Source: Desertivirga xinjiangensis (GTDB lineage Bacteria > Bacteroidota > Bacteroidia > Sphingobacteriales > Sphingobacteriaceae). From it: 64,000 nucleotides of DNA. The notes below the pieces were generated by a model that searched no databases, was not told the origin of the DNA, and saw only the letters and a list, made by a program, of their open reading frames with translations. This document shows, in pieces, positions 1 to 64,000 of this stretch; within the stretch, counting starts at the first letter, position 1; every line of letters starts with the position of its first letter. Both the position numbers and the translations under genes were made by a program. The stretch covers positions 62,001 through 126,000 of the forward strand of contig NZ_JAFMZP010000012.1 in NCBI RefSeq assembly GCF_024436435.1. Reading direction: 5' to 3'.

Positions 1-1
1 A

Positions 2-610
2 CTTTACAGCCACAATTATGATATGGCGAAATGGGAACCTGTTCCTCTGAAGGACAAGTACCGCAATGATATTTATGTATACAACAAACCCATACTTATT
101 ATTGCGAACCGTTATAATATGGAATGGGATGGGCCTCCGATCAGCTTTTTCAGTATCGAGACACTTGACCACATAATTAGCCAGCTAAAAGCAACTTATA
201 CTATAATTTATAACCGTCCGAGACCTCAAAATATTACTATGGATAACAGCGATGTTTATGATATGGACGAATTTGAATGGCTTGAAAGGGAACATCCTGA
301 AGTCATACTGATGGAAGACCTGTTTAAAGAAAATAAGGCGGGTGCGCGTAATTTCAATCACCTCCAGCTTATGGTATATGCCAATGCCAGTCACTTTTTG
401 TCCATCCATGGCGGAACAGCCACCCTGGCAAGTTACTTCGGAGGCATTAATCTGATCCTCTCGAAGAAGGGACCTGAACATCATTTTGACTGTTATCACA
501 AATTATATCCCCAGTTTTCCGGTGCAGAGATCCTGCATGCTAAGAACGATGAGCAGCTAATGGATTACGTAGAGAGATATTTTGTCGTTGCTGAACCGAC
601 CGATGCATAA
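2..610 (+). CDS. Polysaccharide-locus protein of unknown function, 5' end outside the window
   Basis: The reading frame is open to the left edge (codons for LYSHNYD precede the ATG at 23), so the N-terminus is missing. The visible 200 residues are soluble with no membrane segment. The C-terminal part has LSIHGGTATLASYFGG followed by LILSKKG, which looks like the nucleotide-sugar-binding end of a GT-B glycosyltransferase, but I do not recognise the family. It ends 9 bp before a flippase gene and lies in a glycan-assembly cluster. A role in exopolysaccharide synthesis is inferred from that context only. Confidence 0.6.
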   Translation, partial: LYSHNYDMAKWEPVPLKDKYRNDIYVYNKPILIIANRYNMEWDGPPISFFSIETLDHIISQLKATYTIIYNRPRPQNITMDNSDVYDMDEFEWLEREHPEVILMEDLFKENKAGARNFNHLQLMVYANASHFLSIHGGTATLASYFGGINLILSKKGPEHHFDCYHKLYPQFSGAEILHAKNDEQLMDYVERYFVVAEPTDA

Positions 611-619
611 TAGTTAACT

Positions 620-1954
620 ATGAGCTCCCAAAGCATAAAGGACCAATACTGGCTTAAATCTGGTATAATCAATATCCTGCAGAATTTTTCGGGTACTATT
701 ATTAACCTGGCTACTTTTTATATCCTGGTAAGATTACTGAGTAAAAATGATTACGGGGTGTGGGGTATCTTCCTGCAAACTGTTGTCATCGCCGAAGTGA
801 TCCGTAGCGGATTGATCCAAAGTGCTCTGATCAAGTTCATGTCGGGTGCCGACAAAACGGAACATTCCAAGATCATATCGGCCTCCATTGCTATCAGTGG
901 GACCTTAACTATAGTGATGATCCTGCTTAGCTTTTTATTTGCAGGATCTCTGGCCAGTCTTCTCAAGGCGCCGCAACTTGAAGAAATGTTTCATTTATAT
1001 ACCATTGTATTCTTTTTTTCCGGATTACTGACGGTATTTAATTGTATCGAACAAGCTAATTTTAGTTATTCCGGTGTATTTGCGAGTAACCTGGTCCGAA
1101 GTTCTATATTGGCAGTTTACCTGCTGGCAGTTTATATTTTTAAGCTCGATACCAGTTTGATGCAATTGGTTTATATTCAAATTGTCGCAACAGCGGTGAG
1201 CGCCCTCATAGCCTGGGCTTATGTACGCAGTTTTATTGAGATGGCGTTTAGTTTCAGCAGGGACTGGGCAGCAAAGATATTTCACTACGGTAAATATGCC
1301 TTTGCCACTTCAGTGAGCTCCATTTTGTCCGGAACAATAGATCAGTGGATGCTTGCAGGGATCATTTCCCCTTCGGCATCCGGGGCCTTTAATATTGCCG
1401 TACGTATTGGTAACCTCATTGATATACCAACCAATGCTATTGCAACGATAGTCTTCCCCCAAAGCGCAAAACGAATTGAGACAGAGGGGAAAGAGGCTGT
1501 AAAGTACTTGTATGAAAAATCTGTAGGTACTATCCTTGCTATCGTCATTCCTGTAATTATATTTTTATATTTTTTTGATAGCCTGATCATTGACCTTTTA
1601 GCGGGTGATAAATACGCAGATACGGTCCCCATTCTGAACGTGACCTTACTTTACTGCATTTTCGGTCCTTTCGGCCGGCAGGTTGGAGTTATCTTAGACT
1701 CCATGGGTAAAACCCGGACCACGTTTTTTATCGTTATAGGCAACACCTGCATTATTCTGATCCTGAATTATTTTCTTATCAGGAAGTATGGGGTTATGGG
1801 CGCTGCTTATGCTACCCTTATATCCAATATAATAGGTTTTGCCATCGGACAGGCCATTTTATGGAAAGAACTGAGAGTTAATGCACTCAATACGTTCATT
1901 TATGCATTCAAGTTTTATCCAGAGTTTATTAAAAAGTATATTTTAAAGAAGTAG
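620..1954 (+). CDS. Oligosaccharide flippase, Wzx-type (MOP superfamily)
   Basis: A 444-residue polytopic inner-membrane protein with about 12-14 hydrophobic segments spread along its length. It starts with YWLKSGIINILQNFSGTII and has the LVRLLSKNDYGVWG pattern typical of the polysaccharide biosynthesis/MATE-like flippase family. Such proteins move lipid-linked repeat units across the inner membrane. Its stop codon abuts the ATG of the fucosyltransferase gene (1955), so the two are co-transcribed and probably translationally coupled. The length is normal for Wzx. The exact substrate cannot be read from the sequence. Confidence 0.88.
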   Translation: MSSQSIKDQYWLKSGIINILQNFSGTIINLATFYILVRLLSKNDYGVWGIFLQTVVIAEVIRSGLIQSALIKFMSGADKTEHSKIISASIAISGTLTIVMILLSFLFAGSLASLLKAPQLEEMFHLYTIVFFFSGLLTVFNCIEQANFSYSGVFASNLVRSSILAVYLLAVYIFKLDTSLMQLVYIQIVATAVSALIAWAYVRSFIEMAFSFSRDWAAKIFHYGKYAFATSVSSILSGTIDQWMLAGIISPSASGAFNIAVRIGNLIDIPTNAIATIVFPQSAKRIETEGKEAVKYLYEKSVGTILAIVIPVIIFLYFFDSLIIDLLAGDKYADTVPILNVTLLYCIFGPFGRQVGVILDSMGKTRTTFFIVIGNTCIILILNYFLIRKYGVMGAAYATLISNIIGFAIGQAILWKELRVNALNTFIYAFKFYPEFIKKYILKK

Positions 1955-2782
1955 ATGATGGTTGGAATATATTTCAAGGGCAGGTTAGGAAATCAATTGT
2001 TTCAGTACGCCTACCTCTTATATCTTAAGTCAAAGCATAAGAATAAGGTCTTTTTCTTTCCCAATCCTCACCATGCTTACATCGCCAAATATTTTGATCT
2101 TGGAGCTTACCATAACATAACTCTGGGGTCGAAGATCTACTCTATCTTCATGCGTTGTATTCCGCGTATATTGCCTTTTAAGGATGTATTCTTTCATAAT
2201 TTTGTGGCTCCAAGGGAGAAGAAATTAGAAAACTTTACTATTCATCACGGGTACTTCCAGTCCGATTGGTATTTGAAGCAAATAGAGGGCGGCTTGAAAC
2301 TGCCATTGAAAAAAAAATATACACAGGCTTTTCGCGAGACGTACGGGGACTTGTTCAGTAAGCACAAAACCCTTGTGGTCCATATCCGCAGAACCGATTT
2401 CCTTTCCTACGGAAAAAGGGACATCTCTCTGCCTATTGAGTACTTTATCGAAAGGCTCAATACAATTGAAGATCTGGATACTTATAAAGTGATCTTTGTA
2501 AGCGACGATCTGCCGTATGTGAAGCGCTTTTTTCCTGAAAAGCCTAATTATATTTTCACCAGCAATTCAGAGATAATCGATTTTCAAATCATTCAGAATG
2601 CAGATGTTACTATTATCTCGAACAGTACCTTTTCCTGGTGGGCCTGCTACCTTAGTGAGAAGAAACAGGTAGTTTATGCTCCAAAGAATTGGATGGCATT
2701 TAACATTGGCAGGGAACATCCGCGCGGTATCATGACTGATAAGTTTAACTGGTGCGAGGTAATAAGTAATAAGGAGCTCTAA
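1955..2782 (+). CDS. Alpha-1,2-fucosyltransferase-like glycosyltransferase (GT11)
   Basis: A 275-residue protein starting IYFKGRLGNQLFQYAYLLYL, the signature GxLGNQxFQYA motif of GT11. It also has the conserved HIRRTDFL motif, which binds GDP-fucose in this family, and a C-terminal SNSTFSWWACYL motif. GT11 enzymes transfer L-fucose (sometimes L-galactose) from the GDP sugar to galactose. Two ATG codons lie in tandem at 1955 and 1958; either could be used. It is the last gene of the plus-strand half of the polysaccharide locus, so the polymer probably carries fucose. Acceptor and linkage are not determined here. Confidence 0.9.
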   Translation: MMVGIYFKGRLGNQLFQYAYLLYLKSKHKNKVFFFPNPHHAYIAKYFDLGAYHNITLGSKIYSIFMRCIPRILPFKDVFFHNFVAPREKKLENFTIHHGYFQSDWYLKQIEGGLKLPLKKKYTQAFRETYGDLFSKHKTLVVHIRRTDFLSYGKRDISLPIEYFIERLNTIEDLDTYKVIFVSDDLPYVKRFFPEKPNYIFTSNSEIIDFQIIQNADVTIISNSTFSWWACYLSEKKQVVYAPKNWMAFNIGREHPRGIMTDKFNWCEVISNKEL

Positions 2783-2825
2783 GGATTCAGAATAAAAAGG
2801 AGTCTCAGACTCCGGTAAAGCGCTA
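2783..2825. repeat. Palindromic direct repeat, copy 1
   Basis: The unit runs GGATTCAG, an A-rich spacer, a GAGTCTC...GACTC palindrome, then GGTAAAGCGCTA. It recurs at 3066-3110 with a handful of mismatches. It resembles an intergenic REP/BIME-type element more than a simple terminator because the flanking sequence outside the palindrome is conserved too. Confidence 0.55.
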
Positions 2826-2860
2826 TACAAAACGCCCGGGGAGTCGGAGACTCCCTTTTA
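2794..2860. terminator. Long imperfect hairpin, probable bidirectional terminator
   Basis: The arm around 2794-2815 (AAAAAGGAGTCTCAGACTCC plus GG) pairs with the arm around 2837-2860. The left arm starts with an A-run and the right arm ends in TTTTA, as in a two-way terminator between convergent genes. Each arm is itself near-palindromic (GGAGTCT-C-AGACTCC at 2799-2813), so two smaller hairpins are also possible. It lies 12 bp after the fucosyltransferase stop. Confidence 0.6.
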
Positions 2861-3040
2861 TTGGTTGATCCTTAGTCCCTGGTGCGCTAAAGCCCCGGCT
2901 ACAGACTAAGGACAGCGCCGAACTAAATTTCTCCCTACCTTAACGATATTGGGCGCATGCCAGCCGCGTTTGCTTATGCTATTGCAGCTTATGCTCAGTA
3001 AACAAGCTTTTATACAAGCAACTTGTAAACCCTGCCCTGT

Positions 3041-3067
3041 CCAGAGAATTCCGAAGGGTTTCTCTGG
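3041..3067. repeat. Inverted repeat next to the second palindromic copy
   Basis: CCAGAGAA (3041-3048) and TTCTCTGG (3060-3067) form a perfect 8-bp stem with an 11-nt loop. It runs directly into the second copy of the intergenic repeat. Another inverted pair in the same gap is CCTTAGTC (2870-2877) with GACTAAGG (2904-2911). The 336-bp gap between the converging genes holds no open frame I can support. Confidence 0.45.
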
Positions 3068-3110
3068 ATTCAGCAATGAAAAAGAGTCTCCGACTCGGTA
3101 AAGCGCTAAA
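3066..3110. repeat. Palindromic direct repeat, copy 2
   Basis: Second copy of the unit at 2783-2825: GGATTCAG, A-rich spacer, GAGTCTCCGACTC, then GGTAAAGCGCTAAA. It ends 8 bp before the stop codon of the minus-strand glycosyltransferase, so it could also end transcription of that operon. Confidence 0.5.
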
Positions 3111-3118
3111 TTAAAATA

Positions 3119-4207
3119 TCACCCAAGCGATTTGTAAACCTGAAGTGTCTTTTCAATGGATTTGTCGAGAGGGAATTCCCGCAAACGTTCTTTACCTTTC
3201 AGGGAAAGACTTTTCCGCAGACCGCTGTCATTAATCAGCATTTCAAGAGCAGTGATCAGGCTATCTTTGTCACTTTTTTCAAAAAACAGGGCAGCGTCTG
3301 CCGCAATTTCCCTGAAGCATTCCGTGTCGCTTAAGATCACCGGGCAACCAGCCTGGTAAGCCTCAAGAATAGGTAAGCCGAAACCTTCATGTAATGAAGG
3401 ATACACAAACAACAGGGCATTCTGGTACAGGTAATTCAACTGTTCATCAGAAGCCTGGACATGCATAACTGAAGCTTGCAGGTCAAGCCGTCTCAGCAGT
3501 TCCAGATCAGCGATACCCATGCTGCCACCCCCGGTCAAAATTACTTTAAGATCCGGGTGTTTAAGGCTCAGTTCTTTGAAAGCATCGATAAAAAGATAGA
3601 AGTTCTTATAGCCACTTCTGTCGCCAACAAAAAGAATATATTGTTCAGGAACGTTTACAGCTGATGTCAGGAACGGTTCATCAAGATCCATCCCATGATA
3701 AATCACAGATATTTTTCCTGGATCAACCTTCGAATATTTGATAAGGTCATTTTTCGTAGTCTCTGATATCGCAATAATGTGATCAGCCCGTTCAACATTC
3801 AATCGTTTCTGCCTTGTGAGAGGGTCATGAGCCCAAAAATATTCGGGAAAGCGCTCGTAGGTCATGTCGTGGATGGTTACCACCACCGGCTTCCGGGTTC
3901 TGTTAATAAAATAAGGATCGTAATAGGTTGGATGGAAAACGTCAAAGTGCCCTGCATTGAGCAAGTTTTTACAGTAAATATCGTTGATCCTGTAAGCCAG
4001 GGAAGGCTCCGATAATAGTTTTCCGGCGAGCTGTAGCTTTAACTTTTCGTTTTTTATATAATAGTTATTGCTGGCAAGAACGCCAAGCTTATAGTCGAAC
4101 TGCGGATCTTTCTTAATAGCTTGTATCAGATTGTTAAAGTAGCGGCTAATGCCACCAAACTTCTGTGTGCTAAACTTCTGATGATCAAATAATACTCTTA
4201 ACGCCAT
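3119..4207 (-). CDS. Glycosyltransferase family 4 protein
   Basis: A 362-residue GT-B enzyme. The N-terminal domain has KFGGISRYFNNLI and the VTIHDMTYERFP motif. The C-terminal domain has ILFVGDRSGYKN and the nucleotide-sugar-binding EGFGLPILEAYQAGCPVI motif with the conserved Glu pair. GT4 members add hexoses (often mannose) to growing lipid-linked glycans in the cytoplasm. Its start overlaps the end of the upstream glycosyltransferase gene by 23 bp. It is the last gene of the minus-strand polysaccharide operon. Donor and acceptor are unknown. Confidence 0.88.
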   Translation of the reverse strand: MALRVLFDHQKFSTQKFGGISRYFNNLIQAIKKDPQFDYKLGVLASNNYYIKNEKLKLQLAGKLLSEPSLAYRINDIYCKNLLNAGHFDVFHPTYYDPYFINRTRKPVVVTIHDMTYERFPEYFWAHDPLTRQKRLNVERADHIIAISETTKNDLIKYSKVDPGKISVIYHGMDLDEPFLTSAVNVPEQYILFVGDRSGYKNFYLFIDAFKELSLKHPDLKVILTGGGSMGIADLELLRRLDLQASVMHVQASDEQLNYLYQNALLFVYPSLHEGFGLPILEAYQAGCPVILSDTECFREIAADAALFFEKSDKDSLITALEMLINDSGLRKSLSLKGKERLREFPLDKSIEKTLQVYKSLG

Positions 4208-5423
4208 GTTTTTTCGCAGTTTTATCCTTAAGACTATTTTCCAGCAGTTCTGAAAAACTGTTTAACCGGTTATCCCAGGTATTGTCTCCTGCAACCTGTA
4301 AACGGCGCGAAATCCGAACCTGCGAATCGTTAGCCAGCTCTTCTTCCATGGCCTTTATGAATGCATCAGCGTTGTTGCAGTAGCGTACTGTTTCCTTTGT
4401 GAATTCCTCCAGATCGGGGTTAAAGTCGGTGGCAAGCACAGGCTTTCCGGCGCCAAGGTATTCAAATAGTTTCAGTGGGAATATCGTGCGGCTTACATCA
4501 TCTTTCTTGAAGGGGATCATCGCGATGTCGAACCCTTTTATGATCGAAGGCATCTCTTCATAAGGCATCCGGCCGGTGAGATGAACATTCGGACACTGGT
4601 AGAACCAGTCTGGAATAAATTCAGGAGATAGGGGGCCCACAAAAGCAAAGCTTTTATCGGGGTTTCTCGTAGTTACTTCTTTTAGCAGTTCAAAATCCAT
4701 GCGCCTCTCTATATTACCAAAATATCCTATAACTGGTTTTGGCAGTACCGCAATTTTCTCAGCAACAGCGAGATTTTCGTCGAGGGCTTTACTGCTGTGA
4801 CTGATGTCGGCAGCATTTGGAATAAAGTAGCTTGCAGATTTTAGCTTTCGTTTTTCTGTATGAAGCTCGCGGCTTGTGCAGATCACCAGATCACTTTTAC
4901 CAATCAGAATAGGTTCGGAGGTTAGTCCATGTTTCTTATCGAATGGAAGGATCAATGGATCAACACAATGATAGACCGCCAGGGCCGGCCGTATATAGTC
5001 GGCAACATTTGGATAGTGGAAATTAAAGGAATTGATGTATACGAAATCTGAAATATTCTCCAGCGAAAGCACCTTTTTAATCCGTTTTACAATGATCGAT
5101 TCATTGATCCGGAGCAACTGCCTGTAAAAAAATCCTTCAGGAAAGATGTTGATCGATAAAAGGGGAGGGGTGATCACTATTTTCAGATTAGGGACCCCGC
5201 TATCCATCAAGCCACTTGATGAAGCGTTAAAATAGTCCTTTCTTTTTGCAAAGGAGTCTGAACCTTTTTCCTTTAAGTAATCTTTCCAGGTATAAGGATT
5301 CTCAATATAATAAACGCTATTCTCCCTGGCGAGGTATTTTGCCAGGGTATAGGTGGTAGATTCGTATGGTCCGTCAAATTTAGTGGTTCCGAGAATGAAA
5401 ATGCTTTTGCCTGTTAAAGCCAT
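4185..5423 (-). CDS. GT4/GT1-like glycosyltransferase
   Basis: A 412-residue protein with a divergent GT-B fold. The N-terminal part has FILGTTKFDGPYESTTY and a YHCVDPL segment. The C-terminal part has PVIGYFGNIERRMDFELL, NVHLTGRMPYEEMPSII and LKLFEYLGAGKPVLATDF, the last being the typical donor-binding loop. Related proteins act in exopolysaccharide assembly as glycosyl or teichuronic-acid-type transferases. It overlaps the downstream GT4 by 23 bp and follows the acyltransferase with a 3-bp gap, so the three genes are one translational block. Substrate unknown. Confidence 0.82.
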   Translation of the reverse strand: MALTGKSIFILGTTKFDGPYESTTYTLAKYLARENSVYYIENPYTWKDYLKEKGSDSFAKRKDYFNASSSGLMDSGVPNLKIVITPPLLSINIFPEGFFYRQLLRINESIIVKRIKKVLSLENISDFVYINSFNFHYPNVADYIRPALAVYHCVDPLILPFDKKHGLTSEPILIGKSDLVICTSRELHTEKRKLKSASYFIPNAADISHSSKALDENLAVAEKIAVLPKPVIGYFGNIERRMDFELLKEVTTRNPDKSFAFVGPLSPEFIPDWFYQCPNVHLTGRMPYEEMPSIIKGFDIAMIPFKKDDVSRTIFPLKLFEYLGAGKPVLATDFNPDLEEFTKETVRYCNNADAFIKAMEEELANDSQVRISRRLQVAGDNTWDNRLNSFSELLENSLKDKTAKKHGVKSII

Positions 5424-5426
5424 AGA

Positions 5427-6041
5427 TTATACCCTTTCCCAGGTTCTAGATTCGAAATTATATTTCTTAATTATCCGCGCAGGATTACCAGCAGCTACGG
5501 CATAATCGGGCACACTTTTAGTCACCACACTTCCGGCACCAATTACCGAATGTTTTCCTATGGTTACGCCGGCAGTGATCACGCTGTTAGCGCCAATCCA
5601 TACATCATCCGAAATAATAATCGCCTTCGTGCTTACCTCTTGTTCGGCAGGAGGCACGTTCACGTCTTCATAACCATGGTTTAACCCGGAAACAACTATA
5701 TTCTGGGCCAGCATTACATTATTACCGATACTTACCGGGCCGATGATCACATTACTCATCCCTATGATCGTCCGCTCGCCTATGATCACAGCACCAACTC
5801 CATTATTCACTGTTGAAAACTCCTCGATAGCCGAGAAAGCGCCAATCTGAAAGTCATTAAAAGGAAGTAAGTCAAGCCGGGTATTAAACCGTATGGTTGA
5901 GCCCTTACCCCGCTTGTGCCTGAATGGATTTAAAATAAGCCTCACCCATAAGCGCGGCCTGTGTTGATTCTTAGGAATAAGCAGGCGGTGTGCTATTTTT
6001 TTAAGCAAAGGACTGTTTTTTACGGTTTCAGTGAACGACAT
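5427..6041 (-). CDS. Hexapeptide-repeat acyltransferase (WcaF/LbH family)
   Basis: A 204-residue left-handed beta-helix protein with isoleucine-patch hexapeptides: VIIGERTIIGMSNVIIGP, IIISDDVWIGANSVITAG and IGAGSVVTKSVPDYAVAAGN. The DVWIGA...PDY.V..GNPA ending is characteristic of sugar O-acetyltransferases using acetyl-CoA. In this operon it probably decorates the exopolysaccharide or its precursor with acetyl groups. It follows the polymerase/ligase gene by 22 bp. Confidence 0.85.
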   Translation of the reverse strand: MSFTETVKNSPLLKKIAHRLLIPKNQHRPRLWVRLILNPFRHKRGKGSTIRFNTRLDLLPFNDFQIGAFSAIEEFSTVNNGVGAVIIGERTIIGMSNVIIGPVSIGNNVMLAQNIVVSGLNHGYEDVNVPPAEQEVSTKAIIISDDVWIGANSVITAGVTIGKHSVIGAGSVVTKSVPDYAVAAGNPARIIKKYNFESRTWERV

Positions 6042-6063
6042 GTGTGCAATCTAACTGGTTTAT

Positions 6064-7596
6064 TTAGGATAATAACATATCCAACGTACTTTCTGATTCT
6101 TTTTTTGTTTCTTCTTTGTCCATACGGATACAGGCACTTACAATAGCTACAAAAAGATAAAAGAAAATATTTGAGGGAAACTGCACCAGGGCCTCCTGCG
6201 GATAATTGCCGATGTTTAGTGCAAAGATCACCAGGGTCATAGCCAGACAATAGGTTCGAAGTTCCGGATCCCTGATGTTGAAATAGCCGGTTATTCCCTG
6301 ATGTAATATGGTGTACATCATGATACAGAACAACAGCAATCCAATAGAACCAAGCTCAACAGCTACCCGGACATATCCACTGTCGGGAGGAAAATTAGCC
6401 AGGAAGGAGTAAGGAGCAAAGCGTACGCCCCAAACACCCGTAGCACCTAAACCGCCGCCAAGGGGATGGGTCAATATGTACGGCTGGATCATTTTTTGAT
6501 TCTGTTTACGGACATTAAACGATGCATCGTCGGAAGGTTTGAACGCTGATTGAAAACGGTAAAGAGTAGTGTTCGACGTCGGCATATTAATCAGGATCAT
6601 AAAAAGTAATCCCCCAACAGCGGCAATAATGAAAGTCTTTTTACTGATGTTCATAACCACATACAGAAGCATCGCTGCCGGCACCAGTACATAAGCGCCA
6701 CGTGTTCCCGAATATAGCATCACCGTTATGAAAAAGGCCGTTAAACATGCATAGATAATTTTGCTTTTCCTCTTAGCGTGTCCAAGTGCCATTACAATGC
6801 AGAAAACTGCGCTAGCCACCATATTATAGGAGAAAGCTACCGGGTCTGAAAAAATGGAAAATTTCCGCCAGCTGCCATTGATAAAAAGCAGCAGCTGAGC
6901 CAAAGGATCCTGAAGCTCTCGTTCTTCAAATTCAAAAAAGCCAAAATATTCCTGCTTTACAGCATAAATCGCCGCAAAAACAGCCAGGCTTATCCAGACC
7001 TTGAAGATAAGCCTGATATATTGAACTGTACGAATGTAGTAAGTAAAGATAAAGTACATCAGGGTAACTATGGCCACCGTCCTTACTGTGTATAACCAGG
7101 CCATCCTGGCTTCTGTGGTCGGGTTGGCAACCTGCAGAAGATTATATGCTATCCAGATGAGGATGACAGCAGAAATTGGAGTTTTTAAGATCTTCCAGTT
7201 CCTTTCATATTTTTGTCTGAGGAAGAAACCAAAGATCAGCAGCCACTGAAGCAAGTCCATAATAGTGCCCAGCGGCAGCCCCTGAATTATCCTGATCATG
7301 AACATGATGAAATAAGCAAAGATCATCAGGATGATAATGCCTAGCCGGGGGAAGACAATAACGGTGTATACGGTTGGCAATCCTACTAACACCGCAAGTG
7401 AAATAAAACCTGCGGCTGCGCCGAATGTGGCTATTGAGATAGAAACAACTGCCATCAGGATAAGCATGATCAACAAGCCAGCTGGACTCAGCAGCCTGTT
7501 AAAAAAACTACGGAATTTAGACGACGGGCTTTCGTCAACGAAAAGGTTTGGCCTTCCATTTAAACCTTCATATGGGCGCTCCGGAACATAACGCAT
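6064..7596 (-). CDS. O-antigen ligase/polymerase family membrane protein (Wzy_C type)
   Basis: A 510-residue polytopic inner-membrane protein with about 11-12 hydrophobic helices and a long periplasmic loop around residues 330-410 containing THPLGGGLGATGVWG. That GxGLG-type motif and the loop are typical of the O-antigen ligase/Wzy_C family. Given the flippase and Wzc-like partner in the locus, it most likely polymerises repeat units on the periplasmic face. Its ATG overlaps the stop of the upstream 43-residue microprotein (TGATG at 7594-7598), so the two are translationally coupled. Ligase and polymerase roles cannot be separated from sequence. Confidence 0.85.
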   Translation of the reverse strand: MRYVPERPYEGLNGRPNLFVDESPSSKFRSFFNRLLSPAGLLIMLILMAVVSISIATFGAAAGFISLAVLVGLPTVYTVIVFPRLGIIILMIFAYFIMFMIRIIQGLPLGTIMDLLQWLLIFGFFLRQKYERNWKILKTPISAVILIWIAYNLLQVANPTTEARMAWLYTVRTVAIVTLMYFIFTYYIRTVQYIRLIFKVWISLAVFAAIYAVKQEYFGFFEFEERELQDPLAQLLLFINGSWRKFSIFSDPVAFSYNMVASAVFCIVMALGHAKRKSKIIYACLTAFFITVMLYSGTRGAYVLVPAAMLLYVVMNISKKTFIIAAVGGLLFMILINMPTSNTTLYRFQSAFKPSDDASFNVRKQNQKMIQPYILTHPLGGGLGATGVWGVRFAPYSFLANFPPDSGYVRVAVELGSIGLLLFCIMMYTILHQGITGYFNIRDPELRTYCLAMTLVIFALNIGNYPQEALVQFPSNIFFYLFVAIVSACIRMDKEETKKESESTLDMLLS

Positions 7597-7727
7597 CAGA
7601 AGAACAATATTTTAAAAAAGAAACCAAAGACACTACAAAAGGCAAGGAAGAGAGAAAGCCGCTTTTGAATGCTTTTTTCCTCTTCAACTTTCTCTTCTTC
7701 ACTAAGGTTTTGCGGATGTATTCTCAT
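7596..7727 (-). CDS. Putative 43-residue single-pass membrane microprotein
   Basis: The minus-strand ATG at 7727 opens 43 codons that end in TGA at 7598-7596. The peptide starts MRIHPQNLSEEEKVEEEKS, then IQKRLSLFLAFCSVFG and a hydrophobic tail FFFKILFF. That gives an acidic, charged cytoplasmic head and one membrane segment. It begins 12 bp after the GT2 stop, and its TGA overlaps the ATG of the polymerase gene, so it fills a gap that would otherwise break a tightly packed operon. This spacing is the main evidence that it is translated. I know of no family for it; an accessory role with the GT2 or polymerase is inference. Confidence 0.6.
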   Translation of the reverse strand: MRIHPQNLSEEEKVEEEKSIQKRLSLFLAFCSVFGFFFKILFF

Positions 7728-7739
7728 GGTGTTAGCCTC

Positions 7740-8927
7740 TTATTTAACAGCGTTACTCTCCTGATTATGGTGATAGTGCTGTGTAGATACCGAACGTTTA
7801 TTTGCTCTGAATATATTGGTTAAAGATACCAGCTGAAAGAACATAAATTTAGGAATACCCCCTAGCGAACTGTATATCCTTTCATCTGTGTCGGAGCTTT
7901 TTAAAGCTATGATAAATCCTGTCACGAAACAAAAGAATCCTGCAAGCCATAAGCCTGCAACGATTGGTGCCCAAAAGATATTTACCACCATGAGTATGAA
8001 CGAAAGGATCAAAAATATGAACAGAGGGGGGCGCAATAATGTCAGTCCAAACAATACCTGATTCCAGCTTAGACTGATAAAGCCTTTTCCCAGCAATACG
8101 AACCCAAACCTAAAATATCTGAACCAGGTATTGATCCAGCGGGCTCTTTGATTTACGAGTTGATCAGAACGCGAAGTTTTTTCGTCATACACAAGGGCAT
8201 CCGGTGCAAAAGCGATCCTCTTGTCCCTTTTTATGATCTCCGACTGAAGTATTTTGTCAAAACCGGCTCCCGTAATATCTTTCGCCTCGAGGCAGTCCCT
8301 GTACAGGCTTACTGTGAAAGCCATTCCCGAGCCGGCTAGAGTAGCCGATGAACCTGCTTCAAATAAAAGCTTGCCATCATAATAATGATAATAAATATCC
8401 CTTGCTGCATCCAGGCAGGCATAAGTAGTATCGAGGTTCTTGGCTTCCCTTACGCCCTGAACCGCCTCAAAACCCTGATCAAAAAATACATTTAGCTGGT
8501 TGAGGTAGTCAGGGTGCACCAGGTTGTCGCTATCGATGATCGTCAACCGTTCATGATCTCTTTTGAAGTTCCGGATGGCGTAAAAATGCGAACGAGTATT
8601 ACTGGCCAGAACTGTTTCGGGGCGTAACAAAATTACCTTATCATTGTCGAATGAAAGACCGGAGGTATCGCAGTTATCCGCTACTATATAGATAAGGTAG
8701 TTGCTGTAGCGAAGCTTAGAAAGAGAGGCCACAACCGCTTTCAGGTTATCCGTGTATTGGTAAGCAGTAACAATGATCGCATAATCCGCTTCTACTGGCA
8801 CAATACCGGTACGGCTACCTTTCCTGCCCGCAATAAATACAAATACCGCCAGCAAAAGAGGGAGTACAAGGTTGTATCCAATAATGACCTGGATCACTGC
8901 CCAGGCGCTGTTAGCTATGAGATCCAT
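7740..8927 (-). CDS. Membrane-bound family 2 glycosyltransferase
   Basis: A 395-residue GT2 with an N-terminal membrane segment (residues about 10-33) and C-terminal helices after about residue 280. Catalytic signatures are VADNCD (DXD region), TIIDSDNLVHP, AGSGMAF, and QRARW, the Q-x-x-R-W motif typical of processive enzymes such as cellulose and hyaluronan synthases. It probably builds or initiates the polysaccharide chain at the inner membrane. Its start overlaps the end of the Wzc-like gene by 17 bp. The sugar is unknown. Confidence 0.85.
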   Translation of the reverse strand: MDLIANSAWAVIQVIIGYNLVLPLLLAVFVFIAGRKGSRTGIVPVEADYAIIVTAYQYTDNLKAVVASLSKLRYSNYLIYIVADNCDTSGLSFDNDKVILLRPETVLASNTRSHFYAIRNFKRDHERLTIIDSDNLVHPDYLNQLNVFFDQGFEAVQGVREAKNLDTTYACLDAARDIYYHYYDGKLLFEAGSSATLAGSGMAFTVSLYRDCLEAKDITGAGFDKILQSEIIKRDKRIAFAPDALVYDEKTSRSDQLVNQRARWINTWFRYFRFGFVLLGKGFISLSWNQVLFGLTLLRPPLFIFLILSFILMVVNIFWAPIVAGLWLAGFFCFVTGFIIALKSSDTDERIYSSLGGIPKFMFFQLVSLTNIFRANKRSVSTQHYHHNQESNAVK

Positions 8928-11172
8928 TGTTGTTCTTTTTGAACCAGCGCTTCTTAGCAGGAGCTTCTACCGGAACCTTATTTATCACCCAGCCGATGAA
9001 CTTTTTGTGATTAAGGGCATGAAGATACTCTGTCTGTGCTTTTTGCTGATCATTTAGCTTCCTGTTAGCCTCAAAAATACCGATAATTTTGTCGGTAAAC
9101 AGGAACCATTCCTTAGCTTTATCAAGATCCTTCAACGAAGGAGTTTCAACAATTATATAATCAAAGTTTGAGCGTAGCTGGCTGAACTTTTCTTCCAGAG
9201 ATCTTTGCCCGGTTACTTCCAGGAGAGAAGTACCTATCCCTTTGTTGCCCAGTACACTTATTCCTGGCTTACTGAAATCAGCGATGGCCGTATGCCCGAG
9301 TAAGTAATCCTCGAAATGACGCTCAGCCTTGATAGACCTGCTTAAGGAAGGATCTGTAAAGTTACCGTCAATAAGGAGCACGTTTTTGTTAGTCAATGCC
9401 AATGCATAAGCCAGGCTGACAGATAACAAGGTTTTGCCCTCGCCGGGATTAAAGCTGGTTACAGACAGGAGTTTATTAGCCGTTGCCTGTGAAGCGGCCT
9501 CAGTTTCCTGCAAAGACCCGGCTGTTTCAGGTCCGCTGATTGAAATCAGCCGGGAGCTGTCCATTTCATTGCTTACTTCAAACCGTAATGCTCTCAGCTG
9601 GTCTTTAAACCCGCTAATTTTGTCCATTTGCCAGAGCGAAAGGATGTCGTTGGTTGGCGAGCTTAATTTTTCGATATATCCAAGTACCGGAAACCGGGTG
9701 GCGTTAGCCAGCTCTTTCGGGTGCGCAATTGTATTGTCGAGAAAAAATAAAGCAAACAGAACCGCTACTACAAAAGCGAAGCCTATTACGCCACTCAAAA
9801 TAACAAGCAGCATTTTTTTCGAAGCCTGGGGCGTTCCCGGCATCGCAATCTGGCTTTGACGTAGTTTTACAGAGAAGTTGCTTTGAATATTACTTTGGTT
9901 ATACTTGTCCAGTATCTCCAGGTATTCCTGACTTGCTGTCTCAATATCTCTTTCATAATTCTGGATACTTGCCTCGAAAGGAACAAGACGTGAAAACTGC
10001 GAACTTAGAGAATTAAACTCCTTTTCAAGCGAACCTACACTATGTTTGGCTATATCGAGCTGTGTTTGCAGGGTGATCTTTTGCGAAACCAGATCCTGTT
10101 TAGCAGATAAGGGATTATAAATGTTCTCTTCTACAGATTGAACGATCTTAGAACCGAGCGCTGCCTGAATTGAATCCATACTTTCTTTATAGCCGGAATC
10201 AAAACCCTCCTTTATATATTCAAGGTTCATAGCCTGTAACCTTTCGCGGTAAGCTACAATGTCTGAATTTACTCTTGTGGCCGTAGCTTCAAGATATTTC
10301 CTTTCCCGTGGCGAAAATTTGCTATTGATTTCATTTATTGCGCCTGCATAGGCAATGATCTGCTTGGCCGCCTCTTCTCTGCTGCTCTGCGTTTCAACCA
10401 TCTTTCCATAAAGGATCCGTGCCTGTTCGGGAAGATTTAATACACCATTCTTTATTTTATACGACTTGAGCAAAGCCATCTTTTCATCAAGGTTCCTTTG
10501 TTTTTCTTTCAACAGATCAGAAAGAAAAGTGGCAGATTTTTGATCCTGAGCTTTAGTGTTTGCCGAATAATATTTAATGAACTCTTCACTGGCACTATTA
10601 GCGACAAATGCTGATAACTGGGGATTCTCCGACTCGAATTCAACGGTAATAAAATCACTCTGACCTACACGGTATACCCGGAGTTTTTCTTTAAGCGATT
10701 CAGCATCGTAATCCAGAGATGTCAAAATATCATTCAGCTTATCTTCTTCGGGAGTTGCTAGGGTTAATGGCTGCATATTTTGATAGTGAGTACGGAATGC
10801 TGTATAAGCTTTCCTTTTTTCCTCTGCACTAAGTTCATTCAAGTGCTTGCTAGGCTTCCTGTAGGGATTTTTGCTCTCCAGGTCATGCAGAATAAGCTTA
10901 TAGGATACCATATCAAGCACTTGCTGCATTTGAACGATCTGTATCATATTGCTGAACCCTTGCTCGATCTCTGATAAAGCCGCAGGGGTTTGACCCGTTA
11001 AAAGGGCATCATCCGATTTATTAATTAAACCCGTTGAAATCTGTGCCTTGGAAATATAAGCACCGGGAAGGTTTCGGACAAGGATAAAGGTGATAACAAC
11101 AGTAATGATAGGGATAACGACTAAAATAATACTGTGTTTGTACAAAAAATTTAAAAACTTCCCTAATTCCAT
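8911..11172 (-). CDS. Wzz/Wzc-like chain-length determinant with C-terminal BY-kinase-type ATPase domain
   Basis: A 753-residue protein. Residues 1-60 form a Wzz domain with a first transmembrane helix near 14-34. A long periplasmic coiled-coil region follows, and a second helix lies near 455-480. From about 568 there is a P-loop domain with NPGEGKT (Walker A, about 576-581), VLLIDGN (Walker A', near 599) and DYIIVETP (Walker B position). It resembles bacterial tyrosine autokinases that control exopolysaccharide length. The tail KKRWFKKNNNGSHS has no tyrosine cluster, and the Walker B aspartate position reads ET rather than DT, so kinase activity is doubtful. It starts immediately after the TolC-like gene stop. 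Confidence 0.85.
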   Translation of the reverse strand: MELGKFLNFLYKHSIILVVIPIITVVITFILVRNLPGAYISKAQISTGLINKSDDALLTGQTPAALSEIEQGFSNMIQIVQMQQVLDMVSYKLILHDLESKNPYRKPSKHLNELSAEEKRKAYTAFRTHYQNMQPLTLATPEEDKLNDILTSLDYDAESLKEKLRVYRVGQSDFITVEFESENPQLSAFVANSASEEFIKYYSANTKAQDQKSATFLSDLLKEKQRNLDEKMALLKSYKIKNGVLNLPEQARILYGKMVETQSSREEAAKQIIAYAGAINEINSKFSPRERKYLEATATRVNSDIVAYRERLQAMNLEYIKEGFDSGYKESMDSIQAALGSKIVQSVEENIYNPLSAKQDLVSQKITLQTQLDIAKHSVGSLEKEFNSLSSQFSRLVPFEASIQNYERDIETASQEYLEILDKYNQSNIQSNFSVKLRQSQIAMPGTPQASKKMLLVILSGVIGFAFVVAVLFALFFLDNTIAHPKELANATRFPVLGYIEKLSSPTNDILSLWQMDKISGFKDQLRALRFEVSNEMDSSRLISISGPETAGSLQETEAASQATANKLLSVTSFNPGEGKTLLSVSLAYALALTNKNVLLIDGNFTDPSLSRSIKAERHFEDYLLGHTAIADFSKPGISVLGNKGIGTSLLEVTGQRSLEEKFSQLRSNFDYIIVETPSLKDLDKAKEWFLFTDKIIGIFEANRKLNDQQKAQTEYLHALNHKKFIGWVINKVPVEAPAKKRWFKKNNNGSHS

Positions 11173-11859
11173 TTATTTGATTTCTTCTAATTTAACTCCT
11201 AAAAGTTCTTCTAATGAGGCTTTAGTACTAAGCAAAGTGCCTTCTGCAGCAACTTTTGCCAGGCTGCTTGATCCTGCCCGGTCAAGAGCAGTGTTGTAAC
11301 TCTCAAGGGCTACTTCTCCTCTTTCGAATTTATACTTCATATGTACCAGATTGGTTTCGGCGTCTATTGTCGTTCTTGACGCGATCTGTACTGTTTTTAC
11401 AGCCTGTAAGTAGCTGAAATAGCGTCTTTTTACTTCGGTTGACAGAGTCAGGTTGTACTCGGCAATATCGTTCTTAGCAATTTTAAGCTCTTCCTTTGCT
11501 ATTTTTATATTTGACGGGGTTTGTAAAATACTTCCAATATTCAGGAATACACCTACCTGGTAACCGCTAAAAAATGTTGGGTTGACTACGTTCAGGTTGT
11601 TTTCAGGCGAATGAACATACGACAAACTTACCGGTGTTAGCCAGTTCAACTTTGCCTTGTTGATATTCGATTCGGCAATGTTAATTCTGCTGGATGCGTT
11701 TTTAGTACGCGGATAATTTTCCAAAGCAGTGGCTACTAATTTTTCCAGGTACTCGTAAGAAACGTCAGTCATGATAGTCTCCTGAGACTTGGCCTGGCCC
11801 GCAAAAAACAAAAGAACTAGTAACAGAGAAGCCTTTATCGCTTTTTTAATCATAAGCAT
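11173..11859 (-). CDS. Half-length TolC-family outer-membrane protein
   Basis: A 228-residue protein with an N-terminal signal peptide ending near GQAKSQ. Then come TolC-type helical segments: LVATALENYPRTKNASSRI, IAESNINKAKL, and LVHMKYKFERGEVALESYN near the C-terminus. Full TolC proteins have two such structural repeats in over 400 residues; this has one and no stop-broken remainder downstream, because the stop is adjacent to the next ATG. It is the first gene of the minus-strand operon, and no Wza-type exporter is visible, so it may form or assist the outer-membrane exit. That role is inference. Confidence 0.75.
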   Translation of the reverse strand: MLMIKKAIKASLLLVLLFFAGQAKSQETIMTDVSYEYLEKLVATALENYPRTKNASSRINIAESNINKAKLNWLTPVSLSYVHSPENNLNVVNPTFFSGYQVGVFLNIGSILQTPSNIKIAKEELKIAKNDIAEYNLTLSTEVKRRYFSYLQAVKTVQIASRTTIDAETNLVHMKYKFERGEVALESYNTALDRAGSSSLAKVAAEGTLLSTKASLEELLGVKLEEIK

Positions 11860-12430
11860 GTATACTCAATTAACAATGCCAAAGTTATTGTTAATCTTAA
11901 TTTTTAAAGTGTTTTATTAAAACTCATCGTAGCGGATGCTCATAATCTATATCCTATAATTATGCCAAAACGATTTTCACCCCATAAAATCTCAATGTAT
12001 ACTTTGATCCTGTAGTGCACTTTCTGTAAAATAATGAGTAACAGCCCGCCATGGCTTTCCAGTATTTGAAAAAACAGACGGTTCATCTGGCAATGAATAA
12101 ATGTAATTGCTGTTTAATTAATCGTTCTTGGGGAAATTATTACTCACATGCAGGGATGTTTCTGCTCGTAATTGGAAAATTCAATTAATTACCCGCAATG
12201 TAAGGTTCCTCTCTTCCGATTGTCATTTTTTTTCAATTTTCCTGCTATTTAGCTTGTATACAGTATGATCTCCGGTTTTTAATCAATACGTTTTTTTCCC
12301 GGCGACGAGATTGGAGTAATCTTTGACTATGAACTAAGTATCAGCTGCTTTTCCGAAAAGCAGACTATGATGAGTAATTTTTGCGATTCAGTTAAACTTT
12401 ATAATCATAATCCCGTAAGGGGAATGTAAT
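11860..12430. other. Divergent intergenic region (571 bp) with promoter-like box and a perfect inverted repeat
   Basis: No supported ORF. For the minus-strand polysaccharide operon, CAAAGTTA at 11880-11887 is the reverse of TAACTTTG and fits the TAnnTTTG -7 box of Bacteroidota, but I find no clear -33 TTG at the right spacing. For the plus-strand adhesin gene, a perfect hairpin CTGCTTTT-CCG-AAAAGCAG lies at 12345-12363, about 68 bp before the ATG. It is a candidate operator or leader structure. Confidence 0.4.
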
Positions 12431-14950
12431 ATGAGAAAACTAATACTTTTTCTTCTTCCTTTCTTTTTCTTAGAGTTCTTGGGCTTGGGGGCCCAGGCTC
12501 AAAGCACTTCACCCTTTCCCTATCAAGAAACTTTCATGAGATCAACAGCCCCGGATATGATCCTGGACGGTTTGCCAAAAGCATATCTTACAGCGGGAGC
12601 GCCCCTTAACGATGGGGAAGGCAAAGGTTACCTTCGCCTGACTGAAAATACTGAAAATCAAAAAGGCCATATTTTTAGCCAAACGAAGTTTCCTTTCGAC
12701 AAAGGGCTTTCCATTGAGTTCGAATATTTCACTTACGGCGGCGGAGGAGAAGGTGCCGATGGTATTTGTTTCTTTCTTTTCGATGCATCCGTTCAGCCTA
12801 CGATCGGGGGCTTCGGGGGCTCGCTGGGATATGCTGCCTATTCCGGACAAGGAGAAACATCACCGGGTTTAAAGGGAGCCTATCTTGGTGTAGGTTTCGA
12901 TGAATTTGGCAACTTTGCTACAAATATTGAGAGCCGGAACGGAGGTGTACCAGAAGCTGATAGAAAAAGGGAAACAGTGACCTTACGTGGATCTGAGGCA
13001 AGTAGTTATAATTTTCTTACAAGTGTTGAAACCAACGAACTTACTCCCTCCTTTACAATAGGTGCCGGTCCACGTGTTACTAATACCGAAGACCAGGGAT
13101 ACCGTAAGGCGTACATCGATATAGCGCCACGGATTGGTGATGTTGGATATAATATCACCGTTAGAATTGAAGTTGGAGGGATGCCATCTAAAATGGTTAC
13201 TGTAATTGACAAATATCCCTACCTGGAACAAGCGCCCCCTCAACTAAGCTACGGTTTTGCTGCATCAACTGGTACATACAGAAATATACATGAGATCCGG
13301 AACCTTCGTATCGACATTTATAGGGAGAATGCCGTAATCCCTCCAACTGCCGTGAATGACATTTCTGAAAGCAATCCATTAAGTGTATATCAGGGCAAGC
13401 CAAACACAGTAAATGTTTTGAATAATGACATTAAGGGTGATGAAGACATTGACCCAACTTCGGTGACAATTGTTACCGGGCCTCAACATGCATCAGAGCC
13501 TCCCACCGTAGATGCTAATGGAAATATTATCTATAAACCAGATCCTAACTATACTGGTCCGGATTTTTTAATCTATTATGTTAAAGATAAAAACGGATTG
13601 CAATCTAACCCGGCGTTTGTTTACTTTGACGTAAAACCATTACCTAAAGGTGTTGATGATGAGGTTCCCTTCATTAACAAAAATACGTCCCTAACGGTGC
13701 CCTTTAACGTTAAAACAAACGACGGTCCCGATGGAACAGACTCAGAAGCAATACAGATCACGCAACCTGCGCATGGGACGGCAGTTATTGCTACAGATGG
13801 ATCACTTACTTACAGTCCGACCCTGGATTACTGGGGTCCTGATGAGCTTACCTATAAATTGAGGAAACCTGATGGCACAGAATCTTTGCCTATAACAGTT
13901 AAGTTAATAATCAACAATCCGCCTGCAGGACGCGATTCGACGATCCGTCTTCGTTACAATGCCCCGGATCCAATCATAGACCTGCCTACGCTGACATCCG
14001 ATACCGACGGTACGGTAAACAACCAGACCGTGCAAGTGCAGCAGCCGGCCAATGGTACCTTAAGCCCTCTCGGCAATGGACAATACAGATATACCCCTAA
14101 CGCCGGTTTTACGGGTATCGATGTGTTTACCTACACCATAAAGGACAATCTGGGAGCAATATCAGCTCCAGCTACGGTGACGATCAATGTCGATGATGTT
14201 CCCAGTCCTGTAATAGGTCTGGCGAAAGCCGTGAGCACCATCACACGTTCGTTAAATGGCAGCTATGATATAAAATACCTGTTCAGTCTTAAAAATATCG
14301 GAACGAAAAGTTTATTGAATGTAAGTTTGAAAGACGACCTGGGCCTTACCTTTACAGGCGCTGAGTTCATCATTAAATCGCTTACAGCAAGTGGAACCCT
14401 GGTAGCAGCGAATAATTTCAATGGATTTGCTGTCACGGAGATGCTCGACCCTTCAAGCACGCTGGCAGCTAACACCACCCAAACTGTGGAGCTCACGGTA
14501 AATGTGAGATTAACTACTAAGGAAGGCTTATTTCTCAACACTGCGTTTGCCAGAGGTGTCTCCGCAGGAAACAGCGACCCAACGGAAGATCAGTCAACAA
14601 CAGGAACCAATCCGGATCCTTTTGTTGCAGGAGACGTTAGCCCTAAGGATCCTACTATAGTAGAAATGTTGTTTCCTGAACTCTTTATTCCTGAAGGATT
14701 TTCTCCCAATAACGACGGCACCAACGACACTTTTGTTATCAGAAATGCCAGGGGCGGAAAAATAGAGATCGAGATCTTCAACCGCTGGGGAAACCGGGTG
14801 TACAGATCAGCTGACTATCAAAACGACTGGGACGGCAGGTGCCAGGAAAAACTTTGCCTGGGACAGGATCTGCCGACAGGTACCTACTACTACATTATCC
14901 ATTTGGGAGGTACAGATAAGTACTCAGGTTATATCACACTGAACAGGTAA
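12431..14950 (+). CDS. Secreted lectin-like adhesin with type B T9SS sorting domain
   Basis: An 839-residue exported protein. The signal peptide is near residues 1-23 (GLGAQAQS). Residues about 30-290 form an L-type lectin-like domain (GADGICFFLFDAS, GAYLGVGFDEFGNF). Then follow three cadherin/Big-like repeats, each marked by a YTP- or YKP-type strand and FxYxVKD (NIIYKPDPNYTGPD, LTYSPTLDYWGPDELTY, YRYTPNAGFTGIDVFTYTI). A DUF11-like repeat comes next (about 590-720). The C-terminal 90 residues carry IPEGFSPNNDGTNDTF and IFNRWGNRVY, the gliding-motility-associated type B sorting domain. It is thus a type IX secretion cargo kept at the cell surface. PorP/SprF and OmpA partners follow directly. 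Confidence 0.92.
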   Translation: MRKLILFLLPFFFLEFLGLGAQAQSTSPFPYQETFMRSTAPDMILDGLPKAYLTAGAPLNDGEGKGYLRLTENTENQKGHIFSQTKFPFDKGLSIEFEYFTYGGGGEGADGICFFLFDASVQPTIGGFGGSLGYAAYSGQGETSPGLKGAYLGVGFDEFGNFATNIESRNGGVPEADRKRETVTLRGSEASSYNFLTSVETNELTPSFTIGAGPRVTNTEDQGYRKAYIDIAPRIGDVGYNITVRIEVGGMPSKMVTVIDKYPYLEQAPPQLSYGFAASTGTYRNIHEIRNLRIDIYRENAVIPPTAVNDISESNPLSVYQGKPNTVNVLNNDIKGDEDIDPTSVTIVTGPQHASEPPTVDANGNIIYKPDPNYTGPDFLIYYVKDKNGLQSNPAFVYFDVKPLPKGVDDEVPFINKNTSLTVPFNVKTNDGPDGTDSEAIQITQPAHGTAVIATDGSLTYSPTLDYWGPDELTYKLRKPDGTESLPITVKLIINNPPAGRDSTIRLRYNAPDPIIDLPTLTSDTDGTVNNQTVQVQQPANGTLSPLGNGQYRYTPNAGFTGIDVFTYTIKDNLGAISAPATVTINVDDVPSPVIGLAKAVSTITRSLNGSYDIKYLFSLKNIGTKSLLNVSLKDDLGLTFTGAEFIIKSLTASGTLVAANNFNGFAVTEMLDPSSTLAANTTQTVELTVNVRLTTKEGLFLNTAFARGVSAGNSDPTEDQSTTGTNPDPFVAGDVSPKDPTIVEMLFPELFIPEGFSPNNDGTNDTFVIRNARGGKIEIEIFNRWGNRVYRSADYQNDWDGRCQEKLCLGQDLPTGTYYYIIHLGGTDKYSGYITLNR

Positions 14951-14970
14951 GAACACTTGTAAAAATAATA

Positions 14971-15915
14971 ATGAAGACAAGAAAAATAACATTAGGTTTA
15001 TCAACCTTTTTAATAAGTCTGATACTTAGCGCAACCACTGCTTTTGCCCAGCAGGAGGCCATGTTTACGCAATATATGTTTAATACGATGGCTTTAAATC
15101 CCGCATACGCAGGTAGCCGGAACGTGATCTCAGCAACAGCCTTGTATCGCAGTCAGTGGACGGGAATGGACGGAGCTCCAGAAACTACCACCTTTACCAT
15201 CGATGCGCCCATTAGTAATAAAAGGGTTGGGCTTGGATTACAGGTGTTTTCAGACAAGCTTGGAATCACAGCAACGAACGGCGCCGTCGCTACCTATGCA
15301 TACCGTATACGTATGGATAAAGCAAGTCTTTCTTTCGGACTGCAGGGAAGTGTAAGCCAGTATAAAGCGGACTATACCCGTGCACGGCTGGAGCCTTCAG
15401 GTCCATCCTATGATAATGCTTTCAGCAGCGATGTTAACACTGTGCTATTCAATTTTGGTACTGGCGTTTATTACAACTCTGATAAGTTTTACCTGGGGCT
15501 TTCGTCTCCGCAATTACTTGCTAATGCCTTACCTGGAAATAAAGATTACCAGTCTAAGTTAAATAAACAGCATTTTCATCTCTTTTTTATGTCGGGATAT
15601 GTGTTTAATCTGGACGAGGATTTTAAGTTAAAACCATCTGTATTGATAAAGGGAGTGAAGGGTGCACCTGTAGAGGGCGATGCCAACCTCAACCTCTGGA
15701 TCAAAAATACTTTTTCGATCGGCGCTTCATACCGCACCAACGCTGACATTGCGGGATTGTTCGAACTTCAGGCCACACCGCAGATCCGCATCGGATATGC
15801 TTATGACCATAGTATCACCAATCTGAAATCTGTGAATTCAGGCGGTCATGAAATTATGCTGCGTTATGAGTTCGGTTTAGACAAAAATAAAGTGCTTTCA
15901 CCAAGATACTTTTAA
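14971..15915 (+). CDS. PorP/SprF family type IX secretion membrane protein
   Basis: A 314-residue predicted outer-membrane beta-barrel. The signal peptide ends near TTAFAQ, followed by the family hallmark EAMFTQYMFNTMALNPAYAG and RSQWTGMDGAPETTTF. It ends in a barrel-like strand, IMLRYEFGLDKN. Members bind the type B C-terminal domains of T9SS cargo and hold them at the surface. Its place 20 bp after a type B cargo gene and 5 bp before an OmpA-type gene fits a dedicated partner of that adhesin. Confidence 0.92.
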   Translation: MKTRKITLGLSTFLISLILSATTAFAQQEAMFTQYMFNTMALNPAYAGSRNVISATALYRSQWTGMDGAPETTTFTIDAPISNKRVGLGLQVFSDKLGITATNGAVATYAYRIRMDKASLSFGLQGSVSQYKADYTRARLEPSGPSYDNAFSSDVNTVLFNFGTGVYYNSDKFYLGLSSPQLLANALPGNKDYQSKLNKQHFHLFFMSGYVFNLDEDFKLKPSVLIKGVKGAPVEGDANLNLWIKNTFSIGASYRTNADIAGLFELQATPQIRIGYAYDHSITNLKSVNSGGHEIMLRYEFGLDKNKVLSPRYF

Positions 15916-15920
15916 ATTTA

Positions 15921-18029
15921 ATGTACGTGAAGAAATATTATATCATAGTTCTAGTGTTACTGGCGGCATTTTTTGAAAAGTCAATAGCCCAGTCTTCCAA
16001 AATTAAACCTCAGCTTAAGATGGCTGAGAAAGAATACAAGAACCTGCGTTTCCTTTCAACAATAAAATATCTTGAGCCGGTATTAAAACAGGATTCTACA
16101 AACGTACGTGCGCAGGAGCTCATGGCTTATTGTAACCGCAACCTTCGTAATTACGACGAAGCTCTGTATTGGTTTGCCAAATTAAGCGCTCAGCCCGGAC
16201 TTAAATCCTCCTGGGCCCTGCACTATGCAGAAGCACTGGCTAACAAGGAACAATATGAGCTATCAGAAAACTGGTATCGCAAATACCTGAAGCTGGTTCC
16301 AGGCGACAAAAGGGCTACTTCTTTTATAAAGGCGGGAGCATTTTCCATGGAAGATAATGCAGAATGGAAGGTTTCTAAAACGAAATTGAATACTGTAGCT
16401 GCCGAATATTCGCCAGTATACTATAAAAATGGCCTGCTATTTACCAGCAACCGTCTTGAGTCAAAGCTCATTACGCCGGTGTTTGGCTGGGATCAAACCC
16501 CTTATTCAAATCTATATTATGTAGAAAGCCTCGAGGCGGTCTCCGCGGGCTCGTCTTCAGCAGCCCCTGCTGCGAAAAAAAGTCAGCAGTTTATCTTTAA
16601 CGATGATGATACTGCTCCTACAAGCAACGATAGTAAAACCCTTGGAGAACTTAACAATACCTGGCTGAAAAATACCATGGCCGATGAAAATCCTGGCCTT
16701 ACTATTTTACCCGTAGCCGGAAAAGTAAACAGTAAGTTTAACGAGGGAGCTGCCGCACTCATGCCCGAAGGTTCCCTGATGTTCACCAGGAATAACTATC
16801 AAAAGGGTAATATTGGCAAAAGCGACGACGGTACGATGAAGCTTAAACTGTATACAGCAAGTGGTACAGACTGGACTAAGATTGAAGCTTTCCCATATAA
16901 TAACGATGAATACTCAGTAGGACATCCGGCACTAAGCAAAGACGGTAATATTCTGATTTTTGCGTCTGATAAACCCGGAGGTTTTGGAGGTACAGATCTG
17001 TATTACTGCGTTCGCGCTGGCGAGGGAAGATTTTGGGGCAAACCGGTTAACATGGGACCTAAGATTAATACAGAAGGCAACGAGCTGTTTCCCTCATTTG
17101 CAAATGACGGAGTTTTATTGTTCTCATCTACGGGATACGCTGGTTTTGGAGGTCTTGATATTTTTGAAGTAATTATTAAAGACCTCAAGCCACAGGGAGT
17201 TCCTAAAAACCTGGGCGCGCCGATCAACAGCTTTGCTGATGATTTTGGGATGATCAGAAGCGCTGACGGCAAATCAGGCTATTTCAGCTCGAACCGGGAT
17301 GGCAGTGATGATATTTTCGAGTATAGACGCCAAAATTACCACGTGAAGCTTGAAGGAGTGCTTCTGGATGCCTATACAAAGATCCCTCTTAAGGGACAGG
17401 TATACCTTCAGCATAGTTACGGTACAGATACTCTTTTTGTCAGGCGTAAGGGAGATTTTGGAAAAGAACTTGTAAAAGAAACGGATTATGAAGTGATCGG
17501 TATGCATCCCGGTTATGTAACCAAAAGAGTTTTCATCAGTTCTGCAGGCATAAAAGATGATAGCACGATTGTAGTCAATTTGTTGCTTGAGAGAGCCAAT
17601 AAATCACAATTATGGGTAACCAGAAACTGCGACTCATTAAAAAAAGTATTCAAGGTGGAGAACATTTACTATGATCTCGATAAGTCTTTTATCCGCGAGG
17701 ACGCCCGCTTGCCATTACAGAGATTAGTCCGCTTAATGCAGGACCATCCTGAAATGACGGTTATTACAGCCAGCCATTGTGATAGCAGGGCGTCTTCCGG
17801 GTATAATAAAGCGCTTTCACTGCGCAGGGGAGAGGCAGCCAAGGCATACCTCGTTTCTCATGGGATTTCGCCAAAACGTATCCGGGTAGAGTATTATGGC
17901 AAAAGCCGCCTGACAAACAGTTGTTACGACGGGGTGCCCTGTTCTGAAGAAGATCAGCAGCTGAACCGCCGGACTGAATTCGATGTCATTCTCAATGGGG
18001 TGAATTTGACACAGATAGATTGTGAATAA
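15921..18029 (+). CDS. OmpA-family protein with TPR and PD40 propeller repeats
   Basis: A 702-residue exported protein. An N-terminal signal segment (residues 1-23) is followed by TPR-like helices (about 30-135) with paired Tyr/Ala positions. PD40-type beta-propeller blades follow around 150-470 (GLLFTSNR, ILIFASDKPGGFGGTDLYY, LLFSSTGYAGFGGLDIFEV, GYFSSNRDGSDDIFEY), then a carboxypeptidase-regulatory-like segment. The C-terminal OmpA domain (about 590-702) has YDLDKSFIREDA and NRRTEFDVIL, which bind peptidoglycan. This architecture regularly accompanies PorP/SprF genes and is related to PorE. It probably anchors the surface complex to the cell wall. Confidence 0.88.
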   Translation: MYVKKYYIIVLVLLAAFFEKSIAQSSKIKPQLKMAEKEYKNLRFLSTIKYLEPVLKQDSTNVRAQELMAYCNRNLRNYDEALYWFAKLSAQPGLKSSWALHYAEALANKEQYELSENWYRKYLKLVPGDKRATSFIKAGAFSMEDNAEWKVSKTKLNTVAAEYSPVYYKNGLLFTSNRLESKLITPVFGWDQTPYSNLYYVESLEAVSAGSSSAAPAAKKSQQFIFNDDDTAPTSNDSKTLGELNNTWLKNTMADENPGLTILPVAGKVNSKFNEGAAALMPEGSLMFTRNNYQKGNIGKSDDGTMKLKLYTASGTDWTKIEAFPYNNDEYSVGHPALSKDGNILIFASDKPGGFGGTDLYYCVRAGEGRFWGKPVNMGPKINTEGNELFPSFANDGVLLFSSTGYAGFGGLDIFEVIIKDLKPQGVPKNLGAPINSFADDFGMIRSADGKSGYFSSNRDGSDDIFEYRRQNYHVKLEGVLLDAYTKIPLKGQVYLQHSYGTDTLFVRRKGDFGKELVKETDYEVIGMHPGYVTKRVFISSAGIKDDSTIVVNLLLERANKSQLWVTRNCDSLKKVFKVENIYYDLDKSFIREDARLPLQRLVRLMQDHPEMTVITASHCDSRASSGYNKALSLRRGEAAKAYLVSHGISPKRIRVEYYGKSRLTNSCYDGVPCSEEDQQLNRRTEFDVILNGVNLTQIDCE

Positions 18030-18048
18030 TCTTTAAGTTTAATAAGCG

Positions 18049-18083
18049 AAAGGGCAGTACTGTAAATCAGTCTGCCCTTTTTT
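18049..18083 (+). terminator. Rho-independent terminator of the T9SS trio
   Basis: AAAGGGCAG (18049-18057) pairs with CTGCCCTTT (18072-18080), followed by a T-run. It sits 20 bp after the OmpA-family stop and before the convergent PRC-barrel gene. Confidence 0.8.
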
Positions 18084-18114
18084 AATAAAGCGGTATTTAC
18101 CCATCCGGATCACA

Positions 18115-18864
18115 CTAATTCATGTTTCCAAGATCAAAACTTCTCAAATATTCTTCATTTAGCGGCTTGGTATAATCAAACTCCGGACTGTTTTTTAGCG
18201 AATGAACGGATTTGAGCAGATAAACCGATGTGCTTTCCCATTCAATCCTGTCAATGAACCGCGATGGGACCAATATCATTTTCCCTGCATACCAGTTTCC
18301 TGTATCAACTACTAGATAAGGCAGGGTCCACTTGTTGTCATCAATTAAAAAGTCTTCCACTTCACCAATTTCATCGTCGGCATTACGGATCTGATAACTT
18401 CTTAAATGCTTAAAACTCCTTAAGTGGTTTTCTTTTGCCTGACCGGTATCTTCTTTGTTTAACTCCTGTGCAATCTGGTCGTCAAACGCCACCTCTGGCG
18501 GAACTACACCGCCCACCATTCCGGTGGTCATAAAGCCGAGGCCTCCTTCAACGGGCCACAAATAGTGACTATGTAAACTAGCCTCCTGTTGGCGAGATAC
18601 GGGTTTTTCTGTGTCAATATCAGGGCTGTGCTTAATCTGATCTTTCGTAAGATTAACTGGAAACGAATGCGTATCCCAGTCGGGGGCGTGCAATGCAGTT
18701 GTTGAAATAAGTACCTTGCGGCCAAATAGCCAGTTTCCGGTTTCAACTACCAGGTAACGGAGTGTCCAGGTCTGATCATCAAAATAAAAATCCTTGACCT
18801 TTCCTATTTCACCGTCTGTTGCCATCATCGTAAAGTTCTTCAAACTTTGAATGCTGCGTAACAT
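18115..18864 (-). CDS. Double PRC-barrel domain protein
   Basis: A 249-residue soluble protein with two PRC-barrel units. The first (about residues 3-75) has DGEIGKVKDFYFDDQTWTL and LRYLVVETGNWLFGRKVLI. The second (about 135-215) repeats this as DEIGEVEDFLIDDNKWTL and LPYLVVDTGNWYAGKMILV. The domain binds partners in photosynthetic reaction centres and RNA processing, and stress-related paralogues are common in Bacteroidota and other soil bacteria. There is no signal peptide. It is divergent from the phytochrome gene; a functional link is possible but unproven. Confidence 0.88.
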   Translation of the reverse strand: MLRSIQSLKNFTMMATDGEIGKVKDFYFDDQTWTLRYLVVETGNWLFGRKVLISTTALHAPDWDTHSFPVNLTKDQIKHSPDIDTEKPVSRQQEASLHSHYLWPVEGGLGFMTTGMVGGVVPPEVAFDDQIAQELNKEDTGQAKENHLRSFKHLRSYQIRNADDEIGEVEDFLIDDNKWTLPYLVVDTGNWYAGKMILVPSRFIDRIEWESTSVYLLKSVHSLKNSPEFDYTKPLNEEYLRSFDLGNMN

Positions 18865-19217
18865 AAAATTCCTCCTTTTTTTCTAATAATATCATTTCCG
18901 CAGAATTGTTTTAGAAGCAAAATAAACCCCGGACTGTGGGGGCAGCCGGGGCATTTTCATAGGTACATGGAGGGCATATCAAACATAGCACTTAATTAGC
19001 CTTCAACCAATGCTAAAGCGTTGTTGTAAAGGAAACTGTTTCTACTTGTAAACCCTTTATGGCAGGAATGTCTTCTTCCTATCCAGCTGCGGATTATGCG
19101 TGAGATTAATCTTATAATTAAAAATCCTATCTAACACTTTAATAATTATTAACAGATAGCAGCTTGCGGAATAATAAATAGTATTTTTGCCCAGCATACC
19201 TAGAGGAAAAGAATTCG
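18865..19217. promoter_or_regulatory. Divergent intergenic region: GC hairpin and possible phytochrome promoter
   Basis: CCCCGG (18927-18932) and CCGGGG (18946-18951) form a stem; read on the minus strand it is followed by TTTATTTT, so it could stop a short minus-strand leader transcript before the PRC-barrel gene. TATTTTTG at 19182-19189 is an exact TAnnTTTG box 28 bp before the phytochrome ATG, with TTG at 19164-19166 as a rather close -33 candidate (15-bp gap). No ORF is supported here. Confidence 0.4.
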
Positions 19218-21428
19218 ATGCCAAAAGTGAGAATAGATTTAAGTAATTGCGCCACTGAACCGATCCATATTCCCGGAGCCGTTCAAACCTGTGGGTTTCT
19301 GGTAGTCGCACAGTCATCTTCTAATATTATAACTTATGTAAGTAGTAATATTTTAGATCATTTAAACATCGCTGCCGGCGAACTCCTTGGCAGAGGCCTT
19401 AACACACTGGAGAAATATCTTTCGAGAGATGGTTCTGATTCCCCTTTAATGACATTGGTAGAGGCAGCGAGAAAAAATGAAACGCAAACCCGTGCCATAT
19501 CATTTAATGGAAAAAGCCTCGATCTCTCGCTTTATATTCATCAGGAATATATATACCTGGAATTTGAATTGCTTGAAGAACAAAACTCCATCGATATTCA
19601 TAATGAAGTAGGAAAAGATATTTCCTTTATCCTTGCAGTGGATAATCTGCCGGATATTCTGAATTATTCAGTAGAAAAGGTTAAAGGGATCATTGGATTT
19701 GACAGGGTAATGATCTATCAATTTTTGGAGGATGCTCATGGAAAAGTAATAGCTGAAGCAAAAGAGGAGGATCTGGATCCTTTTCTGCATCTTCATTACC
19801 CTGCTTCAGATATTCCGGAGCAGGCCAGAAACCTCTATAAGATTAATAAGGTCAGGTTAATTGCAGATGTAAATAGCTCTGTTTCTGCAATTTTGTCCTT
19901 TCTCAATGAGCCGATTGATCTGACTTATTCTTCAATTCGTTCAGTGTCCCCAATGCATATCCAATACTTAAAGAATATGGGAGTGGCTTCAAGTTTCAGT
20001 ATTTCTTTGATCTGTAAGGGGAAGCTGTGGGGATTGATCGCCTGCCATAACTACACGGCTAAACACATTAGTCGTAAAATCAGAGAAGCAGCTCTGTTGT
20101 TCGGCCAAGTCGTTTCTTCTCTTATCGAATTTAAAGAAGAAGAGATTGCTAATATTGAACAAAAAAAGTATAAGGCAGAATTTGACCATATTGTTTCAAA
20201 GTTAAGAAGAGAAGAAGGAATACTGCAGGCTGTGCTTAGCTCTTCTGGATCGTTTAAAAATATTGTACGTGCTGGTGGGGCATATCTTGTATATGAAGGT
20301 AACGTGGTTAAAGATGGTAATGTGCCTTCAGATGAGCAGATATCAGGAATCATAAATTGGCTCGCCAAAACTCAGGTTGACCCTGTGTTTTATACTACTA
20401 AGCTAAGTGAATTTATTCCGGAAGCTAAGGAATATGTGGATGTTGCCAGTGGAATTTTAGCTTGCGCGCTTTCAAAGGAATTAAAGGAGTATATCATCTG
20501 GTTCAAGCCGGAATATGTGCAGAGCATTGCATGGGCTGGAAATCCGGACAAGCCGGTGGAACCCGGGCCTGATGGAGAATTTTCTATTTCACCAAGAAGA
20601 TCTTTTGAAGAATTTAAAAAGATCTTAAAAGAAACATCCGAAGCGTGGACAGTGTATGAGCAAAATAAAGCGGTACGTTTCAAGGAAGAGCTCCTTTATG
20701 TTATCAATAAAAAAGCCAGCGAAGTCAGGATCTTAAATGAAAGACTAAAGGAAGCCTATCAGGAGCTGGAAATGTTCAGCAGCACTATCTCTCATGATCT
20801 AAAAACGCCTCTTACGGTCATAAAAGGCTATGCTCAACTGCTAGAAAGAAACAAGTCATTAAATGAAGACGGCCGAGGGTTTGCAGCCCGCATCAGTGTG
20901 GGAATAACCAGAATGAATACCCTGATTGCAGAAGTACTCGACTACTCAAGAGTGGGACGGTCGGAAACTCAGTTTCAACTGATCAATATGAATGAACTTC
21001 TGGGTGCCATAAAAAAAGAAATAGTTTTAGCTTTCCGCCATCCTGACTTGATCCTGAACGTTAATCAAACCCCTGATATACATGGCGATCGCACTATGCT
21101 TTACCAGGTATTCGCCAATCTGATCAATAACGCAGTTAAATATTCCCGGCTTTCTAACCCACCCACAGTTACAGTGGAAGGGTTTGGCGGTGAATTTGAA
21201 ACTCTTTATAGAGTTCAGGACAATGGGATCGGGATAGATACCGGTGATCATTCTAAGGTATTTGAGCTTTTTAAACGGGTAAACGTTTCTTCGAACTATG
21301 AAGGTACAGGCGTTGGGCTGGCAATAGTTAAACGAATTCTTGAAAAACATAATGCCAGCATCTGGATTGAAAACCCGGAGGAAGGTGGGACGATTTTCTG
21401 GATAAATTTTAGGAAGCTGAGTCATTAG
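19218..21428 (+). CDS. Bacteriophytochrome sensor histidine kinase
   Basis: A 736-residue PAS-GAF-PHY-HisKA-HATPase protein. The N-terminus has SNCATEPIHIPG, with Cys11 in the biliverdin-attachment position of bacteriophytochromes. The GAF domain has YPASDIPEQAR, SPMHIQYLKNMG and WGLIACHNYT, holding the conserved Asp and two His of the chromophore pocket. The PHY domain has the tongue motif PRRSF. The kinase has SHDLKTPL with phospho-acceptor His526, then NLINNAVKYS and GTGVGLAIVKRIL. It should sense red/far-red light in the cytoplasm. No receiver domain or response regulator is adjacent, so the partner is elsewhere. After PIHIPG the usual Q-x-HG reads QTCG. Confidence 0.95.
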   Translation: MPKVRIDLSNCATEPIHIPGAVQTCGFLVVAQSSSNIITYVSSNILDHLNIAAGELLGRGLNTLEKYLSRDGSDSPLMTLVEAARKNETQTRAISFNGKSLDLSLYIHQEYIYLEFELLEEQNSIDIHNEVGKDISFILAVDNLPDILNYSVEKVKGIIGFDRVMIYQFLEDAHGKVIAEAKEEDLDPFLHLHYPASDIPEQARNLYKINKVRLIADVNSSVSAILSFLNEPIDLTYSSIRSVSPMHIQYLKNMGVASSFSISLICKGKLWGLIACHNYTAKHISRKIREAALLFGQVVSSLIEFKEEEIANIEQKKYKAEFDHIVSKLRREEGILQAVLSSSGSFKNIVRAGGAYLVYEGNVVKDGNVPSDEQISGIINWLAKTQVDPVFYTTKLSEFIPEAKEYVDVASGILACALSKELKEYIIWFKPEYVQSIAWAGNPDKPVEPGPDGEFSISPRRSFEEFKKILKETSEAWTVYEQNKAVRFKEELLYVINKKASEVRILNERLKEAYQELEMFSSTISHDLKTPLTVIKGYAQLLERNKSLNEDGRGFAARISVGITRMNTLIAEVLDYSRVGRSETQFQLINMNELLGAIKKEIVLAFRHPDLILNVNQTPDIHGDRTMLYQVFANLINNAVKYSRLSNPPTVTVEGFGGEFETLYRVQDNGIGIDTGDHSKVFELFKRVNVSSNYEGTGVGLAIVKRILEKHNASIWIENPEEGGTIFWINFRKLSH

Positions 21429-21597
21429 GCGGCTCTGCAGAAGTAGCACCCACAACCCTAGGTATAGCAGTCGGTGAAAAAGCCTGCCATGCGAATGTCA
21501 TGAAAAATAAAGGTTGCAACTCTGTTTTTGCCAATGCGTATACCGAGTATCTTTAATAAGAATTTCATAGTTTAGATTTAGTAGGGTTTGATTTGTG

Positions 21598-21630
21598 AAG
21601 GGGAGGCATTATGTACTCCCTTTCTTTTTT
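21598..21630 (+). terminator. Probable terminator after the phytochrome gene
   Basis: GGGAG (21601-21605) pairs with CTCCC (21616-21620), extended by a G-T and two A-T pairs, followed by TTTCTTTTTT. It lies 170 bp after the phytochrome stop. The intervening sequence has no convincing gene. Confidence 0.5.
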
Positions 21631-21765
21631 AATATGTTTTTCCCTTTCGCTGAAACAATCCATTGAATTGAGTCTTGTACTAATATCCTAACTCTAATCT
21701 CATCGAGAGCTTTTCCGTTCAGATTTTAGTTGGTGTTTATTGTACATATCTAACAGCAAATCGTC

Positions 21766-21903
21766 ATGAGTAAAGGCAACGAAAAAAAAGCAAAGAAAGA
21801 AGACTCGGCATCAAAAAGCACATCGAGTTACCAAAATGACAAGAATACCAAGGATGCTAAATCAACCGCACCAGCCCTGTCAAAACAAGCAAAAAAGAAG
21901 TGA
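21766..21903 (+). CDS. Small lysine-rich protein, 45 residues
   Basis: ATG at 21766 opens 45 codons ending in TGA at 21901-21903. The product MSKGNEKKAKKEDSASKS...ALSKQAKKK is about one quarter lysine, rich in Ser, Asp and Asn, has almost no hydrophobic residues, and must be disordered. Short lysine-rich proteins of this sort occur in Sphingobacteriaceae, but I cannot name a family. It converges with the next gene, leaving an 8-bp gap. A nucleic-acid-binding or stress role would be a guess. Confidence 0.55.
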   Translation: MSKGNEKKAKKEDSASKSTSSYQNDKNTKDAKSTAPALSKQAKKK

Positions 21904-21911
21904 TATTGCTA

Positions 21912-22196
21912 TTACAGGATAGGGTTATTACGATAGATCTTCATTTTTGAAAATCCAAGGTAGTCAGCATACCATTTAATCGCAGAAAGGATAAACGCTT
22001 CACTTTCGTGCTGATAACCTATTGTCTCAAATGCCAGGACCTCGCCAAAGTTGTCTCCAAAGAAATGGACCTCTTTCCCGTTGGGTACGAATAATTCATC
22101 ACTTTGATTAAAGACCTGAATCTTCAGATTTGTTTCCCTTTCCAGAATAACATCTCTTTGATTTGGCATTGCACCTTTACCACATTCGAAATCCAT
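21912..22196 (-). CDS. Hypothetical protein, 94 residues
   Basis: A small soluble protein on the minus strand with no signal peptide or membrane helix. Visible sequence: MDFECGKGAMPNQRDVILER, then ELFVPNGKEVHFFGD and a C-terminal KWYADYLGFSKMKIYR. It is not a shadow of a gene on the other strand, and its base composition matches neighbours. I do not recognise a family and assign no function. Confidence 0.55.
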   Translation of the reverse strand: MDFECGKGAMPNQRDVILERETNLKIQVFNQSDELFVPNGKEVHFFGDNFGEVLAFETIGYQHESEAFILSAIKWYADYLGFSKMKIYRNNPIL

Positions 22197-22519
22197 ACTT
22201 CTTCTTCTTTGTAGTCTAACCTTGTAAGAGAAATTTTGTTTCTTTTTCAGGTCTGTCGGATTTAATCAAATTGCGGTAGTTAAATATTGCATAAACAAAG
22301 TATTTTTTTGCCTAAATGATCAATCTCCCGCTTACTAAAAACTTCTGAAGACTTAATACAGGCCTAAGACTTCCCGTGAGAATATTTGGGGGGAGTATCG
22401 AAACTTCATTTGCCCGTGGGGAGTCAAGTAGGAGTTAAGCTATAATTAAGGAATAATTATCAGTACCTCAAAACTAGTTTTCCTAGTTCCCGTTTTATGT
22501 AAACTTAATAATTTGCAAA
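22197..22519. other. Intergenic region upstream of the TerC gene (323 bp)
   Basis: No supported ORF. It includes a G-rich stretch (GGGGGGAGTA near 22390) and CCCGTG twice (near 22373 and 22415). AAAACTAGTTTT at 22470-22481 is a perfect 12-bp palindrome with a nearby CCTAGT. A Mn-sensing yybP-ykoY riboswitch was considered and not supported. Confidence 0.35.
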
Positions 22520-23437
22520 ATGCATACACAAGCATTCTGGTTAGAGTTCAACTTATTTGTGTTGTTAATGCTGGCTCTCGATCTGGGCATTTTCAACAGA
22601 AAGGTTCACATAATTACGATTAAAGAGGCTTTAATCTGGTCAGGGATTTGGGTCAGTTTGGCTTTGGTGTTCAACGTATTTGTGTATTATTGGTATGGGG
22701 AGCAGAAAGCACTCGAGTTTCTCACTGGTTATCTTGTTGAAAAATCTTTAAGTGTCGATAATATCTTCGTCTTTGTGCTGGTATTCAGATATTTCCAAAT
22801 TCCTCCGATTTATCAACACAAGGTACTGTTCTGGGGAATCCTGGGAGCACTTGTAATGAGGGTAATTTTCATTTTTGCAGGGGTTGCTCTGATTGAAAAA
22901 TTCCATTGGACAGTATACCTTTTTGGAGTTTTCCTGATATACACCGGTTATAAAATGTTTTCCGAGAAAGACAAGAAGCTGGAGCCGGAAAAAAACATAT
23001 TTATCCGGTTAGTGAGGAGGATAATCCCCGTCAGCCAGGGGATACAGAGTGAAAAGTTTTTTATCAGGGAAAACGGTAGGACACATGCGACGCCTCTCTT
23101 TCTTGTGTTGCTGTTCATCGAAGCGACCGATCTGATTTTCGCGGTCGACAGTATCCCAGCCATATTAGCCATCACCCAGGATGAGTTTATGGTCTATACT
23201 TCGAATGTTTTTGCAATCCTTGGGCTTCGCTCTCTTTATTTCGCCCTTGCTCACCTGATCGACCGGTTCGTTTATTTGACGTACGGATTGGCTCTGATAC
23301 TAGTGTTCGTGGGCGTGAAGATGGTTTTTATTGACGTATTTAAGATTCCCATTTTTATATCTCTGCTTGTGATTGCCTTTGTCATCTCAGCAAGTGTGAT
23401 ATTGTCGTTTTTAAAAACAAGACGGAACGCAAATTAA
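22520..23437 (+). CDS. TerC/Alx family integral membrane protein
   Basis: A 305-residue inner-membrane protein with about eight to nine helices. It carries the family motifs EKSLSVDNIFVFVLVF and EATDLIFAVDSIPA, whose acidic residues within membrane helices are thought to coordinate metal ions. Members include Alx (manganese export, pH response) and TerC (tellurite resistance, metalation of exported proteins). The length is typical of the Alx group. The gene seems monocistronic; a decayed gene lies 28 bp downstream. Confidence 0.93.
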   Translation: MHTQAFWLEFNLFVLLMLALDLGIFNRKVHIITIKEALIWSGIWVSLALVFNVFVYYWYGEQKALEFLTGYLVEKSLSVDNIFVFVLVFRYFQIPPIYQHKVLFWGILGALVMRVIFIFAGVALIEKFHWTVYLFGVFLIYTGYKMFSEKDKKLEPEKNIFIRLVRRIIPVSQGIQSEKFFIRENGRTHATPLFLVLLFIEATDLIFAVDSIPAILAITQDEFMVYTSNVFAILGLRSLYFALAHLIDRFVYLTYGLALILVFVGVKMVFIDVFKIPIFISLLVIAFVISASVILSFLKTRRNAN

Positions 23438-23465
23438 GCAACAGGGGCAAGGATTATTCCGTTAA

Positions 23466-26068
23466 AACAGAGCGGGTTGGGCATGTGCGGAATTCGCTGA
23501 TACGCCTAAATATTATTTACTGTCAGCATGTGATAAATTCTTTACAAATATCCAGAAGGTTAAAGAGGCCGATCCTGAAAGTTTGTTCGTTCTTGACTAT
23601 CAATTGAAGCATCTGTATGATAGTGAAAAGTTCAGCGAGGTTGAAGCCGAACTTGAAAAGCGTATTAGGCTTTATGGGGAAGATGAAACAACTTACGGAT
23701 ATAAGATTGGAATACTCAACCATGAGAAGAAGTACGAAGACCTGATCAAGCTTTCGGAAAAAATGTATCAGTTGTATCCGGAGAATACGACAGTCCTGAA
23801 CATGATGTACACCATTAACAAAGAGGTGTATAAGAATAATAAGGCTGCGCTTTCTGTTTACGAGAACTACATGAAAAATAACTATAATAATGCTGCATGG
23901 GTTCGCTTTCAGGAAATACTGACCGATTTGGGTAAGCAGGATAAAGCACTGGCAATAAAAGAGATTATAGCCAAAAGTTTTCCGTACAGCCCATCCGGCT
24001 TTAGCGACCTGGCTCAGTATTACTATGGGATCAAGCAGTACAGTAAGGCTCAGGATTATATTAACAAAGCCCTTTCACTAAGTAGTTACGATGAGCGTTA
24101 TTGGGCTAGTTTGGGCGATATGTTAAGTGAACAAAAAAATACGGCTAAAGCACAGGAGGCCTATGAAAAATCGTTGAAATGCGATCCAAACCAATATGAT
24201 ATCATCAATAAGATCAGAAAACTGGGCGGGAAGCCGGAGTTAAGGCTGCTGCCAACGGTTGATGTAAATCAGGTTATTAACGCTGATAAGATCGATCAGG
24301 CGAAGAATACCGACTATGGATATTACTATATACTCGACCAAAAAGATGTTGTGATCTACCCGGGAGGTGCTACGGAGGAATATATTAATACCGTACTAAG
24401 AATTATGAATCAGACCGGTGTTGATAGATATAAAGAAACTTCCATCGGCTATAACAACTCGCAGGAATTGCTGATCGAGAAAGCAGAGATCATTAAAAAG
24501 AACGGAGCCAGAATTGAGGGGGAGAAATAAAATAATGAAATTGTATTCACTAACCTGGAAGCTGGTGATATTGTTTATCTTAAGTATCGTTTACAAAGTT
24601 TTTATTATGGACGCTTCGCAAAAGAATTTAAAGACAAATATTATTTCGGTGGAAAAATATATTCTGCCATTACCCGCTACAATCTGCTGGCACCAGAAGA
24701 TAAAAAGATCAATTCTTATTTTAACAAATCCGGAATCAAGCCTGAGATAAGTACTGTAGAAAACTTTAAAAAGTACGCATGGGGAATCTTAAATCCTGAG
24801 CCGGATAAAGATGAGCCTCTTATGCCTCAATCGGTTGATGTCAGCGACGTATTGCACATCTCCACTATTCCTGCATGGAGTGAGATTTCGGGCTGGTATG
24901 CTGATGTTATCAATAACCGCACTGAAGAAAATCACTATTTAAAAGATGTATATGCCACCATTTTTCCGGTCGGAGGAAAGCAGCTTACTGAGTTTCAGAA
25001 AGGAAAAAAGATTTACGATTATATTGAGAAGAATATCCGTTACAGCTCAGTGTCGTTCAGACAAAGTGCTTATATCCCTCAAAAGGCGGCTTTAACCTTA
25101 ACCACGAGGCTGGGAGATTGCAAAGACTTGTCAAATCTTTTTGTCACCCTTGCAAAAATGGCCGGGATTAAAGCGCAGATGGTCCTTGTTGATACCAGGG
25201 ATAACGGAGTTAAGGATCTGGTGCTGCCTGGGATGGATTTCAACCATTGCATCGTAAAAGCTAACCTCGACAATAAGGACTATTATCTGGAGCTAACCGA
25301 CAGTGAACTGCCTTTCGCCAGTTTACCCAATAATTTGATGGGAGCATTATACTGGAAATTCCATCCAAAAATGGAATGCCTGCATCGGAGCTTACGGTTT
25401 TAAATCCCGTGTCAAAAACGAAGGACATTGCCAGGAGAAGAATTGATATACAGCCAGTAGGATCAGATCAAAAGATCGACGTCCAATTTGTGAAGTCAGG
25501 GAATTTATCCTCGTCTATAAGAAATACATACAAAACATTAGACAATGATAAGCGGCTTAAGGAAATGCAGGAGGCTGTGTCTAATCAGTATAAAAATCCT
25601 GTAAAGGTGCAGAAATTGTCATTTCAAGGGCTTGATAACCTGGAAGATTCGGTGGTTTGTAACTTTTCTTATCAGGTAAACAACGAGGTTGCTGAGATTG
25701 GCAGTATGCAAACCTTTAAAATTAATTATCAGGATGTAGTTGCTTCAGTAGATAAATTCAGTGCCGAGGAGCGTACTTATCCAATCGAGTACTGGAATTA
25801 TGAAGATGCGGATCTGTATGAGACGGTGGTGAAAATCACCGCGCCTGAAGGGAAAAAATTTATTGAAGTTCCAGCCAGCGAGAATTTCTCATTTAAAAAT
25901 CTGAAGTACTCGCTTCAATACTCTTTGAAAACTCCAACTACGCTGGTTGTTACACGTAATTTTATAAACGATCGTCCTCAGCAGATCTTGCCTGCAGATT
26001 ACCCCAGCTTCAAAGCTTTTTTTGAGAAGATAGTAAAGCTGGAACAGAAGTTTATTGCGTATAAGTAA
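23466..26068 (+). pseudogene. DUF3857 / transglutaminase-like TPR protein, broken in three places
   Basis: In one reading order the remnant reads: TPR repeats (for example GFSDLAQYYYGIKQYSKAQ), the DUF3857 domain, the transglutaminase core with TRLGDCKDLSNLF (catalytic Cys) and GMDFNHCIVKANL (His), and a C-terminal beta domain. First, the 5' end is missing: the frame is open only from a stop at 23463 and has no ATG or signal peptide. Second, an in-frame TAA at 24528-24530 interrupts DUF3857, with the same frame continuing as NNEIVFTNLEAGDIVYLKY. Third, a 1-nt deletion near 25347 moves the frame from GAL to ILEIPSKNGMPASE. Intact relatives are exported proteins of about 900 residues. This copy cannot give a full product. 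Confidence 0.88.
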
Positions 26069-26090
26069 GAAGAGATTAAATATGAGATTA

Positions 26091-26119
26091 GGAGCCGGGC
26101 AAATGTCAGGCTCTTTTTG
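26091..26119 (+). terminator. Hairpin with T-run after the DUF3857 pseudogene
   Basis: GAGCC (26092-26096) pairs with GGCTC (26109-26113), followed by TTTTT. It separates the pseudogene from the utilisation locus. Confidence 0.6.
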
Positions 26120-26150
26120 TATATGACTGGTCCTGTGTTAGGGTTAAGAT

Positions 26151-26178
26151 TGTCCATGCGTTTTTAGTGTTTGTCCAT
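26151..26178 (+). promoter_or_regulatory. Direct-repeat operator, site 1 (upstream of GH95-GH36)
   Basis: TGTCCAT at 26151-26157 and again at 26172-26178, start-to-start distance 21 bp with 14 bp between. The same arrangement occurs at 31000-31027 and 43529-43556. A TTTG follows at 26184-26187. The ATG of the GH95 gene is 217 bp downstream of the second half-site. Two half-sites in tandem on one DNA face are what AraC-family proteins bind, and such a regulator is encoded at 42395-43288. Confidence 0.65.
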
Positions 26179-26395
26179 GTTCATTTGGCATTTATCATGA
26201 TAATTTTATGCAATCTAATTAACTAAGAAATTTAGAAGTAAACCAGGGATTTTTTGATACGACTCACCAAGTCTCGTTAAGCTTTTAACAGTGCAGAATT
26301 ATCAGTTTAAACCGGTGTTGATTATTATGGCTTAGGCATAAACTTCATATTTGCTGGCAACTGATAGAAACATTACAACGAACACTTAGAATAAC

Positions 26396-28783
26396 ATGAT
26401 CCGCAGAAAAACTATTAAGACCATTCTACTTATTGCCTGCCTCACGAAGGTTTCGGCAGGGCAGAGCCAGGAGTTAAAGCTCTGGTATGATAAACCGGCC
26501 AGCATGTGGGAGGAAACGCTTCCGTTGGGCAATGGCAGAATGGGGATGACTCCCGACGGGGGAGTGATTACAGAAAAAATCATCCTTAATGATATTACCT
26601 TATGGTCGGGAAGTCCGCAGGATGCGAATAACTATAATGCGTATAAGGTTCTTCCGGAAATCAGGAAACTCCTTATGGAAGGGAAAAATGATGAGGCCCA
26701 GGAGCTGGTGAATAAGGAATTTGTATGTAAGGGACCTGGATCAGGCGGCCGTCAATGGGGAAAATTCCAGGTAATGGGCCAGCTTGATCTTAATTTTCAA
26801 TATTCTGACGAATCTGCTGGTGTATCTCATCCGGAAAAATTTGAGAACTATAACCGGGAATTAGTTTTGGATAAGGCAATAGCTTCCAGTTCCTTTAAGA
26901 TCAATGGGGTAAACTATAGAAGGGAGTATTTTACAAGCTTCGATGACGATGTCAACATCATCAGGTTAACTGCCGACCGGCCGGGTATACTTAATTGTTC
27001 CCTTAGTTTAAGCAGGCCGGAGAGATTTAAGACAGAAACGCGGGGGACGGAGCTGCGGATGAGCGGACAGCTGGATAACGGAACGGACGGTAAAGGGATG
27101 CAATATATGGTGAAGTTACGTGCTCAGATAAAAGACGGGTCACAGGTGGCTACTGCTAATAGCCTCGTTATCAAAAATGCTTCCGAGATATTGATTTTCA
27201 TTTCAGCCGGAACCGATTTTAGAGATCAGGATTTCACCAGAACGATCGATAAGGAGCTTGCTGTCGCAATGAAGAAGAACTATGAAACGCAAAAGGAGCG
27301 TCATGTCCGGAATTTCTCGAGGCTTTTTTCCAGGGTAAGCATCAATTTGGGCAATGGTGAGAATTCTGCTTTGACCACAGACAGACGTCTTGAAGCCTTT
27401 TACAATAACCCCCAGGCAGATAAAGCTTTACCGGCCTTGTTCTATCAATACGGACGGTATTTATCGATTAGCAGCACACGGCCCGGTCTTCTTCCTCCAA
27501 ATTTGCAGGGACTTTGGGCTCATCAGGTACATACGCCATGGAATGGTGACTATCATCTTGATGTGAATGTGCAGATGAATCACTGGCCTCTTGAAGTTTC
27601 GAACTTGTCTGAGCTCAATCTGCCCTTAGCAGAATTAGTGCGAGGCCTGATTAGAAATGGAGAGAAAACCGCGAAAGCTTATTATAATGCCAGGGGTTGG
27701 ATAGCTCATGTTATTACTAATGTCTGGGGATTTACAGAACCTGGAGAGAGTGCATCCTGGGGTGTAGCTAATGCAGGATCGGGGTGGTTGTGTAATAATT
27801 TATGGGACCATTATGTTTTTACGAAGGATCTCAAATATTTGAAGAGCATTTATCCTATCCTGAAAGGGTCGGCAGAATTTTATAATGATGCTTTACTTAA
27901 AGATCCTAAAAGTGGCTGGTTGGTGACTGGCCCTTCAGTTTCGCCTGAAAATACTTTCTATCTGCCAAATGGTAAAACTGCCAGTGTTACTATAGGACCT
28001 ACTATTGATAATCAAATTGTACGGGAGCTTTTTTCTAATGTTATTTATGCTGCGGAGAAGCTTGACAAGGACGAGTCGTTCATAGAGGTACTTAAGTCTA
28101 AATTGCAGCAGCTTCCGCCTGTTGGCAGAATTTCGGGTGACGGAAGAGTTATGGAATGGTTGGAAGATTACAAGGAAACTGACCCCCAGCATCGTCATAT
28201 CTCACATCTTTATGGCCTATACCCGGCAACTTTAATCACCCCTTCTTCAACTCCGGATCTGGCAGAAGCAGCGAAGAAAACATTGGAAGTAAGGGGGGAT
28301 GACGGCCCAAGTTGGACGATCGCATATAAGTTGTTGTTTTGGGCAAGGCTGCATGATGGTAACCGGTCTTTTAAATTACTCAGGGAGCTTTTGAAGCCTA
28401 CCTTACGAACAGATATCAACTACGGAGCAGGAGGGGGAGTTTATCCTAATCTCCTTTCAGCTGGCCCGCCTTTTCAGATTGATGGTAATTTCGGGGCGGC
28501 TGCAGGAATTGCAGAAATGCTGATTCAAAGTCACGAAGGCTACATTGCTCTCTTGCCGTCTGTTCCTGACCTGTGGAAAGCTTCCGGCGAAGTCAAGGGG
28601 CTTAAAGCAAGAGGTAATTTTACTGTTGATTTCTCTTGGAAAGAGGGAAAGGTGATCTATTACAAGATTTCGTCTCCTAAGCCTGAAAAACTAAAAGTGA
28701 AACTTAACGATCAAGTTATTGAAGTTCAATCCGAAAAAGCTAATTCAACGGATCAATCAGTTAAATATGAAGACAAATTATAG
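26396..28783 (+). CDS. Glycoside hydrolase family 95 (alpha-L-fucosidase / alpha-L-galactosidase type)
   Basis: A 795-residue secreted enzyme with a signal peptide (residues 1-24). The N-terminal GH95 beta domain starts LKLWYDKPASMWEETLPLGN with NDITLWSGSPQD. The (alpha/alpha)6 barrel has NLQGLWAHQVHTPWNGDYH, VNVQMNHWPLE, and MEWLEDYKETDPQHRHISHL with the likely general acid Glu587, then QIDGNFGAAAGIAEML. It releases terminal alpha-L-fucose or L-galactose by inversion. At the usual N-x-N pair it has Asp389-Val-Asn391. The following GH36 gene overlaps its end by 17 bp. The TGTCCAT operator lies upstream. Confidence 0.92.
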   Translation: MIRRKTIKTILLIACLTKVSAGQSQELKLWYDKPASMWEETLPLGNGRMGMTPDGGVITEKIILNDITLWSGSPQDANNYNAYKVLPEIRKLLMEGKNDEAQELVNKEFVCKGPGSGGRQWGKFQVMGQLDLNFQYSDESAGVSHPEKFENYNRELVLDKAIASSSFKINGVNYRREYFTSFDDDVNIIRLTADRPGILNCSLSLSRPERFKTETRGTELRMSGQLDNGTDGKGMQYMVKLRAQIKDGSQVATANSLVIKNASEILIFISAGTDFRDQDFTRTIDKELAVAMKKNYETQKERHVRNFSRLFSRVSINLGNGENSALTTDRRLEAFYNNPQADKALPALFYQYGRYLSISSTRPGLLPPNLQGLWAHQVHTPWNGDYHLDVNVQMNHWPLEVSNLSELNLPLAELVRGLIRNGEKTAKAYYNARGWIAHVITNVWGFTEPGESASWGVANAGSGWLCNNLWDHYVFTKDLKYLKSIYPILKGSAEFYNDALLKDPKSGWLVTGPSVSPENTFYLPNGKTASVTIGPTIDNQIVRELFSNVIYAAEKLDKDESFIEVLKSKLQQLPPVGRISGDGRVMEWLEDYKETDPQHRHISHLYGLYPATLITPSSTPDLAEAAKKTLEVRGDDGPSWTIAYKLLFWARLHDGNRSFKLLRELLKPTLRTDINYGAGGGVYPNLLSAGPPFQIDGNFGAAAGIAEMLIQSHEGYIALLPSVPDLWKASGEVKGLKARGNFTVDFSWKEGKVIYYKISSPKPEKLKVKLNDQVIEVQSEKANSTDQSVKYEDKL

Positions 28784-30980
28784 TTTATTTTATAGTTCAT
28801 TGATGAATCTTTTATTGACCCCATTTCTTGTTTTGACGGGGCTTCTCACGGCGAATGCTCAGACGATAATGCCGGTTGAAACACGAAACACTGCGATGGT
28901 ACTAGAGGTCGATCAGAAAAGGGACTGCCGTATTGCCTATTTGGGCGAAAGACTGGAAAATAAAACGGAATACCAACGTATATCATCTGCCAAAGAATTG
29001 GCGAATGATTATAGCGGCGTATTGAATTCTGTATATACTGCTTCGGGGTCACGGAATTTGGTAGAACCTGCCATCACAGTCACTCATGCGGACGGAAATA
29101 ATTCGCTGGACCTGCGCTATGTAAGTCATGACTTGAAAAAGCTGGATGAAAATGTTTCTGAATTGCGGGTCCATCTGAAAGATCCGGTATATAATTTTGA
29201 AGTGACCCTGCACTATAAGTCGTATTATAACGAAGACGTTGTGGAGCAGTGGAGCGTTATCCGTCATCATGAGAGAGGTAATGTAATACTCCATAAATAT
29301 GCTTCGGCTAACCTGGTAATGAAAGCAGAAAGCTATTGGCTACGTCAGTATTATGGAGACTGGGCAAAAGAGATGCAGGCTGAAGAGACGCAGCTCACCC
29401 ATGGTATAAAGACCCTTGATTCAAAACTCGGCACCCGGGCCAATTTATTCCAGCCCTCCGTTTTCATGGTTTCTATGAATAAGCCAGCCTCTGAGGATGA
29501 AGGCAATGTGCTGTACGGCGCGCTTGAATATAGTGGAAATTTTCGTATTGATCTGGAACTTGATCATCTTAATAATCTGAGGATAATTGCTGGAATTAAC
29601 AACTATGCATCCCCCTATAGTTTGAAAGCAGGAGAGGCTTTCGTTACCCCGGCATTTCTATATACTCTTTCAGGCAAAGGTAAGGGGGAGGCCAGCAGGC
29701 AACTGCACAGGTGGGCAAGAAATTATAAGCTATTAAATGGAAATGGGGATCGTCTTACCTTACTGAATAATTGGGAAGCGACGTATTTCGATTTCAATGA
29801 GAATAAACTTAGTGAGCTTCTTAAGGATACGAAAAAGCTGGGAGTTGATCTGTTCCTTCTGGACGACGGTTGGTTTGCTAATAAATATCCAAGGAATGAT
29901 GACAGGGCGGGGCTTGGTGATTGGAAGGAAAATAAGACGAAGCTTCCTAACGGAATTTCTTCGCTAGTCAAGGAAGCAAAAAATAATGGAGTCAAGTTTG
30001 GGATCTGGATTGAACCAGAGATGGTAAATCCGAAAAGCGAGCTTTACGAGAAGCATCCTAATTGGGTTGTAAAACAACCTGTTCGGGAGGAATACTATTT
30101 TCGAAATCAGCTTGTATTGGATCTGGCTAACCCGACGGTACAGGATTTTGTTTACGGAGTTGTTGACGACCTCTTTACGAAAAACCCGGAGCTTGCATAT
30201 ATAAAATGGGATTGTAATGCGGTAATTTACAACGCGCATTCTTCTTATCTTAAAAACCAGTCTCATTTTTACATTGAGTACATGAGAGGGCTCTATAGAG
30301 TATTGGAAAGGATCCGGGCCAAATATCCGAAAGTACCTATGATGCTATGCTCGGGCGGCGGGGGACGTGTAGATTATGCCGCTTTACAATATTTTACAGA
30401 ATACTGGCCTAGTGATAATACAGATCCTTTAGAACGCATTTTTATGCAATGGGAGTACTCTTATTTCTTTCCGGCCCTTAGTTCTACCAATCACGTTACC
30501 GACTGGGGAAAACAGCCGATAAAGTTTAGGACGGATGTAGCAATGATGGGCAAACTGGGCTTTGACATAGTGGTCAGTAAACTTCCGGAGAATGATCTGA
30601 AGTTTTGCCAGGAAGCCATAAGTAACTATAATGACCTTAAATCTATTATCTGGCATGGCGACCAGTTCCGCTTGTCACACCCGAAGGAAAGCAGTGTAGC
30701 GTCTATGCTGTATTTAGACGAACGCAAAGCAGAAGGAGTGCTATTTAACTACCTGGTCAATAACCGCTACGGGGAAAGAAGCAGGTTGCCTGTTAAGCTG
30801 AAGGGCCTCGATCCTAAAAAGAAATACCGGCTAACAGAGATCAATCTATATCCGGGAACTACATCGACCTTAAGTACTGACATTTCTTATAGCGGAGATT
30901 TTTTAATGAAAATAGGGTTCAACCCTGATGTAAATTCAGGAAGGACAAGCGTGATCCTAAAAATTTCAGAGGTTAAATAG
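28767..30980 (+). CDS. Alpha-galactosidase, glycoside hydrolase family 36
   Basis: I place the start at ATG 28767 rather than 28719 because MKTNYSLFYS leads straight into a signal peptide ending GLLTANAQT; this overlaps the GH95 end by 17 bp. The product is 737 residues. The TIM barrel has LFLLDDGWF, FGIWIEPEMVNPKSELY, YIKWDCNAV (nucleophile Asp482) and YWPSDNTDP (acid/base Asp550), with CSGGGGRVDYA between. It is a retaining exo-alpha-galactosidase, probably periplasmic or surface-exposed, that trims alpha-galactosyl branches. Confidence 0.92.
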   Translation: MKTNYSLFYSSLMNLLLTPFLVLTGLLTANAQTIMPVETRNTAMVLEVDQKRDCRIAYLGERLENKTEYQRISSAKELANDYSGVLNSVYTASGSRNLVEPAITVTHADGNNSLDLRYVSHDLKKLDENVSELRVHLKDPVYNFEVTLHYKSYYNEDVVEQWSVIRHHERGNVILHKYASANLVMKAESYWLRQYYGDWAKEMQAEETQLTHGIKTLDSKLGTRANLFQPSVFMVSMNKPASEDEGNVLYGALEYSGNFRIDLELDHLNNLRIIAGINNYASPYSLKAGEAFVTPAFLYTLSGKGKGEASRQLHRWARNYKLLNGNGDRLTLLNNWEATYFDFNENKLSELLKDTKKLGVDLFLLDDGWFANKYPRNDDRAGLGDWKENKTKLPNGISSLVKEAKNNGVKFGIWIEPEMVNPKSELYEKHPNWVVKQPVREEYYFRNQLVLDLANPTVQDFVYGVVDDLFTKNPELAYIKWDCNAVIYNAHSSYLKNQSHFYIEYMRGLYRVLERIRAKYPKVPMMLCSGGGGRVDYAALQYFTEYWPSDNTDPLERIFMQWEYSYFFPALSSTNHVTDWGKQPIKFRTDVAMMGKLGFDIVVSKLPENDLKFCQEAISNYNDLKSIIWHGDQFRLSHPKESSVASMLYLDERKAEGVLFNYLVNNRYGERSRLPVKLKGLDPKKKYRLTEINLYPGTTSTLSTDISYSGDFLMKIGFNPDVNSGRTSVILKISEVK

Positions 30981-30999
30981 CCTTAAATAAGGATAATAT

Positions 31000-31056
31000 T
31001 GTCCATTGTTTGATGTTCTTTATCCATTTGAATCGCTTTTGTTCTCTGTAACTTTA
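31000..31056 (+). promoter_or_regulatory. Direct-repeat operator site 2 plus promoter upstream of susC
   Basis: TGTCCAT at 31000-31006 and TATCCAT at 31021-31027, again 21 bp apart. The second half-site runs directly into TTTG (31027-31030). TAACTTTA at 31049-31056 lies 18 bp further on, matching the Bacteroidota TTTG / TAnnTTTg promoter. The operator abuts the -33 box, the usual place for an AraC-type activator. The implied start site near 31063 gives a leader of about 310 nt before susC. Confidence 0.65.
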
Positions 31057-31374
31057 TACTATAGATAAGTATTAAAATACTTACCTGTTTCTTTTGAAGC
31101 CTGGCACCTGGTTAGGCGTTCTTGCTAAAGAAATAGGGTTAAACTAATTATAAACCGTATTGATTGAATTTTGAGAGGCAGTGTATGTGATTGAAATAAT
31201 AGATACACGTTAAACTTTATTTAAATAGAAGGATTTAAACCAATTTTCAAAGGATTTTATGAGATGCATTATCAATTCTTAACAGGATAAGTAATTCTTA
31301 TTTTTTAAACTATAGCATATCCTTGTCACACAAATTCGCCGCTGAACCAAAAAATCGATTATTAACCAAGTTTT
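31057..31374 (+). other. Long susC leader region
   Basis: About 310 bp between the inferred promoter and the susC ATG, with no ORF. It is very AT-rich apart from a short GC block around 31098-31125 (GCCTGG...TTAGGC) that could form a weak hairpin. Antisense or leader-based control of susC transcripts is known in Bacteroides; nothing here identifies a specific RNA. Confidence 0.3.
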
Positions 31375-34300
31375 ATGAAGGCAATTTATACGCTCAAAAC
31401 ATTTTTAGCAACAGGGTTTCTGGTCAGGACGTCCAGTGCCTCAGTTATTTTATTGTTGTTTTTTTCAGGCATTTATTCTGAGGCTTACGCTCAGACGCCT
31501 CCAAAGATCATTGTTACCGGCTCTGTGAAGGATTCGGTGGGCGGGCCTTTGATCGGGGTTGCTATTGTTGCAGAGAACCAAAAAAATTTAGGAACCAGTA
31601 CAGATGTGAACGGCCGTTTCGTTTTGGAAGTACCATCGGGAACAGCGCTTAAGATCTCTTACGTTGGATTTGTAGAACAACGGATCGTGGTTAATGAAGC
31701 TAAAAAAACACTGACTATAGTTTTAAAAGAATCTTCGAATTTGATCAATGAAGTTGTAATTACAGCTTTCGGGAAAAAGGAACGAAAGGAGGCTCTTGTG
31801 GGATCGGTCACGAGCATCAAACCAGGTGAGTTGAAAATTCCGGCCAGCAACCTTACAGCAGCTCTTGCAGGCCAGGCTGCCGGGGTGATCGCTTATCAGC
31901 GAAGCGGTCAGCCGGGACAGGATAATGCCTCATTTTTTATTCGGGGAGTCACTACGTTCGGTTACAAAAGGGATCCTTTGATCCTGATAGACAATGTTGA
32001 GCTGACGGCCAACGATTTGGCCAGACTTCAGGTGGATGATATCGCAAGTTTCGTGATCCTGAAGGATGCCAGTGCTACTTCATTATACGGAGCCAGGGGA
32101 GCAAATGGTGTGATCCTGGTAAATACAAAAGAAGGAAAGGAGGGGCCGGCGAAGATCAATTTCAGATCGGAGTTCTCGTCTTCTCAATCTACGCAAACAC
32201 TTGATCTGGTTGATCCTATAGAGTATATGCATCTGTATAATGAAGCTACCCTAACAAGAGACCCAAAACTTCCTTTGCCTTTTTCTCCTGCGAAGATACG
32301 GAACACGCAAGCTACAATTGAGAGTGCTCCAGGGAGTAATCAATATGTTTATCCGGCGGTCGACTGGCTTGATCTGCTATTCAGGAAGACCGCCACAACC
32401 CAAAGAAACAACCTAAGCATAAGCGGCGGCGGCGGCGTCGCGAAGTACTACATAACGGGTACCTATAATGTGGACAACGGGGTATTGAAAACAGATAACC
32501 GCAATAACAACGACAATGGTCTGAAGTTTAAGAACTACCAGTTGCGGTCTAACGTGAATGTCAATATCACCAAAACTACCGAAGCTATTGTGAGACTCTC
32601 TGGTACCTTTAGTGAATATAACGGCCCTATCACGGTCGACGGCTCTTTTGCGTCCGATCTCTATAACGTGGCGGTTCACACAAGCCCGGTTCTGTTTCCT
32701 GCTTTTTATCCTGCAGACGAAGCAAATCTAAACTCTAAACACATTTTGTTTGGGAACAACGGTACAGCCGGAGGTACAAGCAATAATTCCATTCTATATA
32801 ATAATCCTTACGCTGCCTTACTACGCGGTCACAAAAATTCTTCGGAATCAAGAATGTCCGCACAGTTTGAATTAAACCAGGATCTCGAGTTTGTAACCAG
32901 CGGGCTTAAGTTCAGGGGGATATTCAATACGAACAGGTATTCGTATTTTGATTCTCAAACAGCTTATAACCCTTTTTATTACAACATTGGTTCTTACGAC
33001 AGGCTTGAGGATAAGTATACGCTTACCTGGTTAAATCCTCAGCCAACCGGAGATAATGTAGCTACTGAGTATCTTAATTATTCCAGGAATGAACCTAATG
33101 CAAATACGTTCGTGTATTTACAGGGGGCGCTGGATTATAACAAATCCTTGGGGAACCATAATATCAATTCAACCCTGATCGGTACGATGCAGTCTACTGT
33201 TTACTCCAGTGCTAAAGATCCCAGACTCAACATTACCACTTTGCCATACTCCCTGCCCTTTAGGAATATGGGGCTTGCCGGCAGGCTTACTTATTCCTTC
33301 AAGAATAAGTATTTCACAGAATTTAACTTCGGCTATAATGGGTCGGAAAGATTTTCAAAAGAACACCGGTTTGGCTTTTTCCCAACGATCGGTGGTTCCT
33401 GGGTCGTTTCTAATGAAGGATTTTGGAAACAAAACGGCCTGATCAGCCGCCTGAAGATCCGGGCAAGTCATGGTCTGGTGGGTAACGACGCAATCGGCGA
33501 CCAAAGGTTCTTCTATCTTTCAGACGTAGACCTGGCTACTGGTCCCAACTATTCTCAATTTGGATTTAATAATCAATATGAACGTAAGGGTGTGTTCATA
33601 AGAAGTTATGAAAATTCTGGTATAACATGGGAAACGTCTAGACAAACCAATTTGGCCATAGAGGCTACTTTGTTAAACAATCTGAGTGTTATCGCAGAAG
33701 TTTATCAGAATCACAGGTACAATATCTTGCGCAAGCGCGATATTCCCGTAACTGAGGGGCTTGAATCTGATGTGTTTACAAATCTTGGTGTGGTAGATTC
33801 AAAGGGTATCGATCTATCGGCAGATTATGGAAGATCGTTCGCCAGTGGCCTTGGTCTTTCATTCAGGGGTAATTTCACTTATTCCACTAATAAGTATACT
33901 TATATAGAGGAACCGAATTACGCGGAGCCCTGGAGACATTTTATCGGGCAGCCTATCAGCCGGGGCTATGGCTATATCGCTGAGCGTTTGTTTGTAGACG
34001 ATGAAGAAGTGGCCAATTCGCCTTCTCAGATCATGTCTGTGCAGGACGAATGGGGAAACAAGTATACGAGTACGCCTCGTGGCGGCGACATAAAGTATCG
34101 CGACATGAACGGAGATGGAAAAATCGATAATCTTGACCTGGTATTTCTGGGATATCCGCAAACTCCGGAGATTGTTTTTGGCTTTGGGTTTTCTTCCCGG
34201 TTTAAGGGCCTTGACCTCTCTGCTTTCGTTCAGGGACAATCGCGCGTATCATTTTTTGTTGATCCTACCAGGGTAAGTCCTTTTATTCCAAGTTTTCAAA

Positions 34301-34671
34301 AGTACATTTACGGTAATACCCAGGTTTTGCAGCAGTTTGCCGACAGTCATTGGTCTGAAGAGAATCAGGATCTTTATGCACAATACCCAAGGCTTGGTAC
34401 CGATGCATCGGCAATCGCCAATAACTTACAATCGAGTACATGGTGGCTTCGCGATGCAAGCTTTCTACGGTTAAAATCACTTGAGATCGGATACACCCTT
34501 CCGAAACGGCTGCTAAGCAGAATGCACGTAAACAACTGCAGGCTATATGTTAACGGTCTGAACTTATTTACACTTAGTTCATTCAAGATGTGGGATCCGG
34601 AGCAGGGAGGAAACGGTTTCGCATATCCTATACAAAAAGTATTTAATGTGGGTTTAAGCGTGAATCTATAA
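31375..34671 (+). CDS. SusC/RagA-family TonB-linked outer-membrane transporter
   Basis: A 1098-residue protein. The signal peptide ends near SEAYAQT. A carboxypeptidase-D-regulatory-like N-terminal domain follows (TGSVKDSVGGPLIGVAIV), then the TonB-box region (NEVVITAFGKKERKEALVGS) and the plug domain with FIRGVTTFG, DPLILIDNVEL and SATSLYGARGANGVILVNTK. The rest is a 22-strand-type barrel ending KVFNVGLSVNL. It imports oligosaccharides through the outer membrane using TonB energy and works with the SusD lipoprotein encoded 18 bp downstream. No N-terminal anti-sigma STN domain is evident, consistent with control by the local AraC regulator instead. Confidence 0.95.
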   Translation: MKAIYTLKTFLATGFLVRTSSASVILLLFFSGIYSEAYAQTPPKIIVTGSVKDSVGGPLIGVAIVAENQKNLGTSTDVNGRFVLEVPSGTALKISYVGFVEQRIVVNEAKKTLTIVLKESSNLINEVVITAFGKKERKEALVGSVTSIKPGELKIPASNLTAALAGQAAGVIAYQRSGQPGQDNASFFIRGVTTFGYKRDPLILIDNVELTANDLARLQVDDIASFVILKDASATSLYGARGANGVILVNTKEGKEGPAKINFRSEFSSSQSTQTLDLVDPIEYMHLYNEATLTRDPKLPLPFSPAKIRNTQATIESAPGSNQYVYPAVDWLDLLFRKTATTQRNNLSISGGGGVAKYYITGTYNVDNGVLKTDNRNNNDNGLKFKNYQLRSNVNVNITKTTEAIVRLSGTFSEYNGPITVDGSFASDLYNVAVHTSPVLFPAFYPADEANLNSKHILFGNNGTAGGTSNNSILYNNPYAALLRGHKNSSESRMSAQFELNQDLEFVTSGLKFRGIFNTNRYSYFDSQTAYNPFYYNIGSYDRLEDKYTLTWLNPQPTGDNVATEYLNYSRNEPNANTFVYLQGALDYNKSLGNHNINSTLIGTMQSTVYSSAKDPRLNITTLPYSLPFRNMGLAGRLTYSFKNKYFTEFNFGYNGSERFSKEHRFGFFPTIGGSWVVSNEGFWKQNGLISRLKIRASHGLVGNDAIGDQRFFYLSDVDLATGPNYSQFGFNNQYERKGVFIRSYENSGITWETSRQTNLAIEATLLNNLSVIAEVYQNHRYNILRKRDIPVTEGLESDVFTNLGVVDSKGIDLSADYGRSFASGLGLSFRGNFTYSTNKYTYIEEPNYAEPWRHFIGQPISRGYGYIAERLFVDDEEVANSPSQIMSVQDEWGNKYTSTPRGGDIKYRDMNGDGKIDNLDLVFLGYPQTPEIVFGFGFSSRFKGLDLSAFVQGQSRVSFFVDPTRVSPFIPSFQKYIYGNTQVLQQFADSHWSEENQDLYAQYPRLGTDASAIANNLQSSTWWLRDASFLRLKSLEIGYTLPKRLLSRMHVNNCRLYVNGLNLFTLSSFKMWDPEQGGNGFAYPIQKVFNVGLSVNL

Positions 34672-34689
34672 CCGCGAAAAGATTAAGCT

Positions 34690-36594
34690 ATGAAATTATA
34701 CTACAAACTGATCTGTTTTACAATGTTTTGTACGGTAAGCATATCATGTAAAAAATATTTAGACATCGTCCCGGATAATGTGGGTACTCTTGAATACGCC
34801 TTCAGAAATCGCAATGAGGCCGAAAACTACCTGTTCGGCTGTTATTCAACTATGCAGCAGCTGGCAGATGTAACGAAGAATCCAGGCTTTACAACTTCTT
34901 CTGAAATTATATATCCTATTCTTCAAACTCGTTTTTTCGATGAATCGGGATTTAACCTGATAAGGGGGATACAAACGCCGGCAGATCCGATACTGAATTA
35001 TTGGTCAGGCAATAATGCACAGTCTATGTATAAGGCCATCAGAAGATGTAACATTATGCTGGAAAATATTGATGAGCCAATAGATCTGAAAGAGCCTGAA
35101 AAGAAGAGATGGATTGCTGAAGTAAAGTTTCTGAAGGCCTTTTATCATTATTATCTGATCAGGATGTATGGGCCGGTAGTTCTGATCAAGGAAAATAATC
35201 CGACTGATGTTAACTTAGAAGCTACCAAACGTAAGCGGGCTACCCTTGATGAATCTTTTGAATATGTGCTGTCGCTGATGAACGAAGCTATTCCTGACCT
35301 TCCCCCTGTAATTGAAAATCAGACAAGGGAGTTTGGCCGGATCACGAAATTTATGGCAATGTCACTTAAGGCAGAAATGCTTGCTACAGCAGCAAGTCCT
35401 TTATTCAATGGAAACCCTGATTATGCTAATTTTAAGGATAAGGTTGGACGAAACTTATTTCCTGTAGCTTATGATGCCGATAAATGGAAAGACGCTGCCG
35501 ATGCCTGTAAAGCTGCAATAGAGGAATGCGAGGCACAAGGTCTTAAATTAAACAAAGAGGTTCCGACAACCAATGTCGCGGAGGCCTCGATTGAGATGAA
35601 GGGCGTTCTTGTTCTCCAAACTACAATTACCAGGAGATGGGAAGAAAACCCGGAGCTGATCTGGGCCCTGAACTATGGATTTAATTATCAGGGATATACC
35701 ATTCCTAAATTGACATCCAAGGCTGTTAGTATGGCCAATACCTATCCGTCGAACTGGGCTGTTCCGATCTCTACAACAGAATTGTTCTATACCAATAACG
35801 GGGTTCCTATTAACGAAGATAAAAATTGGGATTATGCAGATCGCTTTACTCCTTTGCCGGGCGACGAGGCGAACAAGCATTATATTAAACAGGATTATCA
35901 AACGGCCAAGGCTCACTTTAACAGAGAAAAACGTTTTTACGCCAGTCTTGCTTTTGATGGGGGGATATGGTTTGGAAATGGCAAAACAAAAGAGAGTGAG
36001 GCGTACCATGTTGAAGCAAGAAGCCAGTTTGCGATTGCGGGTCCTAAGAGTTTAAACTCAACAAATATTACGGGGTATTGGCCTAAAAAGCTGGTTAACT
36101 ACCTGACGAACATGGACGAGTCATTCACTCCGGCAGATTTTAAAATGCCTTTAATTCGTTTAGCCGGTCTTTATCTGCTTTATGCAGAGGCGCTGAATGA
36201 GGTTCAGGGGCCTGATGCAGAAGTCTTTAAATATCTTGATATGGTGAGGGAAAGAGCCGGCTTAAAAGGTATACAAGAGTCCTGGGCTGCTTATTCCAAG
36301 AATCCTGGTAAGCCCGAAACTAAAGAAGGCTTACGTCAGATCATTCACCAGGAAAGAAGGATTGAATTATGTTTTGAAGGCCAGAGCGGTTGGGACCTCC
36401 GTCGTTGGAAAGAATTGCAGGGTGTTTTAGGCAGGCCATTGCAAGGCTGGAACATCACTGAAGAGGATGCTGCGAGTTATTATCGTCCGCAAACAGTCCT
36501 TATACCTGTTTTTGGTTTGAAGGATTACCTGTGGCCTATTCAGACCTTCGATGTGATTGTGAATGAGAATCTTACCCAAAATCCTTACTGGTAG
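34690..36594 (+). CDS. SusD/RagB-family nutrient-binding lipoprotein
   Basis: A 634-residue lipoprotein with lipobox SISC (Cys20) followed by KKYLDIVPDNVG. It has the SusD TPR-like helices (FLKAFYHYYLIRMYGPVVL, FMAMSLKAEMLATAASPLF) and the C-terminal RagB signature YLDMVRERAGL, RRIELCFEGQSGWDLRRW and a final NENLTQNPYW. It forms the lid of the SusC transporter at the cell surface and binds the glycan. It is cotranscribed with susC and two further lipoprotein genes. Confidence 0.95.
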   Translation: MKLYYKLICFTMFCTVSISCKKYLDIVPDNVGTLEYAFRNRNEAENYLFGCYSTMQQLADVTKNPGFTTSSEIIYPILQTRFFDESGFNLIRGIQTPADPILNYWSGNNAQSMYKAIRRCNIMLENIDEPIDLKEPEKKRWIAEVKFLKAFYHYYLIRMYGPVVLIKENNPTDVNLEATKRKRATLDESFEYVLSLMNEAIPDLPPVIENQTREFGRITKFMAMSLKAEMLATAASPLFNGNPDYANFKDKVGRNLFPVAYDADKWKDAADACKAAIEECEAQGLKLNKEVPTTNVAEASIEMKGVLVLQTTITRRWEENPELIWALNYGFNYQGYTIPKLTSKAVSMANTYPSNWAVPISTTELFYTNNGVPINEDKNWDYADRFTPLPGDEANKHYIKQDYQTAKAHFNREKRFYASLAFDGGIWFGNGKTKESEAYHVEARSQFAIAGPKSLNSTNITGYWPKKLVNYLTNMDESFTPADFKMPLIRLAGLYLLYAEALNEVQGPDAEVFKYLDMVRERAGLKGIQESWAAYSKNPGKPETKEGLRQIIHQERRIELCFEGQSGWDLRRWKELQGVLGRPLQGWNITEEDAASYYRPQTVLIPVFGLKDYLWPIQTFDVIVNENLTQNPYW

Positions 36595-36618
36595 CAGACC
36601 GTTTAATTTTTGCAAATC

Positions 36619-37863
36619 ATGAATACTAAGAATATAAGAATGAGAACAAGTACGAGCTTCAGATTTTCTGCTAACAGTATGCTAATCCTCATGATCATAG
36701 CATTATTTACATCTTGTAAAAAAAGTGAATCTCCGGTTGAAGTGATATCAACCGATAAAACAAAGCCAGATGGGGTTACTGATGTAAAAGTGGAAAATCT
36801 GAATGGTGCAGCTCAGATCACTTATAAGTTACCCGATTCAAAAAATATCTTATACATCCTGGCACGTTATAACATCAATGATAGCCGGGTAAGGGAGTCT
36901 AAGACAAGTTACTACCGGGATACAATCATAGCTGAAGGCTTTGCTGAGGAAAAGGAGTATGATGTCACTCTGTACACTGTTAGCCGGGCAAATGTCATGT
37001 CAGATCCTATTGTAGTCAAAGTACATCCGAAAACACCCAACTATATTTTGATCAATGAAGGCTTAGAAATTGCACCTGATTTTGGAGGGGCAAGTTTTAT
37101 AGGATCTAATCCTAATAAGGTACCAGTCTCAGTTCATCTTATGGCGTTCAATGATGCCACCGGGAAGTATGAAGAGCAGGAACCCGAGTACATCAGTGGT
37201 GATAAGGTAGACTTGTCAATAAGGGGATTTGATCCCAGGGAACATAAATTTGGAGTATATACAACAGACAGATATGGCAATGTGTCCCCAACAAGATATA
37301 CCACGCTTACGCCCTTCTTTGAAACTTTACTGGATAAGAGCAAATTTTACACCTATAAGTTGCCAAGTGATAGCCCCATTGGATATGGATGGGAGTTCCG
37401 GTATTTCTTTGACGGCAATTTAGGTGATCCGGGATGGCATACCTTATCGGCACCTACTAAACAAGGGACGTTTGGACTGGGTGTTACCGCTAAGATCAGC
37501 AGGTTCGTTCTGTGGAACAGATTGCCGGACATGTTTGGATACCAGAACCCTCGAAAGATCACGATTTGGGGATCATTGAAAGATAATCCTCAGGATTCGG
37601 CACTGCCGAAGAATTCAGATCCGGGGACAGTTGCCGGCGACTGGGTAAATATGGGAAACTTCACTTTTCCTGATCCACCGTCTGGGCTGCCAGGAAACCA
37701 GGCTAATGCAGCAGATAATGCCTTCGCCGCAGCGGGTATCAATTTTAAGATGCCTTCATCTTCTCCGCTGACTAAGTTCATAAGGTTTGAATGTACGCAA
37801 ACGTGGGGAGGGCTGGACTATATAAACGCCATGGAGATATCAGTCTATGGAAGTCCTCAATAG
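36619..37863 (+). CDS. Surface lipoprotein with DUF4959/DUF5126/DUF5000-type domains
   Basis: The ATG at 36619 is preferred over a TTG at 36610. The 414-residue product has a signal peptide with lipobox LFTSC and SCKKSES after it. The N-terminal Ig-like part has DGVTDVKVENLNGAAQITY (DUF4959 type). A middle domain follows, and the C-terminal half is a discoidin-like domain (IGYGWEFRYFFDGN, SRFVLWNRLP, KFIRFECTQTWGG, NAMEISVYGS). Such proteins sit downstream of SusCD and bind glycan at the surface, replacing SusE/F. It is paralogous to the next gene. Confidence 0.82.
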   Translation: MNTKNIRMRTSTSFRFSANSMLILMIIALFTSCKKSESPVEVISTDKTKPDGVTDVKVENLNGAAQITYKLPDSKNILYILARYNINDSRVRESKTSYYRDTIIAEGFAEEKEYDVTLYTVSRANVMSDPIVVKVHPKTPNYILINEGLEIAPDFGGASFIGSNPNKVPVSVHLMAFNDATGKYEEQEPEYISGDKVDLSIRGFDPREHKFGVYTTDRYGNVSPTRYTTLTPFFETLLDKSKFYTYKLPSDSPIGYGWEFRYFFDGNLGDPGWHTLSAPTKQGTFGLGVTAKISRFVLWNRLPDMFGYQNPRKITIWGSLKDNPQDSALPKNSDPGTVAGDWVNMGNFTFPDPPSGLPGNQANAADNAFAAAGINFKMPSSSPLTKFIRFECTQTWGGLDYINAMEISVYGSPQ

Positions 37864-37878
37864 TTAATCTTTTTATAT

Positions 37879-39099
37879 ATGAAAAAGTATAGCATGAAAA
37901 GTATTTTTTACATTACCAATCTTCTTTTTGGACTGTTTATACTAACTGGTTGCGAAAAGTATGCAGATGATTACAAAGATTACCTGAATGATGAGGAGAT
38001 CGTTTATCCCGGTCTGGCTCGTAATGTGCGTTACTACGCTGGAAACCAAAGAGCGGTACTGGTTTGGAATCCCAGCCCGGATCGAAGTATTGAGAGATAT
38101 ATAATATTTTGGAACAATGGCGAGGATTCTGTGAGTGTCGCTGCTACCTCTTATGATCCGGAGGAAGACCTAAGTGTTTCAATACCTAATCTGAACGAGT
38201 ATGCCTACAGCTTCCAGATTGTAGCAGTTGACCGGGAAGGCCGCAAGTCCATAGGTCAGGAGATCAATAACGTAAGAGTATATGGTCCAGTTTATCAGTC
38301 TACATTAACCAATCGTCCTTACAAGACAGCAAACCCTTTTGTAAGAAAAAACGACGGCAGTGTTGAGCTTAATTTCGGTAAAGCGGATAGCCTGAACTTT
38401 TCTACAACCATCCGTTATACAAATGTCAATAACCAGATAGAGGAACGCGAGCTTGCAGCTGAAAGTAATTCAATATCTCTTCCTAACTATAAGACAGGGA
38501 CAGCTATCCAATACCGGTCTTCATATAAGCCGGAAAAAGATGCAGCCGACGCTATTAACGTGGAAGCTTTTGAAGAGCTGCCGGTCGAGCTTGACAGGGC
38601 TCTGATTGCGCCCTTTCGTTTGCCTTCGGATATTCGCTCAGAGTATGGCTGGGAGTTACAGTACCTGTGGGATAATAATACGGGGGAGCCTGGCTTTCAC
38701 ACGCCGGGAACTTCCATGCCACAATGGTTTAGTATCGACTTAGGTGTAAATGTGCCTTTAGTGAGCTTTTCGTTATGGCAACGAATCTCGGGCCTGTTTA
38801 ATTATGGAAATTTAAAGAAGTTTGAAGTTTGGGGCAGCAATAACCCCAATCCCGACGGAAGTTGGGAAAGCTGGACCAAACTAATGACCTGCAACTCCTT
38901 TAAGCCTTCAGGTCAGCCAGTGGGTCAGAACAGCGATGCAGACCGTGCATTTGCAGAGGCGGGCGAACCTTTTGTGTTTCCTGCCGGAACTCCCGATGTA
39001 AGATATTTAAGGTTTAAAGTGCTGGATACCTGGGGAAATACAAATTACCTTCACCTTGTCGAGCTTAAGTTTTTCAGGAAGCTTGGTGTGACTAATTAA
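37879..39099 (+). CDS. Surface lipoprotein with DUF4998-type and discoidin-like domains
   Basis: A 406-residue lipoprotein with lipobox ILTGC. The N-terminal fibronectin-like part has GNQRAVLVWNPSPDRSIERY (DUF4998 type). The C-terminal discoidin-like domain has SEYGWELQYLWDNNTGEPGF, VSFSLWQRISGLFNYGNLKK and RYLRFKVLDTWGN. It aligns in order with the C-terminal half of the preceding lipoprotein (YGWEFRY / YGWELQY; LWNRLPDMFGY / LWQRISGLFNY), so the two arose by duplication. A role in capturing glycan for SusCD is inferred. Confidence 0.8.
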   Translation: MKKYSMKSIFYITNLLFGLFILTGCEKYADDYKDYLNDEEIVYPGLARNVRYYAGNQRAVLVWNPSPDRSIERYIIFWNNGEDSVSVAATSYDPEEDLSVSIPNLNEYAYSFQIVAVDREGRKSIGQEINNVRVYGPVYQSTLTNRPYKTANPFVRKNDGSVELNFGKADSLNFSTTIRYTNVNNQIEERELAAESNSISLPNYKTGTAIQYRSSYKPEKDAADAINVEAFEELPVELDRALIAPFRLPSDIRSEYGWELQYLWDNNTGEPGFHTPGTSMPQWFSIDLGVNVPLVSFSLWQRISGLFNYGNLKKFEVWGSNNPNPDGSWESWTKLMTCNSFKPSGQPVGQNSDADRAFAEAGEPFVFPAGTPDVRYLRFKVLDTWGNTNYLHLVELKFFRKLGVTN

Positions 39100-39131
39100 T
39101 AGAACAATATTCAATCAGATAAACGCCTTTT

Positions 39132-41339
39132 ATGGTTAACTTCCCGGGTGTAAAAAAAGCAGTCACCCTCTGTTTTATATTATCGTCTATAGTTAATGAG
39201 CTTTATGCGCAGCAATTACAGCGTTCGGCCGACAGCCTGGTGTTTTCCTCATTAACCGTAAGGGTGGTGCTGAACACGAAGCGAGGGACGGTAGACTTCA
39301 AATTTGCCCACGCTAATTCCTTTAATAATACTATGTGTTACATAGAGGAAGTAAATAGTGGCTTTTTCCGCTCTGTAGATTTTTCCTCTCATACCGCCCA
39401 GGTTAGGGAAGTAAATGATGCTTTAGGAAAGGGAAGTATCATTGAAATCACCCATCAGGGCGAGGGCAAACCTTTAAGGTTGTTACAGAGCATTACCGTC
39501 TATAAGGACAAGTCTTTTATAGTGGCAAGTTGCCGTGCGGAATCGCGGACCGGCCCTATCGAGTCAAGGAATATAAGCCCATTTGCTCTCTCTGCGGATG
39601 GAGGCAGGGCAATTGTTCATGGTCGTAACCCAAGGGTTCTGGATGTTCCATTTGATAATGATAATTGGGTAAAGGTTTTGACCCAAAGCTGGGCTAAACC
39701 GTTTTCCGGGACCGGCTATGAATTTATCTCTTTATATGATCAGGATTCTCATTCGGGCACTGTTATCGGAAGTTTAAGGCATGATTTCTGGAAAACCGGG
39801 ATCCGGTACCATTCCTCTGATCGTTTCGGGCAGCTCGATTCGCTTGTGATTTTTGGAGGTGCCTCCAGCAGTGACAATCCCCGTCTTCCTGCAGAACAAG
39901 GAGGTTACGATGGTACCCATGACCTGGTTGCGCATGGTACTGCGATTGGACAGGCTATTGAAAGCCCTTTACTATTTATTGGCTCTTCAGCGGATGTAAG
40001 GAAGGTGTTCAGGGATTACGGAGATGCGAACTCCGCCGTATCCGGGGGATTGAAATGGAATAAGCCGGCGCCTTTCTACTGGAATAGTTTTGGTGTCGAA
40101 AATGTATTAGGCTGGTCGAAAATTATGATGCCTGATGGCGTAAATGCCATCTCAGACACGCTAAAAAAACTTGCTAATTTTAATAAGCAGCAACCGGTGA
40201 TCAGTATTGACTCTTATGATCAGAGCATTTACTCTACCAAAGTTTTGGCCTCCATCAATAGTTACTTGCAGAAGAATAATCAGAAAATTGGTTTTTACTT
40301 CATTCCGTTTGCGTTATGGACATGGAAAAATTCTATATCAAACGACAAATTACAGGGAACAGACTATGCGGTTGCCGATGTGGTTCTGAGAGATGATGGA
40401 GGTAATCCCATAGCGTACAAGGACGGTGATTGGGCGGCCTATGCGCTTGATCCTACTCATCCGGCAGTGCGTCAATACGTAGTTCAGCAATTGAAAAAAG
40501 CGAAAACAATAGGCGCCACCTTTCTGAAAATTGATTTTCTGACTGCCGGAAGCCTTGAATCCAGCAGGCGCTATGATAAATCTGTACGAACAGGTTTACA
40601 AGCCTATAACCAGGGAATGAAGATGTTGAAAGGCCTGGTAGATTCTGTCATGGGACCTGATATCTTTATTACCATGGCCATCTCGCCTATGTTTCCTCAT
40701 CAATATGCGCATACCCGGTTTATTTCCACAGACGTTTACTCGCATTTGAGGGATGATCAGCCCGGCTTTCCTCATTATGGAAGTACCGCTTCTTCCATGA
40801 TCACAGCTTCGCACATGACCTGGACGCAGGGTACTTTATGGCCGTACACAAATATGGATGTTCTGATCATGAATAACTTTCAGAAGAATCCGGATTTAAC
40901 GGAGCAGGAAGTGAAAGTGAGGCTGTATAGCATGATGACAATGGGAAGTATTATGGGTGATGGCTCGGATCTGAGAAATAAAACAGCGTCTGGGCGAGCT
41001 GCTGTCTACATGAATAATGCAGATGTGTGTGCATTTTTTAAGCAGCCGAAAGCATTTACCCCGCTCCGGTTCGCAGACGGTACAGTGCAGGATCAGCAAT
41101 TGTCTTTTTTCCTTCCCGGGAATACGGTACTTGTATCCGTGTTCAATTTTAAGAAGGATGGGAGTTTCAAAGAGAGCTTTAATTGCAGCGATCTTGGCTT
41201 GAGAGAGGGAGACTACGAGGTCAGAGATTTTCTAACAGGCAGAGTGCTTGCCAGTATCAGGCAGGGTGAAACTTCTTTCAGCCTTGTGGTGCCACAAAAA
41301 GATGCTGTATTGGCAAAAATAGTTCGCATATCGAAATGA
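39132..41339 (+). CDS. Clan GH-D alpha-galactosidase-like glycoside hydrolase
   Basis: A 735-residue exported protein with a signal peptide (ends NELYAQ). A beta-sandwich N-terminal domain is followed by a TIM barrel from about residue 310 (PFYWNSFGVENVLGWSKI, VISIDSYDQS, IGFYFIPFALWTW) with FLKIDFLTAG as the probable nucleophile strand and FISTDVYSHLRDD as the acid/base position, in the spacing seen in GH27/GH36 enzymes. A C-terminal beta-domain follows. It is more divergent than the GH36 upstream, and the substrate linkage may differ. Its stop overlaps the epimerase ATG (ATGA, 41336-41339). Confidence 0.78.
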   Translation: MVNFPGVKKAVTLCFILSSIVNELYAQQLQRSADSLVFSSLTVRVVLNTKRGTVDFKFAHANSFNNTMCYIEEVNSGFFRSVDFSSHTAQVREVNDALGKGSIIEITHQGEGKPLRLLQSITVYKDKSFIVASCRAESRTGPIESRNISPFALSADGGRAIVHGRNPRVLDVPFDNDNWVKVLTQSWAKPFSGTGYEFISLYDQDSHSGTVIGSLRHDFWKTGIRYHSSDRFGQLDSLVIFGGASSSDNPRLPAEQGGYDGTHDLVAHGTAIGQAIESPLLFIGSSADVRKVFRDYGDANSAVSGGLKWNKPAPFYWNSFGVENVLGWSKIMMPDGVNAISDTLKKLANFNKQQPVISIDSYDQSIYSTKVLASINSYLQKNNQKIGFYFIPFALWTWKNSISNDKLQGTDYAVADVVLRDDGGNPIAYKDGDWAAYALDPTHPAVRQYVVQQLKKAKTIGATFLKIDFLTAGSLESSRRYDKSVRTGLQAYNQGMKMLKGLVDSVMGPDIFITMAISPMFPHQYAHTRFISTDVYSHLRDDQPGFPHYGSTASSMITASHMTWTQGTLWPYTNMDVLIMNNFQKNPDLTEQEVKVRLYSMMTMGSIMGDGSDLRNKTASGRAAVYMNNADVCAFFKQPKAFTPLRFADGTVQDQQLSFFLPGNTVLVSVFNFKKDGSFKESFNCSDLGLREGDYEVRDFLTGRVLASIRQGETSFSLVVPQKDAVLAKIVRISK

Positions 41340-42382
41340 AAGTAACGGCCTTAAATGTCAGCATCAAAAGCTGGGGACTCTATAATGATCAGGAGATATT
41401 CCTGGTTAAATGGGAAAATAGTGATGGAAGCTATGTAGAGTTTACTAATTATGGCGCCACCATTGTATCGGTCGTGGTGCCTGATGCCGGTGGAGATCTT
41501 AGTCAGGTAGTATTAGGGTTTAATAAGTTCGAGGCCTATCTCGCCGACACCTGTTATATCGGTTCTACCGTTGGACGTTTCGCAAATCGCATAAGCAGAG
41601 CACGTTTCACCCTTGATGATCGGGAGGTACTCCTTGAGGCAAACGACAACTTAAATAGCAATCATGGCGGCTTCAGTGGCTTTAATTCAAAAGTGTTTAA
41701 TATTGATATTACGTCAGATGCGGTTATTTTTTCTCTGATCAGCGAAGACGAAGAGGGCGGCTACCCAGGAAATCTCGAACTTAAAGTAAAGTATACCTGG
41801 ACCGAGAGTTATGAACTATCAATCACCTATCAAGCTATTTCTGATAAAAAGACCATTGCTAATTTTACTAATCACTCTTACTTCAATTTATCCGGGATTA
41901 ATAATAATATTACAGATCATAGCCTATTGGTAAATGCCGGGAAAATGCTTGAAATGAGAGAGGACTACCTGCCAAGTGGTAAAGTGATTCCATGTGGTGC
42001 CGGGCGATTTGATTCCGATAAGCTGAGCGATAAGTTAGTTATGAACGACGGCAGACTGACAGGTGTAAATAACTATTACATCCTGGATCGCAGGCCAGGA
42101 CCAGGTGAGTTGCAGCATGCCTGTACTTTAAAGGAGGAAACAACAGGCCGGAGCCTCGAGGTTTTCACAAGCTATCCCGGGCTAATGGTTTATACAGGCG
42201 ATTACCTTTCTAGCAATTTCCCAGGGAACAGAAATGCAGCTTTAACGGAATTTGGTGGAATCTGCCTCGAATGCCAGCATTATCCTGATAGTCCTAATCA
42301 GCCGGGTTTTCCCCAGGCCATCCTGGAGCCGGCAGAACTTTATGAAGAAGTTATCCTTTTCAAATTTTTTTATAACAATTGA
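41336..42382 (+). CDS. Aldose 1-epimerase (galactose mutarotase family)
   Basis: A 348-residue enzyme with no signal peptide. It has the GalM residues: GSTVGRFANRIS, NHGG (first catalytic His), ANFTNHSYFNLSG (second His) and CLECQHYPDSPNQPGFP, which holds the catalytic Glu. It interconverts alpha and beta anomers of hexoses such as galactose in the cytoplasm, readying released sugar for a kinase. It is coupled to the upstream hydrolase by a 4-bp overlap. Its presence supports galactose as a product of this locus. Confidence 0.92.
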   Translation: MKVTALNVSIKSWGLYNDQEIFLVKWENSDGSYVEFTNYGATIVSVVVPDAGGDLSQVVLGFNKFEAYLADTCYIGSTVGRFANRISRARFTLDDREVLLEANDNLNSNHGGFSGFNSKVFNIDITSDAVIFSLISEDEEGGYPGNLELKVKYTWTESYELSITYQAISDKKTIANFTNHSYFNLSGINNNITDHSLLVNAGKMLEMREDYLPSGKVIPCGAGRFDSDKLSDKLVMNDGRLTGVNNYYILDRRPGPGELQHACTLKEETTGRSLEVFTSYPGLMVYTGDYLSSNFPGNRNAALTEFGGICLECQHYPDSPNQPGFPQAILEPAELYEEVILFKFFYNN

Positions 42383-42403
42383 TCTTTAAAAAAATCAATT
42401 GTT
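42374..42403. terminator. Bidirectional terminator overlapping both stop codons
   Basis: AACAATTGAT (42374-42383) and ATCAATTGTT (42394-42403) are perfect 10-bp arms around CTTTAAAAAA. Each arm encodes Asn-Asn-stop: the left arm closes the epimerase gene and the right arm, read on the minus strand, closes the AraC-family gene. A/T runs flank each side as in a two-way terminator. Confidence 0.7.
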
Positions 42404-43288
42404 CTTCTTGTGCAGCTTTTTATACTGGGAAGGCGACATTCCAATCACCTTCTTAAATAACCTTGAAAAGTAAAAAGGGTCGTCAATACTTAATTCACTG
42501 CAAATTTCCTTAATGCTCTTATCCGTAAAATACAAATACTGACAAGATTTCTGGATCTTCAAATAATTGAAATAATTGATCGGGGAGGAGCCTGTTTTCT
42601 TTTTGAAAATACGGCAATAGTGCGGAACCGATATTTTTTCCTGTCTGGCGAGTCCTTCGATGTCCAGTTGCAAATGCAAATTAGCCTTCATATACCTGAT
42701 AGAATTACTCACCGGGTCGGTATCATAGATCGATGGATTAGCTTCCTTATAATAGATAACTGAAGTAACGAAATGCAGAAGATTGAGGTTCATTATTTCA
42801 AGCTCTTTCTCTTTGTAGCTGCTGTCGATGATCGAGTAGATCTGCTCAAATTGTGTGATCCGGCTCTCCTCAAAAGGGATTGCCCTTACTTCAGGCACAT
42901 CATTGAAGAGAAATCTCTTGTATATTAAATCTGCAATCTCTCCAGTGAAATGCACCCAATAAATGCTCCATGGAGATCTCAGGTCACTCCTGTAACTGTG
43001 TTTTATATTCCTTGGAATTATAAAAAACGTATTGGGTTCAATCTTATACTCAGTCTCGTTCAGGGTGACGAAGCCAATTCCTTCGGTACAATAGATAAAA
43101 ATATATTCATCGCAGCCTGATTCCCGTTCAATTTCATGCTGACTAGCGCGTGGGTAATGGCCGATCGCGGTGAGGTAAAACCGGTTAATTATTGGGTTTA
43201 GTAAGATGGTTTGATGAATTTCGGGCGGCAGCACAAATAAGCGCTGTCCCAGAAAGCCTTCTTTAATTCCTTTCTTTTGATCCTGCAC
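42395..43288 (-). CDS. AraC-family transcriptional regulator of the utilisation locus
   Basis: A 297-residue regulator. The N-terminal cupin-like sensor (about residues 20-165) has GIGFVTLNETEYKIEPNTFF and a HSYRSDLRSPWSIYWVHFTG strand. The C-terminal domain has two helix-turn-helix units, LARQEKISVPHYCRIFKKKT and ICSELSIDDPFYFSRLFKKV, ending IGMSPSQYKKLHKK. AraC proteins of this layout bind sugars and then two tandem DNA half-sites. It sits in the middle of the locus, divergent from the MFS operon. The 21-bp-spaced TGTCCAT repeats before three operons are the likely targets. Activation on sugar binding is inferred. Confidence 0.93.
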   Translation of the reverse strand: MQDQKKGIKEGFLGQRLFVLPPEIHQTILLNPIINRFYLTAIGHYPRASQHEIERESGCDEYIFIYCTEGIGFVTLNETEYKIEPNTFFIIPRNIKHSYRSDLRSPWSIYWVHFTGEIADLIYKRFLFNDVPEVRAIPFEESRITQFEQIYSIIDSSYKEKELEIMNLNLLHFVTSVIYYKEANPSIYDTDPVSNSIRYMKANLHLQLDIEGLARQEKISVPHYCRIFKKKTGSSPINYFNYLKIQKSCQYLYFTDKSIKEICSELSIDDPFYFSRLFKKVIGMSPSQYKKLHKKNN

Positions 43289-43528
43289 GTAAAAAGAGGT
43301 TAAAATTAGTTTCGTTGAAAGACCTAAGTATTTGTCTTTATGTTTTCCTGAAGATAAGTAAAAACGATAATATAATCTATATCGTCTTTTAGTTTTTAAA
43401 TATTTATGTCGGAATTATTTAAATAGGGGCTTGGTTAGAGTGTAGTATAAATTCAATTGCTACAAATGTGGTGGATGCCTGTCAAGCTGAACGTGGTTTT
43501 ATTTATCCGGTGTTCCCTAAGAGAATAT

Positions 43529-43556
43529 TGTCCATTTTTTATTACTAATCGTCCAT
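43529..43556 (+). promoter_or_regulatory. Direct-repeat operator, site 3 (upstream of the MFS operon)
   Basis: TGTCCAT at 43529-43535 and CGTCCAT at 43550-43556, 21 bp apart. The second half-site ends 47 bp before the ATG at 43604. This placement rules out the longer ORF beginning at 43457 as the coding start, since it would put the operator inside the gene. The site also lies 240 bp upstream of the divergent araC-type gene, so autoregulation is possible. Confidence 0.65.
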
Positions 43557-43603
43557 GTGTCAAAGCCGTTAAAATAAGCAATTTTAAAAACCAATTATTA
43601 GAT

Positions 43604-44947
43604 ATGATCAAACAGGAAAAATTCGATAATAGTTATATTATCGGTATCTCATTTATCTCAGCTCTTGGAGGATATTTATTCGGATTCGATTTCGCCGTGA
43701 TATCCGGTGCGCTTCCCTTCTTACGGTCCCAATTTATGTTAGATGCGGTATGGGAGGGGTTTCTCACAGGATCACTTGCCTTGGGCTGTATAGCAGGATG
43801 TCTACTGGCAGGGGGCCTGGCAGAAAAGTACGGCAGGAAGCCGGGACTAATGCTCGCAGCTCTGATATTTACCCTTTCCTCTTTAGCCATAGCCCTGGCT
43901 GGTAGTCTTACTTCCTTTGTTGTACTGCGTTTCATTGCGGGCATTGGGGTCGGGATGGCTTCAATGTTATGTCCCATGTATATCGCAGAGATCTCGCCTG
44001 CGGAAGTGCGCGGAAGGAACGTAGCTATTAATCAACTTACCGTTGTTATCGGTATTCTGGTAACTAATCTTGTAAACTACTTCCTTGCCGATTCGGGGCC
44101 TGATGCCTGGCGATGGATGTTCGGCCTTGGCGCGGTTCCGTCCATTATTTTTATAATTGGAGTTATATGGTTACCGGAAAGTCCGAGGTGGCTCATTAAG
44201 GTAGGGCAGATAGACAAAGCTAACCAGGTATTGCATAAAATAGGTTCTGAAGAATTTGCTTCATCTACCCGTGCAGCAATAGAACAATCTCTCAGAGGAG
44301 CGAAAAAGCAGTCCTTTAAGGCTGTATTTGAAAAAGGAGTAAGGCCGGCTGTAACGGTTGGGATCATCCTCGCGGTGTTCCAGCAGTTATGCGGAATTAA
44401 TGTGGTGTTCAACTATACTTCGACGATTTTTGAATCGGTAGGGGCAAACCTGGACAGGCAGTTGTTTGAAACCGTGTCTATAGGTATTGTGAACCTTGTT
44501 TTCACGCTTTTGGCTATGTGGCAGGTCGACAAGCTTGGAAGGCGTCCCCTGATGCTGATCGGTTCTGTGGGTTTATCGGTCATATACCTGATTCTGGCAT
44601 TTTTTCTTCAAAATCAATTTCCGCCAGCAGCGGTATCTATCTTTGTACTACTGGCGATCTGTATGTATGCGGTTTCCCTGGCCCCTGTAACGTGGGTCCT
44701 TATTTCTGAGATCTTTCCCAATAAGATCCGGGGAGCAGCTTCATCTGTAGCTATTATTTCGCTCTGGGGGGCTTATTTCATCCTCGTATTTACGTTTCCC
44801 ATCCTGGCAGAACAGCTCGGAACTTTTGGGCCCTTTTATCTGTATGCGGCCATATGCCTGGCAGGCTTCTTCTTCGTGCTCGCCAAAGTGAAAGAAACCA
44901 AGGGGCAAACGCTCGAAGAACTTGAACATAATCTGGTAAGACATTAA
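43604..44947 (+). CDS. MFS sugar porter (XylE/GalP type proton symporter)
   Basis: I choose ATG 43604 (MIKQEKFDNSYIIG), giving 447 residues and 12 membrane helices. The longer frame from 43457 adds a non-family extension over the operator. Sugar-porter signatures are present: GGYLFGFDFAVISGALPFL, RFIAGIGVGMASML, EISPAEVRGRN, PESPRWLIK, DKLGRRPLML and a final KVKETKGQTLEELE. It takes monosaccharide such as galactose or fucose across the inner membrane. It leads an operon with the DUF5107-TPR and GH2 genes. Confidence 0.93.
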   Translation: MIKQEKFDNSYIIGISFISALGGYLFGFDFAVISGALPFLRSQFMLDAVWEGFLTGSLALGCIAGCLLAGGLAEKYGRKPGLMLAALIFTLSSLAIALAGSLTSFVVLRFIAGIGVGMASMLCPMYIAEISPAEVRGRNVAINQLTVVIGILVTNLVNYFLADSGPDAWRWMFGLGAVPSIIFIIGVIWLPESPRWLIKVGQIDKANQVLHKIGSEEFASSTRAAIEQSLRGAKKQSFKAVFEKGVRPAVTVGIILAVFQQLCGINVVFNYTSTIFESVGANLDRQLFETVSIGIVNLVFTLLAMWQVDKLGRRPLMLIGSVGLSVIYLILAFFLQNQFPPAAVSIFVLLAICMYAVSLAPVTWVLISEIFPNKIRGAASSVAIISLWGAYFILVFTFPILAEQLGTFGPFYLYAAICLAGFFFVLAKVKETKGQTLEELEHNLVRH

Positions 44948-44966
44948 TCAATCCTTACAATAAATA

Positions 44967-47900
44967 ATGGAAAACTTATATGTAAATGTTTGGGAAGAGA
45001 AAGTTATTATTCCCACTTATGGTATTGGTAAGCCTGACAAAAACCCTATGTTTTTTGAGAAAAGGGTTTATCAGGGAAGTAGCGGTGCCGTTTATCCAAA
45101 CCCTGTAATTGAAAAGATCTTTGATGAAAAGGAAGATAAAGAATACCATGCTCTTTATCTTGAGAATAAGTTTTTGAAGATCATGATCCTTCCGGAGCTG
45201 GGAGGGCGTGTTCAGATGGCTTATGACAAGATAAAGCAAAGGCATTTTATCTATTACAACCAGGTAATTAAGCCTGCCTTGGTTGGCTTAACAGGACCGT
45301 GGATCTCTGGGGGAATTGAGTTCAACTGGCCTCAGCATCATCGTCCGAGTACTTTTGATCCCATTGATTTTAAGATCGAAGAGAATACTGACGGCAGCAA
45401 AACAGTGTGGGTAAATGAAGTGGAGCAAATGTTCCACACGAAAGGAATGGCTGGCTTTACCCTGCATCCCGATAAGGCTTATCTCGAAATTAAAGCAAAG
45501 TTGTTCAACAGAACAGCGATGCCTCAAACATTTTTGTGGTGGGCTAATCCGGCAGTGAAGGTTAACGATGATTATCAATCTGTTTTTCCGCCCGACGTAA
45601 ACGCTGTTTTCGATCACGGCAAACGGGACGTATCGACATTTCCTATAGCAACGGGAACTTACTACAAAGTTGATTATTCGCCGGGAACTGATATCTCCAT
45701 GTTTAAAAATATCCCTGTACCTACGTCCTACATGGCCATTAATTCAGAATATGATTTCGTAGGAGGTTATGAGCATGATTCCCAGGCAGGTGTATTGCAC
45801 GTAGCGAACCATCACGTTTCTCCCGGGAAGAAACAGTGGACATGGGGGCACAGTGATTTTGGTCAGGCATGGGACAGGAACCTTACGGACGAGGATGGTC
45901 CTTATATCGAGTTAATGACTGGAGTTTTTACGGATAATCAGCCTGATTTTACCTGGTTAATGCCGTACGAAGAAAAGTGTTTTACCCAGTATTTTCTTCC
46001 TTATCGTGAATTAGGCGTAGTGAAAAATGCTACCAAAGATATCCTTCTGTCAATTGTTGCTGAAAATGCTAAGGTCGTAGTGAAGGTATTTACCACCTCT
46101 AAACACGAGGAAATTCGCTTAATGACCAGTTATAAGGGGAAGGTTTCTGAAGCGGTTATAACGGTAAGTCCTGAGGAAGTATATGTGAAAGATATCGAAG
46201 TTACAGGATCATTTCAAGAGAGCGAGGTGTTTATAGCGATCTATTCAGCTTCGGGAAAGGAACTGATCAAATATGAGCCGGCCAAAAATAAGAAAAACCC
46301 GATTCCTGAGCCAGCAAAACCTGCTTTAGCGCCAGATGAGATTGAAAGTAACGAGCAACTGTTTTTGACTGCGCAGCATCTGGAACAGTATCGTCATGCC
46401 ACTTACAGCCCGGTTCCTTATTATGAAAGGGCTTTGGAAAGGGAACCCGGGGATATCAGAAGCAATAATGCTTTTGGTTTGTGGCTCTTAAGAAGAGGGC
46501 AGTTTTCAAAAAGTGAGGCTTATTTCAGGAAGGCGATAGAAACCAGCACGGAAAGAAATCCGAATCCTTATGACAGTGAGCCCTATTATAATTTGGGAGT
46601 GTGTCTTCATTATCTCGACAGGCATGATGAAGCTTATGAGGCTTTCTATAAAGCAACCTGGAGTAATGCCTGGAAAGACAGCGGTTATTTTTCGGTAGCA
46701 AGAATTGATATGCGCCGGGGGAACTATGAAGATGCGTTACAACATATAGAACTGTCTTTGGATCGAAATGCGAATAACAGCAAATCGTATGTGATCAAAG
46801 CTGCAGCTTTGAGAAATTTAGGAAGAGATGAAGATGCCCTCACCGTCTGTGATGAAGCGCTTAGACGCGATGGGTTCAATCTTGGAGCGCTTTTCGAGAA
46901 GATGCTGATTTTCAAACAACGCGGTCAGCAAGCAGAATTCCGGAAAGCTCAGGAAGAACTTTTGGCCTTATCGCGGGGATATGAGCAAAATATGCTCGAA
47001 TATGCTTTTGACTATGCTTCAGCAGGCCTGTATTCTGCAGCAACGGAACTGTTGGTACTTGCAGTGAAAGAGGACTCTTCAAACCCGATGGTTTTGTATT
47101 CTCTTGGAGCGTTCTCTTATTATTTAAATGATCAGAAGGAAGCATTAAATTTCTTCAGGAGAGCGTCTGCAGCCAGTTCTTACCTATGCTTTCCGAACCG
47201 TTTAGAAGAAATTAAAGCGTTAACACTGGCTCTTGATGTGAATGAAAATGATGCGATGGCATTATATTACCTGGGTAACCTTTTCTATGATAAACGGCAG
47301 TACGATGATGCGATCAAGTACTGGGAGCGATCTGTGGACCTAAACCCTCTTTTCCCGACATCAGTCAGAAATCTTGGCATTGCTTATTTTAATAAACGGA
47401 ACGATGCCGAAGCTGCTTTAAGTTGTTTTGAGAAAGCCTTTGATCTGGATAGAACAGATGCACGGGTATTGATGGAACTAGACCAGTTGTACAAACGACT
47501 GAACAAAGATCCCAGGCAGCGTTTAGAATTCCTTGAGACGAATCTTGAGACAGCATATCAAAGAGACGATCTGTACCTGGAGATCGCATCGCTCTATAAC
47601 TTCCTTGGCGAGCACGAAAAGGTCCTGGATCTAATTATGCAGCGTCAGTTTCATCCATGGGAAGGGGGAGAAGGAAAAGCTTCGGGACAGTACTTATACA
47701 GTCTCAAGGAGCTTGCTAAAGATAAGATCGCGAAAGCTCAGTTTGCAGAAGCAATAGTCCTATTGCTGCGGGCGCAAACGTATCCGCATAATCTTGGTGA
47801 GGGCAAACTATTCGGAGCTCAGGAGAATGACATCTTCTATCACCTGGGCTGCGCTTACGAAGGTTTACAGCAACCAGATCAGGCACGTGCCTTTTTTATA

Positions 47901-48323
47901 ATGGCAACAGAAGGATTGGATGAACCGTCAGCCGCCATTTTCTACAATGATCAGCAGCCAGATATGATCTTTTATCAGGGTTTGGCCTGGAAAAAGCTAG
48001 GGGACCAGATCAAGGCTGGAAGCATCTTCAGTAAGCTGATTGCTTATGGGGAAAGTCACGACGGTGATGAGGTGAGCATTGATTATTTCGCTGTATCTCT
48101 ACCCGATCTGCTAATTTTTGAAGGAGACCTAAAGCTGAAGAATAAGATTCATTGCACCTTCATAAAAGGACTAGGACTTCTGGGAGCAGGGAAATCTGCG
48201 CAGGCACAAGAGGCATTTACTGAAGTGCTTAAGCTCGACACCCAGCATTTTGGAGCAAAAGTACATCTGCAGCTAGCTGATTATTTGATCAATACTTCCG
48301 ATGATGAAGTAGTACCTTCTTAA
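44967..48323 (+). CDS. DUF5107 domain protein with long TPR array
   Basis: A 1118-residue protein with no signal peptide. Residues about 1-440 match the DUF5107 pattern, a mutarotase-like beta-sandwich: FLKIMILPELGGRVQMAYDK, GLTGPWISGGIEFNWPQHH and QWTWGHSDFGQAWDRNL. From about 470 on it is TPR repeats, for example ALYYLGNLFYDKRQYDDAIK and SVRNLGIAYFNKRNDAEAA. Conserved Trp, His and acidic residues in GGIEFNWPQHHRP suggest a sugar-binding or catalytic site. The family is common in carbohydrate loci, and I know no settled function. It lies between the sugar porter and GH2, so a cytoplasmic role in handling imported sugar is inferred. Confidence 0.85.
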   Translation: MENLYVNVWEEKVIIPTYGIGKPDKNPMFFEKRVYQGSSGAVYPNPVIEKIFDEKEDKEYHALYLENKFLKIMILPELGGRVQMAYDKIKQRHFIYYNQVIKPALVGLTGPWISGGIEFNWPQHHRPSTFDPIDFKIEENTDGSKTVWVNEVEQMFHTKGMAGFTLHPDKAYLEIKAKLFNRTAMPQTFLWWANPAVKVNDDYQSVFPPDVNAVFDHGKRDVSTFPIATGTYYKVDYSPGTDISMFKNIPVPTSYMAINSEYDFVGGYEHDSQAGVLHVANHHVSPGKKQWTWGHSDFGQAWDRNLTDEDGPYIELMTGVFTDNQPDFTWLMPYEEKCFTQYFLPYRELGVVKNATKDILLSIVAENAKVVVKVFTTSKHEEIRLMTSYKGKVSEAVITVSPEEVYVKDIEVTGSFQESEVFIAIYSASGKELIKYEPAKNKKNPIPEPAKPALAPDEIESNEQLFLTAQHLEQYRHATYSPVPYYERALEREPGDIRSNNAFGLWLLRRGQFSKSEAYFRKAIETSTERNPNPYDSEPYYNLGVCLHYLDRHDEAYEAFYKATWSNAWKDSGYFSVARIDMRRGNYEDALQHIELSLDRNANNSKSYVIKAAALRNLGRDEDALTVCDEALRRDGFNLGALFEKMLIFKQRGQQAEFRKAQEELLALSRGYEQNMLEYAFDYASAGLYSAATELLVLAVKEDSSNPMVLYSLGAFSYYLNDQKEALNFFRRASAASSYLCFPNRLEEIKALTLALDVNENDAMALYYLGNLFYDKRQYDDAIKYWERSVDLNPLFPTSVRNLGIAYFNKRNDAEAALSCFEKAFDLDRTDARVLMELDQLYKRLNKDPRQRLEFLETNLETAYQRDDLYLEIASLYNFLGEHEKVLDLIMQRQFHPWEGGEGKASGQYLYSLKELAKDKIAKAQFAEAIVLLLRAQTYPHNLGEGKLFGAQENDIFYHLGCAYEGLQQPDQARAFFIMATEGLDEPSAAIFYNDQQPDMIFYQGLAWKKLGDQIKAGSIFSKLIAYGESHDGDEVSIDYFAVSLPDLLIFEGDLKLKNKIHCTFIKGLGLLGAGKSAQAQEAFTEVLKLDTQHFGAKVHLQLADYLINTSDDEVVPS

Positions 48324-48389
48324 TTAGGGTAGAACACACTAAAGGACCTTTTGCTGCTGAGAAGCCAGCTTCAATCAAATTATAATGTG

Positions 48390-51344
48390 ATGAGTAAATA
48401 TTTAATATTTCTTTATTTTTTATGCAATGTATTTGTAGCCCTAAGCTTGGTTCCGCAGGCCCAGGCTCAATCACGTGTCTCGTTGGGAAGTGAAGCGGGG
48501 CAGAGCTGGAAAGTAAAACCCCAGGCAGATGCAGGAGATAATGTTAATAGCTTTTTTCAGAGCGGATCGCAACAAAACGGCTGGGTAAAGGCGACTGTGC
48601 CGGGAACAGTTTATGCTGCCTATGTTGATCAGGGTCTCGAAGTGGACCCGAATTTTTCAGATAATATTTGGAAAACAGACAGGGCAAAGTTCGACAAGCC
48701 CTTCTGGTACATTACAAGTTTCAAAGTGCCTGTTTCTTTTAACAAGGAAAAGATCTGGTTGAATTTTAACGGAGTTAACCGGAAGGCTGATGTTTATCTG
48801 AATGGTGAAAAGCTGGGTACTGTTGACAACTTTATGGACAGGAAAAAGTTCGATGTAAGTAGTGTGGTGTTAAAGGACGGAGAGAATAAGTTAGCGGTAT
48901 TGATCGATATCCCGAGAAGACCAATGGCAAACCAGGCAAGTCCGACTTATGTGTCGAGCGGAGGCTGGGACTGGATGCCTTATATCCCTGGTCTGAACTC
49001 GGGAATAACGGACAAGATCTTTCTTACAAATACAGGAAGTTTAAGCATCGGGAATCCCTGGATACAAACAAAACTGCCAACAAATGCCCGTGCGGATCTT
49101 AGGGTCTCTTTTGATATCCTGAATCATTCCAGGAAAAGCCATACAGCGTATGTTAAGGGATTAATTACCCCTGGGAATATTGAATTTACTCAGAAAGTGG
49201 CTGTCGAGGCAGATGTACCTTTGGCCGTAACCTTAGATAAAAGGCAGCTTTCGCAATTGGTTATAAACAGTCCCAAACTTTGGTGGCCAAACGGATATGG
49301 GGAGCAGAATTTATATACCTGCAACCTTACACTTCTGGACGGTACGGGGGAATCTGATAGGGCTGTAGTGAAGTTTGGAATTAAACAATATAGTTTCGAC
49401 ACCATCGGTAACGTCCTCCATATTTCCATCAATGGAAAACGAGTTTTTGTTAAAGGCGGAAACTGGGGAATGTCTGAATATATGCTGAGGTGCAGGGGGA
49501 AAGAGTATGATACAAAAGTCCGGCTTCATAAAGAAATGAACTTTAATATGATCAGAAACTGGGTAGGCTCTACCACAGATGAAGAGTTTTATGAGGCTTG
49601 CGATAAATATGGGATCATGGTTTGGGATGATTTCTGGTTGAACTCAAATCCAAATCTGCCCCGGGACATTAACGAATTTAATACAGCGGTGATTGAGAAA
49701 ATTAAGCGGTTCAGAAATCACCCTTCCGTTGCCGTTTGGTGCGGAGACAATGAAGGATGGCCTGAGGCACCTTTAAACAATTGGATTAAGGAGAACATCA
49801 GGAATTTTGATGGTAACGATCGGTATTACCAGGCTAATTCACATGACGACAATTTATCAGGCAGCGGTCCCTGGGCCAACAAGGATCCAAGATACTACTT
49901 TACACCTTATCCAACGGGTTTAGGAGGAAGAGATGGTTGGGGATTCCGGACAGAGATCGGTACCGCGGTATTTACGAATGTAGAAAGTTTCAAAAAGTTT
50001 ATGCCGAAGGAAAACTGGTGGCCGCGAAACGACCTTTGGGAAAAACATTATTTTGGACCATGGGCATTTAATGCGAATGCAGATCAGTATGAATCAGACA
50101 TCAACACGCGTTATGGCAAAGCAAAGGGCATAGAAGATTTCTGCCGTAAGGCTCAGCTTCTCAACATTGAGACAAATAAAGCGATGTATGAAGGCTGGCT
50201 GGATAATATGTGGGAAGACGCTTCGGGGGTTATGACCTGGATGAGCAATGCTTCAATCCCTTCCCTTATTTGGCAGACCTATGACTATTACTATGATCTG
50301 ACAGGAGCCTATTTTGGAATAAAAAACGCTTGCCAGCCCTTACACATCCAGTGGAATCCGGTAAGTAATTCGATTAAAGTGATCAACACGACTGGAAGTG
50401 ATATTTCCAGCCTCATAGCGGAAGCCGATATTTACAATCTGGATGGCAGCCTGGTGAAAAAGTACAGCAGATCAGTAAAAGTTGCTTCAGCTTCAAATAC
50501 CGCGGTTGAGGCATTTGAACTTGCTTTGAATCCTGAAAAGCTTGATCTCGCCCTAAATAAACCTGCTGTAGCTTCTTCGTCCGCAAGCGGTGAACCAGGC
50601 CTTGTTACAGATGCAAAGGAGGATACCCGCTGGGCAAGTAAATACACGGATAAAGAATGGATCTATGTTGATCTGGGTAAGGATGAGATTATCAGCGGTG
50701 TAGGGCTGAACTTTGAAGAGGGATATGCGAAATCTTATAAGATCCAGGTTTCAAGTGATGCAGTTCAATGGAGGGATGTGTACACTACAGATAAGGGTAG
50801 GGTAGGTATGCAGGAGGCCTTTTTTGCTGAGGAAATAACTGGCAGGTACGTTAGAATGCTGGGTATGCAGCGAGGCTCATGGTGGGGCTACTCGCTGTGG
50901 GATTTCAAAGTATATGCAGGGAATCTGAAGGAAAAGGACTTAAGCCCGGTACACTTCATTAAACTCCGGCTGAAGGATAATGCTGGAAAACTGGTCTCTG
51001 ATAACTTTTATTGGAGAGGCAGTAACAGGAAAGATTTTACGGCCCTTAATCAATTAAAAAAGGTAGATCTAAAAGTGAATTCAAAGACAAAGAAGGCAGA
51101 TGGCAAATATTTTATTGATGCTCAGATCACTAACCCTGCATCTTCTCCATCGGTAGCATTTGGAATCCGTATACAAGCACTAAAAGCAAGATCTCGCGAA
51201 CAAATACTTCCTGCTGTTATCAGTGATGGTTATTTTTCACTACTTAAAGGTGAGACAAAGACCGTTCGTATTGAATTTGACGAGGATGTTCTTGGGAACG
51301 ACACTCCTCAGCTGAAAGTTGAACCGTATAACAATAGGGATTGA
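48390..51344 (+). CDS. GH2-family exo-beta-glycosidase with internal discoidin domain
   Basis: ATG 48390 (MSKYLIFLYFLCNVFVALSL) gives a clean signal peptide; 48351 does not. The 984-residue product has an N-terminal galactose-binding jelly roll (LNFNGVNRKADVYLNGEKLG), an immunoglobulin-like domain, and a TIM barrel with FVKGGNWGMSEYML, NMIRNWVG, VWDDFWLNSNP, WCGDNEGWPEAP (acid/base Glu) and FRTEIGT (nucleophile Glu). A discoidin (F5/8 type C) domain follows near residues 720-850 (LALNKPAVASSSASGEPGLV, DTRWASKYTDKEWIYVDLG), then a C-terminal Ig-like domain. Nearest families are exo-beta-glucosaminidases and beta-mannosidases; specificity is open. Confidence 0.88.
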   Translation: MSKYLIFLYFLCNVFVALSLVPQAQAQSRVSLGSEAGQSWKVKPQADAGDNVNSFFQSGSQQNGWVKATVPGTVYAAYVDQGLEVDPNFSDNIWKTDRAKFDKPFWYITSFKVPVSFNKEKIWLNFNGVNRKADVYLNGEKLGTVDNFMDRKKFDVSSVVLKDGENKLAVLIDIPRRPMANQASPTYVSSGGWDWMPYIPGLNSGITDKIFLTNTGSLSIGNPWIQTKLPTNARADLRVSFDILNHSRKSHTAYVKGLITPGNIEFTQKVAVEADVPLAVTLDKRQLSQLVINSPKLWWPNGYGEQNLYTCNLTLLDGTGESDRAVVKFGIKQYSFDTIGNVLHISINGKRVFVKGGNWGMSEYMLRCRGKEYDTKVRLHKEMNFNMIRNWVGSTTDEEFYEACDKYGIMVWDDFWLNSNPNLPRDINEFNTAVIEKIKRFRNHPSVAVWCGDNEGWPEAPLNNWIKENIRNFDGNDRYYQANSHDDNLSGSGPWANKDPRYYFTPYPTGLGGRDGWGFRTEIGTAVFTNVESFKKFMPKENWWPRNDLWEKHYFGPWAFNANADQYESDINTRYGKAKGIEDFCRKAQLLNIETNKAMYEGWLDNMWEDASGVMTWMSNASIPSLIWQTYDYYYDLTGAYFGIKNACQPLHIQWNPVSNSIKVINTTGSDISSLIAEADIYNLDGSLVKKYSRSVKVASASNTAVEAFELALNPEKLDLALNKPAVASSSASGEPGLVTDAKEDTRWASKYTDKEWIYVDLGKDEIISGVGLNFEEGYAKSYKIQVSSDAVQWRDVYTTDKGRVGMQEAFFAEEITGRYVRMLGMQRGSWWGYSLWDFKVYAGNLKEKDLSPVHFIKLRLKDNAGKLVSDNFYWRGSNRKDFTALNQLKKVDLKVNSKTKKADGKYFIDAQITNPASSPSVAFGIRIQALKARSREQILPAVISDGYFSLLKGETKTVRIEFDEDVLGNDTPQLKVEPYNNRD

Positions 51345-51472
51345 ATCAAGCCGCCTGAATTATTGGGTGTTCATAGAAAATGCAGATAAATGCCAGGATG
51401 AAGGTCATATCTGATTATACTGATATAGTAGATTTTTGTACATTTAAATCGAATTAGCACACTAGAACAATT

Positions 51473-52237
51473 ATGAAACTAACAAAATTATTCCTCCTTG
51501 TTTTGTGCAGCGTATTGGCCTCTGCTGCCTATGCACAAGTTGGAGTTGGGACTAAGCCTGCGAAAGGAGCTGTGGTATTATTTGACGGGACGCGGGAAAT
51601 GCTTGACAACAAATGGATTTACTGGGAAGGGCCCCGTTTTTCAGCTACTTATCCGATCAAATGGTATATTGTGAAGGATCCCGCAGGTAATGGTACCGTA
51701 CTTAATGGTAATGATCCGGCCTCGGCAGGCGGTAAGTACGGAGCGGCAGACATCGTGACACGAGATACCTATCGGGATTTTCGTTTACATGTTGAGTTTT
51801 TAATTGCTAATCCCCGGGGCAATAGTGGCGTCTATCTGCAAAACCGGTATGAAATTCAGATCCTCGATGGTGATAGTACTTCGCATGGGATGGCGGCGGT
51901 AATTAACGATTCCCAATCCCCTTATTATGCCTATAACGGACTTGGGAAATGGAACGCTTATGATATTGTTTTCCGGGCGGCAAGATTTGAAGGAGGTAAA
52001 CTTGTGGAAAAGCCTTTATTGACGATGTATTTTAATGGAAAGAAAGTGCATACCAATCAGCGTATAAGTCAGGTTTGGGGGGGCGAGAACTCAGGATTAG
52101 ATGGTGGCAATGACGGAGGTAAGGGTATCACGGATGTTCCCGGAGGTTTAAAATTACAGGCAGAGGGGCACAACGTTCACTTCAGGAATATCTGGGTAAA
52201 GGAGTTGAAGCTGAACAAGCCGGAAACTGATTTCTAG
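51473..52237 (+). CDS. DUF1080 (3-keto-disaccharide hydrolase) family protein
   Basis: A 254-residue exported protein with signal peptide MKLTKLFLLVLCSVLASAAY ending AQ. The concanavalin-like domain has VVLFDGTREMLDNKWIYWEG, YRDFRLHVEFLIANPRGNSG, VYLQNRYEIQILDG and a final GLKLQAEGHNVHFRNIWVKE. The domain occurs in enzymes or binding proteins acting on 3-keto-glycosides and other glycans. It comes 128 bp after GH2 and may have its own promoter; no TGTCCAT repeat is seen upstream. I take it as the end of the utilisation locus. Confidence 0.88.
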   Translation: MKLTKLFLLVLCSVLASAAYAQVGVGTKPAKGAVVLFDGTREMLDNKWIYWEGPRFSATYPIKWYIVKDPAGNGTVLNGNDPASAGGKYGAADIVTRDTYRDFRLHVEFLIANPRGNSGVYLQNRYEIQILDGDSTSHGMAAVINDSQSPYYAYNGLGKWNAYDIVFRAARFEGGKLVEKPLLTMYFNGKKVHTNQRISQVWGGENSGLDGGNDGGKGITDVPGGLKLQAEGHNVHFRNIWVKELKLNKPETDF

Positions 52238-52356
52238 AGCTCAGTGTGCTTAATAAACGTTGGGGGTAGGTTTGGTGGCTTCCGATAGACATCAAAAATT
52301 AAAGAAAACAATCTGTCATTAGAGCTCTTGACTAAATACATCTAATATTAAAGGTT

Positions 52357-52692
52357 ATGGAAAATCAAAAACAGCAGGAGCTTATTCAAAAACTTTTAGA
52401 TTGTGCTCTAACATGCGAACATTGTGCAACCTCTTGCCTCCGGGAGGAAAATGTTGCTATGATGGCCAACTGTATCAGCTTAGATAGAGATTGCTCTGAT
52501 ATCTGTATACAGGCTGCGAGGCTATTGCAAAGAGAATCACAAATAGCAGGTCAGTACTTGTTGTTATGTGAAGAGATTTGCCGCATGTGTGCTGAGGAAT
52601 GCAGCAAACATGACGATGAACATTGTAAGAGATGCGCTGAAACCTGTACCATTTGCGCGGATGCCTGCCATGAGAAGCATCAACTTACTTGA
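52357..52692 (+). CDS. Cys-rich four-helix-bundle copper-binding protein (Csp-like)
   Basis: A 111-residue protein with 16 cysteines, arranged as CxxC/CxxxC pairs on helices: LLDCALTCEHCATSC, CSDIC, LLLCEEICRMCAEEC and CKRCAETCTICADACH. This pattern marks the cytosolic copper storage proteins (Csp3 type), which pack Cu(I) inside a four-helix tetramer. There is no signal peptide, so storage is probably cytoplasmic. It stands alone; a hairpin follows. Confidence 0.9.
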   Translation: MENQKQQELIQKLLDCALTCEHCATSCLREENVAMMANCISLDRDCSDICIQAARLLQRESQIAGQYLLLCEEICRMCAEECSKHDDEHCKRCAETCTICADACHEKHQLT

Positions 52693-52710
52693 GCAAGACT
52701 GATAGTCAAA

Positions 52711-52734
52711 CCGGGAAGCTAATTGGCTTCCTGG
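52711..52734 (+). terminator. Hairpin after the copper-binding protein gene
   Basis: CCGGGAAGC (52711-52719) pairs with GCTTCCTGG (52726-52734) with one G-T pair and a 6-nt loop. A moderately T-rich tail follows. It lies 18 bp after the stop codon. Confidence 0.5.
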
Positions 52735-52841
52735 ATATTGTCTTAAATTTTTCTGGTAATACCTGATTCCGCTTTTTTAAGGCTATCTTTTATAAAAGAA
52801 CTTTTTGGCCTTATGGTAGTTCCTATAAAGAAAGGAAGAGT

Positions 52842-54077
52842 ATGGTGCAAGGAATATTAAAGTGGCTACGGACTGTTTATAAACAAACCATTGCCAGTAT
52901 AGCATTTATACCTGCCTTAATAGCCATTTTCTTTTTATTGCTGTCTTTCTTTATGGTTCAGTTTGACTTTTCCGAATTTGGAAAAGCTATAAAATCAAAC
53001 GCATACTGGCTTACACTTAAAGACGCAAGTACTGCAAGGAGCATAATATCTGCTATTGTTAGCGGGATTATTTCCCTTACCGTATTTAGTTTTAGTATGG
53101 TGATGATACTGCTAAACCAGGCAGCATCGCAAATGAGCAATCGCGTAATTGATAAACTGATTGGTAACCGGTTCCAACAAACCGTGCTGGGTTTTTATAT
53201 TGGGACTATTGTGTATGCTTTATTCTTACTTAGTACCATTCGCGAAATTAATTCGGGAATCTATGTTCCCGCAATTAGTACCTATTTCCTTATTGGGCTT
53301 ACAGTAATCGACATTTTCTTTTTCATCTACTTTCTCCACTATGTTACGCAATCGGTGAAATACGAAACCATTATTCATAGAATACACGATACTACCAGAA
53401 GATCTATGGAAAAAACCTGTGTAGCAAAGAGTGATACAGAAGGGCATTCTAATCTAAACGAATGTACAATTATTACTGCTTACAAGTCTGGGATCTATCA
53501 AGGGTTTGTACATGAGGGACTATTGTCTTTTTGCCAAAAGGAAGATATTGTTATTTCATTTCTTTATCCTTCAGGTACATCTGTTTTTCGGGGCAATCCT
53601 TTACTGGAAATAAAGGGCCATAAAAGCTTTCCTGAAACCTTTGAAGACGATCTTAGCAAGTTCATTAATATTTATAGAGGTCAAGAAATCAAATCTAACT
53701 ATTACTATGGCTTAAAGCAATTAATGGAAGTTGCGGTAAAAGCCTTAAGTCCCGGAATAAACGACCCAGGTACTGCTATTCTAAGCCTCCAGTCCTTAGG
53801 TGAACTCTTTTCGTTTCGCCTTCAAAATCATCCTGTTACCCATATTAGAAATAAAGAAGGTATCGTTAGGGTAATTTCAAAAGAAAGGTCATTCAGTGAG
53901 ATGTTTAAAGACTGCATTTATCCTATTTGGGACTACGGCAAGGCGGATCGTTTAGTTCTGAAAGAGTTGCTTCACATCTTGTCAGAGCTAAAAAGGCTAT
54001 GTGAACATCCTTTAGTAAACGAGCTTTTAGAGTTGGTGCAAAAAGCCATAGCAAAGCAAGAGCAGGAGCGTGGGTAA
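52842..54077 (+). CDS. DUF2254 membrane protein
   Basis: A 411-residue protein. The N-terminal half has four membrane helices (about residues 17-40, 65-95, 108-130 and 143-165) with the family segment SGIISLTVFSFSMVMILLNQ followed by ASQMSNRVI. The C-terminal half is cytoplasmic with AVKALSPGINDPGTAI, the most conserved motif of the family. The function of DUF2254 is not known; the motif shape suggests a channel or transporter regulator. No operon partner is evident. Confidence 0.9.
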   Translation: MVQGILKWLRTVYKQTIASIAFIPALIAIFFLLLSFFMVQFDFSEFGKAIKSNAYWLTLKDASTARSIISAIVSGIISLTVFSFSMVMILLNQAASQMSNRVIDKLIGNRFQQTVLGFYIGTIVYALFLLSTIREINSGIYVPAISTYFLIGLTVIDIFFFIYFLHYVTQSVKYETIIHRIHDTTRRSMEKTCVAKSDTEGHSNLNECTIITAYKSGIYQGFVHEGLLSFCQKEDIVISFLYPSGTSVFRGNPLLEIKGHKSFPETFEDDLSKFINIYRGQEIKSNYYYGLKQLMEVAVKALSPGINDPGTAILSLQSLGELFSFRLQNHPVTHIRNKEGIVRVISKERSFSEMFKDCIYPIWDYGKADRLVLKELLHILSELKRLCEHPLVNELLELVQKAIAKQEQERG

Positions 54078-54192
54078 GTTTCTTTTAAATAAGGCATTTT
54101 CCGTGCTAATTTTATATAGTAGTGTTGTTCTCAAGAATCGTCCGGGGATTGAGTCTTGAAAAGGTAGTAAGATCCTTGAAATAAAGACCCTA

Positions 54193-54381
54193 TCAATTTA
54201 CGATTTGGCTCAAAGCCAGCCTCGTTTTGTAAAGTGTCCCTAAATTTTCAACTTCTGCAGTGGATATAATTTCGTTTTTTTCATAGTTATTAAGTGAGGC
54301 CCGATAAACCATTAGGACCTGGCGGAAACCTCTATGTTCGGCTACAAAAGTGAATTGCTTTACTTTTTCAGAAGAAACCAC
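54193..54381 (-). other. In-frame open continuation after the TAG stop
   Basis: Directly after the amber stop of the 54966-54382 gene, the same frame reads VVSSEKVKQFTFVAEHRGFR and on to RLALSQIVN for 62 codons, without any ATG near its start. It has protein-like composition. It may be the remnant of a longer or separate gene joined by a stop mutation, or chance. I assign no function. Confidence 0.35.
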
Positions 54382-54966
54382 CTATTGCTGGAACTCAGCT
54401 TTCGGAATGTTGTATCTTATAAACAAAGTTCCAAGTCGATTATTAAATCCCATAACTGGGCTTGTCATGCTTATTAAGCTATCCTGCTGTGTTTGGACAT
54501 TAGTACTGTTAATTGCTAAATCAGAGTTATTACCAATAGTCGAGAAAGGTTTACCCTCGTCCTTTTTATTTGTTGATGAGACAATAATTCCTTTGTCGTT
54601 AATTAAAGCAATACGCTGAAAGTTCTTTTCTTTAACCATTTCATTCATATACAGGTTAACCTGACTCATATTGCCCTGCATCATTTCGGTTCGCACAGCC
54701 CATACAAATGGTTTAGCTAAAAGCTTCAAATGTTGTTCGTGTGCCTGGACTATCAAGCCTTTAGCTTCTTGCCTCAAACTGTTCTGTTTTGTTTCAGCAT
54801 TTTTTCTGAGGTTGCTGGTTTCAATGGATTTCCAAATCCAAAGACCAACAATAAGGAGTAAAGCAATAAGGATTGCAATGTAGAAAGTCTTCCTTGAAAC
54901 AGTAGGCGTATTTGCTGGGGTATGACGAGTTACCTCATCTTGTTGTGGTTTGTCGGTATGATCCAT
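54382..54966 (-). CDS. Membrane-anchored protein with extracytoplasmic sensor-like domain
   Basis: A 194-residue protein: a polar N-terminus, one membrane helix at about residues 27-45 (FYIAILIALLLIVGLWIW), then a helical linker and a PAS/Cache-like fold (NFQRIALINDKGIIVSSTNK, SPVMGFNNRLGTLFIRYNIP). It looks like the sensor half of a signalling protein with no output domain. It ends in TAG at 54384-54382, and the same frame stays open for 62 more codons. Function unknown; a stand-alone periplasmic ligand-binding protein or a truncated sensor are both possible. Confidence 0.6.
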   Translation of the reverse strand: MDHTDKPQQDEVTRHTPANTPTVSRKTFYIAILIALLLIVGLWIWKSIETSNLRKNAETKQNSLRQEAKGLIVQAHEQHLKLLAKPFVWAVRTEMMQGNMSQVNLYMNEMVKEKNFQRIALINDKGIIVSSTNKKDEGKPFSTIGNNSDLAINSTNVQTQQDSLISMTSPVMGFNNRLGTLFIRYNIPKAEFQQ

Positions 54967-55192
54967 ACAGGTATTTTAAATTAATAAATTATTCTCTTAG
55001 CTCTTTTGCGCTTACCAGTATCAAATTTCCCCCAATCAATGATGTTAATACTCTGCGGAGGTTATTAGATATAAGAACTAATCAAGTATTTAGTTTTCTT
55101 TATGTTAAACAGACGTTCCTCTCCGTGCAAATATTTCACTGTGCAAACATCTAACCTGGGAAACACTTTAAAGTCATGAAACCTGAAGATAG

Positions 55193-55805
55193 GAACCCGG
55201 AAAATTTGTTATACGAACCAACTCGGCTTTGAAATCGGTGTTTCATCAGGCGAACCTGACGGCAAAGAAACTGATATTTGCTACTGGCATTAAAGATTTG
55301 CTTGGGGATATAGAAGGGTTCGCGGCCTGTTGGGCATTAGGGCTATCCATTGCCCTTATTGCCATGGATATGAAGTGAGGAACGAAAAAACCGGAATTCT
55401 GGGGAACGGTGAACATATTTTTGATTTCACAAGGCTCACTTCCAATTGGACAAAGGACCTTACTCTGTTTACTAACGGCGCTTCAATTCTGACCGCCGAG
55501 CAAACAAGGCAGCTTGAAAAACACCAAATCAAAATAGTAGAAAAAGAAATGGAACGGCTAGTGCACAGCGGGGGACATCTCCAAAAAATTGTTTTCCATG
55601 ATGGCTTTGAATCATCACTAAAAGCGCTGCATACGCCTTCTCCTTTTGAACAACATTGCTCCATTCACGAAGCATTGGGATGTGATCCTTCCAGGAAACT
55701 AACGTAACTGGTGTCTTTGCCTTTGGCGATAACACAACCAGAATCCGTGCTGTAGCAAATGCTGTTGCGCAAGCACAGCTGGAATGGCGGCGAGCAAAAA
55801 AATGA
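55193..55805 (+). pseudogene. Thioredoxin-reductase-like FAD/NAD(P) oxidoreductase, degraded
   Basis: Three frames together give one protein. LTAKKLIFATGIKDLLGDIE (frame from 55193) continues after a 1-nt loss near 55332 as IHCPYCHGYEVRNEKTGILG, with the CPYCHGYE redox motif. After a further disruption near 55700 it becomes TGVFAFGDNTTRIRAVANAV, the FAD-binding end, with stop TGA at 55803-55805. The N-terminal FAD domain and part of the middle are missing. Intact relatives are about 300 residues. The longest open piece (55330-55707) has no proper start. Not functional. Confidence 0.85.
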
Positions 55806-55919
55806 TTTTGGAAGTGTTTTAAAAATTACTATTTCGTATCACCTCTGCCACATTTCTTAACCTAGTTTAAGAAGATTCTTTGATGCAAAAGCTTCCTTTG
55901 CTTTATAAAATTATCAAAT

Positions 55920-56267
55920 ATGTTACTGAATAGAATTAATCACATCAACGAGCTGGTTTTACAAGGTAAAGCCATGGAAGCATTTGAATTATATTACGAT
56001 GATAATGTTTCGATGCAGGAAAATGAATCAGAGCCTACAGTAGGGAAAGATGCAAATCGTCAGAGAGAAATTGATTTTTTTGGAAGCATCACAGAATTCC
56101 GGAGCGCAGAAGTCTTAAATGTAAGCGCTGGCGAGGATGTTACTATGGTCGAATGGCATTATGATTATACCCATAGAGATTGGGGAGTTAAAAACTACCG
56201 GCAGGTTTCCGTCCAAAAATGGAGAGACGGAAAAATTGTGGCGGAGAAGTTTTATTATCCTAACTGA
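55920..56267 (+). CDS. SnoaL/NTF2-like family protein
   Basis: A 115-residue single-domain protein with the cone-shaped NTF2-like pattern: INHINELVLQGKAMEAFELY, then YYDDNVSMQENE, FFGSITEFRSAEVLN and VEWHYDYTHRDWGVKNYRQV. Members are polyketide cyclases, isomerases or ligand binders. No signal peptide. It lies before the Crp-type gene (53 bp), possibly cotranscribed. Substrate unknown. Confidence 0.82.
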   Translation: MLLNRINHINELVLQGKAMEAFELYYDDNVSMQENESEPTVGKDANRQREIDFFGSITEFRSAEVLNVSAGEDVTMVEWHYDYTHRDWGVKNYRQVSVQKWRDGKIVAEKFYYPN

Positions 56268-56319
56268 TTTTTTTAAGTTTGAGTAGCATGTAGGGGTTAC
56301 ATGCTACTTTTTTAGACTG

Positions 56320-56922
56320 ATGTTTACCCTTCTCGTCAAACATATAACTAATGTAGTTTCTTTAAGCAACGAAGAAATTATATTACTTACCTCTCACTTT
56401 AAACACAAAACACTTAAGAAGAAGCAATACCTACTCGAACAGGGTGAAGTTGCCAGGTACGAATATTTTATAATAAAAGGATGTCTCAAAACTTTCAACG
56501 TCAACCAGGCAGGGGAAGAAAGCATTTTGTCTTTTTCCACCGAAAATTGGTGGGTAGGTGATTTGTATAGCTTCTGGACCGGCAATCCCTCTTCTTATAG
56601 TATCAGTGCACTGGAAGATTGCGAGCTATTGTACATCGACAATGACGTGCTTGAAACGCTTTATCTTTTAATCCCGAAACTAGAGCGCTATTTCAGGATA
56701 TTATTGAAGAATGCATACGTTGCATCCCAGCGCCGGATAATACTGACTATTAATCAGACCGCTGAAGAAAGATACATCGATTTCATTAAACGCTATCCCG
56801 ATCTGGAACAACGCATACCTCAATACATGGTTGCTTCTTATCTTGGAATTACTCCTGAGTTCTTAAGCAAGATCAGACGTAAGATCGCTCACAAACCCGT
56901 TGCTGTTGCGGCGGCTGAATAA
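56320..56922 (+). CDS. Crp/Fnr-family transcriptional regulator
   Basis: A 200-residue protein. The cyclic-nucleotide-binding-like beta roll (about residues 10-115) has KKKQYLLEQGEVARYEYFII and CLKTFNVNQAGEESILSF. A dimer helix and a C-terminal winged helix follow (RIPQYMVASYLGITPEFLSK, then IRRKI). The Bacteroidota group rarely binds cAMP, and the ligand is unknown. It stands next to the NTF2-like gene and may respond to stress. Confidence 0.88.
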   Translation: MFTLLVKHITNVVSLSNEEIILLTSHFKHKTLKKKQYLLEQGEVARYEYFIIKGCLKTFNVNQAGEESILSFSTENWWVGDLYSFWTGNPSSYSISALEDCELLYIDNDVLETLYLLIPKLERYFRILLKNAYVASQRRIILTINQTAEERYIDFIKRYPDLEQRIPQYMVASYLGITPEFLSKIRRKIAHKPVAVAAAE

Positions 56923-56969
56923 ATTGCTTTCATTTTTATCAATTTTTTAATATTCTCTTTAATTTTCCC

Positions 56970-57124
56970 CTATCTGGTGGCAGCGGTTGCATCCAAGCCT
57001 GCCGCTATTATTTCTAATTCAACCATTGCCCCGGTGTCGGTTACTTTTATTGGATGCCCCGCATCGGATAATTTTTCTGCAAAAATGCTCCTATAGCACC
57101 GGTCCCAACGATCCCTATTTTCAT
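56970..57124 (-). pseudogene. Remnant of an F420-type NADP oxidoreductase (NAD-binding domain)
   Basis: The minus-strand ATG at 57124 begins MKIGIVGTGAIG, a Rossmann GxGxxG start. A frame slip then restores IFAEKLSDAGHPIKVTD. A large internal deletion joins this to MVELEIIAAGLDATAATR and stop TAG at 56972-56970. It starts 15 bp after the LLM monooxygenase stop, so it was once the last gene of that operon. The intact family has about 200 residues; under 50 remain. Confidence 0.75.
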
Positions 57125-57139
57125 TATTTTTCTATTGTA

Positions 57140-58264
57140 TTATATTTTACTAAAAGCAGGGTGGGGCAACTCCAGATTGCCTCGAAGTGTATCAGATTCA
57201 TACTCGGTCCGAAATATGCCGCGTTCCTGCAAAATCGGTACGACTAAATCTATAAAATCCCGCAAGCCGTGGGGATGGTCCTGCCGGAGTATCAGCATAT
57301 CCATTGCGCCTTTTTCGTACCATTGCTGTACCTGGTCGGCCACTTTTTCGGCGGAGCCAAAAAACAGGGGGCGTGGGAGGCTGTAATAGGGAATCAGATG
57401 TAGAAGTTCCAGGTATTTTTCCTGTGCTTCCTGTTCTGTTCTGCCTACGATGGGGTTTTGGGATATTGATATAATAAAATCCTGCGGTCTTCTGCCTTTC
57501 AGGACTAACTGCCGCCTTAATTCCTGGGAAATAGCTAAGGTTTCCTCCAGGGTATTGCCATGGGTAAATACGCCGTCGGTATAACTGGTGGCGTGGTCGA
57601 TAAACTTTTGCGACATACCAGCTGTATACAGCACGGGCCGCCCCTGAACGGAACGGCTCAGGTTTAATGGCCCTTCTACCTGGAAATATTTTCCCCGGTA
57701 ATTCACCTTGTGCATTTTTCGTGGAGCCAGGAATATGCCATTTTCTTTATCCCGGATAAAGGCATCGTCTTCATAGGTGTCCCAAAGTCCGAGAACTATT
57801 TCCATAAATTCCTTATTCATGGGGTATTGGTCTGCCTTGCCTAAATGTCCGCGGCTGAAATTCACCATCCCTCCCGGATTGGAAGTAATGGCGTTTAAAG
57901 ACGCACGACCTTTGCTTATTTTATCCAGCGAAAGAATTTGCCGGGCAGCACTGTATGGGTCGGCATAAGAAGTGGAAATGGTAACCGAAAGTCCTATGTT
58001 TTTGGTGTGCATACTAAGGGCCGACATAATGGAAACTCCTTCAAACATACTCAGGTAGTGCGGAATGTTTCCCGGGCCAACGTGGCTCACGTCAACTAAA
58101 AAGAGCGTATCAAACTTGGCTGCTTCGGCCAGTTTTGCCTGTTGAATATAAAAATCGATATTCTCACTGGCATCCGCCGGCATTTCAGGATGTTGCCAGC
58201 CTACATGATTCCATCCCAGCCCATCAATGTTAGCTGCAAGCTTTAACTTTTTTCTTTTCTCCAT
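57140..58264 (-). CDS. LLM-class flavin-dependent monooxygenase, NtaA/SnaA/DszA family (short)
   Basis: A 374-residue TIM-barrel enzyme with LKLAANIDGLGWNHVGWQHP, FDTLFLVDVSH, GLSVTISTSYADPYSAARQI, SLDKISKGRASLNAITS and PVLYTAGMSQKF. It uses reduced FMN to oxidise small organic molecules, often sulfur or nitrogen compounds. Compared with the 450-residue paralogue upstream it lacks about 50-60 residues between EKYLELLHLIPYY and PLFFGSAEKVADQVQQW, an in-frame gap where family members usually carry a loop with helices. It follows that paralogue by 62 bp. Activity is uncertain. Confidence 0.85.
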   Translation of the reverse strand: MEKRKKLKLAANIDGLGWNHVGWQHPEMPADASENIDFYIQQAKLAEAAKFDTLFLVDVSHVGPGNIPHYLSMFEGVSIMSALSMHTKNIGLSVTISTSYADPYSAARQILSLDKISKGRASLNAITSNPGGMVNFSRGHLGKADQYPMNKEFMEIVLGLWDTYEDDAFIRDKENGIFLAPRKMHKVNYRGKYFQVEGPLNLSRSVQGRPVLYTAGMSQKFIDHATSYTDGVFTHGNTLEETLAISQELRRQLVLKGRRPQDFIISISQNPIVGRTEQEAQEKYLELLHLIPYYSLPRPLFFGSAEKVADQVQQWYEKGAMDMLILRQDHPHGLRDFIDLVVPILQERGIFRTEYESDTLRGNLELPHPAFSKI

Positions 58265-58326
58265 ACCATGTAATGTTGATGGCTCATGCTACCTATTTAA
58301 AAATATGTCCTATGGGTATTAGTAAT

Positions 58327-59679
58327 TTAAATTGCGTGAGCGCTTTTCGTTTCAAACTCAGCAAAACCATTTCGGTAGGGTAAGCCTAAATGCTCCCGAA
58401 GCGTGGAACCTGTATACTCCGAACGCAGTAAACCTCTTTTTTGTAAAATAGGCACTACCTGTTCTACGAAATCAGCCAATGAACTCAATCCGGAGTCCCC
58501 GATGATGTTAAACCCTTTTCCTACGCCGGCTTCAAACCACTGCTGCAATTTATCCGCGATACTCTCGGGCGTACCCAGGAATACGGGATGGTAATTGATA
58601 GGGCCGTGTGCCAAAACCTCCCGGATAGTAAAACCCTTCATAGCCAAATCGTAGGCATATTGAGAGCGGTGATCTGTACGGTTAGGACGGGCGAGTTTTA
58701 ATAAGTGGTCTGGGATGGGGGCATCAATATCAAGTCCGGCTATCGGAATACTTAGCATGTGGCTTAAATACTGCTGCCGCCTGACTGGTTCTCCTAGTTC
58801 ATCTAGAGCAATTCGTCTTTCCAGCGCTTCTTTTTCAGAGGAAGCAATGGAAACTCCGATTCCATTGAATATTGTAAATTGATCAGGATTGCGGCCCGAG
58901 TGTTTGATACTTGCCGATAGCTGCTGCCAAAATGCGGCCGCATATTCCAGGGTAGGCGGGTTACCGTACATAGCATCGGCCTTGGTGGCCGCAAAATTAT
59001 AACCATACTCTCCGCCACCGGCGGTAAATATAACGGGCATGCCCTGCGGTGATGGTGGCAGGTTAATTGGTCCTCGGGATGAGACATACTCTCCCTGGAA
59101 GTTTATGGGTTGGATCAGCTTATCATCCGCGAAAACCCCGGAAGCTACATCTAATTTTAAAGCCCCTTCGGGCCAGCTGCCCCATAGGCGGAGTACAGCT
59201 TCCCATACTTCCCGGGCCCGGCCATGTTTTTCCCCGTGTTCCGGCGTGCCGGCAAAGTAGTTAAGCAAAGCCCTTGGATTACCGGTTGTCACAACGTTCC
59301 AGCCCATTCTTCCTTTGCTCACCAAATCAAGCGTCCGCATGGTACGGGCAATACTATAAGGTTCCTTGATGGAAGTGGACATGGTGCTGATAAGCCCCAC
59401 CCGCTCAGTCGCCTTGGCCATTAGGGCCATCAAGACAATTGGATCTAAGCTACTTCCCTGCGGGGTTTTGGCGATATCGTCGCTTATTGCCGGAACATCT
59501 ACTAAAAAGAACCCATCTAACTTTCCTTTTTCCGCGAGCTGTGCCCCGTTAATAAAGACATCCTCGTTTATAAAGGCGGCTTTATCTTCTCCCGGCCAGC
59601 GCCAACCGCCCGGCTCCAGCCCTTGCCCAGCAGACAATTGCGCAATGATGTGCATTTGTCCCTTATTATTTTTATTCAT
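58327..59679 (-). CDS. LLM-class flavin-dependent monooxygenase, NtaA/SnaA/DszA family
   Basis: A 450-residue enzyme of normal family length. Signatures: GWRWPGEDKAAFINEDVFIN, LDGFFLVDVPA, RVGLISTMSTSIKEPYSIAR, LVSKGRMGWNVVTTGNPRAL, MPVIFTAGGGEYGYN and PVFLGTPESIADKLQQWFEA. It needs reduced FMN from a separate reductase. The nearby nitroreductase-like gene could have provided that but is frameshifted. Substrates in this family include sulfonates, sulfides and aminopolycarboxylates; none can be picked from sequence. Confidence 0.9.
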   Translation of the reverse strand: MNKNNKGQMHIIAQLSAGQGLEPGGWRWPGEDKAAFINEDVFINGAQLAEKGKLDGFFLVDVPAISDDIAKTPQGSSLDPIVLMALMAKATERVGLISTMSTSIKEPYSIARTMRTLDLVSKGRMGWNVVTTGNPRALLNYFAGTPEHGEKHGRAREVWEAVLRLWGSWPEGALKLDVASGVFADDKLIQPINFQGEYVSSRGPINLPPSPQGMPVIFTAGGGEYGYNFAATKADAMYGNPPTLEYAAAFWQQLSASIKHSGRNPDQFTIFNGIGVSIASSEKEALERRIALDELGEPVRRQQYLSHMLSIPIAGLDIDAPIPDHLLKLARPNRTDHRSQYAYDLAMKGFTIREVLAHGPINYHPVFLGTPESIADKLQQWFEAGVGKGFNIIGDSGLSSLADFVEQVVPILQKRGLLRSEYTGSTLREHLGLPYRNGFAEFETKSAHAI

Positions 59680-59799
59680 AACCTTAACTTTTTCTATTTT
59701 AAGAACCAGACCGATGCCTTGACTCTCGTTTATGTTTTTACAAAAATTTTAATTGCGTTTTATGAGATTCGCGCTTTGGCTACCTTGTAATCAACTTGC

Positions 59800-60810
59800 T
59801 CAGTTTGCTACCTCGATCACTACCTTACCAATATGGTTTCCACTTTCGATGCGTTGATACGCAGCCTGGTATTCCGCAAAAGGAAACACCTGGTCAATGA
59901 CGGGTTTTACTTTGTGCATGGCCATTGCAGTAAGTAGGGCGTCGAAATTCGTTCTAGGACCAATGCCCGTGCCATGGACACTTAAGGCGCGGGAAAGTAT
60001 GTCAATCGGAGGTATCCCGCCACCAAAGCCGCTAACGAAACCTACGATGGTTATATCACCGCCTTTTCGGGTTGAAGCTGCCGATTTTACAATCGTTTTG
60101 TCCCCGGCAATATCGACCACTTTATCTACGCCTTTACCGCCGGTAAGGGAAAGTATCTCATGTTCCCAATCTGGATACCTGCGGTAATTAACGACCGCTT
60201 CTGCTCCTAATTCCTTTAGTTTTTCCGATTTTTCATCTGTAGAGGTAATCGCCAGGACGCGGGCGCCGAACATGCGCGCTACTTGGAGGGAAAACAGGGC
60301 AACTCCACCTGTGCCTTGGACCAATACTGTTTGACCCGGTTGCAGCGGCGACCCCAGGTTAAGGGCAGTCCAGGCTGTAACGGCGGCGCAAAGCAGCGAT
60401 GCCGCCTCGATATAAGACATATAGGCAGGTATCTGAACGATTCCATTTTCATGCACAAGGATATATTCAGCTAACCAGCCATCTGTGGCCATACCCAAGC
60501 TGTCGGCCTGATATTCCGGAAGATTACCTCCTCCAATCCAGTGAGGGTGACAATTGGCGCTAACACGGTCACCAACTTTTGCCCGTGTAACGCCCTCTCC
60601 AATAGCAAAAACTTCCCCAGCACCATCTGATAATGGCACCCCGGTCTTCTGAAATGGGCCGCCATACTCACCATCCAATATCGCCTGGTCCCGGTAGTTC
60701 AGGGAAGCAGCATGTACCTTGATCAGTACATCATAACGGCCCGGCATAGGGATGGGCTCTTCATTCAAAGCCAAGCTTCGGCCTTCATTCGTAAATCTGA
60801 TAGCTTTCAT
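59800..60810 (-). CDS. MDR-superfamily NAD(P)H-dependent reductase, quinone-oxidoreductase type
   Basis: A 336-residue medium-chain dehydrogenase/reductase. The N-terminal catalytic domain has AASLNYRDQAILDG, GVPLSDGAGEVFAIGEG and VTRAKVGDRV. The Rossmann domain has TVLVQGTGGVALFSLQVARM and ADPH-type spacing replaced by ITSTDEKSEKLKELGAEAV. The classical structural-zinc cysteine set is absent, so it is the zinc-independent group. It acts on quinones or unsaturated carbonyls. It lies 120 bp upstream of the monooxygenases and 10 bp after the nitroreductase stop, in one operon. Confidence 0.88.
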   Translation of the reverse strand: MKAIRFTNEGRSLALNEEPIPMPGRYDVLIKVHAASLNYRDQAILDGEYGGPFQKTGVPLSDGAGEVFAIGEGVTRAKVGDRVSANCHPHWIGGGNLPEYQADSLGMATDGWLAEYILVHENGIVQIPAYMSYIEAASLLCAAVTAWTALNLGSPLQPGQTVLVQGTGGVALFSLQVARMFGARVLAITSTDEKSEKLKELGAEAVVNYRRYPDWEHEILSLTGGKGVDKVVDIAGDKTIVKSAASTRKGGDITIVGFVSGFGGGIPPIDILSRALSVHGTGIGPRTNFDALLTAMAMHKVKPVIDQVFPFAEYQAAYQRIESGNHIGKVVIEVAN

Positions 60811-60820
60811 TTTTAAAGGT

Positions 60821-61545
60821 TTACTGGTGAAATGTTACACTACTGGCAATCGAATCCCGGCCCATCCTAATAGAATTGCCAGGTGCATCGGGATCAGCGT
60901 ATCCGAAAGAAATCCCCATTAGCAGCTTAAACTCGTCCGAAATATTCAGTACTTGCCTTGTCGTCTCTGCGAAAAAGCCTAAACCAGTTTGTGGAATTCC
61001 GGCTAACCCGTGATCCGTAAGGGATAGAAGAAAAGTTTGTGCAACATACCTATGTCGGATGCTACCCGGACATGATCGCCGAAGGAAGGCATAAAGAGAA
61101 AAGCCGCTTGTGGCGCATTATAAAATTTCCAATTCAGCGCTTCGACTGCTTTGCGACTTTGCTTATCACCCCGCGCTACCCCCATCCCTTCATCATATGC
61201 CTTCCCTTGCGCCTTCTGACGATCGGAGTAAGTACCATAGAAATGATTATTATCAAATGTAAAGTCCGGGGTGAAATTACCGGCTTCAAGTTCCTGCAAT
61301 AAAGCTGCTGAGAGTTCTTTTAATTTCTCTCCGGAAACAACGTGTGTACTCCAAGGCTGCGTATTGCAGTTAGAGGGAGCCTGCTGCGCATCCTCCAGAA
61401 CCGAAGTAATTATTTCCGCAGGAACAGAGGTAGGTAAGAATCCCCGGCAGGATTTCCGCAGTCGGATAAGCTTATTAAATGGCACGCTTTCCTTTCTGTT
61501 TTCATCTATTTTATCAAACTTTGTCAAATCCATAAGCCATCTCAA
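60821..61545 (-). pseudogene. Nitroreductase-family FMN oxidoreductase, frameshifted
   Basis: The first frame starts MRWLMDLTKFDKIDENRKES and has KLIRLRKSCRGFLPTSVPAE, AQQAPSNCNTQPWSTHVVSG and ASDIGM. It then slips after GML near 61040, where a single missing base gives an early stop after 180 residues. In the neighbouring frame the family tail continues: QTFLLSLTDHGLAGIPQTGL, GFFAETTRQVLNIS, LLMGISFGYADPDAPGNSIR and stop TAA at 60823-60821. The restored protein would be about 240 residues. The lost part contributes to FMN binding, so the product is probably inactive. It is the first gene of the monooxygenase operon. Confidence 0.88.
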
Positions 61546-61836
61546 ATTTCTTGCAAAGCTAGCTTATTTGCACTTTCCAATGTATAGTGCTTTCCCAAAG
61601 GAAAGCACAAAATGACATTGGAAATAGATAGTGATAAATTCTAGTGCAACAAATCGAAATGCCATCATTCGAAGTTCCTTTGTCCTTCGTTAATTCATTC
61701 ACTGATTCTGCGAATGATCTTGTATGTCTCAGTGGCGTAAGTGCATCAAGTCGGCGACTTTTTTCTATAAGGCAGTTGCTAAACCTGTTGAGAAAGGTCT
61801 AGCTCGTAACGCCAATGTCCTTTAACAATCATTATA

Positions 61837-61866
61837 TTGAAATACTACTCAATTTGCTGTATTTTG
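61837..61866 (+). promoter_or_regulatory. Probable promoter of the HxlR-type gene
   Basis: TTG at 61837-61839 and TATTTTG at 61860-61866 with 20 bp between, close to the Bacteroidota consensus, 37 bp before the ATG at 61904. The rest of the 358-bp divergent region (61546-61903) has no supported ORF. Confidence 0.5.
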
Positions 61867-61872
61867 TATAGT

Positions 61873-61895
61873 AATTTACTGGAAGAAAGTAAATT
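61873..61895 (+). promoter_or_regulatory. Inverted repeat between promoter and HxlR start, candidate operator
   Basis: AATTTACT (61873-61880) and AGTAAATT (61888-61895) are perfect 8-bp arms with a 7-nt centre, placed just after the -7 box and 8 bp before the ATG. HxlR dimers bind inverted repeats near their own and divergent promoters, so this may be an autoregulatory site. Confidence 0.5.
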
Positions 61896-61903
61896 TTGAA
61901 ATA

Positions 61904-62250
61904 ATGGCGGTTAAAAAAGAACATAATGAATGCCTTGATACCATTAAGCCTGTTCGTGATGCCCTTGATGTCATCAACGGAAAATGGAAATTGGCTGTCA
62001 TTATTTCAATTGGGGTAGGGAACGACCGTTTTACAGATATTCAGGAAAGTATCCCAGGTATTACACCTAAAGTATTAGCTAAAGAGCTGAAAGAATTGGA
62101 ACAGCATCAACTAATCAAAAGGATCATTACCGAAAGCTATCCCATCAAGATCTCCTACAATTGGAGAGTTATGCAGATACCTTAGCGCCCGTTATCTATT
62201 CTTTAAAGGATTGGGGATTGAACCATAAAAAGAAAATTACAGATAGGTAA
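61904..62250 (+). pseudogene. HxlR-family regulator with C-terminal frameshift
   Basis: The open frame gives 93 residues with the HxlR winged helix: ALDVINGKWKLAVIISIGVG, RFTDIQESIPGITPKVLAKE and LKELEQHQLIKRIITESYPI. At ISY the frame breaks (1 nt missing near 62158). The other frame continues LESYADTLAPVIYSLKDWGL, then NHKKKITDR and stop TAA at 62248-62250, the standard end of the family. The DNA-binding part is intact while the dimer helix is lost, so residual binding is possible. It is divergent from the monooxygenase operon, which it presumably controlled. Confidence 0.82.
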
Positions 62251-62349
62251 TCCTAACTTGATGGCGAAGAGAAACGGGTGCGATACCTGCAGAATTTCGC
62301 GCTTATATACGGGAGATGTGCACTGAAATAGATGTTTTAGAACTTCAAA

Positions 62350-62385
62350 GTTAGGTTCAAAAAGTCATGACTTTTTGAACCTAAC
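62350..62385. terminator. Perfect 36-bp palindrome between convergent genes
   Basis: The arm GTTAGGTTCAAAAAGTCA (62350-62367) is followed at once by its exact reverse complement (62368-62385). It lies between the HxlR remnant and the LytTR gene stop (62392). It could act as a two-way terminator with its A5/T5 runs, though it has no GC-rich stem base; an operator or mobile-element scar is the alternative. Confidence 0.55.
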
Positions 62386-62391
62386 AATTTA

Positions 62392-63093
62392 TCACGGAGC
62401 CGGCTTCATTAGCTTCTTGTATAATTCATCCCTGCCTACCTTTGATAAGGGGATCTTAACCCCCTGAATAAACACCTCGTTTTTCTCCAACTTATTGACA
62501 TGAGCTAACGAGACAATATAAGACTTATGAACACGCGTAAAGGTAGATGCAGGTAATTGTTCATGTATTTTGGAAAGCGTAATACGTGACAAAGTTCTCC
62601 TGTTACTTTCAATTATGCTCACGTAGTTGTCTTCAGCTTTTATGTATAGTATGTCATCGCAGTCAATCCGAATCCAATTATGACCATCCTTAATAAATAA
62701 AGAGGGTCTTTGTTTAGGATTGTTAACTGTATCTTTCGATTTCACCTTTTCCTGCGTTCGGGTACAAGCATCGAGAAATCTCGGAAAACAAATAGGCTTT
62801 AAAAGATAGTCGGTTGCTGCTAACTCAAATCCTTTTAAAGCATACTCTGAATAAGCAGTGGTAAAAACAATTTGACAAGAATCTTTTAGTTTAGTGGCAA
62901 GTTCAATACCTGACATATCGGGCATGGAAATATCAATAAACGCAAGATCTATGGTGTTGTGTCTGATGTAGGTTAATGCTTCTGAAGGACGGATAAAGCA
63001 TGCTTTAAGTTGCACAAAGGGAACTTTCTCTGCATAGACTTTTATTACTTCTAACGCAGGAGGTTCATCATCTATCGCAATCGCCTTTATCAT
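62392..63093 (-). CDS. LytTR-type response regulator
   Basis: A 233-residue protein. The receiver domain (1-120) has AIDDEPPALEVI, the phospho-acceptor Asp in DLAFIDISMPDMSGIELA, TTAYSEYALKGFELAATDYL and the conserved LKP Lys. The C-terminal LytTR DNA-binding domain (about 135-230) has ILYIKAEDNYVSIIES, RTLSRITLSKIHEQLP and FTRVHKSYIVSLAHV. Such regulators normally pair with a YehU/LytS-type kinase encoded next door. Here the neighbour is a TlpA-like gene that it overlaps by 4 bp, so the kinase is beyond the window or elsewhere. Confidence 0.93.
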   Translation of the reverse strand: MIKAIAIDDEPPALEVIKVYAEKVPFVQLKACFIRPSEALTYIRHNTIDLAFIDISMPDMSGIELATKLKDSCQIVFTTAYSEYALKGFELAATDYLLKPICFPRFLDACTRTQEKVKSKDTVNNPKQRPSLFIKDGHNWIRIDCDDILYIKAEDNYVSIIESNRRTLSRITLSKIHEQLPASTFTRVHKSYIVSLAHVNKLEKNEVFIQGVKIPLSKVGRDELYKKLMKPAP

Positions 63094-64000
63094 TTTAATT
63101 CTTTCAAAAGTAATTCTCTCAATTGTTTCGGTTCAAGTCCCTTTGCAATAATCTTCCCAGCCGCGGAGATCAAGTAGGTTTGGGGAATCGCTCTTATTCC
63201 ATACAGCTTTGCAACTTCATTTTCCCAGTGTTTCAGATCAGAGACATGGTTCCACGTTAGATTGTCTTTTTCTATGGCCTCGGTCCAACGGCTCCTGCCA
63301 TCCTTCTCATCCAGAGACACTCCTAAAATAGTAAAGTTTTTGTCTTTGAAGTCTTGATAAATGCTTACAAGTTTTGGGTTCTGCTCTCTGCAAGGTCCGC
63401 ACCAGGAAGCCCAAAAGTCAATTAAAACGTACTTTCCTTTAAAGTCTGACAGCTTAATCGGCTTTCCGGAAACATTATTTTGTGTAAAGTCCGGAGCGTA
63501 GGCTCCAGGGAGAAGTTCTTCCTTGACCTTCCAATACCTTTTCATATTTGCAGCCAGGGCTGTATTGCGAACCTCTACTGACAAAGATTTAAAAAGAGGT
63601 TCAATAATGGAAAGCTTCGGGGAGGGGCCTGCATACTCTTCCATTGCAAATAGGGATACATAACTTTGCGGGTTCTTTAAAATGAAGTCCTTATGCAATC
63701 GGTTTTTTTCCCCATTCAAACTATCCGAAATGACTTTCCATTTCCATTTTTCTGTTTCCGATTTCGATTCCTTTTGACGCCTGGCGACTTTCATTATATT
63801 CTCCTTTAAATCAGTGAAGATCTCCTCATATTTTATGTAGTCTTTGTTGATTGAGGACGAGATTATCTCAGCTTTGTTTAAAGAAACAGGCACATTAAGC
63901 TCAAGGTAACCTGCATGAAGAAAAAGTTTAAAAGTTTTCACCTGAACAGGGCTTTTTCTGAGAATTTCTCCGAGACCTGCACTTGTCGAATCAGCAACTA
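63090..64000 (-). CDS. TlpA-like thioredoxin-fold protein, 5' end outside the window
   Basis: The frame is open to the right edge (codons VADSTSAGLGEILRKSPVQ precede a GTG at 63941), so the start and any signal peptide are missing. The N-terminal visible part resembles the DUF4369-type beta domain common before TlpA domains in Bacteroidota. From about residue 165 of the visible chain the thioredoxin domain runs APDFTQNNVSGKPIKLSDF, then YVLIDFWASWCGPCREQNP with the CGPC redox pair, and ends IRAIPQTYLISAAGKIIAKG. It probably reduces disulfides in the periplasm. The end overlaps the response regulator start by 4 bp. Confidence 0.88.
   Translation of the reverse strand, partial: VADSTSAGLGEILRKSPVQVKTFKLFLHAGYLELNVPVSLNKAEIISSSINKDYIKYEEIFTDLKENIMKVARRQKESKSETEKWKWKVISDSLNGEKNRLHKDFILKNPQSYVSLFAMEEYAGPSPKLSIIEPLFKSLSVEVRNTALAANMKRYWKVKEELLPGAYAPDFTQNNVSGKPIKLSDFKGKYVLIDFWASWCGPCREQNPKLVSIYQDFKDKNFTILGVSLDEKDGRSRWTEAIEKDNLTWNHVSDLKHWENEVAKLYGIRAIPQTYLISAAGKIIAKGLEPKQLRELLLKELK

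Follow-up and report, generated by a model that had tools for sequence, protein, structure and literature searches.

Three operons of a sugar utilization locus in Desertivirga xinjiangensis are each preceded by a direct repeat of a TCCAT-containing word with a period of 21 bp. Each repeat is very probably an operator of the AraC-family protein encoded in the same locus, a predicted sugar-responsive activator of all three operons (Table 1). A preliminary description of the window (the whole 64-kb stretch of DNA that was analyzed) had reported the three pairs; their positions, words, and 21-bp spacing proved exact in every case, and their placement ahead of the GH95-GH36, susCD, and MFS operons of one locus held up against related genomes.

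Table 1. Operators, promoter elements, and genes of the locus (window coordinates; PWM, position matrix)
Feature	Position	Strand	Description
Operator 1	26140..26181	+	Precedes GH95-GH36 operon; half-sites TGTCCAT 26151-26157 and TGTCCAT 26172-26178; PWM 31.6 bits
-7 box TAATTTTA	26201..26208	+	GH95-GH36 promoter; offset +50 from operator start
GH95 family gene	26396..28783	+	First gene of operon 1; Pfam
GH36 melibiase-family gene	28719..30980	+	Second gene of operon 1; overlaps GH95 end, start codon uncertain; Pfam
Operator 2	30989..31030	+	Precedes susC; half-sites TGTCCAT 31000-31006 and TATCCAT 31021-31027; PWM 33.7 bits
Operator 2 upstream box	30989-30994	+	AAGGAT; 5/6 to AATSRT consensus
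-7 box TAACTTTA	31049..31056	+	susC promoter; offset +49
Operon 2, whole	31375..42382	+	
SusC	31375-34671	+	Operon 2
SusD	34690-36594	+	Operon 2
DUF4959/5126/5000 protein	36610-37863	+	Operon 2
DUF4998/5000 protein	37879-39099	+	Operon 2
GH36-like protein	39132-41339	+	Operon 2; without Pfam match
Aldose 1-epimerase	41336-42382	+	Operon 2
AraC-family regulator	42395..43288	-	297 aa; N-terminal cupin sensor (PF02311), C-terminal double helix-turn-helix; proposed activator
Operator 3	43518..43559	+	Between regulator gene and divergent MFS operon; half-sites TGTCCAT 43529-43535 and CGTCCAT 43550-43556; PWM 28.7 bits
-7-like box CAATTTTA	43579..43586	+	Operator 3; offset +50; first base departs from TAnnTTT, weaker
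Operon 3, whole	43604..51344	+	
XylE-like MFS sugar porter	43604-44947	+	Operon 3; ATG start
DUF5107-TPR protein	44967-48323	+	Operon 3
GH2-type protein	48351-51344	+	Operon 3

Operators and genes of the locus

The half-site period is 21 bp in all three pairs, and a pattern scan of the 64 kb found no other sites with ≤1 mismatch. At ≤3 mismatches, the window holds 12 sites compared to 4.8 expected, a number that none of 100 shuffles reached. A position matrix derived only from loci of other species' genomes scores ≥10 bits over the 64 kb at the three operators alone, and the top score in 200 simulated 64-kb sequences of the same dinucleotide makeup was 20.8 (mean, 8.1). Mismatch counts, matrix scores, and simulated windows thus rule out a chance origin of the repeats. 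In the same matrix scan of the window, no operator oriented toward the regulator gene reached 10 bits.

Tandem half-sites two helical turns apart had been suggested to suit an AraC-family protein, and comparison with related genomes favors this. The 21-bp spacing alone is enriched. In the orthologous loci, 24 pairs with ≤1 mismatch have this spacing, compared to no more than 3 at any other. These counts also bear on a second origin, by which the repeats would be chance or remnants of a heptamer repeat, (TTGTCCA)n, a third copy of which also falls at 21 bp. Stretches resembling (TTGTCCA)n that match the pattern do exist in two related genomes, G027 and G037. However, spacings of 7, 14, and 28 bp account for 1, 1, and 3 pairs, and the spacers in the window are nonrepetitive. 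The spacing counts rule out that the 21-bp spacing arose from a heptamer microsatellite, and the conservation and promoter geometry described below contradict this as well; the probability of such an origin is negligible. The tandem TTGTCCA/TTATCCA stretches (G027:C21:681324, G027:C2:81537, G037:C20:126615, and G037:C59:44639) mimic both operator word and spacing and are a trap for pattern searches.

For the MFS gene, the ATG at 43604 is preferred because the mechanically listed TTG at 43457 puts the operator inside the gene. The GH36-like protein of operon 2 has 735 residues and a distant likeness to alpha-galactosidases of known structure. Three successive open reading frames at 23583-26068 (TPR/DUF3857, transglutaminase core, and a third reading frame) look like a single DUF3857-transglutaminase gene split by frameshifts or stops.

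The AraC-family regulator

The regulator gene at 42395 had been assigned to the AraC family in the preliminary description, and its Pfam domains bear this out. The C terminus matches the AraC-type double helix-turn-helix (PF12833, 8.7e-17; PF00165, 3.1e-17), and the N terminus matches a sugar-binding-type cupin sensor (AraC_binding; PF02311, 1.4e-15). The structure is predicted with a pLDDT of 91, and the folds nearest to its sensor part are those of the lactose sensor BgaR and of AraC; this modeled likeness fits sugar sensing. AraC is also the best NCBIfam match, with a score against NF007860 (E. coli-type AraC) of 96.9 bits, below the equivalog cutoff of 208. The second helix-turn-helix of the regulator, DDPFYFSRLFKK, resembles DDQLYFSRVFKK of AraC. 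Much of the AraC family shows conservation here, so we regard the likeness only as compatible. The protein consists of a cupin and an AraC domain alone, without the architecture of a hybrid two-component system (HTCS), i.e., a periplasmic sensor, histidine kinase, and receiver.

Conservation in orthologous loci

Orthologues of the regulator were found in at least 80 named genomes, and loci were taken from 80 genome records. They range over Mucilaginibacter, Pedobacter, Chitinophaga, Pontibacter, and Flavobacterium, with the orders Sphingobacteriales, Chitinophagales, Cytophagales, and Flavobacteriales represented, plus a Gracilimonas genome and a Rhodothermia bacterium. The preliminary description had proposed such loci as a check of conservation, and the repeat is indeed kept in 77 of the 80, with one to five operators each. 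Operator matches number 146 at 14 bits and 141 at 16 bits, compared to 5 and 1, respectively, in a reversed control, counts that are partly by construction because the better ones among the same 80 loci served to train the matrix; the window sites, the spacing histogram, and the -7 box, in contrast, are not by construction. Nearly all of the matches at 14 bits (141 of 146) are intergenic.

The regulator's own upstream region holds an outward-reading operator in 71 of 80 loci (median gap, 102 bp). Operator targets include SusC (42), MFS (33), epimerase (28), and GH95 (5) genes, along with 31 others. The combination AraC-MFS-DUF5107 is the common core, with an MFS gene in 56 and DUF5107 in 54 of the 80 loci; a counterpart of the DUF5107-TPR protein of the window travels with the XylE-like porter and the regulator in those 54. 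By the matrix, 3 of the 80 loci have no operator at 14 bits, and several loci of distant relatives (35 to 37% identity; G030, G006, and G005) have no convincing site at 2 mismatches. Thus, the operator code drifts. The whole genome of G030 contains 15 operator-plus-promoter matches at ≤2 mismatches, far more than other genomes.

Association of the operator with the regulator

The pattern YRTCCAT-N14-YRTCCAT has 17 matches in the 5.5-Mb genome. None of the 14 outside the locus scores above 11.0 bits, and all are within open reading frames, the least clear being L009 (a 96-codon frame) and L013. Response regulators account for seven of these 14, through their receiver-domain motif MD[IMV][MQ]MP[DEN]MDG on the complement strand, and this explains why the pattern occurs as often as it does. 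The whole-genome count that had been proposed earlier therefore reveals a coding and low-scoring background, and the suspicion that the repeat is merely one of many random matches fails.

A refined pattern yields two clusters with the right flanks, one being the window locus and the other a locus on contig C11. High-scoring sites occur in this genome only at these two loci, each of which has a regulator of this subfamily. The paralogous AraC regulator (C11:620406-621278) is 35% identical to that of the window, and its locus has three operators of the same type, at 597753, 620074, and 621428. A regulon wider than these two loci is rejected because of the coding or low-scoring nature of the other pattern matches. 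The two regulons may cross-talk. The region C11:597753-621485 (L058, L059, and L161) encodes susCD, GH92, a Melibiase_C protein, an SSF transporter, and a GDSL lipase, and another GH95 gene is found at the distant operator of this locus.

The same association is seen across genomes. In 201 genomes of the family, searched for the exact operator plus -7 box with a regulator cutoff of E ≤1e-50, 28 of the 33 exact matches listed are within 25 kb of a subfamily regulator, a proximity expected by chance for ~0.5% of sequence; for the other five matches listed, no regulator was detected on the same contig. A second sample drew 149 genomes from the whole class; of its four other genomes that encode a regulator, three carry a match on the same contig and no more than 25 kb from it. 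Among the regulator-less genomes of this sample, 9 of 144 have any match, and at least two of those nine are heptamer tandem repeats.

These data speak against binding of the sites by another regulator, either an HTCS or an AraC-type paralogue, with the neighboring araC gene being incidental. The repeat accompanies orthologues of the regulator across several orders amid otherwise varied gene content, the operator usually lies in the regulator's own intergenic region, and the sites of the C11 paralogue surround that paralogue. On the other hand, the paralogue's sites are near-identical, and there are many AraC-type proteins in the genome (66 candidates at first look), so a paralogue could bind as well. 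Furthermore, 16 HTCS regulators of Bacteroides thetaiotaomicron, which have AraC-type domains, are predicted to act on direct repeats spaced 21 bp apart on average (PMC3878776). Overall, we consider control by another regulator to be very unlikely and infer that the AraC-family protein of the window binds the repeats.

Promoter geometry

Of 141 operators, 101 have the sequence TAnnTTT at an offset of 49 or 50 bp from the first half-site; the mean for other offsets is 0.46. The -7 box was absent from the search criteria for those operators. In flavobacteria, TAnnTTTG is documented as the -7 consensus for sigma-A (PMC9723704). With the -7 box at this fixed offset, the end of the proximal half-site and the TT that follows it fall near the -33 position in all three promoters of the window. 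The proximal half-site thus lies over the -35 (-33) region, and its distance from the promoter is fixed, as in araI-type operators. The second half-site had been said to touch the -33 box at susC; it does, but this is not a peculiarity of susC, since all three sites are alike.

Ahead of the first half-site is a weaker conserved box, ~ATSRT, which begins 10 bp before that half-site and 12 bp before the TCCAT core. It is present at that offset in 31 of 99 nonredundant operators and in no more than 10 at any other. The composite operator can be written as ~ATSRT-N3-ATWRTCCAT-N12-TTWRTCCATTT-N19/20-TAnnTTT.

The constant 49 to 50 bp to the -7 box fits an activator-dependent promoter, as does the fact that no clear TTTG is seen at -33 save for the TT after the half-site. 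Repressor sites usually tolerate variable positions, and the constant position of the operator is unlike this. The geometry therefore argues against a protein that is chiefly a repressor, blocking RNA polymerase at -33 until sugar arrives, although a half-site against the -33 region suits occlusion as well as contact and E. coli AraC both activates and represses (PMC2893085). We regard such a role as unlikely and activation as the probable function of the regulator.

In the mechanism that we propose, an AraC-type dimer would lie on one face of the DNA, with each TCCAT half-site taken by one DNA-binding domain and two helical turns from one half-site to the next. The half-site farther from the promoter would be bipartite, comprising the TCCAT core and the weaker ATSRT box, and the promoter-proximal half-site would abut the -33 region of a sigma-A promoter, with the -7 box 49 to 50 bp from the operator start. 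Binding of a sugar released by the locus to the cupin domain could then lead to contact with RNA polymerase, so that the three operons would be switched on together, i.e., GH95-GH36; susCD with its surface proteins and epimerase; and MFS-DUF5107-GH2. Operator 3, which adjoins the regulator gene, may act on the regulator's own divergent promoter too. Because the locus contains GH95, GH36, epimerase, and sugar-porter genes, our guess is that the inducer is galactose- or arabinose-like.

Comparison with known systems

The dimer arrangement proposed here, with the inner half-site at the -33 region, is familiar from araBAD of E. coli, and the araI1-I2 operator (araBAD, araE) is the nearest E. coli counterpart. 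In I1 of E. coli AraC, box B is TATCCAT/TCCAT, and the operator overlaps the -35 region (PMC2893085). The Bacteroidota operators likewise have a TCCAT(A) direct repeat of the box B type with a 21-bp period. The E. coli I1-I1 site has TATCCAT words at the same 21-bp distance (letters from PMC2893085, Table 1), and the Bacteroidota matrix gives it 15.8 bits, whereas 2000 shuffles reached at most 6.5. The natural I1-I2 site shows no match to the matrix. The two systems also share a regulator gene divergent from a target and an operator over the -35 (-33) region. However, the box A sequence TAGC, which precedes box B by 11 bp, is found at 1 of 141 first half-sites and at none of 141 second half-sites, and its absence rules out a strict E. 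coli AraC operator. The weak ATSRT box is found in place of box A, and the Bacteroidota promoters are of the -7/-33 type, unlike those of E. coli AraC.

Two systems of Bacteroides are also similar. The HTCS regulators share the AraC-type DNA-binding domain and the predicted direct repeats, 21 bp on average, before susC operons (PMC3878776), but they have periplasmic, kinase, and receiver domains, whereas the protein described here is a 297-residue cupin-sensor protein. RhaR, an AraC-family L-rhamnose regulator, is a one-component protein for which a 21-bp-periodic direct repeat has been predicted; its motif, compared by description alone, is described as unique to its own group and concerns rhamnose genes (PMC3870299).

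Since 21-bp direct repeats had been predicted for Bacteroides HTCS and RhaR, the kind of operator is already known, and it is well supported that the regulon is new but of a familiar kind, with no new mechanism. In the open-access literature, which is not the whole literature, we found no description of the regulator, operator word, or promoter geometry, and TGTCCAT together with AraC gave unrelated matches only. The earlier reading as an undescribed local regulon operator thus stands as far as a regulon operator is concerned. It is not local, as this type of operator is that of an AraC subfamily and is also used at the C11 locus, and its kind has been predicted in Bacteroides.

A tentative reading, which we hold to be possible rather than probable, is that the TCCAT core and 21-bp period form a code of ancient origin, common to the sugar-sensing AraC proteins of Proteobacteria and Bacteroidota. 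Box A and the effector pocket would have changed, the proximal half-site would replace the -33 element in Bacteroidota, and paralogues in one genome would share nearly the same sites. If this is true, regulons of paralogous regulators in one genome may cross-talk.

One-component AraC control of sugar use loci in environmental Bacteroidota is little mapped compared to that by gut HTCS. The operator is sharp and testable, predicts a regulon in many genomes, and could serve in the design of inducible promoters for Bacteroidota. It also ties the genes for the DUF5107-TPR protein and the XylE-like porter to the regulon.
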